From NCBI GenBank assembly GCA_016777225.1, contig JADHRW010000003.1:124001-188000 (forward strand): a stretch of 64,000 nucleotides of DNA, in the 5' to 3' direction. The notes beneath the pieces are model-generated. The model had not been told where the DNA came from and did no database searches. It was given only the letters and a program-made list of their open reading frames with translations. Below are positions 1-64,000 of this stretch, piece after piece. Every line of letters begins with the position of its first letter. Position 1 is the first letter of the stretch. The DNA is from Candidatus Thalassarchaeum sp. GTDB lineage: Archaea > Thermoplasmatota > Poseidoniia > Poseidoniales > Thalassarchaeaceae. The translations under genes were made by a program, and so were the position numbers.

Positions 1-470
1 ACTATCGGTCTCGAGTAGTATTTAGGATTGGAAGTTTATGCCTCCCATATTCACGCGCGATATCCAACGCACGCTACTCAGGATTCATCACTTGATCATA
101 TTGCGTACATATACGGGTCTTTCACCCTCTATGGTGCGCCGTTCCAGGCGACTTCTATTTCCGCAAGACAGATTACAGATGATCCATACCCCACATCTCT
201 TCATGATTTCTCATGAAGATTCGGTTTGTCCTATACCGTTTTCATTCGCCACTACTAGCGGTATCTCGTTTGATTTCTTTTCCTCTCCCTACTGAGATGC
301 TTCAGTTCAGGAGGTTCCCTTTCCATTTAGGAATGGCACAGAGTGCCAGGAGGTCCCATTCAGCAATTTGCGGATCCAAGAGATTCATGCCTCTCCCCGC
401 AACTTATCGCAGCTTGTCACGACCTTCTTCGGCTCTCGAGCCGAGCCATCCCCCAGTCGGGTTGTAGCAT
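1..470 (-). rRNA. 23S ribosomal RNA, 5' portion (continues beyond window start)
   Basis: Reverse complement contains ...GGGGGATGGCTCGGCTCGAGAGCCGAAGAAGGTCGTGACAAGCTGCGATAAG... and ...AATACTACTCGAGACCGATAGT, recognisable archaeal 23S 5'-domain sequence. Mature 5' end is approximate. Confidence 0.93.
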
Positions 471-720
471 TTTATTAATTTCTACATTCCCACTTTCTAT
501 TTATTATCTTAACACAGGGACTCATTGTGAGTCCTCTGGTGTCCAGGCATATCAATTCTGGTATCTCAGACCACTACGTCTCCCCGCAGGGCGAAGCGGT
601 CTCAACCACTAACCTTGATACATATCAGTACCAAAGCGCACTATAAGCAGCCTCGCGACCTACCTTTGGTATATGAAGTAAAGGGTTGGGACTCCCCCCC
701 CAAGGGGACTGAGTATAACG
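471..720 (-). other. Putative pre-23S leader with hairpin-forming inverted repeats
   Basis: GGACTCA/TGAGTCC at 518-524/528-534 and TACCAAAG/CTTTGGTA at 629-636/664-671; immediately upstream of the 23S 5' end with no long convincing ORF. Confidence 0.5.
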
Positions 721-844
721 AATATAGAGTTCTTTATTAAAGAATTTATTTGAAAATATGGACGAGTTATCATTGCGTTTTTCCTTTCGTAATTATGCAG
801 AATATATTACAAGATAAGTATTAAACAATTATTATTCAAATACA

Positions 845-2506
845 TTATTCTGCTTCAAAATCTAATTCTGTGGGGTCAAAATCACTGACATCTATGCTTT
901 CAATGTCTTTGTAAACTAGCGGAGTTAATGCTAAACTACCCACAATTAGAAGCGTAATTATTGCAACTGGAATAGCATTATTTGACCATTCAATTGCATA
1001 TCTTACAACACAGTATACGGTCGAAATTAATAGTGTTAGTATCATGATTGGAAATCCAGTACGGAAGAACCGATTGAAAGAAATATCATTGCCGGAGTCT
1101 TCTGCTAGACCCGCGGCGACTACATTTGCTGAAGCCCCTATGATAGTTCCATTACCTCCTAAACAAGCACCCAATGCTAGGGCCCATGCTAACGGCCCCA
1201 ATGCGAGACCAAGTTCAGGATCAGATGCCAGTTTAATCACTACGGGAACCATAGTTGCAGTGTAAGGAATGTTATCTATGAAAGCAGATGCTATTGCTGA
1301 GACCCAAAGTAACAGAAGGACTGCAACCATTAGCCTATTTCCTTCTGAAGTCCTAGAAATTGTATCTGAGATTAAATCTGCTATCTGGTTAATTAGCCCC
1401 ATATATTCAAGTCCGTGAATCATTATAAACAATCCAGCAAAGAAAATGATAGTCGTCCACTCAACTGAATCTAGCTGTTCTTCTACTCGATGAGGAGATG
1501 TCACTAGAAGCATAAGTACTGCTCCACCTAGAGCAATTGTAGCCACAGAAAGTAATGGATGATGAAGTGCAGAGTGAGCAAAGAACAATACTATTACACC
1601 AATCAAAATTGCACCAGATTTCTTTAACAAGGCTACATCTTTAATTCCGTATTGAATCCTCAATAAGTCCACATTCCTCCTCCTATTGCCTGAAAGACCA
1701 GGTTTTTCTATAATTCTCAATAGCCAAAATGCAGGAATCATTGCTATGAGGACTGCTGGGGCAACATGGATTATAAAATCAGTAAAACCTATTCCTTGAG
1801 ACATCAAATTAATTTCTCCTACCGCATATGGGTAATCATTGAGTGCTGACGGTGAAAGTTGTGCACCAATAATAATATTCGGAGGGTCACCAATTTGTGT
1901 AGCAGCGCCCCCTATATTGGAGAACATAACTTCAGCAATAATTAACGGAACCGGCTCTAAATCTAGAACTTTAGAAATTTGAATAGTGACTGGCACTATC
2001 AATAAAATTGTGGTGACGTTATCTAGTAATGCGGAAAATACTGCTGTAATCATGCATAAAATAAATGTCAAACGCCAAATAGAACCACCGCTTTTTGCAT
2101 ACGCTTGGACAGCAGCCCATTCAAATAACCCAGTTTTTGAAAGAATATCTACCATTACCATCATGCCTATGAGTAAACCGATTGTTTCCCAATCAATCCA
2201 TGTCATTATCACCGACAAATCTGGACCATCCCCTACTACGTGTAAGGAAACAACTGCGGCAATCCCCCCTACAGCTGCAGCAAGAGCCCTGTGAACTACT
2301 TCAAAGACTATCAACGCATACACTGCAACTAATATCCCCAAAGCCACAGGAACAGCCCAATTTGGCATTTCTGAAGGCGCCCATGCTTCTCCTGAAGAAC
2401 CAGCAGCAGAAACAGTAATTGGTGAGATTACACAAACAAAAAATGCAGATAAATAAAATGAAATTACTTTTCGCGAGACCATCCCACAATTAACAGACAT
2501 GAGCAT
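845..2506 (-). CDS. ArsB/NhaD/OCA2-type ion transporter (SLC13/IT superfamily permease)
   Basis: 553 aa polytopic protein; SALLDNVTTILLIVPVT and EVMFSNIGGAATQIGDPPNIIIG motifs; C-terminal half repeats the pattern (AFIDNIPYTATMVPV, GGNGTIIGASANVV). Confidence 0.88.
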   Translation of the reverse strand: MLMSVNCGMVSRKVISFYLSAFFVCVISPITVSAAGSSGEAWAPSEMPNWAVPVALGILVAVYALIVFEVVHRALAAAVGGIAAVVSLHVVGDGPDLSVIMTWIDWETIGLLIGMMVMVDILSKTGLFEWAAVQAYAKSGGSIWRLTFILCMITAVFSALLDNVTTILLIVPVTIQISKVLDLEPVPLIIAEVMFSNIGGAATQIGDPPNIIIGAQLSPSALNDYPYAVGEINLMSQGIGFTDFIIHVAPAVLIAMIPAFWLLRIIEKPGLSGNRRRNVDLLRIQYGIKDVALLKKSGAILIGVIVLFFAHSALHHPLLSVATIALGGAVLMLLVTSPHRVEEQLDSVEWTTIIFFAGLFIMIHGLEYMGLINQIADLISDTISRTSEGNRLMVAVLLLLWVSAIASAFIDNIPYTATMVPVVIKLASDPELGLALGPLAWALALGACLGGNGTIIGASANVVAAGLAEDSGNDISFNRFFRTGFPIMILTLLISTVYCVVRYAIEWSNNAIPVAIITLLIVGSLALTPLVYKDIESIDVSDFDPTELDFEAE

Positions 2507-2570
2507 GCGTACTACATTACCTCTAAATATCTGACCATCTAAAAATTACTAGAACATTGATTTAAATATT

Positions 2571-2840
2571 TTAACTTCCAGACCAAAACACTGCAATATT
2601 TCCTCTTTGAAATACTAAAATAGATCCAGATTCTGATGAAATAGATTCGAATAAATGTTTCCTTTCAGAAGCTCCTGTAGCAACTCCTTGATTCACTTTC
2701 ATTTTTACTAATTTACGTTTAACTAGTTGTTGTTTCAATTCATCTACTACCGATTCATTAAGCCCAAGTTTACCAACTCTCATCGTGATTTCTAAACTAT
2801 TAGCCATTGCATTTCTTTTGATTGCCTTAGGTATATCCAT
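2571..2840 (-). CDS. YhbY/CRM-domain RNA-binding protein
   Basis: 89 aa; pattern of YhbY fold (VGKLGLNESVVDELKQQLVKRKLVKMKVN...); next to an RNase P subunit gene. Confidence 0.8.
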   Translation of the reverse strand: MDIPKAIKRNAMANSLEITMRVGKLGLNESVVDELKQQLVKRKLVKMKVNQGVATGASERKHLFESISSESGSILVFQRGNIAVFWSGS

Positions 2841-2854
2841 ATTATTACATCCAT

Positions 2855-3175
2855 TCAGATTAGTCTACGTTTTTTATTATCACAGCGCTGACAAGTAGTT
2901 ATTACTGATTTATTCCTTATCCTAACTCTTGAATCAGTTCCAAACCTCATTACAGATTCACATGATCTGCATATAAAAATTCGAGAATTAGATTCATTTT
3001 TAGAGCCATGCCTCTTACTCAGTCTAAGAATATCTCTGGCGGCAACATCTCTAATTCTATGAGAATGAGATTCTGGAGAAAGGATTATCTCAGATAAATC
3101 TGAAATTGCTGATAAAGAACGATTTCTTCGGAGAAATGACTCTTTGGATCTTCTACGACTAGACATACCAACCAC
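2855..3175 (-). CDS. RNase P protein component 4 (Rpp21/Rpr2 family)
   Basis: 106 aa; basic N-terminal helices plus zinc-ribbon cysteines (FICRSCES...TTCQRCDNKKRR). Confidence 0.82.
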   Translation of the reverse strand: MVGMSSRRRSKESFLRRNRSLSAISDLSEIILSPESHSHRIRDVAARDILRLSKRHGSKNESNSRIFICRSCESVMRFGTDSRVRIRNKSVITTCQRCDNKKRRLI

Positions 3176-3176
3176 A

Positions 3177-3797
3177 TTAATTCGATAAATGAGATATTAT
3201 CTCATCTCCAACATCTTCAATTGATTGATTTCCATTAATTCTAATCAACAATCCTTGGTTTTCATACCATCCAGCAAGTGGTGATGTTTGTTCATGATAG
3301 GCAGAAAGTCTTGTCTTTACTGTAGACTCATTGTCATCTTTTCTTTGGATTAAACGACCTGATATAGATTCAGGTGCAGGGTTAAATTTAGTATGGTAAA
3401 TCGCGCCCGTCTCAGGATCCATCCTTCTTCCAACAATTCTCTCAATAATTGATTGATCGGGAACTTCGATAGAAATAACTGCACTAACTTCAGCAATACT
3501 GGCCAGTTCTTCAGCCTGAGCAATAGTACGAGGGTATCCATCAAAGAGAACCCCACCGGATGCATCATTTTCCTTTAGCCTCTCAGCAATAAGACCGACT
3601 ATCACTTCATCAGGAACTAATTCTCCAGCCTCCATGAATACTTTAGCGGCTAAACCCAACTCACTCCCGATAGAAACCGCTTGCCTAAGCATATCACCAG
3701 TAGAAACTTGTGGTTTAGATGTTAAATCAACAATTCTTTTGGCTTGAGTGCCCTTACCTGCACCTGGCGGACCAAACAATACTATCGAACCATTCAT
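3177..3797 (-). CDS. adk: Adenylate kinase
   Basis: MNGSIVLFGPPGAGKGTQAKRIV P-loop, STGDMLR, FDGYPRT, VGRRMDPETGAIYH lid; start chosen at the internal Met (ORF track extends to 3899). Confidence 0.96.
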   Translation of the reverse strand: MNGSIVLFGPPGAGKGTQAKRIVDLTSKPQVSTGDMLRQAVSIGSELGLAAKVFMEAGELVPDEVIVGLIAERLKENDASGGVLFDGYPRTIAQAEELASIAEVSAVISIEVPDQSIIERIVGRRMDPETGAIYHTKFNPAPESISGRLIQRKDDNESTVKTRLSAYHEQTSPLAGWYENQGLLIRINGNQSIEDVGDEIISHLSN

Positions 3798-3838
3798 GCA
3801 TCTATGGGGAAAGGTCATAGTGATAAGGCAAACCCAAA

Positions 3839-6800
3839 CTAAGGTTGGTTTTGTTCCCACCACAGATGACCGTAGGATTGCCATTGTTCCATAGTCCATC
3901 CATCGGGTAAACCTGTCAAAGGTAATGGCGCTGATCCTTCTGGAGAAATTATTAGTTTAGCAGGAGTAGATGATGCTAAAGCGGCCTGAATTTCATCTTC
4001 ACTGACGCCCCCAGTCATAGTATCTCCAGAACCTAAAGATGTATCTAATGCAGCATTTCGACGCTCTGTTGAACTCCCAGATAGCAGCGCTGAGCCTTCG
4101 GGTATCAATTCCTCTTCAGGAGACATTAATTTTTGTGAGTTATTCCTCATACGAATGCCTAAAACAGAAACACCTACTAAAGATATAACGAATAAGAGCG
4201 ATAGAGTCCATGCAGGTAATCCTATAGATTCAATCAATCCAGACAAACCACCCGAATTAGTGACTCTCTCTTTACTCATTTGTAATTTTAATGTAGCATT
4301 TGTAATTTCAACATTTTCAGATGAAAAGTCAGTGGCATTTGCAGATAACTCTATGGTAGAAAGGCCATAATCAGAACTTTCTTTAGGTTTCACTGAAACC
4401 TCTAAAACTTTGAATCCACCGGGTAAAATATCTTCCAATAAAGGCTCATTTAACACGACATTCCAATCATTAAGTTGAGATATTATCACATTAGCATCGG
4501 CCACTATATTCCCTAAATTAGTGACATTTACTTCAAAAATTGCAGTTTCCTCATATGAAATATCTTCAATAAATAGGACCTCTGAATCTAATATTATCCA
4601 AATTGAAGGAATTACTTCTACAGTTAATTCAACTGTTTGGAAAGACACTTCTCCTCCAGGCGTAGTAAATTCTATTATAACTGATAATTTTTGACTTAAT
4701 TCCCCTACAGGAAGTGCCCCCGGGAGATTAAGACCGACTGAGATGTAAGCCTCACGATTCATATCTACCTCAAATGAATTACCTGATAGGAAACCTCCAG
4801 ACCAATCATTAGGTAGGCTACCCATTGTCAGCGTAATACCTAATGCCACATTGCCAACATTATGGAGCTTTATTAGAGATATCGATGACTGACCCAAAGC
4901 TACTTCGATTATTTCCGAACTTTCTATGTCTAAAGACGCGTATTCTTCGATGATGAGTTTTGTACCATTTATCAGAGTCTCTGAATCTTGAAGAGTAGTC
5001 CTAATAATTATTGTATTAGAATCACCCATATTAGAAGATAGGGGAACAATTGTATTGATTACTACTGTGACACTATTACCTGCAGAAATATCTACATTTA
5101 TATCTTGATTAATAAACTCATCACCATTATGAATTAATTGAGTTTGCCAACTATTTTGTACCTTAACCGTGAATTGAGATAAAACATTTCCTTCATTGGT
5201 AATTACTAAATTCGTTGTCACTAAATCTCCGTTTAATACAGATCTATCTTTAGCAAGACCTAACGGCCCAAGTGATTCACCTATATCTGAGAGAATTTCA
5301 GTACTAAAATCACGATTTTCAAATACTTCTAATAGGGCATCATCTACAGTAAATAAATTGGGATCGTTAACTGACTGAGTAGTGCAACTTACTTCTTCAA
5401 TAGTTCCAGAAGATGGAGAACCAAGAACATCATTAGGGACTCTTACCCTAATTGGAATAGGAAGAAACTGAAGTCTTGAAAGTGGCTCTAAATTAAGTAC
5501 TGAAGTGCCGCTATCACCTACCTTTATTATCCAACGATTTTCAGTTTCGCAAGAAATTGTGTACTGTGTAGGGCCATTACCAGTATTGAGGATGGAAAGT
5601 GAAAATTGAGCGAATTGACCCGGAATAGCACCTAAGTCATCAGCTCCAGCAACAACGGTAACTAAACCTTCTACACGTTCTACAACTGTTCTCAATTGCA
5701 TTGAATGAGACACAGTTGGTGCATTCTTATCCCATAGCGTTACTTGAGATGCAAATGTCCCAGGTAATGCATATATGTCATTCTCAATATCAGCATCGAC
5801 ATCTGAAAACTCTAAAGATATTAATACACTATCTCCTAATTCACCTGATGGTGATAAAATCCATGGACCAGATTCATTAAATAATTTCCACCATTCATCT
5901 TTAGGAGCCATGAGTAAACCACCATCGCCTAACAATTGCACTGGTGAAGCAGATATCTCAACAGTAATTTCAGAAGTCCCCTCATTTTTCAACTCAAGTA
6001 CAAAAGATACTGAATTAGTAATGGTTGGATCCATAATTCGCACCCGAGATAAATCATTTTCAGAAGGGTTGGATGGTAAAGAACCGTCGGCTAATAGAGG
6101 AGTTAATCGTACACCAACTTGAGATACATAAACATCCATTTCAAAATTATTATTATTAATTCCATTCAATTCATCATTTAATTCTAATACTTCAGAGTTT
6201 GAATCTAGAGTTATCTTGATTTTATGTAAGCCAGTTGTTGAGAATACATGAGGATATGAAAGAGATACTAAAGAACCACCTGAAAGCGAGGTTTTTTCTT
6301 GTTCAAGTATTATGTTACCATCAGTAATGTCTTCAATTAAAATAGAGTAATCACCACTAGGTCCTGCAGCCTGATTTTTCCACTGGGCTTCTATCAAGAA
6401 TGTATCTCCCTGAAGTGGACTTTCGACGGATGTAGACAAAGAATTAGCAAGGACTGTGAGGTCGGGTAGAACTGTTTCGAGAATATCTCCAGTTAAGACA
6501 ATAGCATATTCTTGGAGATAACCTCCTGAATGCCCTACTTCTACAGACCAAGTTCCGACTTCAGGGAGAGCGGATTTAAATCTCTCCACATTATTTAACT
6601 CATCAGAAGAACCTCCAATAGCACTAAAACCATTGATAAAATTATTACCATAATAGATTTCTCCGCTGGGCGATTTCACAATTAAATCAAGATCGTTAAC
6701 TAACTTGGGAGCAGATTGATTCGCAATCGCAGACCCTTCGCGATCATTCCAAACAAGTGTAATATCAAATTTAGATGTCGAATCTGATTCAATTGTGTAA

Positions 6801-8608
6801 ACAAAAGAGTGCCCTGGTTTTAATTCTCTTGAAGTATCATATAATATATTTAAATCCTCATTAAAACTTGTAGGAAAAATAGTTTGCGATACATTCACTT
6901 GACCCCATCCTTCCATTGAGTTAGGGATATCAGGGGCCCCCAAATCATCAGCACCATTGATTAAAAGAGCCCGAATAAGGTCTGAACGTGGCTCAACAAT
7001 AGATTGAGTTTCACGAAGATGTTGCCTTACCATTGTAGCAGCACCTGCTGCGACGGCCGTAGACATTGAAGAGCCATTTAATGTCATATATAGGGGGTTA
7101 CCAGTATCACTGTGTGTTGATGAAGAACAACTCTCTCCATCCGTAAACTGTGCCTCATTAGCTCTTGCTGAACATATCATTACACCTGGTGCAACAAGAT
7201 CTGGCTTGATTCGACCATCTAAAGTCGTCCCTATGGAAGAAGTTGAAGAAACGGAACCTGCTGAAGGACTACCATATGATCCAGTTGTAGATGAACCGAT
7301 AGTAAGTACATTCTTTGCGGTACCAGGAGGAGTTATACTTTCATAACCATTTTCTCCTAAATCTCCCGCAGAAAATAATACAAGAAAACTTGGTTGATCA
7401 ACAAGATAAGAATCCGTAGATCTTGAATCTGAACTATACTCACCTACAAGATTTACATTTCCCCAACTATTAGTTTGAATCCTAGCATTCTGTTGATAAG
7501 AATGTGAAAACATTTCATAAAGAGAGCCCCATCGTGCCAAAATACCAGAACTATCTGCTTCTAACTGATAAAAGTGAAATGTTGCTGCAGGAACAATTCC
7601 TTGAGTAAATGATTCACCTGAACCATCTCCAAGTAAAGTAGATGTCACATGAGTCCCATGACCACTATTTCTATCCTGATGTGAATTATCAGGGCCAAAT
7701 TGGTTGTAAATACCTCGGATACGTCCATTGAAATCTCCTTGATCATCATCTAAACCTGTATCAGATATGGCTAAGATTTCTCCACTTCCATTTAGGAAAG
7801 GATAGTTGTCTAGTACAAAATCAGCCCCAATTAATTGTTTAGCATTATCATTATGAACGGTAATTACTGATGAAGAATGGATACTTAGTATTCGACCATC
7901 CATTGCTAAAACGGGTATCCAAGATGCGTCTATATTCTTTATTTGACATAAAAATGCATCACATATCTTTCTTGATACACTATCATCAGACAACATCTTC
8001 AAATTCATTTCCAATTCTAGTAATTCATTAGAATCGATGTCAGATGCAGGTATGATATCTAAATCTAAAATAATTCCCCCTCTACCTGAAAGATCAACTA
8101 ACTCTTGGGAAACTCTCCAAGCAATTGGTAATTCACCAATCCAACGAACATATTCAGATTTTTCTAACAAAGATATACTGCCCAGAATATCATCAGTAGG
8201 AAGTCTCACAATCAATGCAGAATCAGGAAGAGTGTCTATTATCGGCAAATCATGTGAATATAATAGTTGCATTAAACCAGTCATATCAACACTTTTAGAC
8301 TGAATTATTACTAGACCCGTTCGATGTATGGCAGATAAATCATATAGATTCTCAGGACCGAGTGGTATAGGGTCATGTAAGGGGTCAAAATCCCCGAATG
8401 GAGAATATATCAATCCAGAGAAATTCTTCACATCATAAACAGACTCAGAAACAGAGAAAAGTTGACTCCATTGTGATTCGGAAATAAATTCATTAGATAT
8501 GATTGACAGAGACTCTTCAGAACCTTCATCTGATGCTACGACTACACTTGACCATGAAGAAAAAATAAGTATAAAAAGAACAGGAAAGACTGACCTGATG
8601 GTACTCAT
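3839..8608 (-). CDS. Large secreted subtilisin-like (S8) serine protease with repeated beta-sandwich/CARDB-like domains, C-terminal TM and cytoplasmic tail
   Basis: 1589 aa; signal peptide; catalytic triad motifs DTGLDDDQGDF, GHGTHVTSTLLG, LNGSSMSTAVAAG; C-terminal TM (WTLSLLFVISLVGVSVLGI) and GLPDGWTMEQWQSYGHLWWEQ tail. Confidence 0.93.
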   Translation of the reverse strand: MSTIRSVFPVLFILIFSSWSSVVVASDEGSEESLSIISNEFISESQWSQLFSVSESVYDVKNFSGLIYSPFGDFDPLHDPIPLGPENLYDLSAIHRTGLVIIQSKSVDMTGLMQLLYSHDLPIIDTLPDSALIVRLPTDDILGSISLLEKSEYVRWIGELPIAWRVSQELVDLSGRGGIILDLDIIPASDIDSNELLELEMNLKMLSDDSVSRKICDAFLCQIKNIDASWIPVLAMDGRILSIHSSSVITVHNDNAKQLIGADFVLDNYPFLNGSGEILAISDTGLDDDQGDFNGRIRGIYNQFGPDNSHQDRNSGHGTHVTSTLLGDGSGESFTQGIVPAATFHFYQLEADSSGILARWGSLYEMFSHSYQQNARIQTNSWGNVNLVGEYSSDSRSTDSYLVDQPSFLVLFSAGDLGENGYESITPPGTAKNVLTIGSSTTGSYGSPSAGSVSSTSSIGTTLDGRIKPDLVAPGVMICSARANEAQFTDGESCSSSTHSDTGNPLYMTLNGSSMSTAVAAGAATMVRQHLRETQSIVEPRSDLIRALLINGADDLGAPDIPNSMEGWGQVNVSQTIFPTSFNEDLNILYDTSRELKPGHSFVYTIESDSTSKFDITLVWNDREGSAIANQSAPKLVNDLDLIVKSPSGEIYYGNNFINGFSAIGGSSDELNNVERFKSALPEVGTWSVEVGHSGGYLQEYAIVLTGDILETVLPDLTVLANSLSTSVESPLQGDTFLIEAQWKNQAAGPSGDYSILIEDITDGNIILEQEKTSLSGGSLVSLSYPHVFSTTGLHKIKITLDSNSEVLELNDELNGINNNNFEMDVYVSQVGVRLTPLLADGSLPSNPSENDLSRVRIMDPTITNSVSFVLELKNEGTSEITVEISASPVQLLGDGGLLMAPKDEWWKLFNESGPWILSPSGELGDSVLISLEFSDVDADIENDIYALPGTFASQVTLWDKNAPTVSHSMQLRTVVERVEGLVTVVAGADDLGAIPGQFAQFSLSILNTGNGPTQYTISCETENRWIIKVGDSGTSVLNLEPLSRLQFLPIPIRVRVPNDVLGSPSSGTIEEVSCTTQSVNDPNLFTVDDALLEVFENRDFSTEILSDIGESLGPLGLAKDRSVLNGDLVTTNLVITNEGNVLSQFTVKVQNSWQTQLIHNGDEFINQDINVDISAGNSVTVVINTIVPLSSNMGDSNTIIIRTTLQDSETLINGTKLIIEEYASLDIESSEIIEVALGQSSISLIKLHNVGNVALGITLTMGSLPNDWSGGFLSGNSFEVDMNREAYISVGLNLPGALPVGELSQKLSVIIEFTTPGGEVSFQTVELTVEVIPSIWIILDSEVLFIEDISYEETAIFEVNVTNLGNIVADANVIISQLNDWNVVLNEPLLEDILPGGFKVLEVSVKPKESSDYGLSTIELSANATDFSSENVEITNATLKLQMSKERVTNSGGLSGLIESIGLPAWTLSLLFVISLVGVSVLGIRMRNNSQKLMSPEEELIPEGSALLSGSSTERRNAALDTSLGSGDTMTGGVSEDEIQAALASSTPAKLIISPEGSAPLPLTGLPDGWTMEQWQSYGHLWWEQNQP

Positions 8609-8679
8609 ATCATATGTCGGACTAATGAGACCCTTTTGACCGTTAACATCGAATGAATCACCAAATCTAGTAGATTTAT

Positions 8680-9720
8680 CTAAATACCATAATATTCGGA
8701 AATTGCTAAATCAGTCTTAGCCACACTTAATTTCCAATCTTTTTCGGTACCCATTAATGCTCTAACACAATCAACATTTTCAGGAATTACATCACTTTCT
8801 TGATGAATTGCTTGAAAATAATACAATCGATTATTAACTAACTTGACACCATCTTCCCATACAAATATTTCATGTAAATCACCCCATTTCCTTCCAATAT
8901 CACGTGCCATTTCCATTACTTCAGCTGTAGTAGGTATTCGATCATCTTTACCATTCATTACAATGACGCGAGGGGTATCTTTCCACATTTGAATTATCTT
9001 CTCCGTAGTAAGTCCGTGACCCTCTGGTAAATCGGCAATTATAGAATGGACGTGCATTAGTGTGGTTGGTACCGCAACCGCTAAAGAATTTATTTCAATT
9101 TCTGGTTTGACAGTCATTACATCTGGGCCATGGTGACTAGGAACTTTGAGGACTGGTTGAATAGCATTAATAGGGCCTTTATCTGAATCACCGGGATCTG
9201 CGGCCCTTCTAATCATTGTACATTCAACTTTAAGAGAACCACAATAGTCAAAAAGAGGTACAAGCGTTCTAGACAGACCTGTAGTATTGCACGAAACTAC
9301 GCGAGTTCCTTGTGCATTGAAGTTCTCTGAATGATTAGCAGAAGATGTGTAAGAAAGACCTGTCAAAGAATGTTTTTCCCCACCCTGAAACATATATTTA
9401 ATTCCTGCAGATTTATACTTCTGAAGATTATCTGCACCCATTTTACCTGGCGCACAATCAATGACTACATCAGCGATTGATAATAAGTCAGTAAGACCAC
9501 CTTTACAATCATAGTCAGAATTTGCAAAAGAAGAAATTTTTTCATTATCATCAAAGGTACAGTACAAAGGAAATCCTTTCTTAACTGCTAAACCACAACC
9601 AAAAGAGGGCCCAGTTTTAGTGACACCCACTATTTCCATATCTTTCTGTGCATCAATTGCATCCGCAACCCGCTTACCTATTGTACCGAAACCATTTATT
9701 GCAACTTTGATAGTAACCAT
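8680..9720 (-). CDS. gap: Glyceraldehyde-3-phosphate dehydrogenase, archaeal type II
   Basis: MVTIKVAINGFGTIGKRVADAI Rossmann start; VVSCNTTGLSR active-site Cys; archaeal GAPDH pattern. Confidence 0.95.
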   Translation of the reverse strand: MVTIKVAINGFGTIGKRVADAIDAQKDMEIVGVTKTGPSFGCGLAVKKGFPLYCTFDDNEKISSFANSDYDCKGGLTDLLSIADVVIDCAPGKMGADNLQKYKSAGIKYMFQGGEKHSLTGLSYTSSANHSENFNAQGTRVVSCNTTGLSRTLVPLFDYCGSLKVECTMIRRAADPGDSDKGPINAIQPVLKVPSHHGPDVMTVKPEIEINSLAVAVPTTLMHVHSIIADLPEGHGLTTEKIIQMWKDTPRVIVMNGKDDRIPTTAEVMEMARDIGRKWGDLHEIFVWEDGVKLVNNRLYYFQAIHQESDVIPENVDCVRALMGTEKDWKLSVAKTDLAISEYYGI

Positions 9721-9883
9721 TTTCACACACACATTCCCTTAGGATGTTTACCATCCCCTAGTATAAACTCTATCAACATACCCTTTTTTGAAACGAAAAA
9801 TGCATTAACATTGAAGTTAATCAGAAAAGTCTCCTCTCCGTCAGAATCAAGACCGAATACGCTGTCAGAGTGATGGGAGTAGC

Positions 9884-11425
9884 ATGCGCGAAGTCACCAC
9901 TAAAAGCATAAAATTGAATCGTGATCTAGAGAAAATGCTCTCAGAAGCTTTGGAACGCGACTTACTGGTAAGAATAGGCTGGGGTCGCGGAGGAGATGAG
10001 AAGCCTAAGGATGGAGAAATTGGTGTAATTACCCACCTCCCTGAAAAGTCTAGAGTTCTATTATTAGGAAATTTAGGCGAATGTGCAGGTGCTATGAATC
10101 AAGGAGGAAATTTCACACTTCAAGGAAATTGTTCATCAATGGCTGGTTCTTTTCAGGAAAAAGGACGTATCATTATAGAAAAGGATGCAGGAGATAAGAC
10201 AGGTTCGCACATGACAGGAGGGATCATTAATATTCAAGGTTCAGTAACTAAAAATCTAGGTGAATCCATGAGCGGAGGCACTATTCTTGTAAGAGGGCAT
10301 TCTAGTGAAAGAACAGGAGCAGGAATGTCTGGAGGTTCAATAATTGTATTAGGATCTGTAGGTAAAGAGCCTGGAGTTGGTATGACTGGAGGGAAAATTA
10401 TAGTTGCAGGAAACTGCCCTCCACCAGGTCACGGAGCAGATATGAGAAGCATTACTAACACTGAAATCTTAGAAGTATCTGAACATCTTGAACCGCTTGG
10501 ATTATCAATAAATAAAGATGCACTAGTAATAGTAACATCGAATAAAATACAGGAATCTCCTGAACGGCCCGAAACAAGTATTATTGAAGGGTTCGAGAAA
10601 ATTTCAATTACATCCTCATCAAATAAGAGACTGTCGGCACACAATCCACTGGATAATTATACATTGATTAATGCAAAGGGTGATGATGAAAATGGTCTTT
10701 TATTCCCAATACCTTGGTTAATCGAGAAAGAGACCATGGATTGTGATGAATCACCCATGCTTTCTCAACAACCTTGCTTAGTAAAAAATAATCCTAGAAC
10801 AATTGATTTACTGATTATTAATCATGAGAATATAGTTGCGGTAGTAAAAGATTTAGATAAATGCTCTGGCATTGTCCTAGATTTAACATCTCTACCAAAT
10901 ATGAATGATGCAGAAATAGAAGCATTATTGGTATCATTAACAAGTAAAATGCGAGAAAAATCATTAGTAATGCTAAAGGATAGAGTAGATAGAGTTGAAA
11001 ATCTATTCCGATTAATAGTAGAATTAGATTTAGATGGCGCAATAATTGATGCTGCTAGTTCTGGAGGGAGTAGGGCTTCTGCTGCATTACCAAAGATTGG
11101 TCTTGCCGCTAGAGCAATGAATATATCTGAACAAGGAAGGCATTTAATGATTGAATTAGATGAATGTCCTAGTGCAGAAGATTTCATTATAGCTAAAGGA
11201 GCAGGCTGTTCAATAATAGTAGCGCCTGAAACTGATGAAAATCTAGAAGAGACCTTGGTCTGGCTAAATTCAGGGCTTAAAGGCTGGATGATTGATTTAG
11301 GAATTGAAAGTATTGAGGACATTACTAGAAGAAATTTAAGAGCAATGGATTATGATACTGCAGCAATATCTGGTTTGAGATTAATTGGTTATGATCGACC
11401 ACTTCCTATGTGGCTTGGAAATTGA
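9884..11425 (+). CDS. GXGXG-domain protein fused to a glutamate-synthase FMN-domain-like C-terminus
   Basis: N-terminal GXGXG beta-helix repeats (MTGGIINIQGSV, MSGGTILVRGHS, MSGGSIIVLGSV, MTGGKIIVAGNC); C-term LDGAIIDAASSGGSRASAALPKIGLAARAM and NLRAMDYDTAAISGLRLIGYDRPLPMWL resemble GltB/GltS TIM barrel. Confidence 0.75.
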   Translation: MREVTTKSIKLNRDLEKMLSEALERDLLVRIGWGRGGDEKPKDGEIGVITHLPEKSRVLLLGNLGECAGAMNQGGNFTLQGNCSSMAGSFQEKGRIIIEKDAGDKTGSHMTGGIINIQGSVTKNLGESMSGGTILVRGHSSERTGAGMSGGSIIVLGSVGKEPGVGMTGGKIIVAGNCPPPGHGADMRSITNTEILEVSEHLEPLGLSINKDALVIVTSNKIQESPERPETSIIEGFEKISITSSSNKRLSAHNPLDNYTLINAKGDDENGLLFPIPWLIEKETMDCDESPMLSQQPCLVKNNPRTIDLLIINHENIVAVVKDLDKCSGIVLDLTSLPNMNDAEIEALLVSLTSKMREKSLVMLKDRVDRVENLFRLIVELDLDGAIIDAASSGGSRASAALPKIGLAARAMNISEQGRHLMIELDECPSAEDFIIAKGAGCSIIVAPETDENLEETLVWLNSGLKGWMIDLGIESIEDITRRNLRAMDYDTAAISGLRLIGYDRPLPMWLGN

Positions 11426-11434
11426 GGTTTTACA

Positions 11435-13189
11435 ATGCCTACAATAAAGTTCAACCATAGTATTTTACAATACATGCAAAGTAAATATGGAATAGAATAC
11501 AGCTCTGATGAGTGGGAAGAAAAAATGCCATCAATAGGTTGTGTAGTAGAGGAAAACGATGATGTAGGAATAGAAATTGAGATATTTCCTGACCGAACAG
11601 ATTTGTTAAGCCATGAAACAATCGCTAGAGCAGCGAGAGCCTTTCTTAATTCTGCAGAATATTCACCAGACTTTGAGGTAGATGAAGGAAAAATCATTAT
11701 GACAGTAGACTCTTCTCTGGAAGAAATCCGTCCAGTAATATTGGGCGCAGTTATCAGAGGGGTAGATAATGGAAATAGTATTGAAGAGAAAAATGAATTC
11801 ATACAATCATTAATGGAGCATCAAGAAAAATTACATTTGACTCTAGGGAGAAAAAGAAAATTTGCATCAATTGGTGTACATGACTTATCAACATTAGAAC
11901 CTCCATTTAATGTCATTAGCGTAGAAAAAAATCATATGTTTATACCTCTAGCTGAAGAAGAAGAAATGTCGATAGAAGATATCCTCAAATTACATCCTAA
12001 AGGAAAAGAATATGCGCATTTGATGGAAAATATGAAAAAATATCCAGTTATAATTGATTCAGATAATAAAATACTATCATTCCCTCCAATTATCAATGGA
12101 AACCATACAACAGTTACTGAAAATACAACGGATTTTTTTATAGATGTAACCGGATGGGACATAAGATCTTGCGAAGCATGCTTACTACTGATCTGCTTAT
12201 CACTAGCTGAAAGAGGTGGGAACGTAGAATCAATTCAAATTAATAATTGGAATGAAGAAAAAATCAATACACCAAGAGGTGATGCTAAAATTCATAAAGT
12301 ACCCAATAGATTAATAGAGAAAATTCTAGGTATGTCACTTGATAGAGAAGAGATTTCCAAATCTATCAAAAAAATGGGTGGTACTCTGATAGATTCGAGG
12401 ACAGTAACTGATGGGACCGAAAAAGTAGAGAGATGGGCGGACTGCATGGTTGGCGAGAAAGAGCATATAATTGCCATGCCCAGATGGAGAAATGATATTA
12501 TGCACCCTATAGATATTGTCGAAGATATCGCGATAGGTTATGGATATGATAATTTGCCAGACCAATTATCTACAGTTCATTTAGACGCAATACCACTTCC
12601 ATCATCTGACTTACATCGAAGAATTAGTTCTAGTCTATGTGCACTAGGATTGCAGGAAACACAGAGTTTGACATTATCTAATAAACGTGACCAATTTGAA
12701 AAAGTGCGTTGGTTAGAAAAGGGAAAATGTACAGTCATTTCAAATCCAATTACACAAGACCATACGATTTTGAGACAATACATACTGCCTTCTTTACTAA
12801 ATCTTCTATCTGCTAATAGACATCATGAACTACCACAAAAAGTGCATGAATTAGGCACAGTAGTTAGAGATTCAAAAAATAAAAATCGTGTAGCATGGGC
12901 ATGTGCAGAAGTAGGTGGTGGATTTTCCGCATCTAAAGGAATTGCAATGGCACTACTCAGAGACCTTGGTGCTAGCTTAGAACAGATTAAATTTGAAAAA
13001 GTAAGTGAAAAAGAAGGCCCTTGGATTAAGGGAAGAGGAGCAAAAATTCTTATCGAGGGCGTGGAAGTAGGTCAGATAGGAGAAATTGATCCAAATATTT
13101 CTTTCAAATTTGGACTCCGGGTTCCAATTCAAGCAGGAGAATTTAATGTTGATGCACTAGGCCAGTTAATCGCTGATCCAGTTCTTTAA
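11435..13189 (+). CDS. pheT: Phenylalanyl-tRNA synthetase beta subunit
   Basis: 584 aa archaeal/eukaryotic-type PheT: MPTIKFNHSIL..., EIFPDRTDLLSHE, MPRWRNDIMHPIDIVEDIAIGYGYDNL, HELGTVV. Confidence 0.95.
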   Translation: MPTIKFNHSILQYMQSKYGIEYSSDEWEEKMPSIGCVVEENDDVGIEIEIFPDRTDLLSHETIARAARAFLNSAEYSPDFEVDEGKIIMTVDSSLEEIRPVILGAVIRGVDNGNSIEEKNEFIQSLMEHQEKLHLTLGRKRKFASIGVHDLSTLEPPFNVISVEKNHMFIPLAEEEEMSIEDILKLHPKGKEYAHLMENMKKYPVIIDSDNKILSFPPIINGNHTTVTENTTDFFIDVTGWDIRSCEACLLLICLSLAERGGNVESIQINNWNEEKINTPRGDAKIHKVPNRLIEKILGMSLDREEISKSIKKMGGTLIDSRTVTDGTEKVERWADCMVGEKEHIIAMPRWRNDIMHPIDIVEDIAIGYGYDNLPDQLSTVHLDAIPLPSSDLHRRISSSLCALGLQETQSLTLSNKRDQFEKVRWLEKGKCTVISNPITQDHTILRQYILPSLLNLLSANRHHELPQKVHELGTVVRDSKNKNRVAWACAEVGGGFSASKGIAMALLRDLGASLEQIKFEKVSEKEGPWIKGRGAKILIEGVEVGQIGEIDPNISFKFGLRVPIQAGEFNVDALGQLIADPVL

Positions 13190-13202
13190 TCTATTAAATA
13201 AA

Positions 13203-13394
13203 TCATTCATTTATATCTTCTGAAAGTAAAGCCATAGCGTCAATAAAATTCTTATTAGTCAGATGAGATCTATCATTTTTATTCACACTATCGTCTCTTA
13301 TTTCTCTTTCATACTCGACTACTTTTTTCTCTGTAATCTTAGATGCTTTCGCGCTCTCAACAGTTTTTTTCCTGAATGGCCATATAGGTACCAT
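13203..13394 (-). CDS. Small hypothetical protein (63 aa)
   Basis: Uninterrupted ORF in an otherwise noncoding gap; no recognised family. Confidence 0.35.
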   Translation of the reverse strand: MVPIWPFRKKTVESAKASKITEKKVVEYEREIRDDSVNKNDRSHLTNKNFIDAMALLSEDINE

Positions 13395-13408
13395 GTTACT
13401 CGAAGTAC

Positions 13409-13453
13409 TAGGGAGAACATGAATACTTCCCTATTTACTGAACGAAATAGGGA
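13409..13453. promoter_or_regulatory. Overlapping inverted repeats TAGGGA / TCCCTATTT / AAATAGGGA
   Basis: TAGGGA 13409-13414, TCCCTATTT 13428-13436, AAATAGGGA 13445-13453; two mutually exclusive hairpins upstream of the ORF at 13487. Confidence 0.45.
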
Positions 13454-13486
13454 GATAATGAAAGAGTAGAGCAGTTAGGATGGGCT

Positions 13487-16384
13487 ATGAAAAGAGATGT
13501 CGTAACTGTAGCGATGGTGTTACTGATCTTGCTCCAAGTTGGAAATAATGTAGAAATTTATTCACTCGAAGATGAAATGGACACTCCTTCTAAACAACTA
13601 AATCAAGGAGATGAAACAACAATAAGCTTAGATATTTTATTAGTAGGAAATTCTTATACTAGTTCTAATACACTTAATCTGAAACTAGAGCGAATTTTAG
13701 ATGATTCAGGAGAAAATTCAGATGTACAGTCAGTAACTGGAGGTGGAATGACATTATCAGATCATGAAGAAGATGCTGATGAACAAGGAAGTCAACTAAA
13801 AACGAAACTTTCTGAAAGACCTGATTTTGTCATTTTACAAGATCAAAGTCAAGTTCCATCATTCTCTACAGATACAAATTTTTGGATTGATAGTAAGGAT
13901 GCCGTGAAAGAACTCAATGAAAGAATAATATCTGAAGGCGGTCAAACTATACTTTTCATGACATGGGGGCGTCAAGACGGAGATACAAATAACCCATTGA
14001 GAAATCCAGACTACCTTACGATGCAATTACATCTTCAACAAGGATATGAAATGTTCCTAGAAAATTCAACAACTTTACAGAAACCAGTATTTCTAGCTCC
14101 AGTTGGATTGGCATACAAACACCTCTACCACAAAGTGAATGATACTGGAATGGACCCCTCTCAAGGAGAAAATGCATTTTCTACACTTTATTCAACAGAC
14201 GGTTCACATCCATCGTTAGATGGGTCATATCTTTCATCTTGTGTACTCTATTCTGTAATTACAGGGGACTCACCAGTAGGAGAATATTATCCTAACGAAA
14301 TCACACCAGAAAGAGCATTAGAACTTCAACAAGCTGCAGCAAGTACTGTTTTTAATGAAACATTAGAATATATTTATCCATTCGAAATAGAGTCACCAAG
14401 TATAGAATTCGGTCCCGATTCTGGTTCTGTTTTTTCAATAGACCCAGGGGCATTAATCAATCTAAATATTAACTATACTAACTTAGGAGAATTTGACGAC
14501 ATAGCCAATATTAAAATCATAGGTTCCGAAAATTGGAATATTTCATGGAATTATTCCACTAATCCTTCTGAAGAATTAGAATTTAATGCACTTTCAGATA
14601 TAACTTCATGGATTCAATTCTCAATTAAGGCACCTTTTACCATGAATGGTATGCCTTTAGCAAATTCATTGCACCAGTTTAGTATGGAACTAATATCGGA
14701 AACAACAGGAATCAAAGATTGGTATAACTTTTCAATGAGATATGGATACTTCCATGGAGCAGAAATAATAGATGGTGGGGGGACTTACTCCATAGCACCA
14801 TTTAATGTGGCTACAATTGAAATGAATGCAAGAAATCTTGGTAATACTCAGCGTGATATAGCAGTCAGTATAAGGCCAATGGATGAAAATGGAACTGCTA
14901 TCGGAGAATTTTCACAAGCATTTGCTTTAGAAGAATGGAATGTATTTATTCAAGATAAAATGGAACTTTCAAATATGTGGCCTAATGAAACAGGAAAAAT
15001 TAGATTTCAAATACAGTCACCTCTTTTGGTGAGTGGAAGTATGTTTTTCGAAATCAAAATATGGAGTACAGCAGTACCAGAAGAGGCCGCTTTTGCAATT
15101 CAGAGAGTAAATATAGTTCCTAGATCAGGTGGTAATTTAGAGCTTAATAACATAGATTGTCAATTTGAAACAATACCAGGTGAAATCTGTAGAACAGAAT
15201 TGATAGTTGAGAATACTGGCGATATACCATATGATTTTGAATTAAGGTTACAAAGTATACCAGAATGGATGAATGCTAATCTTAGTATAGAACAAATTAG
15301 ACTGAATGCCGGAGAAATAAATAATCAAATATACCTAAATATATCGATTAAAGAAGGTACTGCATCGGGAGAAAATGCTAATTTGGTTGTAGAATTATGG
15401 GTTGATGAATGGAATCCTGGAAGTGTTAACTTCGATGTCACTGCAGGCGACTATTTTAATTGGGATTTAGTTGAAGAAATATCTAAACATGATTATGATT
15501 ATGAAAATCGGATAGTTAATGTCTCTGTATTCTGGACACTCACTAATTTAGGGAATACTAATGATGGATTGGTAGTTAACCTAGATTGTAATGTTTTTAC
15601 TAATTATGAATTAGATGTTCCAAATAATGCGGAAGAACAAAATATGGCAAATCCTCGTTCTTTTGAAATTCTAGATATTCATAAAGGAGATTCAGTTAAC
15701 TTCACAGCATGGATGAACCTTTCATATGATGAAATATCACAAAGCATGTTCGATATAGAAAAACCTACAATATCAATCGAAGCAAGATCGATTAGAGATC
15801 CAAGAATAATATTTGAAGGTAGTGAATCTGAATTAGAAGACTTATTCATTGAGAAAGATTGTGGAGATTGTAGCAACAATAATCGAGAATCAGTATTTAT
15901 TGATTTGCTTAGAACATGGCAAACAGTGATTATTAGCTTGGTAGTAATATTGTTTGGAAGTATTGGTGTCGTCAAAGCAATACAGTATAGATTAGAAGAA
16001 GATAGAAAAAGAATGGGTTTACCAATAGAAGAGAGCGAAAATGTAAATGATTGGATGGCAAGATTTACTAAGAAATCAGAACCAAAGGTCATTATTGAGA
16101 GTCAAACCATAGATTCGGAAGGCTTCGCAAAAGGATTTACTAAGAAATCTGAAGAAAAAGTCACAAATAATAAATTAGGAACTTCAAAATTTCTAATTGA
16201 AAAAGCTAGTGAATCATTAGATAAAGCAATGATAGATGATACACTTGATGATATTGTGGAATTAGCAGAGGATTTAACAGAAGATAGGAGCATACATCCT
16301 AGTAATTTACTTCTGGAGGAACAGGATTTTGAATCACGAATCAGTAACTTAAGAAAATATAAAAAATCTAATAATGAGGACTAG
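13487..16384 (+). CDS. Secreted SGNH-hydrolase-like protein with CARDB/NEW3-like domains and C-terminal TM anchor
   Basis: 965 aa; signal peptide; ILLVGNSYTSSN (GNS block) and STDGSHPSLDGSYLSS (DxxH block); C-term TM (TVIISLVVILFGSIGVVKAI) and cytoplasmic tail. Confidence 0.78.
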   Translation: MKRDVVTVAMVLLILLQVGNNVEIYSLEDEMDTPSKQLNQGDETTISLDILLVGNSYTSSNTLNLKLERILDDSGENSDVQSVTGGGMTLSDHEEDADEQGSQLKTKLSERPDFVILQDQSQVPSFSTDTNFWIDSKDAVKELNERIISEGGQTILFMTWGRQDGDTNNPLRNPDYLTMQLHLQQGYEMFLENSTTLQKPVFLAPVGLAYKHLYHKVNDTGMDPSQGENAFSTLYSTDGSHPSLDGSYLSSCVLYSVITGDSPVGEYYPNEITPERALELQQAAASTVFNETLEYIYPFEIESPSIEFGPDSGSVFSIDPGALINLNINYTNLGEFDDIANIKIIGSENWNISWNYSTNPSEELEFNALSDITSWIQFSIKAPFTMNGMPLANSLHQFSMELISETTGIKDWYNFSMRYGYFHGAEIIDGGGTYSIAPFNVATIEMNARNLGNTQRDIAVSIRPMDENGTAIGEFSQAFALEEWNVFIQDKMELSNMWPNETGKIRFQIQSPLLVSGSMFFEIKIWSTAVPEEAAFAIQRVNIVPRSGGNLELNNIDCQFETIPGEICRTELIVENTGDIPYDFELRLQSIPEWMNANLSIEQIRLNAGEINNQIYLNISIKEGTASGENANLVVELWVDEWNPGSVNFDVTAGDYFNWDLVEEISKHDYDYENRIVNVSVFWTLTNLGNTNDGLVVNLDCNVFTNYELDVPNNAEEQNMANPRSFEILDIHKGDSVNFTAWMNLSYDEISQSMFDIEKPTISIEARSIRDPRIIFEGSESELEDLFIEKDCGDCSNNNRESVFIDLLRTWQTVIISLVVILFGSIGVVKAIQYRLEEDRKRMGLPIEESENVNDWMARFTKKSEPKVIIESQTIDSEGFAKGFTKKSEEKVTNNKLGTSKFLIEKASESLDKAMIDDTLDDIVELAEDLTEDRSIHPSNLLLEEQDFESRISNLRKYKKSNNED

Positions 16385-16385
16385 C

Positions 16386-17114
16386 ATGTTTCATATCGGT
16401 ATAGATGAAGCAGGAAGAGGTCCCGCTATTGGGCCTCTGGTAGTATGTGCATTGGCTATACCTGAATCAGAAAAAGAAATTCTGAGATTAATAGGTGTTA
16501 AAGATTCTAAAAGAATTACTAGAAAAAAAAGAGAAGAGATGGCAGAAAGAATATATCTAGAGGCTGAAAATAGAGACTGGAGTATTGGAATTATAATATG
16601 TAAAGCATCCAGAATTGATATAGAAAGAAATAGAATAGATTTGAATAAATTAGAAATAGAATTATTTAAGGAAGCCATTATTGCCACTGGGATGAAGGAT
16701 GAGAACGGAACTATTCAAGCAGATGCTTGTGATGTTAATGAACAACGTTTTGCAGAAAGAATTAGTAATGCACTAGGGGAAGAATGGAATGAATGGGAGA
16801 TTCATGCTAGACATAAAATGGATTCTGATGAAATATTAGTAGGTGCAGCAAGTATCTTAGCAAAAGTTCGTAGAGATAAAGAAATAGATGAAATAACTTT
16901 TTTGTTAGATAGAGATATTGGAAGCGGCTATCCATCAGATCCAAAAACAATAGATGCTGTTAAAGAATTGGTTAGAAGTGAGTTGCCTAACAAATATCTA
17001 AGATGGTCATGGGCAACGGTGAAGAATGCATGGATCAAGGAGCATCAAACACCTATTCCTATTCGTCAAGAGTTAGGAGAAATAGGCATTCAATCATCAC
17101 TTAATGAATGGTGA
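16386..17114 (+). CDS. rnhB: Ribonuclease HII
   Basis: MFHIGIDEAGRGPAIGPLVV, VKDSKRI, DACDVN, AASILAKVRRD motifs; start at internal ATG just after the upstream stop. Confidence 0.96.
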   Translation: MFHIGIDEAGRGPAIGPLVVCALAIPESEKEILRLIGVKDSKRITRKKREEMAERIYLEAENRDWSIGIIICKASRIDIERNRIDLNKLEIELFKEAIIATGMKDENGTIQADACDVNEQRFAERISNALGEEWNEWEIHARHKMDSDEILVGAASILAKVRRDKEIDEITFLLDRDIGSGYPSDPKTIDAVKELVRSELPNKYLRWSWATVKNAWIKEHQTPIPIRQELGEIGIQSSLNEW

Positions 17115-17139
17115 AATCCTGAAATGTGAAATGTAGTTA

Positions 17140-18885
17140 GTGACTGGAGTGTCTGATAGTATGGTCGATGGTAGTGATTGGAGCATAGATATTGTAGCAA
17201 TTGTTAGGAAATACTCTTTGCAAAATGCTGTAGAATATAATGGATCAGGTCAACCTGGCTCGGTACTAGGCAGAATATTAGGTGAAAGAACAGACCTAAG
17301 AAAGAACGCTAAGGAACTCAAAAAATTAGTTGAAACCGAGGTAGATGCTGCAAATAAATTAGCCTCAGAAGAAGGATTTGATGCTGCAAGGAAAGTGTTG
17401 GAAGAGACTAATCCAGAGGCATTAAATAGACAAAAACAGATAAGAAGAACCGGGCTTAAAGAGTTACCAAATGCGAAAAAAGGAGAGGTGGTTCTGAGAT
17501 TTGCTCCTAATCCAAATGGTCCATTAACATTGGGCCATGCTAGAGGAGTTACTATCAATTCTGAGTATGCTAATCTATATGATGGAAAAGTAGTTTTAAG
17601 ATTTGATGATACTGATTCTAAGGTCAAACCACCGATTAAAGAAGCTTATCGATGGATTGAATCAGATTATGAATGGCTAACTGGTAAAAAACCAGATGTA
17701 ATCATCAGAGCTTCTGAAAGAATGGATATTTACCTAGAATATGCTGAAAAAATGCTCGGAGAAGGGTTTGGATATGTATGTAAATGTTCAGCAGCAGAAT
17801 TCAAGAAATTAAGAGATAATTCTGAAGAATGCTCATGTCGAAATAAAACTGAACAAGAAAATCTCTCAGATTGGATATTGATGAATGATGGGTCATTAGG
17901 GGAAGGTACAGCAGTAGTTAGAGTAAAGACATCGGTTAATTTACCGAATCCAGCATTGAGAGATTGGCCAGCTTTAAGAATTCAACATTCATTGCATCCA
18001 ATGGTTGGTAACAAATACAAGGTATGGCCATTATTAGATTTTCAAAGTGCGATTGAAGATTATCTACAAGGAGTCACTCATATAATCAGAGGGAAGGATT
18101 TGATGGATTCAACGAGAAAACAAACTCTACTTTACGAACATTTTGATTGGGAATACCCTGAAACTTTGTATTGGGGAAGAGTCAAAATTCATGAATTTGG
18201 CAGTTTTTCTACATCTGGTATGAGAAAAGACATTGAAAAAGGAGTTTTTAATGGATGGGATGATCCTCGTTTACCGACTCTCAGAGCATTACAAAGAAGA
18301 GGATTTGATGCCGACGCAATGAAAGATTTCTGGATAGATTTGGGTTTGACTCAAAAAGATATTTCAGTGTCATTACAAACAATAGAAGCCTTCAATTCAA
18401 GTGTAATTGATGAGAGGTGCGAAAGAAGAGCATTCGTAAGAGACCCTGAATTATTAGATATTGAGTTTATTGATGGAAATTATTTATCAACACTTTCGAT
18501 AAAACGTCATCCGACGAGTCATATAGAAGGGGATAGAATATGGGACTTAATTGATAGAAAAATATATCTCGAAAAAAAAGATTTATTGAAAAAAGAAATT
18601 AGATTGAAAGATTTTGCAGATGTTGAAATAAAAAAACAGAAAGTATCTGTCCAATCTTATGAGCGCTTAGACAAAAGAGCAATTGTACATTGGCTACCTA
18701 TTTCAATGGCAAAAAAAGCAATATTAACAATTCCCGAAGGAGATAAAATAGTAATTCAAGAAGGAATGATGGAAGATTTTGAATTAATTAAAGGAAGTAT
18801 TGTTCAACTAGAAAGAGTTGGATATGCAATAATAGAATCTGAAAATAATTCAGATATAATTCAACTATTATGGTTACACGGCTAG
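17140..18885 (+). CDS. gltX: Glutamyl-tRNA synthetase (archaeal type)
   Basis: RFAPNPNGPLTLGHARGVTINSEYANLYDGKVVLRFDDTDSK class I signature; 581 aa; GTG start at 17140 or ATG at 17161. Confidence 0.95.
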   Translation: MTGVSDSMVDGSDWSIDIVAIVRKYSLQNAVEYNGSGQPGSVLGRILGERTDLRKNAKELKKLVETEVDAANKLASEEGFDAARKVLEETNPEALNRQKQIRRTGLKELPNAKKGEVVLRFAPNPNGPLTLGHARGVTINSEYANLYDGKVVLRFDDTDSKVKPPIKEAYRWIESDYEWLTGKKPDVIIRASERMDIYLEYAEKMLGEGFGYVCKCSAAEFKKLRDNSEECSCRNKTEQENLSDWILMNDGSLGEGTAVVRVKTSVNLPNPALRDWPALRIQHSLHPMVGNKYKVWPLLDFQSAIEDYLQGVTHIIRGKDLMDSTRKQTLLYEHFDWEYPETLYWGRVKIHEFGSFSTSGMRKDIEKGVFNGWDDPRLPTLRALQRRGFDADAMKDFWIDLGLTQKDISVSLQTIEAFNSSVIDERCERRAFVRDPELLDIEFIDGNYLSTLSIKRHPTSHIEGDRIWDLIDRKIYLEKKDLLKKEIRLKDFADVEIKKQKVSVQSYERLDKRAIVHWLPISMAKKAILTIPEGDKIVIQEGMMEDFELIKGSIVQLERVGYAIIESENNSDIIQLLWLHG

Positions 18886-18909
18886 CTATAAAATAGCACT
18901 TAAGATTGG

Positions 18910-18929
18910 CTTAATATATATCTATTAAG
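18910..18929. promoter_or_regulatory. Inverted repeat CTTAATA-tatatc-TATTAAG containing TATA-box-like sequence
   Basis: Perfect 7-bp arms, 6-nt spacer, about 40 nt upstream of the ATG at 18968. Confidence 0.4.
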
Positions 18930-18967
18930 CGTCGCATTGAAGGGTAGTAAGCAAACCACAAGGTAAT

Positions 18968-20986
18968 ATGAGGACAGGGCTGAATGTCAAATCCTTCATA
19001 TTAGTCGCATTATTATTAGTTTCTTTCTTTAATGTCCCTGCTAATGCTCAAGATACTCAAGAGGAGACTACATCTTGTTGTAGCGATAATGATTTTGATC
19101 TATTTTTATTGGATGAATCATCCAATGGTAGATTATCTCCTTTCGAGAATGAATTATCAGAAGAGTTCTCAGCTACGGTTTCTGCTTGGCAACAAGGAGA
19201 AATTGAAGTAGGTACATGGGAAGTAATTTGGGGAACTGAGGGTGATTACTCTAGTCAAACATGGTCTTTTATTATACCATACCAAGTTGAAGGCGCAGTA
19301 GGTGTCACTATAAATTCAACATTAGACATTAGAATAGGTGGCTCATTTTATTCAGGTAATGCTGGTCCAGGAGGTGTTGAACCATTTATTCAGGATACAG
19401 GTGAGTTACAGATTTCAGTAGAAGTCTCTTCAGGTACCGTGAATGATGGAGACAAAGTAGAAGTCTCTCTTTCGGTGAATAGTTTACTTTTCGCTAATCC
19501 TACCGCAGACGCGGGATTGACTTTTTCTTGGGGTTCAGATGAATCAGTTGCTAAAGTAACTGGACGTATGCCATTAGTTGACATTAAGATGAAAGATGCA
19601 AGTGTGACATCGGGGTTAGTTTACTTCCCGATAATTGTCAATTCAGGATTTGATGGAGATATGTGGTCATTGTCTTCTGGAAGTTTCTTATTACAGGGAA
19701 CGCCTCTAACACTGAGCCCTATTGCTACGCCCTTAGAAACAGGAGTAGAAGTAACATTTGTTTGGGAGATGCCTGAAGATACTCAAAACGGAATTTATAC
19801 CACAGAATTCATAATTTCTCCACAATCTGGTTTGGATATTGTCACCTCCAGGTCACATGAAATAAATGTGGAAGACAATAGTGGAGGTGGTGGTGGCTAT
19901 TATCCTGCATCAGAACCATTAAGGACAAGTGGATCAATAATTAATGTAGAAGTAGATGCAAAATTCGAAGGAGATATTATAGAAAAGAAAATTGAAATTT
20001 CTTTTGATAGTGCTATGTCTCAATGGATGAGATGGGGTATGGATAATATTGGAAATACAAGTTTAGATTCTAATAGTTGGTGGAAGAATTTGAATTCATA
20101 TTCAGATTCTGTAGCTACATCTAATAGGAATAACGGAAAAGTAGACGATGATGAATTACTTGCATTAACATCACATATTACTGGTTCTTCATCAGATATG
20201 AGATCTTTCATGCAAAATGGACTTTCATTGGATATTGAATCAATTATTGGTGTTAACCCTGTTGATTTAGGAGCAACATCTTATGAAATTGATATGGGAG
20301 GAACGAGATCATTTGCTGCAGAAGAAATTACAATTATTATTCAAACATCATATTCTGTTATAAATAATCAAAGACAATTATTAATTGAAGATTTTATCCG
20401 TAACCCTACGAATAATTATTGGAAAGAAGTGAATATAGATGTTGAAATAAAAACGACTATGCTTGCCGGCTTAGGTCCGGTATCTGCAGAGAATATAGAT
20501 TTTAATCATCGAAGATGGATCTTCATGGAAAGTATACAAATTAAAGAAGAACAGATAGAAGATGACGAAGATTTCAAAATAGAATTTTTACCATCCGGTA
20601 ATATGGCATTTAGTCCACTAATATCAGCAATGATATCAGTATTTGCACTTTGTGTGGCGATTGCAATGGGATTATTCCTAACTAGGAAAAGAAGTAGTGT
20701 GCCTTCATTAATTACAGTAATCGCTTTAGGAGGTTTGTCATTTGTTGTATATATTCTTGGTATGCCTATGCAGATTGTCTTAGCAATAGTTGCATCCAGT
20801 GTTTTACTTGTTTTCCCGATATCTCTTGTATCACCTAAATCATCTAATGAAAATAGTTCGATAAGAAAGAGAGGCCCGCGGATTGAATGTCCGGCTTGTG
20901 GGACTAGCAATACTGTAGAATCTAAAGTACGTCCATTAAGATTTGAATGTTCAGGCTGTGACGTAATGTTAAGAATTGAAGAATAA
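18968..20986 (+). CDS. Secreted/membrane protein with C-terminal TM segments and cytoplasmic zinc ribbon
   Basis: 672 aa; signal peptide; three consecutive TM segments near C-term; IECPACGTSN...FECSGCDVMLRIEE. Confidence 0.75.
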   Translation: MRTGLNVKSFILVALLLVSFFNVPANAQDTQEETTSCCSDNDFDLFLLDESSNGRLSPFENELSEEFSATVSAWQQGEIEVGTWEVIWGTEGDYSSQTWSFIIPYQVEGAVGVTINSTLDIRIGGSFYSGNAGPGGVEPFIQDTGELQISVEVSSGTVNDGDKVEVSLSVNSLLFANPTADAGLTFSWGSDESVAKVTGRMPLVDIKMKDASVTSGLVYFPIIVNSGFDGDMWSLSSGSFLLQGTPLTLSPIATPLETGVEVTFVWEMPEDTQNGIYTTEFIISPQSGLDIVTSRSHEINVEDNSGGGGGYYPASEPLRTSGSIINVEVDAKFEGDIIEKKIEISFDSAMSQWMRWGMDNIGNTSLDSNSWWKNLNSYSDSVATSNRNNGKVDDDELLALTSHITGSSSDMRSFMQNGLSLDIESIIGVNPVDLGATSYEIDMGGTRSFAAEEITIIIQTSYSVINNQRQLLIEDFIRNPTNNYWKEVNIDVEIKTTMLAGLGPVSAENIDFNHRRWIFMESIQIKEEQIEDDEDFKIEFLPSGNMAFSPLISAMISVFALCVAIAMGLFLTRKRSSVPSLITVIALGGLSFVVYILGMPMQIVLAIVASSVLLVFPISLVSPKSSNENSSIRKRGPRIECPACGTSNTVESKVRPLRFECSGCDVMLRIEE

Positions 20987-21868
20987 TTATATTGAACCAT
21001 CTCTAATTAATTTATCAATTAATTTACTAGAAGCGACATTAGGACTATCTTCATCCCAAAATTTTCTAGCAATTGATACTTGACTAGCTAAATCTGTCGA
21101 CCATCCTGAAGCCATTACGCAATGCCATACAATCTCTTCAAGTCTAGACGTAGATGGTTTAGACCGTATGAGAGATTGGCGGACCAGATGAGATAATGCT
21201 CTAGCCCTACCTTCTAAATCTAGTGTTATCCACCTAGATGAAATAGCGTTAAGTGCATCAACATCTATCCATTCATAGTCAGAAACGTCTGGTTCTGGGA
21301 CTTCTGGCAAAGGGATAATTCGAATTACCCCCTCATCTGAAAGTATATCTCGGAGAGCGCTATAAAGAGGGTCATAAGTATGATCTAATGCAGTATCAAC
21401 CCAATTCCCTGAGATTAACCATGGCCTTAATCTCCGAGTATGGGGGCCATGAGGAGATATTAATTGAGCTAATGCATGACATTGAGCTACGGAGGTTAGA
21501 GGACCTTTGCGGAAATCTCCTTTATGACCAGTTAACCCATCAACTATTGATGAAGAGATAGTTAATCTAAAGGGGTTTGTGGAAATTTTAGTAATTGATG
21601 AATCATCATTGATTATTTTTATCCATGAACCCTCTTTTGGTTCTATAATACTGAACTTTCTTCTGTATGATATACCATTATCTATCAACGAGGATTCGAT
21701 AACAGATATTGACAATGAACCTAGTAAATTAGGTTCACATAAGAGAAATATAGGTTCATTTAATCTTTTAATTTCAGTAGATGCCGCTACTAATACTTCA
21801 GATACACTGGCGAATTGAATCTCTTCAACCAACTGCCTCATGCTATACCGTAGAGGGTTCAGGTTCAA
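20987..21868 (-). CDS. Uncharacterised protein downstream of rpsO; possible degenerate DHH/RecJ/Cdc45-like
   Basis: 293 aa ORF co-directional with rpsO; N-term (PIFLLCEPNLLGSLSISVIESSLIDNGISYRRKF) has the spacing of a RecJ DADGL...AAI module without the acidic residues. Confidence 0.6.
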   Translation of the reverse strand: MNLNPLRYSMRQLVEEIQFASVSEVLVAASTEIKRLNEPIFLLCEPNLLGSLSISVIESSLIDNGISYRRKFSIIEPKEGSWIKIINDDSSITKISTNPFRLTISSSIVDGLTGHKGDFRKGPLTSVAQCHALAQLISPHGPHTRRLRPWLISGNWVDTALDHTYDPLYSALRDILSDEGVIRIIPLPEVPEPDVSDYEWIDVDALNAISSRWITLDLEGRARALSHLVRQSLIRSKPSTSRLEEIVWHCVMASGWSTDLASQVSIARKFWDEDSPNVASSKLIDKLIRDGSI

Positions 21869-21884
21869 ATCTTATTTGTAAGAC

Positions 21885-22340
21885 TCATTCAACCATTAAT
21901 CTCAATTGGTCACGCTTGTAAGCCCAACTAGATGATAAACGACCAGTTCCAATGTAGTACTTAGCCAGGCGACGGATACGAGATTCACAAAGTTCTAGTT
22001 GTCGACGGTTATGCAAATCCTTCTTGTTAGAATTTAGGTGATCAATCAAACTTAGTGCTTTACGCATAAGATTCATCATATCTTCAGGATAAGTAGAAGT
22101 AAGATCATTGCGCTCTAACGTTTTAGATAACCTCTCGCCCATGACTAGGCGGACATCAGGTACAGCATGCATATCCCTCAGCATAGAACCTATTTTTGCA
22201 GAAGAGTGACCCGCTCTAGCATATTTCAGTATAAGTTCTTCAACAGTACTTTTATCAGATTCTGACCATGAAGGGGCGACATCAGTATTTGGCTTAGAAG
22301 AACCACTTGTTCCTTTTCCTTTGCTGTGCATACGTGCCAT
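21885..22340 (-). CDS. rpsO: 30S ribosomal protein S15 (archaeal)
   Basis: MARMHSKGKGTSGSSKP..., HSSAKIGSMLRDMHAVPDVR, HLNSNKKDLHNRRQLELCESRIRRLAKYY. Confidence 0.97.
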   Translation of the reverse strand: MARMHSKGKGTSGSSKPNTDVAPSWSESDKSTVEELILKYARAGHSSAKIGSMLRDMHAVPDVRLVMGERLSKTLERNDLTSTYPEDMMNLMRKALSLIDHLNSNKKDLHNRRQLELCESRIRRLAKYYIGTGRLSSSWAYKRDQLRLMVE

Positions 22341-22414
22341 TTCAAGACCTCAGGTATCCGGCCGACCTGCTGCCCCTCTTTAATCGCTACGCTAACTCAT
22401 ACAACCGATTTCAG

Positions 22415-24199
22415 TTACAAACGGTGTTGAGCACGGGCCAATCTACTAGGACCATCAGGCCATTCCCAACCTGCTGCTTCAGCTCTTGCGGAACCTATTA
22501 AGAGATTATCTTGATATACCAAAATTTCATCACCTATTCTTATACTTCCTTTAAAGTCAATTACATTCGATGAAAATAAATCACCTCGCCAATCAAAACC
22601 TGGCATAAGATGTGCTTCAGGAAATTCGCCACTTTCTTCTAGTAATGGAAGACAGGCTTTGGTGAAAGAGAAGCGACCCAATCTAGGATTCCATAATGCG
22701 AGTTGAGTTCCATCTTTGCGAATAGTGAAGATTGGAGGTCTACCTTGAATTCCGGTACCATCTAGCCATTTATCAGTACCATGCTGAAATCTAGACAATG
22801 CTCTTAGTTTACCTAATCTATGTTTACTTTCTTTAACATTTATTAGATTAAACTCTTCAACAGATTGTTCGATAATCTGGTTTAAATTTTCTAATGCTTC
22901 GGGAGAACCAGCCGTTAAGGCTTTTCTCGTATCAATAATTTCTAATGATTCTGATGTAATCTCTATGCCACTATGATTGATGATTCTTAAGTAATTATTT
23001 CTTGAAGTATATTCTGAAATCATTTTCCGAATAACTATCAATTCATCAGAATCCCAATCACCAGTTACTGGAATATCATAATTACCTGCGGGCCATATAT
23101 CTTCTAGTTCACGTGGAACTAAACCGAGAGGAGCAGTTACTATGACTTCATGCACGGCATTAGAAGTAATTGAACGACTAAATCTTTTATGTGATGCTGA
23201 TAAGCGATATGGTTTAGTGGCAGAACAAGGTAAGAGAACTAATACTTTTGATTGATGTTCAGGAGGCGTATGATCAAGAGATACTCTTTGCCTCCAATCT
23301 TGAATTAATGGGTCATCTCTACTGGAATAACTATGGCATCTTAATTCATGAAATTGACCTTTTACTCGTGATAAGCCTGAGATACTACCATCTAGGCTAG
23401 ACATTCGTGCATCGTGAATACGTAATCTTTCAACAGAACGAGGGCTAGATATTGCCTGTTTTTCAACTAATTCTCTTAGATTCCCTTGCCTTATAGCAGA
23501 TCTAGTTGCAGCGAGAGAGTTTTTCCATGCAATTATTTGAGATGACATTGATGAATCTTCGTCAATTGACTCTTCCACCTCTCTTGGACCATTTTCACTT
23601 AAAATTACACCAAGAGAGCTCGCATGACGAGATCTTGCTAAATCAAATAAGTCAACGCCCATCCAAGCCAGAATGGCACAATTATCTGGACCACCTATAC
23701 CAGGAGTCCAAATTAGAGAAGAAGGAAACCTAGTTCTTAGAATGAATAAGGCTTCTGACAATAGCCCTTTTTGATTTGCTAATTGAGGAGCGTCTGTAAG
23801 AATAATTATTGAAGGCACTAGATCTTTATTATTGAGAGATAAATCATGATGAAGTGATTGCCAAGATATAGGTAATATCTCACCTCCAGCTGCGAATTCA
23901 CCTGAATTAGATTCTACCAAACTAGGAGGTAGAACTAATCCTTCTGTTGCTTCCCATAAATCTAGACCATCAAATGGCAAAGTAAGATTAGTTCGTGTTT
24001 TTATAGATAACTTGGCAGGTAACGAGCTAGAATCTCTAGAAAATTCAAATGGAGCTAGAGAAAATGATAAATTTTCATCATCTGATGATAAAATAAGAGC
24101 GGGGGACCATGAGGCAGGGGAATTTCTATCACCTAAGCTGAATAAACGCCCAAAACGGTGTCTTGCGACAACACTTCGTGCTAGAGGGCGCTCATCCAT
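22415..24199 (-). CDS. arcS: Archaeosine synthase ArcS-like (TGT-related, PUA domain)
   Basis: VLVLLPCSATKPYRLSASHKRFSR motif, LIWTPGIGGPDNCAILAWMGVDLFDLARSR TGT-like segment, C-terminal PUA-like region. Start at ATG 24199 preferred over TTG 24292. Confidence 0.85.
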   Translation of the reverse strand: MDERPLARSVVARHRFGRLFSLGDRNSPASWSPALILSSDDENLSFSLAPFEFSRDSSSLPAKLSIKTRTNLTLPFDGLDLWEATEGLVLPPSLVESNSGEFAAGGEILPISWQSLHHDLSLNNKDLVPSIIILTDAPQLANQKGLLSEALFILRTRFPSSLIWTPGIGGPDNCAILAWMGVDLFDLARSRHASSLGVILSENGPREVEESIDEDSSMSSQIIAWKNSLAATRSAIRQGNLRELVEKQAISSPRSVERLRIHDARMSSLDGSISGLSRVKGQFHELRCHSYSSRDDPLIQDWRQRVSLDHTPPEHQSKVLVLLPCSATKPYRLSASHKRFSRSITSNAVHEVIVTAPLGLVPRELEDIWPAGNYDIPVTGDWDSDELIVIRKMISEYTSRNNYLRIINHSGIEITSESLEIIDTRKALTAGSPEALENLNQIIEQSVEEFNLINVKESKHRLGKLRALSRFQHGTDKWLDGTGIQGRPPIFTIRKDGTQLALWNPRLGRFSFTKACLPLLEESGEFPEAHLMPGFDWRGDLFSSNVIDFKGSIRIGDEILVYQDNLLIGSARAEAAGWEWPDGPSRLARAQHRL

Positions 24200-24261
24200 A
24201 CATACTGCGGACGAAGCATTTCGCTTGAAGCATTCTAAGAGGAGACCATGTCCGAGAGACC

Positions 24262-26388
24262 GTGAGACGTATAGGAGTGCTGGCCTTAGCAATATTATTT
24301 CTTAGTTCAAGTGCTATTGTCGCCAACGGACAATCAGAAGAAAAAACTCTTATTATTGAAGAAAATATAAATTATTCAGGACCTTTTTGGTATAGCGTAT
24401 CTTGTCTGAAAGTAAGTTGTCCGGGATTAAGTCTGGAAATAATCGATGGTTTAGAAAATTATAATTTAGTAGATGACCACTTTATTGAATGGGCGGGAGA
24501 ATTAAATTCAAGTTCTGTCGTTAGAGTGTTATCTAATTCAGGAGTCTTAATTGAAGATATTTCTATTCAAACATTTGAAATTAATGAATACTCAATAATT
24601 GAAGATGAAGACCTAATTGATTCAATACCTTCACCGGGGAATCAAGACAGTTACTATACAATAGTTACATCAGATATATGTTCACTAGGAAATTGTAATT
24701 CAGATATAGAAGAGCATGAAAGAAAAGCCGAATATGTAGGTATCCTAGAAAACTACTCCGACCAAGATTCAATAAAGATATTTGGAGAATTTGGAGATGT
24801 CATAGAAGTATCTCAGATATTAGGTGATGAAAACCTAAGAATGGAAGTTTGGCATAGAAATAATCAACAAAAGGTATTGATTACTAACAATTTGTTCGAT
24901 AGTGATAATTATTTTATTGATTATCCAGAAGATAGTGAGCTTTGGTTACGAATTAACTCAGATTCAAGTAAGGATTCATATCCGTACAAATTTATAGTTT
25001 ATAGAAATAATCAATCTCAAGAATCCCCTATAGGCGGAGAACTGACTGTGCCATGGATTCATGGTGATGCTTTGACTTATCAAGAATCTTGGTTTTATGA
25101 ATCATATATTTCTAAATTAGATAAAAATGGAGATTCTTTACTTTTTAATATAGGATCAGATACAGAAGTGAATATACTATGTTCTTCAAGTAACAGTAAT
25201 ATGATTTTTGAGACATATTTGATTAGTCATAGCGGAGTCATGAAAAATATATCCCTAGAGAATGGTACATGTCCAGAAACTATTTTCTCCCATGAAGACA
25301 CCGTTTCAGTAGAATTTTGGATTAAATCGGAAGAAACTGGGAAGTGGAATATTACTATCAATCCCATTAGACCACTTGATGGAGGCGCATTATCAGATGC
25401 ACCTGAAACAAGGTGGTTGACTCAACCAGATAAAAGATGGAGTGGTATTCAATTAGAGGCAGAAATTACAGGAAGTCTACATAATGGGGATAATGTGGAT
25501 ATTTATTTAATTGAAATATCTGATCTAAATGGTTCGAGAATTTATCTAAATGAATTATTTAAATCTGAAGTTAATTATACTATCCAAGAGATTAATCAAG
25601 ATACAGGACAGCTAGTTAATACCTCGAATGGACAAACTATCGTGTTACCGCTAGGAAATCACTCACTAAGGATAGAAAGAAGAGCAGATTTAGGAATAGA
25701 AATTAATTATATATTTAAATTAGAATATCTCGGAGAATACCAAGAACCAGAAATTAAGGATTATCAAGATTTATCTTGGATGTTCGATGATTTTTATAAA
25801 CTAATAGGAGCACTATTCCTAACTCCTCTAATGATTGTAATATATTGGAATCGAAAAGCAATTATCAATCGTGAAAGCATAGCTGCAGATATACAATTAC
25901 ATGATATGAAAAGATTACAAAGAATTAGGGAAAGACTTTCCGAACAGTTACGGAATGAGGAGTCTAAAGATGAAAAAATTATTGACTCTGCTCTAAAACA
26001 GTTAGGAGAAAGTCCATGGATCTCAATAAATGAAGTATGGGGAAAACCGATACTGACCCATATGACTAATCAGATAGATATTTCTGCTTGGAGAATCGTA
26101 GAAAATAATAAAAATCTTCTTCTAGGCATAAAAGTAGGGAATTGGGATTGGAAAATTGCCGCAATGAAGATAAATTTCCCTGAAGGGGCAAAACTGACAA
26201 TAACTGATGTATCGCCTAAGCATTTATTTCAAGATGATGAAATCTTTCTAGGTACTATGAAAAAGGATACTCAGATATTTCTAAGAATATCCATGACAGG
26301 CGAAAATGCCAACCTAGGATTACAATTTTCTGGCTTAGTTAATGGAGAACCTTTGGCAGCAGTCCCGAATAAAGTCATTGATTGGTAA
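24262..26388 (+). CDS. Secreted protein with single TM and cytoplasmic C-terminal domain, function unknown
   Basis: 708 aa; GTG start, signal peptide MRRIGVLALAILFLSSSAIVANG; TM (LIGALFLTPLMIVIYW) followed by about 190 aa. Confidence 0.72.
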   Translation: MRRIGVLALAILFLSSSAIVANGQSEEKTLIIEENINYSGPFWYSVSCLKVSCPGLSLEIIDGLENYNLVDDHFIEWAGELNSSSVVRVLSNSGVLIEDISIQTFEINEYSIIEDEDLIDSIPSPGNQDSYYTIVTSDICSLGNCNSDIEEHERKAEYVGILENYSDQDSIKIFGEFGDVIEVSQILGDENLRMEVWHRNNQQKVLITNNLFDSDNYFIDYPEDSELWLRINSDSSKDSYPYKFIVYRNNQSQESPIGGELTVPWIHGDALTYQESWFYESYISKLDKNGDSLLFNIGSDTEVNILCSSSNSNMIFETYLISHSGVMKNISLENGTCPETIFSHEDTVSVEFWIKSEETGKWNITINPIRPLDGGALSDAPETRWLTQPDKRWSGIQLEAEITGSLHNGDNVDIYLIEISDLNGSRIYLNELFKSEVNYTIQEINQDTGQLVNTSNGQTIVLPLGNHSLRIERRADLGIEINYIFKLEYLGEYQEPEIKDYQDLSWMFDDFYKLIGALFLTPLMIVIYWNRKAIINRESIAADIQLHDMKRLQRIRERLSEQLRNEESKDEKIIDSALKQLGESPWISINEVWGKPILTHMTNQIDISAWRIVENNKNLLLGIKVGNWDWKIAAMKINFPEGAKLTITDVSPKHLFQDDEIFLGTMKKDTQIFLRISMTGENANLGLQFSGLVNGEPLAAVPNKVIDW

Positions 26389-27543
26389 TTACCCTCTACG
26401 ACGTGACCTAGCTTCTTCACTGATTTTATCTCTTAACTCATCATCAGAATAACTAATTTCATCTCTTATCTCTAGAAGTTTCTTCTTTAATCCACGAGAA
26501 ATTTTGGAAGGTAAATCTAATTTTAAAAGAACCATTACAGAACCTCTACCACTACGAGATCTTTGACTTGGAAGGCCTCTGCCTTTCAACAAAATTGTCT
26601 GACCCGGTTTAGAGCCAGCAGGGACTTTAATTTTCAATAATTCACCATCTAAATGTGGTACTTCAATCGTTGTGCCGAGAACTAAGTCTGTATAACTTAA
26701 TGGAATGGCCATTAAGAGGTCTGAACCATCTCTCTCAAACCATTCATGTTCATCAATATTTATTTCAATATACAAATGCCCTGGGTCACCAGACTCTGAC
26801 TTAGCAGATTCACCAAAACCAGACATACGCAGTCTTGTACCGTTTTCAACACCTGGAGGTACGCTAAATTCTACTTTCTTTGACTCATTCGAACGTCCTT
26901 CTCCCTTACAAATTGTACAAGGGTCATGAACAATACGACCTTCACCTCGACAAGATGAACAATCAGTAACAACTTGCTGAGTAAAAGGTCCGACTTTTTC
27001 TATCCTTTGAATTCTCCCTCGACCATCACAAGCAGGACATTCTCTTACCCCATCAGGTTCCGGTGACCCAAGACCATTACAGTTTTTACAGGTCTTAAGT
27101 ACTTCAAATTCTATAGATTCTTTAGACCCATCCATCACAGCTTGAAATGTTACTGTATGCCTAACAAGTAAGTCAGAGCCACGCTGTCTTTTGGTTCTTC
27201 GACTACGCCCTCCTGAACCAAAAATTGATCCAAAAACACTCTCGAATCCGCCTCCAAATAAATCTTCTATACTAATATTAACTCCTTCAAAACCACCGGA
27301 ACCAAATGGCGAACCACCAGGTCGATTATGCCCATAAGTATCATATTTTCTCTTTTCATTTGCATCTGAAAGAATTGCATAAGCCTCTTGAACTTCTTTA
27401 AATTTAATTTCTGATTCTGCATCTCCCTGATTCTTGTCAGGATGATATTTACGAGCAAGGCTACGGAATGCATTCTTTATTTCAGAAGCACTGGAATTTC
27501 TTTGTATTCCAAGAATTTCGTAGTAATCTCTCTTAGCAGACAT
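26389..27543 (-). CDS. dnaJ: Chaperone protein DnaJ
   Basis: MSAKRDYYEILGIQRNSSASEIKNAFRSLARKYHPDKNQ; four CxxCxGxG zinc-finger repeats. Confidence 0.97.
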   Translation of the reverse strand: MSAKRDYYEILGIQRNSSASEIKNAFRSLARKYHPDKNQGDAESEIKFKEVQEAYAILSDANEKRKYDTYGHNRPGGSPFGSGGFEGVNISIEDLFGGGFESVFGSIFGSGGRSRRTKRQRGSDLLVRHTVTFQAVMDGSKESIEFEVLKTCKNCNGLGSPEPDGVRECPACDGRGRIQRIEKVGPFTQQVVTDCSSCRGEGRIVHDPCTICKGEGRSNESKKVEFSVPPGVENGTRLRMSGFGESAKSESGDPGHLYIEINIDEHEWFERDGSDLLMAIPLSYTDLVLGTTIEVPHLDGELLKIKVPAGSKPGQTILLKGRGLPSQRSRSGRGSVMVLLKLDLPSKISRGLKKKLLEIRDEISYSDDELRDKISEEARSRRRG

Positions 27544-27593
27544 GTACTCACCCAAACATTCGTTTAATCGGTCCTCTTTGAATAGTTGCATCC

Positions 27594-28364
27594 TCAAGAT
27601 AGGTATGTTCCGCAAGAGGTACAGTAAGGATTAGTAGAATTATTCAATGTACCACACTCTTTGCAAGGTATAACAGACTTAGTTAAATTTGAAGAAACGG
27701 GCATATCCCAATGATTATCAGAATTACTAGAATCAATATTTAATTTAGTACTTGCCTTGTTTCTCTTGATCTCTTTCTTTTGTAGTTTGATCTTTTTTCT
27801 CTCCAATCTTTTTGATGCTGATTTTTCTAATCTTTTAGTTAAAAAAGACTTTTTTGATATACTTTTTCCTGTATCTAATATAGTTTCGTCGATGATTGTA
27901 TTGACACCTCGATGATGAGTCACAATTTCAATATCTAAATCATCGTCTACTTCTGATTCTGAAGATTCAATATTCAACGAACCAATATTGCCTGACATCT
28001 TTGCTTGAACTAATACTGCTTTACGTCCTTTAGCATTAGATTTAGCATCATTTTCAAGTTTCAATATTGCATTTTCACTCTTATCCCAAAGTCCTTTATC
28101 TTCTTGAGAATAAGACTTGCCCAATCTTTTTATTACAGCTGATCTATGGTATTCGTGATCTTGAACTACTCCATATTTCATGTACATCAGAATACCAATT
28201 AATAGAGCACCAATATGAATACCAACTTCAAGTATTATATCATTAGAGATTACTTCATCTACAGTGGGTAACCCGTATCTAATAGCGATTACACAGACAG
28301 TTGGCATCAAAAAAAGCGCCGCCGCTATAGTACCTGAGCGCTCAACCATGATACTTCTCAACAA
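27594..28364 (-). CDS. Membrane protein with C-terminal zinc ribbon
   Basis: 256 aa; two N-terminal TM helices, basic linker, CKECGTLNNSTNPYCTSCGTYLS. Confidence 0.7.
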   Translation of the reverse strand: MLRSIMVERSGTIAAALFLMPTVCVIAIRYGLPTVDEVISNDIILEVGIHIGALLIGILMYMKYGVVQDHEYHRSAVIKRLGKSYSQEDKGLWDKSENAILKLENDAKSNAKGRKAVLVQAKMSGNIGSLNIESSESEVDDDLDIEIVTHHRGVNTIIDETILDTGKSISKKSFLTKRLEKSASKRLERKKIKLQKKEIKRNKASTKLNIDSSNSDNHWDMPVSSNLTKSVIPCKECGTLNNSTNPYCTSCGTYLS

Positions 28365-28444
28365 CTATTCAATTTCAATCATTCGTGTAGTTGGGAGAAT
28401 ATTTATGCAGAGGACTCATGACTGTTTTCATTGTGCGGTAAGCT

Positions 28445-28963
28445 ATGGAGCCACAGATAAGCATCTCATCTCTAGTCCAATCATATGAAAATGCTGAAAA
28501 AGTTGTTGAATCTATAAATGTTTTTTTCCCAGACTGGAATACACCACAAGTCCCAAAAAATGGAACTTTTCCGAGTAAAAATAAAACTATAATTATTAGT
28601 GGTGAATCTAAAAGTTTAGAGCATTTATTAAAACAAATAAGAATACAAAGAATACTAGATACTGCATTAGACATAATGTGTATGAATTTAGAATCTGATT
28701 CAACTGTATTCGATATTTCGAGACAAGCAGCAATGTCAGGAAAGGTTTCATTCGCTCTAGATAAAAATATTCTTGGCGGAAAAATTACTGTAAGTATTAC
28801 TGGTGAGGATTTAGGACTATGGTTAGAACAGAAGACTTGGCATGAAGGAAGGAATGAGATACCGAGATTCCATGGCGATGAGTATTCCATGAGATATGAT
28901 GGGGAACCAACCGAATGGTTCGATAAAAGAGGGCGACCTACATTAAATCCTGAGGAAGACTAG
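28445..28963 (+). CDS. UPF0201 (DUF54) family protein
   Basis: QRILDTALDIMCMNLESDSTVFDISRQAAMSGKVSFALDKNILGGKITVSI matches the family pattern. Confidence 0.8.
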   Translation: MEPQISISSLVQSYENAEKVVESINVFFPDWNTPQVPKNGTFPSKNKTIIISGESKSLEHLLKQIRIQRILDTALDIMCMNLESDSTVFDISRQAAMSGKVSFALDKNILGGKITVSITGEDLGLWLEQKTWHEGRNEIPRFHGDEYSMRYDGEPTEWFDKRGRPTLNPEED

Positions 28964-29948
28964 GTAATCCTTCATTAAACCATTTTTCTAGTATAGGCAA
29001 ATCAGCAGGTAGCCACTTGACATCTAGTAATTCTTCTCTAGATAGCCATTTCATATCATCATGTTCAACCAATGTAATTTCATCTTCAGATATTATTCCA
29101 CAGTTCAGTATCGTCAAATCAATTTGTTTGTCTATATAATCAAAAACTACATTCTCTTCAATTTGAATAGGTATGACATGAACATTAAGTTCTTCAGATA
29201 ATTCTCTAGTAAGAGCTTGATAAGGATTTTCACCCAAATCTATCTTCCCACCAGGAAATTCCCACCAACCACTCCATTGATCTCCTTTAGGCCTCTTACA
29301 CGAAAGAACTCTGCCCTGTTTATCGAAAATCAAGCCTCCTACAACAAATAATTTAGGTTTAGCAATCATACAATCAATTATACTTTCAACAACTTCTAAT
29401 TGTTTCATGAAATTAATTTTTTTTTCATTAGGTAAATGGATAAAAATAGTCGGGATTGGTTGATTACCCATACTCATATTAGAAACTGTAGATAATGTTG
29501 TAAAATAAGTTTCATTACAAATAAAACGACCAGGATCGTCACTCCAAGAAACATTTTTCTGATCTAAGAATTTTTGATTAATAATATTCATTGGAGCAGT
29601 TGTTTCATAAATGTCCACGTCATTTTGTATTATTTGACCAGAAGTAATACACCTTCCAGAATTATCATTTTCAGTCATTTTGTATTCATTATATGCATAT
29701 CTCTCTAAAGAGATGTTTTCTCTAGAATTCGAAAGACCAAGGTGAATAATAGCATCAAATTTTTGCCCATTAATTATTTTTTTTGCTGTTAAGTTAGAGC
29801 CTTCTTCGGTGACAGGTAGTAATAATGTATGAAGTTCGAATGGTCCATAATCCCTATTTCTCATGAATTGAATCATTTTTTCCGAAACATTTTCATTGTA
29901 AATCGAAAATTTAGGATATCCAGTGACTAACACAATCGGTAGACCCAT
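28938..29948 (-). CDS. Pyroglutamyl-peptidase-like (C15) domain fused to Nudix hydrolase
   Basis: N-term: HLGLSNSRENISLERYAYN (Glu), DPGRFICNETYF (Cys), IFIHLP (His); C-term Nudix box GGKIDLGENPYQALTRELSEELNV. Confidence 0.85.
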   Translation of the reverse strand: MGLPIVLVTGYPKFSIYNENVSEKMIQFMRNRDYGPFELHTLLLPVTEEGSNLTAKKIINGQKFDAIIHLGLSNSRENISLERYAYNEYKMTENDNSGRCITSGQIIQNDVDIYETTAPMNIINQKFLDQKNVSWSDDPGRFICNETYFTTLSTVSNMSMGNQPIPTIFIHLPNEKKINFMKQLEVVESIIDCMIAKPKLFVVGGLIFDKQGRVLSCKRPKGDQWSGWWEFPGGKIDLGENPYQALTRELSEELNVHVIPIQIEENVVFDYIDKQIDLTILNCGIISEDEITLVEHDDMKWLSREELLDVKWLPADLPILEKWFNEGLPSLPQDLM

Positions 29949-29973
29949 GAGTTATACGAGAAGTGTTTGATAG

Positions 29974-30366
29974 TTGGCGTTTTCCCATACATCGAATAGT
30001 TATATTCATCATTCGATGGCTGTTAGCGGTAATATGACAGAGGAGCTCATGGTTAGTCTTGCGGAAGATTATGAGCCGAAAAAAGCAAACCCATTAGGAG
30101 TAATTGGAGTAATTTGGAGTGAAATCAATGGAGGAATAGGGCCTTGGGGGACTGTGAGGCCATTGTTCACATTAATGATAGCCATTATTCCATTTCTCTA
30201 TTTAGGACAACATTTCAATCGACAGCACGAGAAAGCAAATGGCTGGTTTTTAATTCAATTACCCCTTCTTTTTACCATTATATTATGGTTTGCTCTCTAC
30301 TTATGGTCAATTGGCGATGCTTTGTTGATCTCAAGTAGGATAGTAGCTAAATCAGAGAATGAATAA
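29974..30366 (+). CDS. Small two-TM membrane protein
   Basis: 130 aa; hydrophobic segments LFTLMIAIIPFLYLG and LIQLPLLFTIILWFALYLW. Confidence 0.6.
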   Translation: MAFSHTSNSYIHHSMAVSGNMTEELMVSLAEDYEPKKANPLGVIGVIWSEINGGIGPWGTVRPLFTLMIAIIPFLYLGQHFNRQHEKANGWFLIQLPLLFTIILWFALYLWSIGDALLISSRIVAKSENE

Positions 30367-30837
30367 TCAAAAATTCTCTGGCAACTCTAATGGACTAAAA
30401 AGATGTCCGGGACTTGTAGATTTAACTAATTGAGTACGGATGACTTTTTCCCAATCTCTCATTAAACTAACCGCATTTACAAATGGTATTTCAGAACCAT
30501 TAATAATAGTTCTAATTATGGTGTCAAAGATATCCATTCTATCCTGATCAATAGTTTGCATTAATCTGTCTAAAGGGAAACTATCGATTTTTGGAGGTTC
30601 GATTTCACTAATTATAGGCCACGGCTTTGTAATACTCTCAGGCAATATTTCATCTTCTAATATAGCTATTTTTTGAAGTTCGCCTAAAAGAATATTCAAG
30701 TACTTAGAAACTACTAAGGCTGACTCAATGAGGGGGAGATTGTATTGTTTAACAAAATTAGATAAATTTTCTTGAAGAAAAAGTAGTTTCTCTTCAATTG
30801 GCTCTGAGGCACTTGGCATCTCCCCTTCGCCACTCAT
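30367..30837 (-). CDS. Hypothetical protein
   Basis: 156 aa ORF abutting the convergent upstream gene; no recognised family. Confidence 0.55.
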   Translation of the reverse strand: MSGEGEMPSASEPIEEKLLFLQENLSNFVKQYNLPLIESALVVSKYLNILLGELQKIAILEDEILPESITKPWPIISEIEPPKIDSFPLDRLMQTIDQDRMDIFDTIIRTIINGSEIPFVNAVSLMRDWEKVIRTQLVKSTSPGHLFSPLELPENF

Positions 30838-30878
30838 AGTGCGTCCGAATCTGACAAAGCAAATTAATGCAATGAATA

Positions 30879-33800
30879 TTAAGACGTTGTCCTATCATCA
30901 TAGCGTATAGGAGATGCACTATTTCCTCTTATTCCATCTAACATATCATCTTCTATTTCGAAATAGTCATTCAACCAGTCACCATCTGTATCCCAATTGG
31001 TTGGATCAGTACCATCAGCAATCTGATCACCATCAATATCTAGTAGCCACCAACCAAATACATATTCGCCTAAACCAGTATTTGGAAGGTGGTATTGGTC
31101 TCCAGCAAATCTGTTGTATGAATCTGCCCATTCGCCACTACACAAGGTTTGATCATCACTAGTATCTAGATATTGATAATCTTGGTCATTATCATCGATA
31201 ATTAAGGCAAATAGTTGGTCATTATTATTTATCTTATACATTCTGAAATAATTAGAATTTAATGCAGAAGAACCCGAACAAGTACCAAGCAAAGATTCTC
31301 TTAATTGCCACCATTCTTCTACATAGTTTCCTGAACAATCATTTAGTAGTGCTTGACGTACTAGAGTTGGAGAAGATAATGAGGCATTAACTACACCATA
31401 ATATTCTTGGAAATTATTGTAAGGCTGATACAAGCAGTTACCTCCAGAACATTCCCAACCTCCGTCTTTATCTGCATCTTGACCTGCATCATCTGCATTT
31501 GTAGCATCATGAGTAAACCATACTGAATTTAGTAATGGACGGGCAATAACACCGTTGGATATTTGTACAGGTTTCCAGTTATTAGAAGAAATTTGTTCCC
31601 ATTCAACTTCTATCTGCAAATAGGATGACCAATTATCATTTGTCTCATTCCAGCCTCTATAATATTCATAGAAATCCGGCATCATGTCTCCATCAGTATC
31701 ATTATCAAGAGGATTTGTACCATATTTGAAAATTTCTCTTCCATCACTTAAATTCATATTTTGAATATAATCAGTAACTTCTCCGTTTGTGAAAACCGGC
31801 TGCATCACCATGGAGTCATCATCTGAATCTGGATCTAAAGGGTGGGTTCCGTTGTTATATTCCATTAAATTACCATAGTATAGTCCAAGTACTCCATTAC
31901 CAATCTGATTCTCGGAACTAAGAGGGTTAAATTGACGATTTTCCCAAGTTCCTTGTGTAGCGGGATCATCAAACCATTGCCTATCATACCAACCATCTGC
32001 ATCTGGGTCATAATCTACATCAAGGGGGTTTATAGGATTCATTGACCATCTGTAATCATTAATTGGAAGATACTCACCATAAATAGAGTAGCAATATTCC
32101 CAACCATCTGGCATACCATCACGATCAGAGTCAGAGTCAGTAGGATCACTTATTCCAGCCAAACTTATATTGAAATTATTGGGATTTATTTCATTAATAA
32201 GCCCTGATTTCTCAGAAGAAAGTAAAGATTTTGTAGTGAATGTAACGTATAATTGACTGAATGCAGCAGAATAACTCATGCCTTGTTCATCAACATAAGC
32301 GTTAACTGTATCAGCACCGTAAGAAACAAGACCTGTTCCATTAGGGATACTATCGATTGCTAATTTCTTTCCATAAATTCTTGATTCAAATTCAGCTAAA
32401 TTTGTAAAGGACTCAGATGGCGAGATAATACCATCATTATTACAGTCGAAAGAATCTTTATCTGAGTCAACATTAATATCTGTATCAGTAAGTAAATTCA
32501 TTTCCCACCGATTATCTTCTAGATTCCACTCAGTAAACCAATACTCATATCCATCGCTCATTCCGTCTCTATCAGTATCATCAGAAGTAGGGTCAGAAAT
32601 ACCAAATAATGCTTGAAGAAGAGGCTTTGCAGAGGAACCTCCTTGCCAATCTTGGAATTGTTCTAATGCAAGTTGTGCTCTACCCTCTTTATTGAATAGT
32701 GTTCTATAGACTCTATTCTCTGCTTCTGATGGATCTAAATATTCAGCTTCTTCCCACAACCGAGGAGCATCTGGAGGAGATAAGCCACCATTAAATGGGT
32801 TATTTAATGACAAATTTAGTTCAATTTGGTCTGAAATCCCATCATTATCAGAATCATAGTTACCATCATTTGGCACAAGTGGATTCAATGTCCAAACACT
32901 ATCGGTTGAATTCCATTTTGTGAAGATTAATTCCATTCCATCTAATAAACCATCTGAATCAGTATCGGGATTATTGGGATCAGCAGTTAGTCCAGTTAGA
33001 TTTATTTGTTCTGAAGTAAGGAATGAGCCAAATGAACTAGCAGATTCAGCAGAAAGCCAAGGATTAGGCAGATATTCTCCACCGAAATATAATAAGTAAA
33101 ATTGTGGAACCGTGATTAATGAATCTATTTCTGATAATTCACTAGGGATTACATTGTATTCTTCCCAATTATTCATTCCATCACCATCAGGGTCACCAAC
33201 TCTGTCTTGTTCATTGACAGGATTCAAAGTCCAATCTCCATCAAATAGACTCCAACGGGCATGGAAAAATTCCCAACCATCTGGCATACCATCTTGATCA
33301 GAATCTGCGTTTAATGGGTTACCAGAACCGATATCAATAGCTGTGGTTCCATTAACTAAATTTTTATAGGAATCAGTGGCATATTCACCGAAAGAACCAC
33401 CAGCAAAGTTTTCCCATGTATCATTGAATAATGAAGTAGTAAAATTATCAGGGAAAATCAAGCCATTATCACTACTATCAGAAAATATGATATCTGATTT
33501 CCAATGAAATTCAATCCAATTTACTAATTGTTCATCTAACTCTAATATACCATTGTGATTGACGTCATATCCATCGCCATCAGGATTATTTAACGCATCA
33601 GAACCATTCAAAGGATTCAATCCCGCAGCGTTAACTGACCAAGAACAGGAATATCTAGCTTCCCAACCATCAGGAAGAGAATCTCCATCTGAATCTACAT
33701 TATTGGGATCTGTGAAAGTCCAATTCATTGCAGCATCAGAGGTCTCACCATGAGATGGGAGACCCTCCGCAACAACAGTATTTAGAAGATTAGACCATTT

Positions 33801-36599
33801 ATATTCACAGAGGTTCGATAAACCATCATTATCTGCATCATCATTTGCGTCATTCGGATTTCTAGGATCTAATGTCCATAAATTACCCCCATTGTAAACA
33901 TCACCAATCCAGCGTCGATTGCTAATCTCCCAACCATCTGGCATCCCATCACCATCAGAATCAAGGTTAGTTGGGTCAGTAGGTCCGTCAGTTCCACCAC
34001 CAGCTCCGGAACCTAGCCAACCCTCTAGATGGACTGCTTGGGATAACAAACCTACATTTTCATCACAAATATACTCTTCATTAAGATAGTGACAATCAAA
34101 ATTTGTAGATTCTGTGAACCAACCCCAATATTCTTCCCCATCAGTTAGGCCATCGCCGTCGGTATCTGTTTCCCTAGGATCTGTCCCATTAAATCCATTA
34201 CCAGAATTTGAAATGAACCTGTATTCATCAAGATTTGTCCAACTTCTATCTATTCCTTCACCAACATCTGGGGTGTAATGTACTCCATCTGCATCAGCAT
34301 CACGATTTCTGTCGTATGGATCTGTTGGATCTAAACCATGGATGAACTCCCATCCATCAGGCATCCCATCAAGGTCAGAATCAGAAGATTGAGGATCTAT
34401 TGGCATGATATTCATATATCTCCCAGGCGAAATACCTGCGAACAAGTGTACTGCAGTAGACGATTCAATGGTCGCTAATGAACTTACTAAACCCGGTATA
34501 AATGTCTGATTATCAGATATTCCAGTAACTCCTTGATAACCACCGTCTAATACCCAAGTACCATCTCTTGAACCTACAAATATATGATTATTAACTGTAT
34601 ATATCGAATGAATATCGTTAGAGCCTGATAACCAATTTTCCTGTTTCCACATTCTTTCAGAATCAAATGCTAAAATAGGCATTGAAATCAATTTATCTAG
34701 ATCTATCAAATGAAGACCACCTGCTGTACCAATCCAAACGCCAGTAATTAATTCATAATTACCTGAAGAATCTTTAGGACCTGCCAACTGTAATATGTTA
34801 ACAATAGCAGATTTAGAAACATTCAATAAATCTGCTCTTTGGACATAATTCTCTGCGTTCTCTCTATTGAATACCCACCATGGTTCACCTACTGAATCAG
34901 AACCATCAGTAGTATTCCAAGCAATTAATCCACCATCTGTACCAATTAGAAGTAATGGCCCACGACCTTCCATATCTACGTGTAATGCAGTATTAACATT
35001 AGCAGCATTATTTTCTAATAAATTAGAAAGTGAGTCAATATGAACGGGAGCAGATAAAGACATCCCGGAAATCGAAGTAGTCCAAGCATCATTACTAGAA
35101 AAAATCATTATGTCTAAATTTCCACTACCTGTGTTAAGTTCAACTAATTCTATAATTGAGTCCATTGAATAACTAGATTCACTCTCATCAAAAGAAAATT
35201 TATCAAATAATGGGAGACCGTTTTCTATTTCTATGACCGAAATACCAACATTAGTCAACATTACTAGATAGTCTCCTTCATCATTAGACCATTCTATCAT
35301 ATCATTAAGTTCGATACCGGGAGGTAAATTCATGAGCGTGGATAAATCATTGAATGGGTCGAAAATAGTCACACCATATTTTGATCCTATGATTAAACGG
35401 TCTCTTTGATTATCTGGAAGAATAGTATGAACAGCAGCATCTACCAACTGAGGATCTGTTGATTGATCAAAAGTTAAAATCTCCGAATCAGGGGTAGAGA
35501 TATCAATACTTCTTAATCCAGGGGTAACAGAAATACCATCATCATAATGAACCATATACTCTTCATAATTGCTGAATGACTCACCCCAGCTTGCTGTGGC
35601 GACCGAAGTGTCAGGAATGATGAAACCATCTCTATCTTTGTCCCATCCATCTAAATCAGAATCAATTATTGAGTCACTAGCATTCCTTGGATCTAATCCA
35701 TAATGTACTTCCCAGCCATCTGGTATTCCATCACCAGGTATAGCGAGACCTACTGAAATGACATCAGACCAAGAATAGTAATCAGAATCAGATTCAGTAG
35801 GGTCGCTACCTAGCCATCCATCGCCAGTTTCTCTTTCAAACTCAGTTTGACAAGAACCTAGCATAAGTAAATTTATTTCACCTGAACACCAAAGTCCATC
35901 TCTCTCAGTAATCCAGTCATCAGGTGCGCCGAAAATATACTCCTCTGAATTAGAATAAATTTCAGTCATATCAATAATACCATTTCTATCGAAGTCAAAA
36001 CCATCTCCACAGCCAAATGTAAAGTCTTTACATCGGTCAATATCTTCCCACATATCGCTAGAATCTAGTGGGTCGAACCAAAGGCAGGTCCAAGCACTTG
36101 TGGCATTGAGATAGCCTAATCCACCTTCAGTACACATATAGATTTCATAACCATCAGGTAATCCATCACCATCTGTATCTGCAACTCTTGGATCGAGCCA
36201 CTCACGATATCCTGAATCACTTAATTCACCCGGTTTACCAGTCAAAGCAATTCTTTCAGTAAAACATTTATCGAGAGTATAAGGCCAACAATATTCCAAT
36301 AATGCACTAGCACCATCATTATCATGATCTGACATATTGTCAGTTCCATTTTGAGAATCTAAACCAGATATACGTAATATTTCAGACCCAGTATCAAGTA
36401 ATATGTCTTCACCAAATAATATAGCTTCATGGAAATCTGGTATCCGATCACCATCCTCATCAGTTACAGGAGGTCCACCTCCGACAGCTTCACCAGGATT
36501 AGTATTCTCTACAGGTGCTTGAGGTCTAGTCTGAGAAACGAAGGCTAAACTTGACAGAATTAATACTGTCATAAGTAGAGCTGTTTGTTTACGCCTCAT
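30879..36599 (-). CDS. Giant secreted thrombospondin-type-3-like (DxDxDG) repeat protein with internal beta-propeller-like region
   Basis: 1906 aa; signal peptide; many copies of D(S/T)DxDG(M/L)xDGWE-type repeats; SD GAGGTGAT 3 nt before ATG. Confidence 0.92.
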   Translation of the reverse strand: MRRKQTALLMTVLILSSLAFVSQTRPQAPVENTNPGEAVGGGPPVTDEDGDRIPDFHEAILFGEDILLDTGSEILRISGLDSQNGTDNMSDHDNDGASALLEYCWPYTLDKCFTERIALTGKPGELSDSGYREWLDPRVADTDGDGLPDGYEIYMCTEGGLGYLNATSAWTCLWFDPLDSSDMWEDIDRCKDFTFGCGDGFDFDRNGIIDMTEIYSNSEEYIFGAPDDWITERDGLWCSGEINLLMLGSCQTEFERETGDGWLGSDPTESDSDYYSWSDVISVGLAIPGDGIPDGWEVHYGLDPRNASDSIIDSDLDGWDKDRDGFIIPDTSVATASWGESFSNYEEYMVHYDDGISVTPGLRSIDISTPDSEILTFDQSTDPQLVDAAVHTILPDNQRDRLIIGSKYGVTIFDPFNDLSTLMNLPPGIELNDMIEWSNDEGDYLVMLTNVGISVIEIENGLPLFDKFSFDESESSYSMDSIIELVELNTGSGNLDIMIFSSNDAWTTSISGMSLSAPVHIDSLSNLLENNAANVNTALHVDMEGRGPLLLIGTDGGLIAWNTTDGSDSVGEPWWVFNRENAENYVQRADLLNVSKSAIVNILQLAGPKDSSGNYELITGVWIGTAGGLHLIDLDKLISMPILAFDSERMWKQENWLSGSNDIHSIYTVNNHIFVGSRDGTWVLDGGYQGVTGISDNQTFIPGLVSSLATIESSTAVHLFAGISPGRYMNIMPIDPQSSDSDLDGMPDGWEFIHGLDPTDPYDRNRDADADGVHYTPDVGEGIDRSWTNLDEYRFISNSGNGFNGTDPRETDTDGDGLTDGEEYWGWFTESTNFDCHYLNEEYICDENVGLLSQAVHLEGWLGSGAGGGTDGPTDPTNLDSDGDGMPDGWEISNRRWIGDVYNGGNLWTLDPRNPNDANDDADNDGLSNLCEYKWSNLLNTVVAEGLPSHGETSDAAMNWTFTDPNNVDSDGDSLPDGWEARYSCSWSVNAAGLNPLNGSDALNNPDGDGYDVNHNGILELDEQLVNWIEFHWKSDIIFSDSSDNGLIFPDNFTTSLFNDTWENFAGGSFGEYATDSYKNLVNGTTAIDIGSGNPLNADSDQDGMPDGWEFFHARWSLFDGDWTLNPVNEQDRVGDPDGDGMNNWEEYNVIPSELSEIDSLITVPQFYLLYFGGEYLPNPWLSAESASSFGSFLTSEQINLTGLTADPNNPDTDSDGLLDGMELIFTKWNSTDSVWTLNPLVPNDGNYDSDNDGISDQIELNLSLNNPFNGGLSPPDAPRLWEEAEYLDPSEAENRVYRTLFNKEGRAQLALEQFQDWQGGSSAKPLLQALFGISDPTSDDTDRDGMSDGYEYWFTEWNLEDNRWEMNLLTDTDINVDSDKDSFDCNNDGIISPSESFTNLAEFESRIYGKKLAIDSIPNGTGLVSYGADTVNAYVDEQGMSYSAAFSQLYVTFTTKSLLSSEKSGLINEINPNNFNISLAGISDPTDSDSDRDGMPDGWEYCYSIYGEYLPINDYRWSMNPINPLDVDYDPDADGWYDRQWFDDPATQGTWENRQFNPLSSENQIGNGVLGLYYGNLMEYNNGTHPLDPDSDDDSMVMQPVFTNGEVTDYIQNMNLSDGREIFKYGTNPLDNDTDGDMMPDFYEYYRGWNETNDNWSSYLQIEVEWEQISSNNWKPVQISNGVIARPLLNSVWFTHDATNADDAGQDADKDGGWECSGGNCLYQPYNNFQEYYGVVNASLSSPTLVRQALLNDCSGNYVEEWWQLRESLLGTCSGSSALNSNYFRMYKINNNDQLFALIIDDNDQDYQYLDTSDDQTLCSGEWADSYNRFAGDQYHLPNTGLGEYVFGWWLLDIDGDQIADGTDPTNWDTDGDWLNDYFEIEDDMLDGIRGNSASPIRYDDRTTS

Positions 36600-36602
36600 G
36601 GT

Positions 36603-36610
36603 ATCACCTC
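36603..36610 (-). promoter_or_regulatory. Shine-Dalgarno GAGGTGAT
   Basis: Plus strand ATCACCTC; spacing 3 nt to ATG of the 1906-aa ORF. Confidence 0.7.
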
Positions 36611-36784
36611 GTGTTAATTACCCTTAGCGAGTTTATTGCATTTATGACCATGATGGAGCGTCGTTCGGACAAAAATACAAAATCATAGTATTCGTATGTG
36701 GAATTTATCATTGAAATCAACATATATTCATGTAATAATCAGATTAATTCAAGTCCTAAACACAGTCCCCTTAAAATCGTTAAT

Positions 36785-37597
36785 ATGGGATTAGAGATTA
36801 TTCATCTTGGTTCAGGAAGTAGGGGTAACTCTACACTTGTGACTTCAGGGGATTCAAGTATTCTTATCGATTGCGGATTCTCACTAAAACAAATTGAATT
36901 GAGATTAAAAAAAATTGATGTCAAACCCGATTCTATTGATGCAATTATTGTCACACATCATCATGGAGATCATTCCAAATCAGCCCTAAGAGCATCTCAA
37001 AAATGGGAATCGAAACTATACTCAAATACTGAAACAGCTATAAAAATGGGGTGGAACCCTATTTCTGAATGTAGAACTTTTGGCAATTTAGAAAGATTAG
37101 AAATTAGTGAAGAAATCAGTGTATTACCTATACCAATCCCCCATGATGATGCTGAAAATATCGCATTAATCGTAAGTAATGGGGATGGATATAGAGCGGG
37201 TTTCGCCACTGATTTGGGAGAAGCAACTGTAGAATTAAAACGACATTTGAAAGGGTGCGCTCATATATCAATTGAAGCAAACTATGACCATAATAAATTA
37301 ATGCAAGGCCTATATCCAGATTCACTGAAAAGAAGAATTACGGGCAGGGGCGGTCACTTATCAAATAGTCAAACAGCAGATATAATCAGTGAAATTTTAA
37401 CTCCGAATCTGAGAACCATTGTTTTGTGCCATTTGTCGGATAAAAATAATGCACCACATCTTGCAGAAAGTGAAGTCTTAATGCAAATAGCAAACGAATT
37501 CAAGGGTTCAATATTCATATCAGGACAAGATGGACCAGATTTCAAAATAATTGTTGGAGAAAAAGAAATTAAAAAAATCACATATTCTCAAAATTAA
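36785..37597 (+). CDS. Metallo-beta-lactamase fold hydrolase (YycJ/WalJ-like)
   Basis: MGLEIIHLGSGSRGNSTLVTSGDSSILIDCGFSLKQIE...IIVTHHHGDH. Confidence 0.9.
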   Translation: MGLEIIHLGSGSRGNSTLVTSGDSSILIDCGFSLKQIELRLKKIDVKPDSIDAIIVTHHHGDHSKSALRASQKWESKLYSNTETAIKMGWNPISECRTFGNLERLEISEEISVLPIPIPHDDAENIALIVSNGDGYRAGFATDLGEATVELKRHLKGCAHISIEANYDHNKLMQGLYPDSLKRRITGRGGHLSNSQTADIISEILTPNLRTIVLCHLSDKNNAPHLAESEVLMQIANEFKGSIFISGQDGPDFKIIVGEKEIKKITYSQN

Positions 37598-40122
37598 TGG
37601 CCCATAACTGCTCTATGGACTGAATTTTGCACCTCTTTCATTCGATCGTTAGCACCTAATTCTCTGAATACAGACAATGCCTTTTGCAAATAATCCATTC
37701 TTTGGGAACGATCTGTTTCAACTTCACCTAACCGGGCTAAAAGTTCTCCTTTCAAATGTCTGAAATCATTCGCTTCAGCAAGAGCGAGACCTTCGAGATA
37801 ATGTTCCGAGGCCTCTTCTTTTCTTCCTGCATCACTGAGTACCTGACCTAATAACATTTGAACCTCTACTGCACTATGAGGATCAGCCTGTCCTGAAAGT
37901 ATTTCTAATGCACCAGAATAGTGCAACATAGCTAAATCATTATCTTTCATTCGGGCATAGTATCTTCCTAACACTGCTCTAGATCTAGCATGTAAAGTAT
38001 CTTGACCATTGTCTTTAGTTTCATCGTGGGCCAGCATTGCATGATCTCTTGCTCGCTCAAGTTCACCCATCTCTAGAAATGCTGATGCAAGTCGGATTCT
38101 AGAGTCACATAATTGAGGATTATTCTCTGATTCAAGTAATTCTTCAACGTTACTATAAACTTCTAAAGCGTGCCTATTATCTCTACGACGGCGGAAAATA
38201 TAGCCCATGTTATTATATGAACGAGCGGCAGATACTGCATCTCTAGAACTTATTTGAATTTCTAGAGCTTGTCTATGTAATTCTAAAGCATCGTCCATAG
38301 CCCCTCTCTTAACTGCTATATCTGCACGAGATGAAAGTAATCTAGCAAGTTCTTTATTTTGTTTATTCTTACGTGCTGTAGGTATAGCTGCATCATACTC
38401 TTTCTCAGCATCATCCCATCTTCCTTGTATAGAAAGAATATCTCCTCGAAGTTCTCGGACAATTACCCAAGATTTGGAATCAAAACCTTCTCTATCTAAT
38501 GACCTTAAGATACCTAGTAATTCAGTATGTCCAGCTTGAACTAATGAATGGCCCTCATCTGATAATACTTTAGTTAATTCATCTATCTGTTCGGAATTAT
38601 GAAGATGGTGAATAAGTTCTATTCTATCAGTAGCACTATTTTTACGATTCCGATACCAATTAACTGCATTACTATGTAACTCATTACGAAGATTAGGTTC
38701 CATTGATAAAATTAAGAATTCACGAACTAAATCATGCACATCATAATTTTCACTATCCGCTTGCCTCGCTAATCCTTTTTCCACCAATTCATCTAGAAGA
38801 TCAATTGCTGCATCTAATTCACTTAGGGCATCTAATGGAGTAGGTTCCCTAAAGACTGCAATTGCACCAAGAAGTCTCTTCTGAGGACCGGATAATCTGC
38901 TGAAAATTTCTTTTTCAACAAATGCTTCTAGAGTTGCATGGAATGTTCCACCAACACTCCCTCTATTGATTAGTTCTAGAACTAAAGGATGGCCTCGAGA
39001 AAGTGAATAAATATGAAGAAATTGTGATGTATCCATATCAGGCATTGCAGAAAGAATTTGTTTACTAGAATCTTTATCTAAACCATCTAAAGGCATGACT
39101 AAGGTGAGAATCTTACCATCTGAATCTTTCTCTGGAACCACCATTCTAAATGATCGGGAAAACATAACTACACCTACTTGCTCTACAGTAGGAATTTTCA
39201 TACAAATCCCCCTTAAAATAGTGATTAAGGTTTCATCACCGACTTTATGTAAATCATCTATAACAATTAAGCTTGGTGAATTTTTTAGCCCATTAATTAT
39301 CAAATCAACTGCAATATTTGGTTGAGGTATTGATGTGCCAGCAAGATAATCGGATAAATCATTAGAGCCCATAATTGATTGCCATTCAGCAGTAGCCTCG
39401 AGGAAAGATCTAGATCCTTCCCAATCCTGACAACGATGATATAGTAAGTTTCTCTCATGAGTAAATCTTTCAAGTATTTTACCAGCTAAAGCAGTTTTCC
39501 CAATACCCGCAATCCCAGGGACTAGTATGGACGAGGACCGAGATTCGAGTAAGTTAACCATGTCATCAACTTCTTTCTCACGACCAAAGAATTTTCTAGT
39601 CCTAGGAAGGTCATTAAAAGAGGTTACTAACTGTTTTTCGATGTGTTTAGACAAGTCTCTTTCAATTAACTCTGCGGAAAGTAATGATAAGTCTATACTG
39701 CCATTATCATCGATATATCTCAAAATATCTACATGTCTTAATGGTAAGTCAGTCAATTCCAATGCATTAACCAGTGGCACCGTCTCTACAGTACCATCAG
39801 AATTTCTCATTCGGACAGGTTGTGTACTAACTTTATCCCATATTCCATTAGCTACTTTTATTCCATCATCGGTGAGGAAATATGCTTTTCTTTTACGAGA
39901 TACACCAGTTACATGTGCCTGCCTTTCTACAAGTAGGCCTTGTTCCCTCATACCGGATATAGCTCTAGGAACATTAGAACGTGCTATTGCAACGGCATTT
40001 GCTATACCCATTTGGGACAAAGCAAAAGGTACTTCCACTCTACCTGCATGTTCAACATAATCTCTGAGATGTAACAGAATCCTTTCTTGAACTCCTGGTC
40101 GAGGTTGTCCCATACTGCTCAT
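37594..40122 (-). CDS. STAND-type ATPase with N-terminal winged helix and C-terminal TPRs (putative regulator)
   Basis: 842 aa; wHTH-like N-term; KFFGREKEVDDMVNLL...VPGIAGIGKTALAGKI P-loop; LIVIDDLH Walker B; TPR-like helices to the C-term. Confidence 0.87.
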   Translation of the reverse strand: MSSMGQPRPGVQERILLHLRDYVEHAGRVEVPFALSQMGIANAVAIARSNVPRAISGMREQGLLVERQAHVTGVSRKRKAYFLTDDGIKVANGIWDKVSTQPVRMRNSDGTVETVPLVNALELTDLPLRHVDILRYIDDNGSIDLSLLSAELIERDLSKHIEKQLVTSFNDLPRTRKFFGREKEVDDMVNLLESRSSSILVPGIAGIGKTALAGKILERFTHERNLLYHRCQDWEGSRSFLEATAEWQSIMGSNDLSDYLAGTSIPQPNIAVDLIINGLKNSPSLIVIDDLHKVGDETLITILRGICMKIPTVEQVGVVMFSRSFRMVVPEKDSDGKILTLVMPLDGLDKDSSKQILSAMPDMDTSQFLHIYSLSRGHPLVLELINRGSVGGTFHATLEAFVEKEIFSRLSGPQKRLLGAIAVFREPTPLDALSELDAAIDLLDELVEKGLARQADSENYDVHDLVREFLILSMEPNLRNELHSNAVNWYRNRKNSATDRIELIHHLHNSEQIDELTKVLSDEGHSLVQAGHTELLGILRSLDREGFDSKSWVIVRELRGDILSIQGRWDDAEKEYDAAIPTARKNKQNKELARLLSSRADIAVKRGAMDDALELHRQALEIQISSRDAVSAARSYNNMGYIFRRRRDNRHALEVYSNVEELLESENNPQLCDSRIRLASAFLEMGELERARDHAMLAHDETKDNGQDTLHARSRAVLGRYYARMKDNDLAMLHYSGALEILSGQADPHSAVEVQMLLGQVLSDAGRKEEASEHYLEGLALAEANDFRHLKGELLARLGEVETDRSQRMDYLQKALSVFRELGANDRMKEVQNSVHRAVMGH

Positions 40123-40185
40123 GTAGAGGGGAGCAATCTGTAATACATGATGAAGTTTCGGTGGTCGAGTCTCATTATTGAGTCA

Positions 40186-43100
40186 TCAAGATTTATAGTT
40201 TGGATCTTCAATCCATTCATTAGAATTTTCATCCCAAATCCATCCTTCTGTGGATTCAGAATCATCTGAAGAACCTTCAGAATTTTCTTCATCTTCTATT
40301 TCCACAAAGAAATACACAAATACTCCGCCTAGTAAACCAATAATTACAATGGCAATTATCCCCATTATAGCAAAACTAAGGCCTTCATCAGGTGTACCTA
40401 CTGAAATCTTAACTTCACTAGAATAATCATCACCTACATATCTGAAAACCGGAGTTACTGGTCCGTCACTAAATCTTGATGATGCGATACCCAGTGTCCA
40501 TGTAGAATCATCAGCAACTATAGTATTATTTGCCGGTACTTGATTAATCAATGCAGTAACTGTTTTTCCTGGAAGTCCTACTCCTGAAAAGATGATTGTT
40601 TCACCATCTTCAATTACCGTTACTTCCGGTTCATTTATTTCGAAATTTATTCCAATAACTGTAAATGTCATAGGTATAGCTATTTCTCTGGAACCATGAG
40701 GATCTGTTGCCATGAATACTACATTTTCCAGCGTCCACGAATCCATATCACTATCATAAAAGAACATGGATATTGGGTCATAAACAGCGATACCATCTTG
40801 CCCTACATTAATTACTAATGCATAGTTATCATCGGATGTAGCATCAGTACTTGGATCATCATAAACGGATAAAATCAATTCTTCTCCTAAATCCATATCT
40901 GAGAAAAATTCATTCAAATCGATAATTCCCTTGGTACATCTGTCTTGAGATTGTGAGGATATTTCACAATAGAGAATAATTTCTTGTGACCAGCCATCTG
41001 AATTGAATACTGGCTGATTATTACCTGCATCTGAAGGATTATCAGCAACTACAGTAATTGTAGTCATTTCACTATAATCATAACCGTCATAAGACCTCAC
41101 ATCAATTTCATATTCAAAGTCATGTTGAAGAATTGTTGGGTCCCAATCAGTAGACCAACCACCATTCGCTTCAAATTCTGTAACTGATTGTTGATGGACT
41201 ACGATATCTCCATTATAGATATCCCTAACTGTAATATCAACTCTTGAAACGGAGCCATCATTATCTCTCGATACGCCCTCAATCATATTATCTGCCATTG
41301 AGAGTCTTTGCCCATCTTGTGGAGACAATAAACTAACAAAGGGTGCCGAATTAGAATTATCAATAGTTAAACTCATAGTAACTGCTTCGCATTCATCGAT
41401 AACACTCAGGCAGAAGTCTGAATCTGATGCCCATATTGTGAATGTATATTCTCCGACAGTTCTTGGTTGACCACTGAAATCCCATGTCCATGACCAATCT
41501 GCACCACCTGAAGTAGGAGTTGTCCCTTCAAAATTAGGTCCACTTATGTAAAAATATACTTCGCCTACATCTTGGCTGCAATCATTTGGGCAGCCATATT
41601 GATCGTAAGCAGTCCCCTCGAAAGTAACTGTTCCATCTGACCAAGTAGAACCTGCACTAGGTGAAGAAACTGTCAACAAAGGAGGAACTGCGTTTAGTTT
41701 AATGGTTCTTGAAATTATCGGGCTATAATCGATTCCATCGAAAGAACGGAATTCAAATGTATAGTCGTTTTCCTGATAATCGGACATGTCAAAAGAATAG
41801 TACCAAGAATTGAATGGATGATTGAAACGAGTTACAGTTCCGGCTTCGGCATCACTACTATCTGTTGCGAGACCTGCAGAACTCCATTCACTTGTAAATG
41901 GATCACGAACCTCAATTGAGTGAATGTATCCTTTTTGATCCCATTGTGCTAACTCATCTGTTGCATAAAACCCGGCTAATTGACCATCATGAGCAGAACC
42001 CGTAAAATTAACTATTTTTCTAAATGAATGACCGTCATCTTGTACAACAGATACTGAAGGTCCTGAATTAAATAAATTGATAGTATCTTGATATGTTGCA
42101 TCTTGTACGACGAAATCACTGCGTGCATATCCAAATCCAAAACGATAAGCAGTGTAAAAATATCTAGATAATTCACGAGTACCAGCACTGTAGTCACAAT
42201 CTAAATCATTACCATCAATTGTTAGATCTCCATCATTATCTATACCATCTGAACATGAATCTTCATACTCATCATCAGCAAAACCATCTGGATTGTCCCC
42301 CCCTGAAAGTCCCCTGAAATCAAGGTGCGAGTCAGAAGCTAAAGCAAACCAAGGAGTATATCCATTTTGATCAGTATACAATGAATAAAGGTCATTTCCT
42401 AATGCATCTTCAATAAGTACATTAGTATTTTCAACGGTCATTCCATCCACAAGAGTCTGGAATCTAACCATCTCTGCTCTACGGACTTGAACAGCATATT
42501 GAGTTGGTTGAGACTTAATGAAAATCTTTGAAGTATCTACATTTGATAAATTTGCAAAGGTGAATACAGTAGAATTATTATCCATGCTCATTGCAAGAGG
42601 GAAATTGATTGGAGTTAAATTATCACAATTCGCACACTCTGAGATAGGAGTAGGGATTATCGCACCTTGGAATCCATTTGCAGGCCATGCTTCTTGATCT
42701 GGCCAGTCAAGAATAACAGGGAATTCACCTGGTGGAGCACTAGGAATAAATTCTGACTGAACAGTTACTGATGATTTAGTGATATTATATGCTGACTGAA
42801 TACCATTCCAAGTATTAAGAGAAAAGAATCCGAGTGAACCATATTGTTGAGTATTTGCGAAACCACTATCATAATTACGGATTACAGCGCCAGTGCCTGG
42901 TATACTCCATGTATTTCTCTGGACATCCATTAGACCCCCAATTGCTCTAATTCCATCTGCATCTCCGCCTAGATCAAATTCATTGTCATATAGTGTCACA
43001 CCAGAACGGAATATACTGACTGCAGGGCATGTATAGTCACCATCCCAATACTTGAAACTAGAACAAGTTCCTGGTGAATTAACGCTGACAGTATTATTTG

Positions 43101-44394
43101 TAAAATGAAGTCTTGAAGCAGACGGCGCAGGTCCAGAGGAGGATAATTCACCAACTTGTATTGGAGTCTTTGCCGTATCAATAATTGTATTCCGTTCAGC
43201 TATAACATCAAAACTACCCGTTAACCAAAGTCCATTCCACCCGCCGATAGGACCAATTTCATTATTGTGAATGTAAGCCTTACTAGACTGAACTGTAATT
43301 CCTGAACGTTCACCTACTCCTGAAATATCATTATTATGTAATTCGACATTTGCACCATCATAAACAGTAATTCCAGAACCACTATCAGTTGTAATCTCAT
43401 TATTACCAATTTCAATAGTAAAGTCTACGCCTTGAACTGATTTAATACCATTAATGTCAACTCCATTACAGTTGACATTAATATCTGAATTAGTTAGACT
43501 TCCTGAAGAACTAACTAAAGCAAAACCATAATCTCCAGTATTTACAGTTGCATCATTAATTTCAATGAATGTGCCCTCTGCCCATAGTGTTGGGCGTCCG
43601 CCGTCATTATTTCCACAACCATTATCGGTACCAATGAAAAATGGAGAATTCATCACAAGAGGGGAAATCTGAGTCCCTGAACCATAAATCTGAACTGCAG
43701 AACCACCAACGCCACTTTGGTCATCATTTCCTGCAACATAAGTGCCTCCTTCAAAAATTGGTTGAGCGAGATTTGTAGTTAGGACACTACTGGTGTTTAT
43801 ATTTGTAAATCTCATTTGAGTGAGAGTAGGTGATGCACCATCAATAACCATAGCCCCATAACGCCATCGATTAATAGAATCAATATAGTAAGGAATCCCC
43901 CAAGCATCTTCGAATGTGATATGCCTAAATCCAGTCTCTGATAAATCAATAGAGCTGCGAATTAACATCCCTTCAAAGCAGGATGGGTCTTCTACTTGAA
44001 TTTCTTGAGTTCCTTGCTTCATACCCTTACATTCACCAATTGCACTAGAGTTTGATGGTTCAGTCCACCTAAGTGTGATTTTATTGGCTAAACTGGCATC
44101 ACCAGACGCTCCACAAGAACTTACACCTGCACAAATATTTCCACGAACATCAAGGTATGTCCCATTAGGGAAAATAACTGTAGTGCCCGGTTGAATAATT
44201 AACTTAGCTCCGGAGGCAATTGTTACATCTCCAGTAAGTTGGTGAGTACCAGACCAAGTTTCAGATGTGGTGATAGTTCCAGAGGTTGTTTCATTGTCTG
44301 CCATAACAGGCGTTGCAGGGCCAACTAAAGCAATGAGAATGCTCGAGAACATTAGAAATACAAGGAACGAACTTGTTACACGACGCTTTGACAT
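40186..44394 (-). CDS. Secreted right-handed beta-helix/Ig-like domain protein with C-terminal TM
   Basis: 1402 aa; signal peptide; NNxI-type beta-helix repeats (IEIGNNEITTDSGSGITVYDGANVELHNNDISGVGERSGITV...); C-term TM (FAIMGIIAIVIIGLLGGVFVYFF). Confidence 0.87.
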   Translation of the reverse strand: MSKRRVTSSFLVFLMFSSILIALVGPATPVMADNETTSGTITTSETWSGTHQLTGDVTIASGAKLIIQPGTTVIFPNGTYLDVRGNICAGVSSCGASGDASLANKITLRWTEPSNSSAIGECKGMKQGTQEIQVEDPSCFEGMLIRSSIDLSETGFRHITFEDAWGIPYYIDSINRWRYGAMVIDGASPTLTQMRFTNINTSSVLTTNLAQPIFEGGTYVAGNDDQSGVGGSAVQIYGSGTQISPLVMNSPFFIGTDNGCGNNDGGRPTLWAEGTFIEINDATVNTGDYGFALVSSSGSLTNSDINVNCNGVDINGIKSVQGVDFTIEIGNNEITTDSGSGITVYDGANVELHNNDISGVGERSGITVQSSKAYIHNNEIGPIGGWNGLWLTGSFDVIAERNTIIDTAKTPIQVGELSSSGPAPSASRLHFTNNTVSVNSPGTCSSFKYWDGDYTCPAVSIFRSGVTLYDNEFDLGGDADGIRAIGGLMDVQRNTWSIPGTGAVIRNYDSGFANTQQYGSLGFFSLNTWNGIQSAYNITKSSVTVQSEFIPSAPPGEFPVILDWPDQEAWPANGFQGAIIPTPISECANCDNLTPINFPLAMSMDNNSTVFTFANLSNVDTSKIFIKSQPTQYAVQVRRAEMVRFQTLVDGMTVENTNVLIEDALGNDLYSLYTDQNGYTPWFALASDSHLDFRGLSGGDNPDGFADDEYEDSCSDGIDNDGDLTIDGNDLDCDYSAGTRELSRYFYTAYRFGFGYARSDFVVQDATYQDTINLFNSGPSVSVVQDDGHSFRKIVNFTGSAHDGQLAGFYATDELAQWDQKGYIHSIEVRDPFTSEWSSAGLATDSSDAEAGTVTRFNHPFNSWYYSFDMSDYQENDYTFEFRSFDGIDYSPIISRTIKLNAVPPLLTVSSPSAGSTWSDGTVTFEGTAYDQYGCPNDCSQDVGEVYFYISGPNFEGTTPTSGGADWSWTWDFSGQPRTVGEYTFTIWASDSDFCLSVIDECEAVTMSLTIDNSNSAPFVSLLSPQDGQRLSMADNMIEGVSRDNDGSVSRVDITVRDIYNGDIVVHQQSVTEFEANGGWSTDWDPTILQHDFEYEIDVRSYDGYDYSEMTTITVVADNPSDAGNNQPVFNSDGWSQEIILYCEISSQSQDRCTKGIIDLNEFFSDMDLGEELILSVYDDPSTDATSDDNYALVINVGQDGIAVYDPISMFFYDSDMDSWTLENVVFMATDPHGSREIAIPMTFTVIGINFEINEPEVTVIEDGETIIFSGVGLPGKTVTALINQVPANNTIVADDSTWTLGIASSRFSDGPVTPVFRYVGDDYSSEVKISVGTPDEGLSFAIMGIIAIVIIGLLGGVFVYFFVEIEDEENSEGSSDDSESTEGWIWDENSNEWIEDPNYKS

Positions 44395-44471
44395 GTTTTG
44401 CCGTATTAGAATATGGATTTAATCAATTTGGGAGGTCGTGCAGAACTCTAAGTTGTTGAAATATCATTAAT

Positions 44472-45704
44472 CTATGCAATATTGAACGAAAATGCCACTT
44501 CCTGAGACCATTTTACTGCATTGAGACTACCATATCCTGAATGAGAATCATGGACATTATTTTCAAAATTACCCCTATCACTAGAGGTTGCCAATGATTG
44601 CTTAACTTTCATCATCTCATCTTCATCAATTATATCATCAGCACCAGCAATTTCATCACCAAATTGCTGAATAATTAGCGCTAATGCACCGGTTACAAAT
44701 ACTGTTGAGTCACTAGTTCCGGACGAGTATGCATATGGGGAAGATAGACTACTAGAGGCGGTAGAAAATATATTAACACCTGGAGCAATGACTTCAGGTT
44801 TTTGATTGGGATATTCTCTGATTGTATCAGAATAAGGATCAATCGATGAACCAAAGGCACTGCTACCCCATACATATCCAGATTTAGATATAGCACCGAC
44901 TGAAATTACTCCAGGAAGGCTGGAAGGTTGAGAAACGTCATTTATGTTTAAATCAAGCCCAGTATTTCCTGCAGCGGCAACTACAAATATTCCAGAATCA
45001 AGTGCTTCTTGTACAGCAATATTAGTTTGTGAATTAGATGAAAAATTCGATGGCTGACCACCTAGACTTAATGAAATAATATCAACTCTTTGGGTAATTC
45101 TGCACCATCTAATCGCCTGAGCTACACGCTCACCTGAACCAGATGATCCTTCATCATCTAATGCCAAAGCCACAGAAAGGTCCACTTCGGGAGCTGCCCC
45201 TAAAAATGTCCCATTCGATATTAGTAAACCAGACATTAAAGTGCCATGAGAATCTTCACCAACATCTCTTACTTTATCGTGTTTTTCTTCAACAAAATCT
45301 CTAAAACCTATTAATTCTTGATGAGAAAAATCAGGATGCTCCATATCGATACCTGTATCTATAATACAAACATGAACTCCTTGACCCAGATATCCTTCAT
45401 TCTGCAGTTGCCTAATTCCTGTATCCTCGTAAGCCCATTCAGAGTCGGGTAGAATAGGTATCAAAAGGGCACTAATCCATGGCCAAGTAGCTATTAGTAT
45501 AACTGTAGATACAGAGAAAATAATAGCCCCATTAGGCCAAAGAATTTTCTTCATAGGGCCTATTGGCCAACGTAATTCACGTGCTTCTTGATCTGTTAGT
45601 CCATAATCAGCACCAGGGTATCCAGGCGCAGATTGATCAATAACGGTCAGAATTCTATGATCATCTGGTTCGGGGAGTAAATCCAAATCTTCTAATGATC
45701 GCAA
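44472..45704 (-). CDS. Membrane-anchored subtilisin-like (S8) serine protease
   Basis: 410 aa; VCIIDTGIDMEHPDF, DSHGTLMSGLL, YSSGTSDSTVFVTGALALI; N-terminal TM; TTG start preceded by AAGGTG. Confidence 0.92.
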   Translation of the reverse strand: MRSLEDLDLLPEPDDHRILTVIDQSAPGYPGADYGLTDQEARELRWPIGPMKKILWPNGAIIFSVSTVILIATWPWISALLIPILPDSEWAYEDTGIRQLQNEGYLGQGVHVCIIDTGIDMEHPDFSHQELIGFRDFVEEKHDKVRDVGEDSHGTLMSGLLISNGTFLGAAPEVDLSVALALDDEGSSGSGERVAQAIRWCRITQRVDIISLSLGGQPSNFSSNSQTNIAVQEALDSGIFVVAAAGNTGLDLNINDVSQPSSLPGVISVGAISKSGYVWGSSAFGSSIDPYSDTIREYPNQKPEVIAPGVNIFSTASSSLSSPYAYSSGTSDSTVFVTGALALIIQQFGDEIAGADDIIDEDEMMKVKQSLATSSDRGNFENNVHDSHSGYGSLNAVKWSQEVAFSFNIA

Positions 45705-45778
45705 TTATACACCTTCCCAGTTCATGGGCAGAGATTTCACTTAAGAATCCCTGTTCAATAATTATTCAACAATATTGT

Positions 45779-48700
45779 TCAGAACGGTGCACCAGGACGC
45801 CTTGAACGACCTTTCGTTAGATATAGGAGAATTAAGACCAATCCAAGAACTAAAATCGGTGCCAAAATATCAGTACCCTCGTCATCATTTGTTGAAGGAG
45901 AGCGTACATCGATATTCCAAGCACCTATGAAAATTCCATCTGACTCATGCCAAGAGTCATCATCAATATTATCTTCGCCGTATACGCTTGAATTGATATC
46001 CATTACCAAATAATATTGATCAACAGAAATATCAGATAAATCAAACAAGAAACTGAACTGCCTTTCTGATTCTGCACCTATATCCATAGTTGTGACAGTA
46101 CTAACTGATGTGGGGCTATTACAAGATACGTCATTACAAAGAGTCGCATTAAGTTGGACTTGCTTCGCTTCAACCAAACCTACATTAGATATTACTGCGA
46201 GATATGTAATCATTCCACCAGCCTCAGGTTCACCACCACCTAATGCTTCAACGCCTTCAATCTTCAGGATAGGTTCTGAACTTCGTATTTTAATTTCAAT
46301 TGTTTCATATGAATTTCCAACCTTATCTGTTGCTGTAACATATATTGAGAACTCCTCATTAGATGAGGTTTCAGGTGCCACTACAGTAACACTGTGAGTT
46401 GTACTAACAAATCCACCAAGAGTATGAGAGGTTGGCCCTGTTCTACTCCATCCTTCTGGTAACTCTGAGTCATCAAATTCGAATTCATACTTATCATCGC
46501 CATTTCCAGCATTAGTAAATTCAATTGGTACTATAATTAGCTCACCAGGAGAAACACCGTAGACTTCTGCCATAGGATTTGTTAACTCAAAGCCATGCAA
46601 TTGAGGGACTCTAACTGTTAATTCATGAGTCTCCTGATATCCATCTTGTGTAGAAATTAGAATCGTAATCATATGCCCATCTTCAAAAGCACGAGCGACT
46701 GATTGATTTGCAGGTGTTACTCTAATGTTTAAATTATCAAATGTTTGAACATTGTCAAGACCAACTTCGAACTGAGCTGAAGTACTCCAATTTGAACCAT
46801 TACTGAATTCTAATATCCATTCTGAACTATCAGAACCTGATACGATACCTCCAACTGTGTAAAGATCGTAAGGTTCATGACCTAAATATTCGATTCCAAG
46901 TATGAATTCGACCGGCACAAAACCATCTGAATCGTCAACTACAAGGTCAATATCATCCATAGAGCCAATATAAGACTCATGACCTGATGTTAGATTTAGA
47001 GTTTGAATCGAGATATCATGATTTGAAATACGATTATACAACAAAGTCAAAACTGGAGATTCTTGACCAGAATATACATCAACTCCTTGACCCGCTACAT
47101 ATTCCATGAAGATTCCTCTTTGTTCAATTTCGAAATCACTTGTAAATTGTACATTACCGTTAGGGAGAAGAAGATTTAAAGATCCACTTTCATCAACATC
47201 TTGTAACCATTTCATTCCGAATCCAATATCTATAGTGATATATGAATCTATAATTTGTCCAACATTATTTGATAAACCGTCATAATCTAACCATTCAGTA
47301 TCAACATCTAGTAAACCACCTCTAGTTAGTTCCATATCTAGATTACCGCCTTCCATTACATCTACATCTAATAATCCCATGATTACCAAATCTTGAGTAG
47401 GTACACTAGCACTTACAATCCACAGACCAGGTTCCAACTGAGCAGACCATTCCCCTGACCAACCATCTTCATCAGAATTGATAACAGGATTTACTATATC
47501 TCTAACTAGTCCTTTAGTTGGTATTATTGAGAGGATTATATCTTCTACAGGTATTGAAGATATGCCTAAGTCATAAGAAATATTACCATATACATCCACC
47601 AAACCTGCTGTCAGTTCTAGATCAACATCATTAGGAGTGTCAGATAGTGAAATACTTTGTTGTATACTTTCGAATCCATCATAAGATGTGTTGATTGCCC
47701 AGATTGTATTTGCAGGAACAAATAGCTCCCAATTACCGTTATCACCTGAATCAATGACTATTTCTGATAAATTATCATTTGAGAACACCATGTTGACACC
47801 AGTTATTCCTTCAGCAATATTTGATTCATTATTATCATTAAGATCCCAAAATACAGTACCAGCAAGAGAAACAAAGAAATCTGTAGTTAGATTGTAGTGA
47901 TTTTCATCACCAACTTCCGCAACAATTGGATAATCTTCTACTAACCATCTCTTACCTGAGTCAGTATAGTTTAGAGAAACTATCCAATTACCGGATACTA
48001 AATCAGTAGTTGTAAAACCAGTAGTATTTGTTGCTCCTATGCTGAAAGAACCAAGGCCATCGCTTGATTCAAGTGTTAAACTAATACCCGATAATGGAAC
48101 ACTAGAATATTCTTCAGATAAATTGAATGAAACTTCTGCAAGTTCGCTTGTTGACATCTGCAAATCCGTAGAAACAGTATCGGAATTAACAGAGATTAGT
48201 GTCCTGAGACCTTCTTTAATACCGTTATTAACTATTTCAGTAGTAACTATCCAATCGCCTTGAGCAATGAAATCTACGACACTACCATTAATGTCGGTTG
48301 TTCTTGAGAGTATCCATCCATTCTCAACATTTGTTAGTCTTACAAGTTGTTCAGATAGTACTCCTCCGCTCTCATTAGTGAAAGTCATACTTACGCGCCA
48401 TTCAGGATCAAAACCAATTGAACGATGAATAGTCGATGAATCCATTCCTACTTGTACATCTACGTCTCCTGTCATAATTCTAGTACCAAATTCATCTCCT
48501 TGGCTAGCATCGGATATTTCTACAGAAATACGATAAATTCCTGGTTCAACAGATACATCTGCATGACCAACACCATTCCATTCAGTAGCATTAGTGTTTA
48601 TTTGATAGTCTAAACCACCAATTAGCGACAATAAACTGAATCCATAAGTTACAGATGTACCATTAGTGATATTATTATCTCCAGTATTATCTAAGAAGAA

Positions 48701-51700
48701 ATCCATGGACAATAAAGAATCTTCTGGATAGATTAAAATCTCTACATTATTTTCAGCATTACTTATATTTGTTGTATTTACACCAGATACAAAGTTATCT
48801 GATTCGACAGAAAAATTCCATGTACCTTTTGGAAGGACCATATCAAATGCCCCGCCATCGTTAGACTGAGCCCGCCATGTAACATCATAATCGAGGTTTG
48901 TCGCAATAACAGTAACTGACTCCCAGCCACCAACATCTGTATTGTAGTAATTATCTGCTCTATTGATGCTGATTGCACCATTGACTGTTTGACCAGGTCG
49001 AGCTACCATTGTAATCTCATCCATACCTGTTTCAACTGTAAATTGTGTACCATTAACTAATTTCAAATTAGTACCTAGTTGGGCAATTGCATCAACTACA
49101 GAACCCTCAGGTAGAATTATTGAGAAAGTCCCATTACCTGAAGTTTCAATAGTTGTACTAAAATCATCCCAATAAAAGACAATAGGCACTAACTCTAGAG
49201 TTTTAGATACCTGAGTTTCGTTAGATGGATCGAATATTTCATTTGCATCCTCATTAAAATACAATGTACCAGTAACAACTTGGCTGGTGTAGAATTCATA
49301 TGTTGCTGATAAATCTTCATCACCAATTACTATTTCTTCCCATAGTTGTTCTGTTGAAGATAGAGTATTGCTCAAAATCCACGTACCGGGTAAAAGTTCT
49401 ACATAATACTCATTAGTAATTGAATCAAACTCAGCATTTACTGGTTGACCGGAACCATTCTTCAAATTTAATGTCAAATTCAAATCATTAACTAAAGTGT
49501 CCGAACCATTGACATCTCTTAGTAGTTGGAATGTTAAATCTGACATATTGAATACCGGAGATGGGAAAACAAACTCTGAGGGGTCATTAGCATCAATCAG
49601 ATACTCGACATATATTTCAGAAAAGCCATCATTATCTACATCAATCTCTGCTATATATTCTCCTGGCATGATGGGCCCAAATTCTATTCTAGAACCGGTT
49701 AACTCATCATTGTCCCATGTTAAATCCGGAGAAATTAAGCAAGGAGCATATTTGACATCTTCACAATCATAAATTGCCTCGGATGCATTATGGTCACTGG
49801 TCCTTAATATCACAGAAGACATTATTGGATTACCTGATTGATCAATGAGGTTTCCTGTAATTGAACCGCCATTAATATCAATCTCTGTAATGGGGCCAGC
49901 AGCACCCTGTGTTATTGTATATCCATCACTAATTTCAATTCGTGTATCATCATTGAAAATTACCGCTACATCATAATCACCCGGTATAGCATCAACTATG
50001 TGGAAAGTACCTGGTTGTACCATTACTCCACTAAAGATACCCATTCCTGTAAATGTACCAGTACCATTAATAGTCCCATAATTTATTAATTCGGAATCAG
50101 ATGTGTCAGTAGAGAATACTCCTGAACCAATTAGAGTTGCTTGGACTAGTTTTTGAGTAAAAGATGCAACACCATCTGCAGTGAAACGTCCAGTTGCATT
50201 GGTAATACCATTTAGAAGATATTTGCCATCTGATTGAAGACATAGACTTGAATTTTCAGGCATTGTCTCATTTACGTCGCAGTCAACTAATTCTGATACA
50301 TCATCATTAATTACACCATCGATTATTCCCTTACCTGCAAATTCTCCCTCTCCATTGAGACTATGGTTATTGAATACCGTTTGAGTATAGTTACCTGTAA
50401 AGTCAGTGATTGTAGAAGTAAATTGAGTAATAACAGTACCTTCGCCAGTGAATGTAACTTCACCAGTTCCTTCAAATCTAAGATTTTCTCCTTCTATAGA
50501 ACCATCTGAAGTAGATAGAACATATGGGTCAGCATTAATCACATCCCATGAAGGGGTGAGTTCGACTGTTGCATCATCTAGAGAATCTCCAGCAAACAGT
50601 TCGGAACCAGACCAGACCAATCTACCGGTAGAAGAAGCAGGATCAACATTAATCGAAGCTGAGATGATAGATTCACCATTACTGTGACCATCAGCACCTG
50701 AGATATTTACAATAGTCTCAGATAACCAAGTAGAGCCTGAAACGTTACCTAAAATACCAGTTATTGGATTTAATATTCTCGTATTAATTGATTCGCTTTC
50801 GAAGATATCTCCGAGCGATTGACCAACATTAGTTGTCATAATTTGAGTTCGTGCAGAATCTAAGTCAGATTCTCCATAGAATGCTGTGACACGGATTTTA
50901 CCTGCAGGTACAATGAAACTGTATTCTCCATTTTCATCTGCATCTGTAGTTCCTATTGGAATCCAGTAAGTCCTCTGATCCCTATCAGTAACCTCACCAT
51001 TGATTTCAATCTCATCTCCACTGAATGCATCGCGCTCAATTAATATCTTTGCATTTGGAACTGGTCCTATACCGTCTAATTCAACTGTACCTTCAACAGT
51101 AGCTCCACTGTAGTATTTCATTACCTTAACCTGAGTATTAGCACTGCCTATACCAAGATTTGTACACTCAGAATCTAATTGTTCATCATCTTCATCTAAC
51201 TCACAATCTGGTTGATACCAATTTGATAGAGCCATGTGATTCATCATAGCACCAGGAAGTGGATATGCGTTCTCAAGATATGAACCAGGAGCCCCTGATG
51301 TATAGAAATGAGGGGCTGGTTGCTCTGCATCACCAGGAAGTCCGAGAGTAGAAGTACCATATCCGACATAGATTCGTGCCACCATAGTGTCAAAGAACTC
51401 TGGTTGATGTTGGTAATCAATGTCAACCATTCGAATCATATCATTTGGATCCTCCATAGCACCTGACTGTTGTCGAATAACATCATTCAAGTATTCCGCT
51501 TCATATTGAGCAGAAGTACGAGGAATTATTTGTCCATCATCACCTCTTTGTGTTAGATACACAGAACTAATGTATGTTTCAATATCTAATCCAGATAATC
51601 CAGTAGGTGCATGGAAAATACCTGTAGTTTGACCTTGATGGTAATTGTAATCTTCGTAATATTGTCCTCCAAGAGGATAAAGACGATTATCGACTGCGAA

Positions 51701-54700
51701 ATATCTAATTTCATTATTTCTTGATATTGTTTCACCTAATGGACCCTCATAATTCTGAACATCATATACTAAATTGGTCGATATATCATGATACAAATCA
51801 TTCATACCGCTAGAATCGAATATTTCCATTAATAATGCACGGCTTAATGCAAGTTTAGCGTTAACACGATGCAGCCCAGTTGAAACGTCATCATAATCCT
51901 CGATTAAATCAGGAGTATATCTGTACCCTGCAATATCATAGTATTGGATTACTAATTCTCCTTCCTTATCATGTCCGTCATCATATCTATCTAGTTCAGA
52001 AACAGAATTTCTTGCATCATTGAAGCTCTCTATTGCTAAAGTTTCACTTACTACTTCAGAAATTACTTCACCATCTTCCAGAACTAACCATGTTTTAGTA
52101 GGATCAGGAATTCCATTAGATTGTAGACTGTAGCCAGTTAATATCTCAAACTGTCCGTCTACTGCAACTACAGACATAGATCTGTCTAAAACATCTTCTG
52201 AATCACCCGTTGCAAGGCGCATAATAGTATCAAATTCGTTGTATTGTTCATCAGTCATGTGACCGTCTAGTAGTAATGATTGAAATTCCTCTGTGAATCC
52301 TGCACCATCATTTGATCTTCTATCTCCCTGAGCCAATGTAGCTATGAATAATGAAAGTGTATCTTCTTGACTTGCAGATAATAGCATAGCTCCACTATTT
52401 GGGATACCTGACTGGAAATTGTCAGCAACTGTCGGGTGCGCACCTTGAGCTAGTGCTTGGAAACCATAATCCCACCATGATACAAATGCAGGACGTTCTG
52501 AGAAACTAACATCAGTATCTTGTTCAGAAAGCCATTCATAGGCTATATTCCAAGAACCTGAATTAAAACCAGGACCAAAAGTACCCATATACCATAAATC
52601 ACCATTTGCATCGTAGTTCTCGCTGTTAAGAAGAGAGAATCCAAGAATTTCCTGTCTTAAAACATCAGGAGTAATATCATGAATTGCTTGGTCAACACTT
52701 GAAGCAGATGCTTCACCTCGTGGTATACCTGAATCAATACCATAGGTGATATGTTGAGAACATACTAACATCAGGACAAGAATAATTGCTGGCACACCAG
52801 GGTGTCTCTTTGAAGCAGACCAATTAGCCCAAAAACGAGTTTTGGGAGTAGCAATTCCTGATTTTCTCCATTCTTTAGCAAACCCTGAGAAATTAGCATA
52901 ATTCCACATCATTGCGATTCCAATACCGCCTACTACGGAAATTGCAGGTGTAGCATTGAATATGAAACGGCCTGCTGACCAAGCCATATAAATTGCAATT
53001 AGAACCCATAATCCAAGAAGAATATGACTTTGTTTTTCTTTTCTGGCACCTCTCCAAACTAACAAAACGGCAACAAAAATTGCGATCAAAGAAACAATTG
53101 GTCCATATGATGCGAAAAGAACACCTCGACTTGGAGCCTGGGCTTCACCAATAGTTCCGAAAATCTTATTCTTAGAGAAATAGAATCCACCAGTAAACAG
53201 TACATCCCAACCATCATAGATATTTAATGATTGAAGTGTCCAAAGTACTGCTAAAATACTTCCCATTAAAACAACTGTACTGCCAAGTACCAAAAGCCAT
53301 GGTCTATCACGATATGAAGAAGAAATCCATCCTAATGCGAATGTAAATCCGATAATATAGAACATTGGTTGGAAACCACTTGGATCGAATAATAAGTTTA
53401 GTTCGGGCCAGCAATAGAACGGCAACGGGATTACAAATGCAGTTAGCATCATTTGTAGAGAAGCAGCAGTAATAGGTAGACTGTCTCTTCTTCTGAACAT
53501 ATTGAAGAAGATTTGGAATGCAAATGCAATAAATAAAATTCCAGGGCCATAAACGAAACCTTTCCATCCGAGTGCAACAATTGCAAATGATACACCCGAA
53601 AGTGTAGCATTAGCCATTACCTTAGTATTCTGTGACCACATTTCTCTAATTCCTGCTATTATGTAAAGTGGACTCATACTAGGTGTGTTGAATAATCTCT
53701 GGTTAGTAATTTCATTCATTGCTTTGACCCAGTAATAAAATGCAATCGCCAAGAATAGCATAGCGAATGCATCGTGGTCTGCAAGTCCAAATGTAGAGTG
53801 GCCAATATGACCAGGCATTAAAGCAATTAACCAAGCAGCAACAATACCTGCCATGTTACTGTGTAATTTCCTAGCAAGACCAGCGATTGGAAGTACAATT
53901 AATGCACCGAATATAGCAGGTAAACCTGCAACACTCCACCAAACAGATGTTTCGAGAGACATACCAGTTAACCAAGAAAGAAGAAGTCCTCCTAGAGCTA
54001 ACGACCATGAGAAAAGTGGTGGACGTGGATTTATTGCCACCATAGGATATGCCCTATCTGAATCTATAATCAGATGACTTCTTTCGGCAACAACATAGTC
54101 CACTACACGCTTCATGTACCAAGGATCGGAACCTCCAGACAGATCCCAGAGACCCGTTCCAGCCGCATTCATTGCAGGTAATACGTTCCATCCTGTCCTT
54201 ACTGCTAAAGCAATAAACAGTGCGAAACCGACCATTATCCCATATGAGTGTTGATTCCACCATTTGCGGAATTCTGAATGTTCTCTTCGTGGAGATACAT
54301 CACCAAATTTACCCCTTGCTGCAATCATTATACCACCAACATTCAACCAAAATACTAGTAGGAACCAAGTAAATAGTCCAACATTGTCGTCGGTATTAAG
54401 AGTAGAAACAGGTAATTCATTTCCAATTTCTTGTAAGTGCGCTAATGTGTACATAACCCAATTTAATGCGACTATGGTACCTAATACATGCCATCTCTCT
54501 GAATGACAGAATGAGACGAATATCACAATAATTGTTGCAAACATAGCCCAAACAGAACCAAGGTAATGGTGATTTTCATAGGAAGTAATATCATCAATAG
54601 TTCCTAGCCAAATCAATGGTATCAGATTTACTACAAACACTACGCTAGCTGTGATTATACCAACATTAGGGATAATAGTGGGTATGTCTCTAAACCAAGA

Positions 54701-55312
54701 GCCAGATCCAGGAGATGTAAATCTCCCTCTCATGAATAATGTTAATACAATACCTAGAGATATTGAAGAAGCCCAAGATGCAAAGAACATAGAGCCAATA
54801 GAACTTCTAACTAGATCAATCAAAATATCAGGATTACCGTCGACCAACCAAGATGTATCATCCAGAGAATATCTAGTAGCACTAGATATTGCGAAATGGA
54901 ATCCGATAACTATTGAGAGTAATATCGAAGATTCTTCATTCCTATTTGATTGAGATAAAAGTAAAGAAGATACAGACATCAACGCAAAAGTAAAACCTTC
55001 GAGAGGGCTGATAGGAGTGAATTGAATAGTTAAGAAAGAAAATACTATCAAAAATATTGATACTAAAGATGTTCTAGTCTTGTTGACTATTGAGGATTCA
55101 CCAGATGTGTTTAAAATCATACCAAGAAACGCGGCAAAAGCTGCGATAACTGGTAAGATCAGGATGTCTGCATATCCGTCAATCTCCATTCCACCGTTCG
55201 CGACATAGTCAGTTCCTAGGAAGAGCACCATCAAAGTTGCTAGCAGCGTAGGAACTGGGAGTAAATTCTGATTAGAAAATACACCTACAGTCGCTTCATT
55301 ATCATCGTTCAT
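45779..55312 (-). CDS. aglB: Giant STT3/AglB-type oligosaccharyltransferase with N-terminal TM extension and about 2200-aa extracellular C-terminal region
   Basis: 3177 aa; GGSDPWYMKRVVDYV, LADHDAFAMLF and WWDYG (nt 52463-52477, residues 946-950) motifs; many TM helices; carboxypeptidase-regulatory-like repeats; C-term TM. Confidence 0.9.
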   Translation of the reverse strand: MNDDNEATVGVFSNQNLLPVPTLLATLMVLFLGTDYVANGGMEIDGYADILILPVIAAFAAFLGMILNTSGESSIVNKTRTSLVSIFLIVFSFLTIQFTPISPLEGFTFALMSVSSLLLSQSNRNEESSILLSIVIGFHFAISSATRYSLDDTSWLVDGNPDILIDLVRSSIGSMFFASWASSISLGIVLTLFMRGRFTSPGSGSWFRDIPTIIPNVGIITASVVFVVNLIPLIWLGTIDDITSYENHHYLGSVWAMFATIIVIFVSFCHSERWHVLGTIVALNWVMYTLAHLQEIGNELPVSTLNTDDNVGLFTWFLLVFWLNVGGIMIAARGKFGDVSPRREHSEFRKWWNQHSYGIMVGFALFIALAVRTGWNVLPAMNAAGTGLWDLSGGSDPWYMKRVVDYVVAERSHLIIDSDRAYPMVAINPRPPLFSWSLALGGLLLSWLTGMSLETSVWWSVAGLPAIFGALIVLPIAGLARKLHSNMAGIVAAWLIALMPGHIGHSTFGLADHDAFAMLFLAIAFYYWVKAMNEITNQRLFNTPSMSPLYIIAGIREMWSQNTKVMANATLSGVSFAIVALGWKGFVYGPGILFIAFAFQIFFNMFRRRDSLPITAASLQMMLTAFVIPLPFYCWPELNLLFDPSGFQPMFYIIGFTFALGWISSSYRDRPWLLVLGSTVVLMGSILAVLWTLQSLNIYDGWDVLFTGGFYFSKNKIFGTIGEAQAPSRGVLFASYGPIVSLIAIFVAVLLVWRGARKEKQSHILLGLWVLIAIYMAWSAGRFIFNATPAISVVGGIGIAMMWNYANFSGFAKEWRKSGIATPKTRFWANWSASKRHPGVPAIILVLMLVCSQHITYGIDSGIPRGEASASSVDQAIHDITPDVLRQEILGFSLLNSENYDANGDLWYMGTFGPGFNSGSWNIAYEWLSEQDTDVSFSERPAFVSWWDYGFQALAQGAHPTVADNFQSGIPNSGAMLLSASQEDTLSLFIATLAQGDRRSNDGAGFTEEFQSLLLDGHMTDEQYNEFDTIMRLATGDSEDVLDRSMSVVAVDGQFEILTGYSLQSNGIPDPTKTWLVLEDGEVISEVVSETLAIESFNDARNSVSELDRYDDGHDKEGELVIQYYDIAGYRYTPDLIEDYDDVSTGLHRVNAKLALSRALLMEIFDSSGMNDLYHDISTNLVYDVQNYEGPLGETISRNNEIRYFAVDNRLYPLGGQYYEDYNYHQGQTTGIFHAPTGLSGLDIETYISSVYLTQRGDDGQIIPRTSAQYEAEYLNDVIRQQSGAMEDPNDMIRMVDIDYQHQPEFFDTMVARIYVGYGTSTLGLPGDAEQPAPHFYTSGAPGSYLENAYPLPGAMMNHMALSNWYQPDCELDEDDEQLDSECTNLGIGSANTQVKVMKYYSGATVEGTVELDGIGPVPNAKILIERDAFSGDEIEINGEVTDRDQRTYWIPIGTTDADENGEYSFIVPAGKIRVTAFYGESDLDSARTQIMTTNVGQSLGDIFESESINTRILNPITGILGNVSGSTWLSETIVNISGADGHSNGESIISASINVDPASSTGRLVWSGSELFAGDSLDDATVELTPSWDVINADPYVLSTSDGSIEGENLRFEGTGEVTFTGEGTVITQFTSTITDFTGNYTQTVFNNHSLNGEGEFAGKGIIDGVINDDVSELVDCDVNETMPENSSLCLQSDGKYLLNGITNATGRFTADGVASFTQKLVQATLIGSGVFSTDTSDSELINYGTINGTGTFTGMGIFSGVMVQPGTFHIVDAIPGDYDVAVIFNDDTRIEISDGYTITQGAAGPITEIDINGGSITGNLIDQSGNPIMSSVILRTSDHNASEAIYDCEDVKYAPCLISPDLTWDNDELTGSRIEFGPIMPGEYIAEIDVDNDGFSEIYVEYLIDANDPSEFVFPSPVFNMSDLTFQLLRDVNGSDTLVNDLNLTLNLKNGSGQPVNAEFDSITNEYYVELLPGTWILSNTLSSTEQLWEEIVIGDEDLSATYEFYTSQVVTGTLYFNEDANEIFDPSNETQVSKTLELVPIVFYWDDFSTTIETSGNGTFSIILPEGSVVDAIAQLGTNLKLVNGTQFTVETGMDEITMVARPGQTVNGAISINRADNYYNTDVGGWESVTVIATNLDYDVTWRAQSNDGGAFDMVLPKGTWNFSVESDNFVSGVNTTNISNAENNVEILIYPEDSLLSMDFFLDNTGDNNITNGTSVTYGFSLLSLIGGLDYQINTNATEWNGVGHADVSVEPGIYRISVEISDASQGDEFGTRIMTGDVDVQVGMDSSTIHRSIGFDPEWRVSMTFTNESGGVLSEQLVRLTNVENGWILSRTTDINGSVVDFIAQGDWIVTTEIVNNGIKEGLRTLISVNSDTVSTDLQMSTSELAEVSFNLSEEYSSVPLSGISLTLESSDGLGSFSIGATNTTGFTTTDLVSGNWIVSLNYTDSGKRWLVEDYPIVAEVGDENHYNLTTDFFVSLAGTVFWDLNDNNESNIAEGITGVNMVFSNDNLSEIVIDSGDNGNWELFVPANTIWAINTSYDGFESIQQSISLSDTPNDVDLELTAGLVDVYGNISYDLGISSIPVEDIILSIIPTKGLVRDIVNPVINSDEDGWSGEWSAQLEPGLWIVSASVPTQDLVIMGLLDVDVMEGGNLDMELTRGGLLDVDTEWLDYDGLSNNVGQIIDSYITIDIGFGMKWLQDVDESGSLNLLLPNGNVQFTSDFEIEQRGIFMEYVAGQGVDVYSGQESPVLTLLYNRISNHDISIQTLNLTSGHESYIGSMDDIDLVVDDSDGFVPVEFILGIEYLGHEPYDLYTVGGIVSGSDSSEWILEFSNGSNWSTSAQFEVGLDNVQTFDNLNIRVTPANQSVARAFEDGHMITILISTQDGYQETHELTVRVPQLHGFELTNPMAEVYGVSPGELIIVPIEFTNAGNGDDKYEFEFDDSELPEGWSRTGPTSHTLGGFVSTTHSVTVVAPETSSNEEFSIYVTATDKVGNSYETIEIKIRSSEPILKIEGVEALGGGEPEAGGMITYLAVISNVGLVEAKQVQLNATLCNDVSCNSPTSVSTVTTMDIGAESERQFSFLFDLSDISVDQYYLVMDINSSVYGEDNIDDDSWHESDGIFIGAWNIDVRSPSTNDDEGTDILAPILVLGLVLILLYLTKGRSRRPGAPF

Positions 55313-55331
55313 TATTCATCACCATATTGTC

Positions 55332-55345
55332 GAGCCTACAGGCTC
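55332..55345. promoter_or_regulatory. Inverted repeat GAGCCT-ac-AGGCTC upstream of aglB-like gene
   Basis: Perfect 6-bp arms, 20 nt upstream of the ATG at 55312. Confidence 0.35.
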
Positions 55346-55431
55346 AGTGTTGCGGCGAAAATTGAGGATGTTATAACCGTTAGTGGGTTGACTATTTTAA
55401 TAGTAAATAAAATTAGGCTGAAATATTAGTC

Positions 55432-56700
55432 TCAAAGCCCCCTATGGCCTATATCATTACGATAGTGAGAACCCTCTAATTCCACACTTCTAATTACTTC
55501 ATATGCAGCATCAATTGCGGTGATTAAATTTGGTGCTATTCCCGTTACTGCGAGCACTCTACCACCATTTGATAGTAATTCCCCAGAGTCAGATATTGAA
55601 GTACCAGCATGATGAACAAAAGCATATATCTCACCTTCATCTATATTAGTATCAGTGCCAAAAATCTTTCTCCCAGTTATTGATTTCTCCGGATAGCCTT
55701 CTGATGCAAGAACTACTGTGGCAGAAGAGCGAGAATATGTAGTGAAATTATAGTTTGCAATCCTTCCTTTAGCACAAGCCATTAGCAGTTCGCCAAGGTC
55801 GCTAGAAATCAAAGGTAATGTCACCTGCGTTTCAGGATCTCCGAAACGGACATTATACTCTACAACACTGGGAGCCCCGCTTGAATTAATCATCAGTCCA
55901 ACGTATAAGCATCCACGATATGGAACATCTTGATTACGAAGGAAATGATGCATTGGTTCTATAATTTCTGATATTGTTCGTTGTTCTACTGCGGGAGTAT
56001 ATATCGGAGCAGGAGCATAAGCACCCATACCTCCTGTATTGGGTCCTCTGTCCCCATCTAACAAACGCTTGTGATCTTGACTGGCTGGTAGACAGACATA
56101 TCCTGACTCATCCATTACAACTAGAACTGATGCTTCTTCACCTTGTAAGAATTCTTCTAGAAGGACGAAATCATCAGTCTCAATTCCTTCTTTCAAAGCG
56201 CAATATGCATCGAGACGAATATCAGTAACAATTACGCCCTTCCCACCGGCCAAAACATCTCTTTTGACCACCCATGGAGGAGAAAAAGTGTCCAATGCTT
56301 CATCTATTCTTTCGATATTTTCTATTACTATTAATCCAGCCGTAGGGATTTTTAGAGACTTCATGATTTCTTTAGCATATAGTTTAGAACCTTCTAATTT
56401 GGCACCAATAGAATTAGGGCCAAAACAAGCAATTCCTTGATCATTTAATCTATCAGATAATCCATTAACTAAAGGACCTTCAGGGCCTACAACAACTAAA
56501 TCTATATCCAGATTTTTAGCAAGTAATACGATACCATTGATGTCATTTACAGAAACATTATGGTTAGTGCCTAAAATCGCTGTACCTGCATTTCCTGGTG
56601 AGGCATGAACACTACTTACTGAAACACTTTTCGCTAGACTCCGTACAAGAGCATGTTCTCTGCCTCCACTCCCGACAACCAATACAGCGAGACCACTCAT
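55432..56700 (-). CDS. purD: Phosphoribosylamine--glycine ligase
   Basis: VLVVGSGGREHALVRSL, GPEGPLVNGL, GDRGPNTGGMGAYAP, YNVRFGDPETQVTLPL. Confidence 0.97.
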   Translation of the reverse strand: MSGLAVLVVGSGGREHALVRSLAKSVSVSSVHASPGNAGTAILGTNHNVSVNDINGIVLLAKNLDIDLVVVGPEGPLVNGLSDRLNDQGIACFGPNSIGAKLEGSKLYAKEIMKSLKIPTAGLIVIENIERIDEALDTFSPPWVVKRDVLAGGKGVIVTDIRLDAYCALKEGIETDDFVLLEEFLQGEEASVLVVMDESGYVCLPASQDHKRLLDGDRGPNTGGMGAYAPAPIYTPAVEQRTISEIIEPMHHFLRNQDVPYRGCLYVGLMINSSGAPSVVEYNVRFGDPETQVTLPLISSDLGELLMACAKGRIANYNFTTYSRSSATVVLASEGYPEKSITGRKIFGTDTNIDEGEIYAFVHHAGTSISDSGELLSNGGRVLAVTGIAPNLITAIDAAYEVIRSVELEGSHYRNDIGHRGL

Positions 56701-56757
56701 GTGTTGCCGATGGAGTCAAGGAATTAATGAATTCTGATGTAAGATTTAGATTCAAAA

Positions 56758-57516
56758 CTAATATGGGACCTCTTTTAGCCCAAACTTATATCCTAATATA
56801 TTGAATGAACGATGAATCAATGGTGTTACGATTAACAAGAATAGAATCTCTTCAACTAGGTTTTGGTGAGTTATTATTTGATCACCAAATAGTAAGAAAG
56901 ATGTAATGAAAATAGCTATAGCAAACGGAATTGTATCTAATAAAGGTGCTTCAGAACTTTCGTCACCTTCTCTTTTTAATCCTCTTCTACGTTTGATGAA
57001 TGAACCACAAAGATCTCCCACCATACAAGCAACACCAAGAATAAAACCCATTATAAAAGCCGCAGAAATACTGCCAATATCCCCCTCAAAAAGCCAAAAC
57101 CAGTCACTAGAATCTGCATATGTTAATGGATCGACAAATGGTGCTTCAACATTATCTTTATTCCATAATTTATGGGCCATTATGAATAAAATACCACTTA
57201 CAATTCCTCCTCCTATCAGCCCATTCCAAGATTTACCATCACCTAAAATCCGATAACCATCGGAATAATTTCTTCCTCCATCGATTATTATAACAGGCAT
57301 CCCAGTCTTATTAGGGATCCATTTGCCGAATAACATAGCACCAGTATTTGCAAGATAAGCAGAACCATACATCAATAAAACACATAATACATTTACAAAA
57401 AATGATACTGGGCCATCAGTAATGAAAGGTTCAGAAGATATATCCACGACTCGCCGAAAAGACTCACAGACATGAAACCATGCCTCTAGATTGTTACATG
57501 GAGCCCAATAATTCAT
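56758..57516 (-). CDS. carS: CDP-archaeol synthase (CarS, DUF46)
   Basis: MYGSAYLANTGAMLFGKW...IDGGRNYSDGYRILGDGKSWNGLIGG; polytopic. N-terminal start uncertain. Confidence 0.82.
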   Translation of the reverse strand: MNYWAPCNNLEAWFHVCESFRRVVDISSEPFITDGPVSFFVNVLCVLLMYGSAYLANTGAMLFGKWIPNKTGMPVIIIDGGRNYSDGYRILGDGKSWNGLIGGGIVSGILFIMAHKLWNKDNVEAPFVDPLTYADSSDWFWLFEGDIGSISAAFIMGFILGVACMVGDLCGSFIKRRRGLKREGDESSEAPLLDTIPFAIAIFITSFLLFGDQIITHQNLVEEILFLLIVTPLIHRSFNILGYKFGLKEVPY

Positions 57517-57540
57517 TTCCTATTAGCGTCCCGGAGGTTT

Positions 57541-59310
57541 ATGTCCCGAACCTTGGCAATGACTCAAATCTTAGTAATACTATTATCAATTTTGGCACTT
57601 ACAGTGAGTTCAGTTTCTGCTCAAACCCAGGGAAATGAAATTATTATTGATGAAATAGTTGAGTGGACGACTGAACAAGATATTGAGGAAAATATACATA
57701 TCACCAGTGAAGGTGAGTTAACAATTAGTGCACATATAACTTTCACATCAGTCTCCAACATCGAAATAGATGAAGGAGGCATTTTGAAACTAATTGACAA
57801 TGCAGAAATTATCTCAAGTAAAAGAGCGACTTCTCTAAAGAGTATGGGGTTAACTGACGAAGATAATAGAGCGAAAATTATGATTCCTACTTCTATTTAT
57901 GCTGAGGAAATGAAACTAACTATAGTAGCCGAGGAAGGAGTACTTTTGAATGGAAGTCACGTATACCTAGGAGATAGTACAGAACCTTTACAGATGAGTG
58001 GTGAAGAATTTACAATAAATATTTCAGAAGGTGAACAAGACACTGAACTGGGATTTACAGGATATGGAAACTTCCCAATTATCAAATCTTTTATTCTTGA
58101 AACCATTTCTGGAGATATTATTAGTGAGTATAAAGCTAATAGTTTATCATACCAAAACATGCTAATTCATGGTGAAAATGGACTTAATATAGATTCAGCA
58201 GGAACAATAAATATCTCTGAAAACTCAAGCATTACTGGAGCAAATATAGTTTCTAGCGGTGAGATAATCATTAAATATTCAAGCATAAAAGATAGTTGTC
58301 CAATAATATTATCCTCAGATGAGGCTATAATAACTATTGAAAATAGTGAGTTTTCAGGTAGTCAAGAGGACCATTATCTACAATTACAACCGCATTCAAC
58401 CATTAACTGGGGAACTTCAGACGGGAGTAATGACGTTGCTATAAAAGGTGATTTAATAGATAGATGGGAAAGAGTAATTTCAGACCAATCATTAATTTTT
58501 GATGCTATTGGTGTTTCTTATGTGATTGATGGTGAAGGCCCTAGTGGTGAAGTTTTAGATATTGGTGATTTCAGCGGACAGGATGGTATTTCATACATTA
58601 ATGGAGGAAGAGAAAGGGTTGTAGAAATTGGATGGGCGAATGGATCTGTAACCAAAGAAAATGGAATAATCGTTATCTCAGAGTATAGAACCGCTTGGAA
58701 TACAGAACAGAGTCAAATTCCAGATTATGGGCCATCAGATACCACTCTAACATGGGAACAAGAGATCGATTTAAGATCGATAAACGTACCTTCAATAGAG
58801 TGGGTTTCACTAACGATTAGTGGAAATGAAACTGATATCCCCACCGGGAAATCTCATCAGGTATCTGCAATTATAGCGAATAGGGGCACAGTATCGGCAA
58901 ATATTTACTTTGATTGCGATGTCACTGAATCGGGCTTAGCCGCCGATATTGGTGGTTACCAAGGAGCCATGATAGATTCAGGAGAAGAGATAGAACTTAA
59001 TTTTGGTTGGAGAAATAATGACCAAGGAGAATTTGGTCTTAGCTGTGAGATATTAACACCAACACAACTTGTAGACTATGAAAATTCCACTGCATTTGGA
59101 GGTGGAGAATTCTCTACATCTACCATAAATTGGGAAGATTCGAAAGATGACAGTTTCAACATGATACCCATATTTATCGTAATAATAATTATTATTATTT
59201 CAGGAGGTGTTTATTTCGTCCATCATTTATCAAATGATGCTGAAGAAACAGCAGAGATATTAGAGCATTACAAAAAAGAAAATATTGAAGATACTGTTTC
59301 AGATATCTAA
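57541..59310 (+). CDS. Secreted protein with C-terminal TM anchor, beta-rich, function unknown
   Basis: 589 aa; GGAGGTTT SD before ATG; signal peptide; TM (IPIFIVIIIIIISGGVYFV). Confidence 0.78.
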   Translation: MSRTLAMTQILVILLSILALTVSSVSAQTQGNEIIIDEIVEWTTEQDIEENIHITSEGELTISAHITFTSVSNIEIDEGGILKLIDNAEIISSKRATSLKSMGLTDEDNRAKIMIPTSIYAEEMKLTIVAEEGVLLNGSHVYLGDSTEPLQMSGEEFTINISEGEQDTELGFTGYGNFPIIKSFILETISGDIISEYKANSLSYQNMLIHGENGLNIDSAGTINISENSSITGANIVSSGEIIIKYSSIKDSCPIILSSDEAIITIENSEFSGSQEDHYLQLQPHSTINWGTSDGSNDVAIKGDLIDRWERVISDQSLIFDAIGVSYVIDGEGPSGEVLDIGDFSGQDGISYINGGRERVVEIGWANGSVTKENGIIVISEYRTAWNTEQSQIPDYGPSDTTLTWEQEIDLRSINVPSIEWVSLTISGNETDIPTGKSHQVSAIIANRGTVSANIYFDCDVTESGLAADIGGYQGAMIDSGEEIELNFGWRNNDQGEFGLSCEILTPTQLVDYENSTAFGGGEFSTSTINWEDSKDDSFNMIPIFIVIIIIIISGGVYFVHHLSNDAEETAEILEHYKKENIEDTVSDI

Positions 59311-59775
59311 AACCACCTGAGCCATCCATCCAGGGCCTTCAAATGTCGGTATATTTGGTTCTACACCTGTAATAATTTCTTTATCATTAATTTCCCTTAA
59401 TATTAGCTCATGCAATGTAATCGCCTTAACTTCTATTTCTCTCTCAACTTGTTCAGAATCAACCCAAGAAACTTGGGCTGCTATTGAATCTTCATCTACC
59501 TTAACAACTAAGTCTACTAACCATTGATTTTCAATAGAGCCCCTATAAAGTACTTCTTCGAGAAATTTTACAAGACCTCTTTCTATATCATTATTCTTCA
59601 AAGGAATAATCCATACACCAGTTGAACGTATTAAGTGATTAATAGAACCTAGAGATTTGTCTGATACCTGTATTGATTGCAAGCCGAATGCACATTCCGC
59701 AATAGCCCCCTCTGCAGAGGAAGAAAAGGCACGAATACCTATGTCCGCAGTTGTAGGAAGAATCCACCAAGACAT
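59299..59775 (-). CDS. Archease
   Basis: MSWWILPTTADIGIRAFSSSAEGAIAECAFGL ... EVKAITLHELIL ... GPGWMAQVVLDI; start at internal Met. Confidence 0.87.
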   Translation of the reverse strand: MSWWILPTTADIGIRAFSSSAEGAIAECAFGLQSIQVSDKSLGSINHLIRSTGVWIIPLKNNDIERGLVKFLEEVLYRGSIENQWLVDLVVKVDEDSIAAQVSWVDSEQVEREIEVKAITLHELILREINDKEIITGVEPNIPTFEGPGWMAQVVLDI

Positions 59776-59783
59776 ACTATGCG

Positions 59784-62700
59784 TCACTCAAACTGATTGC
59801 ATAGTTCGCCTTGACTAGGGAAACTCAAAGGATCTTTAGGATTGGTATTCCATTTATTTTCACATTTATTGAAGGCCCCATCACCATCTGAATCAATATT
59901 AGCATCAGCTGCATCATATGGGTCGAAATTAAAGAAATATTCCCATCCTGCCCACATTCCATCACCATCTTGGTCTTGGTGATAAACTTCAGAACCATCA
60001 TTCCATTGGTCACCATCAGTATCATTTAGGATAGGGCTAGTACCATTCTGCATTTCTTCATAGTTAGTATAATTTTCAAGATCATCATAGAACTTATTAC
60101 CATATTCAGTCATTGGATCTATGTGACATTCAGCATTTTGTTGATCATTCCATCCTGGACAATAACGGTATAGTAAGTTAGTTCTATTCAGGCCATCACT
60201 ATCAAAATCTTCTTGTCCGTCGTCAATCCCATCTAAATCTGAATCTACCATTGAAGGATCCATTGGTCCTCTAGCTCCTAGAGCATTCAGAGAATTATTG
60301 TCAACTATCCCCAAAGAAATAGCTTCACCAGAGTAAAATACTTCCCAACCATCTGGTAATTTATCACCATCTGTGTCATCATTAACTGGGTTAGTATTCC
60401 ATCTATCTGGTGCTTCAAGTTGATTCATTAGAGTATCATTATCGATATCATATATGTTGTCATTCAAAGAACCGTAAGCAGGATCTAAAGCCCATCTTCC
60501 ATTATTAGGTATAACAAAACCGGAGAGATTCATCTCATGAAGGAAATATTTAGGATCCATAACTCCATCGCCATCTCTATCACCAGAAGTAGAAAAACCT
60601 TGAACATAGTTTGTCCAAACCCATCCACCGGGACCTAATCCACACTCGAACATATTATCGCAACCAGGAGGTAACCAATTTGTACTACTAATCCAAAGAC
60701 TATGGCTGTTAGTGTTTTGTTGAACAGAAAATACTTGCATTTCCCATCCATCCGGTTGCCCATCTCCATCTGTATCATTGATTAGAGGATTCGTTGCTGC
60801 CTGCCAAGGTCTTGGGATGAATAACACTTCGCCACCATCATCTAATCCATCACCATCACTATCAGCATTATTCCCATGAGTAATGTATTGATCTTGACCA
60901 TCAACAACCTCTTCACCATCTGCTAAACCATCATTATCTGTATCGAATGATGATGCATTAGTGAAGTACTGTTCGGTTACATTCCAATAGAAACCATCCA
61001 TAGCTTCTGTGAAATCTTCTAAACCATCACTATCGGTATCTCTATCTGTGGCGTTAGTGAAGGTTTCGTAATATTCTACTGAGTCGGAAAGGCCGTCACT
61101 ATCAGTATCAAATACACCGGGGTCGCTTCTAACAAGGACATCTTTCACTCCATTATCAACAACTCTAATCGTCCAACCAATTACTTCTATACCATCAATC
61201 AAACCATCGTTATCAGTATCAGCAATCAATGGATTTGTGGACCTACCGTCAGTAATTCCATCGCCATCTCTATCTCGGGCATTATATTCATCTAAGTTCG
61301 TAAAACGTTCATCTTGTTCAACAACTATAGCTAAATCTTGTGTCCTAGTCAAAACTTCATCACCTAAATTAACATTGATTTCATAAACCCAACCTTCTGT
61401 CAAAGTTTTTACTGGAATATTTACATATACGCTATTCTGGACAGTTCTAACCCAAAGTATAGTTTTGTTAACAGGAACATATTCGCCTAATTCAACAGAA
61501 ATTAGGTGTACAGTACTCACTCCTACAAGTTCATCAAATCTAACACCACCATCACCATCAGCGTCATAACCATCAAAATCAGGATCTTCTAGTGCGTTTG
61601 CGCCATCATCATTAGGATGAATTCCACTCAAATGTTCCCAACCATCAGGCATTCCATCATTGTCAGTATCTGCAAGTAATGGGCTAGTGAAATTTTCAGG
61701 ACCCCAAGTGTAAGCAACTTCATATTCTTCTACATTGTTAAGGCCATCTTCATCTCTATCACCATAAGCATCAGTGGCATTAGCTGGATTCAAGAATCGT
61801 TTTGAATCTTGATCTAAAGCATAGCAATACTCGTATCCATCGGGCATACCATCTCCATCAGAATCCCAATCACCTGGGCCATTTAGACGACCGTCTCCAT
61901 CCATATCTTCTTCGAACCAAGTTATATCACCCGGACCAGACATATACTCATGATAGGGTGCTTTGAGTGTTAATGTTCCAAATTGAGTTACTCCACAATG
62001 AACTGATAAATCTATATTTCCAAAAGCAATCTCATACCTATCTGCGATTAAATCACCATCGCTATCTTCTGCTAAAGGATTTGTATCGTATCTTTCCTCA
62101 ACGAAGTTTCTCAGACTATCTGGTTCAGGTTGTTCTAAATCTAATAGTGCATCACAAGAATGACCAAACTGATTACCCATCTGATCAAAAACCGTAGCTC
62201 CTATATCCGCTTTAATTTGAGCTTTAATATCAGGAGTAAGTAAGTAACAATCCCAGTTACCATCTAGTGGATCAAGAAGTTTAATTGAACCTTGAGGAGT
62301 TTCTACGGTGTAAGTATAAAGTGATTCCCAGCGATCATTTAAGCCATCGCCATCTGAATCTTGAAGATTAGGATTTGTACCCAAATTAGCTTCATCGACA
62401 TTGATTAGTCCATCTCTATCTGGGTCACCGAATGGGCCATTATCCGGATTAGGGAACGTCTCATTTAGTTCTGTATTATCCTCATTCTGATCAGGTTGTG
62501 TAGTTTGAGGATCAGGAGCAGCTGCTTCTCCACTATCTAAAGGATCAAGCCCATTATCAATTTCCCAGCCATCTTCTAAACCATCATTATCAGTGTCTGA
62601 AAGTCTCCAATCAGTTCCATATAGGGTTTGTTCCATCCTATCCGGGAGACCGTCACCATCAGTATCTAACCCTGCAATATGGCCTTCGGAATCTTGAGTT

Positions 62701-62831
62701 TCAATATCTACTGAACCATCTTCCCAACCGGAGACAGTAGCTAATCCAGCTCCAATTATTGTGTAAAATCCTGCTAAAATTAATGTTGCAGATATTGCTG
62801 CAACTGCATATTGATTGTGTGTGAGAGCCAA
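59784..62831 (-). CDS. Thrombospondin-type-3-like (DxDxDG) repeat surface protein with N-terminal TM
   Basis: 1015 aa; repeats such as DTDNDGMPDGWEHLSG, DSDGDGLDDGGEVLF; N-term TM; TTG start. Confidence 0.9.
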   Translation of the reverse strand: MALTHNQYAVAAISATLILAGFYTIIGAGLATVSGWEDGSVDIETQDSEGHIAGLDTDGDGLPDRMEQTLYGTDWRLSDTDNDGLEDGWEIDNGLDPLDSGEAAAPDPQTTQPDQNEDNTELNETFPNPDNGPFGDPDRDGLINVDEANLGTNPNLQDSDGDGLNDRWESLYTYTVETPQGSIKLLDPLDGNWDCYLLTPDIKAQIKADIGATVFDQMGNQFGHSCDALLDLEQPEPDSLRNFVEERYDTNPLAEDSDGDLIADRYEIAFGNIDLSVHCGVTQFGTLTLKAPYHEYMSGPGDITWFEEDMDGDGRLNGPGDWDSDGDGMPDGYEYCYALDQDSKRFLNPANATDAYGDRDEDGLNNVEEYEVAYTWGPENFTSPLLADTDNDGMPDGWEHLSGIHPNDDGANALEDPDFDGYDADGDGGVRFDELVGVSTVHLISVELGEYVPVNKTILWVRTVQNSVYVNIPVKTLTEGWVYEINVNLGDEVLTRTQDLAIVVEQDERFTNLDEYNARDRDGDGITDGRSTNPLIADTDNDGLIDGIEVIGWTIRVVDNGVKDVLVRSDPGVFDTDSDGLSDSVEYYETFTNATDRDTDSDGLEDFTEAMDGFYWNVTEQYFTNASSFDTDNDGLADGEEVVDGQDQYITHGNNADSDGDGLDDGGEVLFIPRPWQAATNPLINDTDGDGQPDGWEMQVFSVQQNTNSHSLWISSTNWLPPGCDNMFECGLGPGGWVWTNYVQGFSTSGDRDGDGVMDPKYFLHEMNLSGFVIPNNGRWALDPAYGSLNDNIYDIDNDTLMNQLEAPDRWNTNPVNDDTDGDKLPDGWEVFYSGEAISLGIVDNNSLNALGARGPMDPSMVDSDLDGIDDGQEDFDSDGLNRTNLLYRYCPGWNDQQNAECHIDPMTEYGNKFYDDLENYTNYEEMQNGTSPILNDTDGDQWNDGSEVYHQDQDGDGMWAGWEYFFNFDPYDAADANIDSDGDGAFNKCENKWNTNPKDPLSFPSQGELCNQFE

Positions 62832-62834
62832 TTA

Positions 62835-62842
62835 ATCACCTC
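62835..62842 (-). promoter_or_regulatory. Shine-Dalgarno GAGGTGAT
   Basis: Plus strand ATCACCTC; 3 nt from the TTG start at 62831. Confidence 0.7.
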
Positions 62843-62850
62843 GCCCCCCA

Positions 62851-62874
62851 TAGGGAGTATACAGTTGTCCCTAG
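62851..62874. promoter_or_regulatory. TAGGGA-N11-TCCCTA palindrome in the 5' leader/promoter of the 1015-aa surface protein
   Basis: TAGGGAGTATACAGTTGTCCCTAG; TATA-like AACATTATATC just upstream on the minus strand. Confidence 0.5.
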
Positions 62875-62911
62875 GATATGATATAATGTTTCATTCCTGT
62901 TGTGCAGAGAT

Positions 62912-63973
62912 TTATTGCCGTACAATCTCTGAGAATGATATTAGTTTTATCACATTAGTACCCGATTCTATTCTAAATTCGGACTTTACACGGCGGCCAT
63001 AGGCCCTCTCCCAACAACCACTTAGGACACCACAAAATATTGCAGGATGGAAACAAGACGAGAAAAAAATTTCAATACCGCCATAATCATCAATTGGCTT
63101 GACAGAATCTATTGTACCAAGACCATTCATGGCAAGATGTCTTCGACCAACACCTATCCAGTCATGTTCTTTTGATATGATGATATGATGCCCTTGGTTG
63201 AAAAAAATTTCCCTCATTGTATCGGAGAAAATTGTCCATAATTTGCTATATTTTTCATCAAGTCCTTCCCACAAATAAGAATCTTTACGACCCTCATGAA
63301 CCTCATCGATGTATGGTAAAAAATAAGTTTCAAAACGGAGAATTAAATCTTGATGAATCATAGCCCTTCTCACACCCATTATTGACCATTCTCCGTTTTC
63401 ATCAGCAAGTAATGTGTCCCAATAATCTTCATCTTGTATAGAAGATATAACTAAATTATGAGCCCATGGACTAGATATTTTTTTAGGCAGAGGTATAGTT
63501 AAATCATCAATCGATAAACTCAACATCAGACTCTCAGAGGTATTCTGGTTCCATCGAAAACGATGCCGTTGATTAGTAGAGTATTCCCAATTAGCAGAAA
63601 ATAAACCTGCGCAAATAGGGCCATTAATCGGATTATTAATAAGAATCCTAGTCTCATCCTTGTCATTATCAATTAATTCAAATGAGCCTAAGCCTCTTTC
63701 TTGCCAATCTAATACCATATTCTTCCATTTCATTGGATTTCTACCAGAATAGGGTTTAATCTTTGAATCTATCATAAGCCATTCTTCTGATTCAGAAGAA
63801 GAATGTGCTAAACGTCTTCCAAGACTTTGACCACTTCTACTCTCAAGTCCTGCAAAAAAGAGCTCGAAAGAATCTACATCAACTTTCCAAACTAAATTAT
63901 TATTTCTCTTTGAATCAATAATTAAACCATTTGATTGTAGTTCCCATCTATTTTTTATCCTTTCAGATGTCAT
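62912..63973 (-). CDS. Uncharacterised protein with duplicated (possibly V4R-like) halves
   Basis: 353 aa; parallel segments GLGSFELIDNDKDETRILINNPINGPICAGLFSANWEY... and GLGTIDSVKPIDDYGGIEIFFSSCFHPAIFCGVLSGCWERAYGRRV... Confidence 0.6.
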   Translation of the reverse strand: MTSERIKNRWELQSNGLIIDSKRNNNLVWKVDVDSFELFFAGLESRSGQSLGRRLAHSSSESEEWLMIDSKIKPYSGRNPMKWKNMVLDWQERGLGSFELIDNDKDETRILINNPINGPICAGLFSANWEYSTNQRHRFRWNQNTSESLMLSLSIDDLTIPLPKKISSPWAHNLVISSIQDEDYWDTLLADENGEWSIMGVRRAMIHQDLILRFETYFLPYIDEVHEGRKDSYLWEGLDEKYSKLWTIFSDTMREIFFNQGHHIIISKEHDWIGVGRRHLAMNGLGTIDSVKPIDDYGGIEIFFSSCFHPAIFCGVLSGCWERAYGRRVKSEFRIESGTNVIKLISFSEIVRQ

Positions 63974-64000
63974 AGGGATTTTATTTTTCGAACTAAAAAA

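Follow-up and report, generated by a model that had tools for sequence, protein, structure and literature searches.

The only AglB-type oligosaccharyltransferase (OST) of a Thalassarchaeaceae (Marine Group IIb) archaeon is a single chain of 3177 residues, in which a catalytic core is continued by a long extracellular arm that ends in a second membrane anchor. Its gene lies in the 64,000-nucleotide stretch of DNA analysed here (the window). At about 3,200 residues, giant OSTs of this kind are three to four times the usual OST size. The preliminary description, an OST joined to an enormous extracellular region with a membrane anchor, was borne out: the fusion is encoded in one frame, occurs order-wide and carries a C-terminal transmembrane (TM) helix. 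Our preferred reading, to which we give slightly less than even weight, is that of an OST made as one chain, whose doubly anchored arm would be self-glycosylated and would scaffold translocating substrates.

Identity of the protein

That the window protein is an STT3/AglB (GT66) oligosaccharyltransferase is near certain. It is the sole PF02516 (STT3) match in the 1.48-Mb genome, with a score of 54.2 bits at a gathering cut-off of 24.5. It contains SDPWY (residues 395-399), DHD (512-514), TIGE (720-723) and WWDYG (946-950), which we take, from knowledge of the family, to be its DxD, TIxE and WWDYG motifs; SDPWY, DHD and WWDYG had rightly been given as a normal STT3 signature. Across 46 aligned Poseidoniales proteins, D396, D512/H513/D514, T720, E723 and W946-G950 are invariant, and I721 is the only motif residue to vary (V in 6 of 46). 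The best PDB match of the core, by sequence and by fold, is the AglB of A. fulgidus. An AF2 model of residues 1-1180, built on a 42-sequence alignment, has a mean pLDDT of 74 with low confidence around the catalytic loops; its best 18 Foldseek matches in the PDB are all OSTs, AglB first. PF22627 (AglB_core-like) reaches 15.7 in the window protein (cut-off 27) and E <= 0.1 in 14 of the 15 aligned members. TIGR04154 aligns to residues 360-984 with 152.5 bits; as 450 bits are required, membership of this archaeosortase-associated OST subfamily was ruled out.

Within Poseidoniales, PF02516 is found in 268 of 291 genomes, nearly always once per genome, and most of the listed frames measure about 3100-3330 aa. 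The comparison of AglB lengths that had been proposed for the order thus makes the long form the rule. A scan of genome contigs yielded 80 loci from other assemblies, all colinear with the giant OST; the named records among them belong to Thalassarchaeaceae, Poseidoniaceae and other Poseidoniales. The window's own family, f1, is read as Thalassarchaeaceae (MGIIb) and family f2 as Poseidoniaceae. Since independent assemblies from two families repeatedly show frames of about 3.2 kaa, misassembly is rejected, and the probability of an assembly artefact or of an annotation fusion of two genes is negligible. A few genomes do show short frames on long contigs (1603 aa in G002; 1264 aa in G270, as L163), but both are frameshifts, and the rest of the tail is still encoded in other frames. 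No missed stop or frameshift lies at the core-tail junction, and in no relative examined are core and tail split between two genes.

Domain architecture

The features of the protein and of its neighbours are listed in Table 1. An anatomy of core plus tail had been recognised correctly, and so had the beta-rich nature of the tail, but the 345-aa N-terminal multi-TM extension and the Poseidoniales-only Gly-rich domain within the tail had been overlooked.

Table 1. Position of the giant OST, its domains and its neighbouring genes in the window
Feature	Position	Strand	Basis and remarks
Giant OST ORF	45779-55312	(-)	ATG start, 3177 aa, no internal stop
N-terminal membrane extension, residues 1-345	54278..55312	(-)	Hydropathy, AF2; Poseidoniales-only
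STT3/AglB membrane core and catalytic globular domain, residues 346-1390	51143..54277	(-)	PF02516, TIGR04154 sub-threshold, AglB sequence and fold
P1/AglB_L1-like beta-sandwich, residues 1391-1490	50843..51142	(-)	End of the OST-like part common to compact relatives
First tail domain, residues 1491-1591	50540..50842	(-)	AF2: helices and strands; partial match to f3 tail
Gly-rich long-stranded beta domain, residues 1592-1772	49997..50539	(-)	Alignment, AF2; Poseidoniales-only
CarboxypepD_reg/prealbumin-like beta-sandwich array, roughly a dozen, residues 1773-2850	46763..49996	(-)	Pfam, AF2 to 2345, internal repeats; sequon-rich
NEW3/NPCBM_assoc-like and CARDB-like domains, residues 2851-3145	45878..46762	(-)	NF041740 at 2892-3011; Pfam in relatives
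C-terminal TM helix and basic tail, residues 3146-3177	45782..45877	(-)	Hydropathy, alignment
S8 subtilase, N-terminal hydrophobic segment	44472..45704	(-)	PF00082, E 1.5e-40; adjoins the OST, co-directional
1402-aa beta-helix/Big_7 protein	40186..44394	(-)	Pfam; next after the subtilase
purD-like gene, upstream of the OST	55432..56700	(-)	Sequence recognised by eye; synteny

The extension is predicted to comprise about ten TM helices (AF2 helices at 14-37, 44-66, 74-98, 103-121, 125-147, 161-194, 216-238, 253-271, 275-295 and 310-332), and the charges of its loops fit an N-terminus that is probably cytosolic. It has no PDB match and no credible Pfam match, and none of 20 other Thermoplasmatota genomes has it, be it within the OST or as a gene of its own. 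The OSTs L088 and L089 (families f13 and f20) have an N-terminal multi-TM extension of their own; an extension shared with Poseidoniales was ruled out, because the two show no profile similarity.

The alignment with compact Thermoplasmatota OSTs (about 1020-1290 aa) covers residues 353-1587, and the P1-like domain occupies about 1400-1485, which leaves an extra tail of about 1690 aa. The 2200-residue tail of the preliminary description was therefore overstated, as the OST-like part reaches about residue 1490. Residues 1391-1490 show a mean identity of 67% within f1 and include a weak AglB_L1 match (residues 1428-1469, E 0.036). On the basis of this one match, an arm that may have grown from duplicated P1 domains is only a lead.

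In the first tail domain, the sequon at N1536 is nearly invariant, with N in 39 of the 46 Poseidoniales proteins; N2217, further along the tail, is likewise nearly invariant in the order. The Gly-rich domain next to it has strands of up to 42 residues (AF2, block pLDDT about 80-93) and two invariant cysteines, Cys1678 and Cys1691 (codons 50279-50281 and 50240-50242), in a tail that is otherwise Cys-poor, which suggests an extracellular disulfide. Neither Pfam nor the PDB offers a credible match for this domain, which the genome encodes only once. It is unmatched in the tails of the groups labelled mid and next, has a weak partial match in family f3 and, elsewhere, gives one marginal match only (E 0.007, in G320); as far as tested, it would be specific to Poseidoniales.

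The AF2 model of residues 1185-2345 (pLDDT 81) shows beta-sandwiches one after another, in a row that the Gly-rich domain interrupts at 1592-1772. Among 15 aligned relatives, Pfam finds CarboxypepD_reg in all 15, CARDB in four and NPCBM_assoc in three, in agreement with the carboxypeptidase-regulatory/CARDB-like tail described at the outset; SdrD_B and NOMO1-like_9th are also among the Pfam matches of the arms of aligned members. The region 2851-3145 is homologous to the tail ends of other members of the phylum. The second membrane anchor that had been proposed is present as a TM helix at about 3147-3165, followed by basic residues. The terminal Phe3177 (45782-45784) is invariant in the Poseidoniales alignments although the C-terminus varies.

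Distribution and origin of the arm

The arm is real, but the view of one odd gene proved too narrow, because such arms occur widely in the phylum. OST lengths across Thermoplasmatota fall at 2080-2740 aa in many families and at 920-1430 aa in others, with frames of about 2300-2375 aa in family f3, which belongs to the same class as Poseidoniales. In tail-only profile-profile alignments, the Poseidoniales tail matches the groups mid (3e-77), f3 (4e-41), next (1e-40) and small (6e-37); the alignment is colinear through the C-terminal TM helix for mid, f3 and next, and covers most of the tail for small. A TM helix with basic residues closes all complete long forms and no compact form. This homology with the tails of 2080-2740-aa OSTs across Thermoplasmatota makes the tail an old feature of the phylum. 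Since other families of the phylum rely on compact OSTs (920-1430 aa), the arm is dispensable for catalysis in general. Some Thermoplasmatota families have two PF02516 proteins (G339, G323, G331 and others).

On a tree of the core, three length classes require 3 changes (mean of shuffled assignments, 19.3). The rooting is arbitrary, so that one gain followed by later loss is compatible with the tree, not proven by it. Poseidoniales OSTs form one clade (support 100/100). The stem of this clade, with 1.7 changes per site, is far longer than neighbouring branches, as if the OST core had changed rapidly when the extra modules appeared. Long forms are not reported in the retrieved passages of open-licence PMC papers on OST/AglB in Poseidoniales, Marine Group II and Thermoplasmata.

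Sequons

The arms of 19 Poseidoniales proteins hold 812 N-x-S/T sequons in the forward direction against 362 in the reversed sequences, while the catalytic globular domain of the same 19 holds 22 against 72. In the window protein, residues 901-1400 contain no sequon and the rest of the tail contains 38. Within Poseidoniales, the enrichment is specific to the arm when compared with the neighbouring 1402-aa beta-helix protein, whose orthologues hold 233 sequons forward and 220 reversed. For the other large proteins of the window, sequon z-scores lie between -1.8 and +2.5; the tail itself is rich, but a setting among many sequon-rich secreted proteins, as previously described, was not found, and these scores rule out a window-wide cluster. 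The OST tails of L088 and L089 hold about 100 sequons (z 16-17).

An enrichment unique to the OST arm throughout the phylum was ruled out, as other secreted arrays are enriched as well: non-OST CarboxypepD_reg arrays of other Thermoplasmatota hold 717 sequons forward against 399 reversed. Because these control arrays share it, enrichment alone marks an extracellular glycoprotein and not a special acceptor role. Judged by these counts, the arm resembles an extracellular glycoprotein selected for glycosylation, though not uniquely so within the phylum. CarboxypepD_reg arrays, common in the secreted proteins of other Thermoplasmatota, occur in large numbers in several genomes of the phylum; L230 and L231 (G315:C7 and G327:C112) are non-OST proteins of 2.7-2.9 kaa with many such domains.

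Neighbouring genes and expression

The order purD - OST - S8 subtilase - beta-helix protein is kept in nearly all Poseidoniales loci checked and was not seen at the loci checked outside Poseidoniales. The S8 subtilase and the beta-helix protein are possible functional partners of the OST, and the purD-like gene is not thought to belong to the OST system. At 37594-40122, the window also encodes an 842-aa protein with HTH, AAA/NB-ARC and TPR repeats that resembles a STAND-type regulator, and at 30879-36599 and 59784-62831 two large proteins, of 1906 and 1015 aa, that contain TSP3-type repeats. An oligosaccharyltransferase, which may not be the giant-OST gene, has more transcripts when the Thalassarchaeaceae genus O1 is active (PMC9723583).

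Resemblance of the arm to NOMO

Against the PDB, NOMO2 is the only match of note for the profile of the Poseidoniales tail (E 4e-6), the C-terminal half of which has no significant PDB match by profile. For a profile of five other OST tails, NOMO2 stands at 6e-24 and the runner-up, a collagen adhesin, at 4e-6. Used as a single query, one OST of the mid group recovers nothing but OST cores from the PDB; the match to NOMO thus depends on a profile. The NOMO_5th model matches 13 of 21 OST tails at E <= 0.001, a count of tails that are related to each other and thus not independent, and reaches 46.7 in the relative L090 (cut-off 27). It is absent from the best 25 families listed for 22 non-OST CarboxypepD_reg control arrays, taken from related genomes, and can therefore match at most two of them; one control array, L210, matches a NOMO domain at 1.2e-9. 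No NOMO Pfam model matched the window protein itself, and among the best 50 Foldseek matches of the tail model NOMO is absent, the matches being generic prealbumin/CNA-B arrays (streptococcal proteases, pilins). Membership of the NOMO family is accordingly not claimed. The arm does share the NOMO-type architecture of a prealbumin-like array with a C-terminal TM anchor, and by this analogy NOMO may be the closest thing that the arm works like, not the family to which it belongs. Passages of PMC11186639 describe NOMO as having prealbumin-like domains and as a BOS subunit of the multipass translocon.

Possible functions of the arm

In the mechanism that we propose, the membrane core, judging from its family, would move a lipid-linked glycan onto N-x-S/T sequons outside the cell. 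The chain would continue as about 15 prealbumin-like and NEW3/CARDB beta-sandwiches (a number estimated from length, AF2 and internal repeats), after which the C-terminal helix would enter the membrane and leave the basic end in the cytosol, as hydropathy and charge suggest. With this helix re-entering the membrane, both ends of the arm would be fixed, and the arm would form an arch next to the active site. The sequon statistics point to the arm as a selected glycan acceptor, and as the catalytic part is made first, the arm would probably be glycosylated by its own enzyme while emerging. It would then act as a permanent luminal-type scaffold, a covalently attached counterpart of NOMO or of the accessory subunits of OST, which would hold the OST at the translocon, space it from the cell-surface layer and guide emerging chains past the active site. 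The ten-helix extension, most likely though speculatively, would pack against the OST core or SecY and dock the OST in Poseidoniales. Three roles had been guessed for the tail beforehand. A scaffold gains from the double anchor and the NOMO-like array, and an acceptor-presenting arm from the sequon enrichment specific to the tail; an S-layer-like component, unlike these two, has no direct support.

The last of these roles leads to a different explanation, in which the arm serves as a structural glycoprotein of the surface-coat or S-layer-like kind, fused by chance to the OST and perhaps clipped by the S8 subtilase, to be released or displayed. The resemblance of the sequon-rich beta-sandwich array to other surface proteins of the phylum speaks for it, as does the conservation of the subtilase and the beta-helix protein beside the OST in Poseidoniales. 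Yet the TM helix and basic tail of all complete long forms argue for anchoring, a coat would need a copy number unlikely for an OST, and the subtilase neighbour is missing in other tail-bearing lineages; we consider a coat unlikely. An equally doubtful alternative is a substrate-binding or chaperone module that binds unfolded translocated chains and presents their sequons, thereby raising processivity or widening the acceptor range. It would suit an arm that continues the catalytic domain directly and covalently, that is colinear and conserved across the phylum, and that adjoins a strongly conserved region by the active-site domain (residues 1200-1500, 62-68% within f1). The outer tail domains, however, are only about 32-45% identical within f1 and evolve faster than a binding surface should, and no known peptide-binding motif was identified in the arm.

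The double anchoring and the extended array would also fit an arm that has no glycosylation-specific role and is a mechanical spacer or tether keeping the surface layer off the membrane, with the OST as its membrane base. A parallel exists in NOMO, reported to regulate the spacing of ER sheets in passages of PMC11186639 that cite earlier work. Against this, no sign of an interaction with a surface layer was found, and none of the open-licence papers naming both Poseidoniales and the S-layer bears, by its title, on the matter. We regard the spacer as quite improbable and retain the self-glycosylated scaffold as our preferred reading.

Implications

Poseidoniales are among the most abundant archaea of the ocean, and the giant OST gives a concrete starting point for studying how a glycosylated surface is built by uncultured archaea of the sea. 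Archaeal OSTs are usually pictured as compact single-subunit enzymes, as opposed to the multi-subunit OST of eukaryotes. In much of Thermoplasmatota, OSTs are two to four times longer and bear an anchored glycoprotein arm that, by sequence profile, comes closest to a translocon factor of eukaryotes; these giant OSTs represent a testable alternative route to OST complexity. A bolder proposal, which we put forward as a long shot, is that Thermoplasmatota OSTs carry a covalent NOMO-like translocon rod, self-glycosylated and looping back into the membrane, and that this rod would be an archaeal forerunner, or a parallel invention, of the coupling that eukaryotes have between OST, NOMO-type rods and translocon, to which Poseidoniales would have added a docking module of ten helices and a novel Gly-rich beta domain.

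Comparison with known systems

The other giant OSTs of Thermoplasmatota (2080-2740 aa) are homologous to the Poseidoniales form in core, arm and C-terminal anchor but are without its N-terminal extension and Gly-rich domain. A. fulgidus AglB (3waj/5gmy/7e9s) has the same membrane core, DxD, TIxE and WWDYG motifs and overall OST fold, whereas its 875-residue PDB chain is without the long arm, the ten-helix extension, the Gly-rich domain and the TM helix of the arm. The TIGR04154 OSTs, such as that of the haloarchaeon Halocatena salina (about 912 aa), are homologous over residues 360-984 (profile, tblastn) but have less than one third of the giant OST's length. The eukaryotic OST complex (STT3, ribophorins, OST48 and others) has the STT3 core in common with the giant OST and also places membrane-anchored accessory beta domains on the extracytoplasmic side, close to the active site; there, these parts are separate subunits, whereas the giant OST is a single chain, and no sequence link to these subunits emerged from the searches made. 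NOMO1/2, finally, present an array of prealbumin/transthyretin-like domains outside the membrane, as the arm does, but as a separate protein that is not fused to an OST, while the arm of the giant OST is covalently joined to its enzyme.
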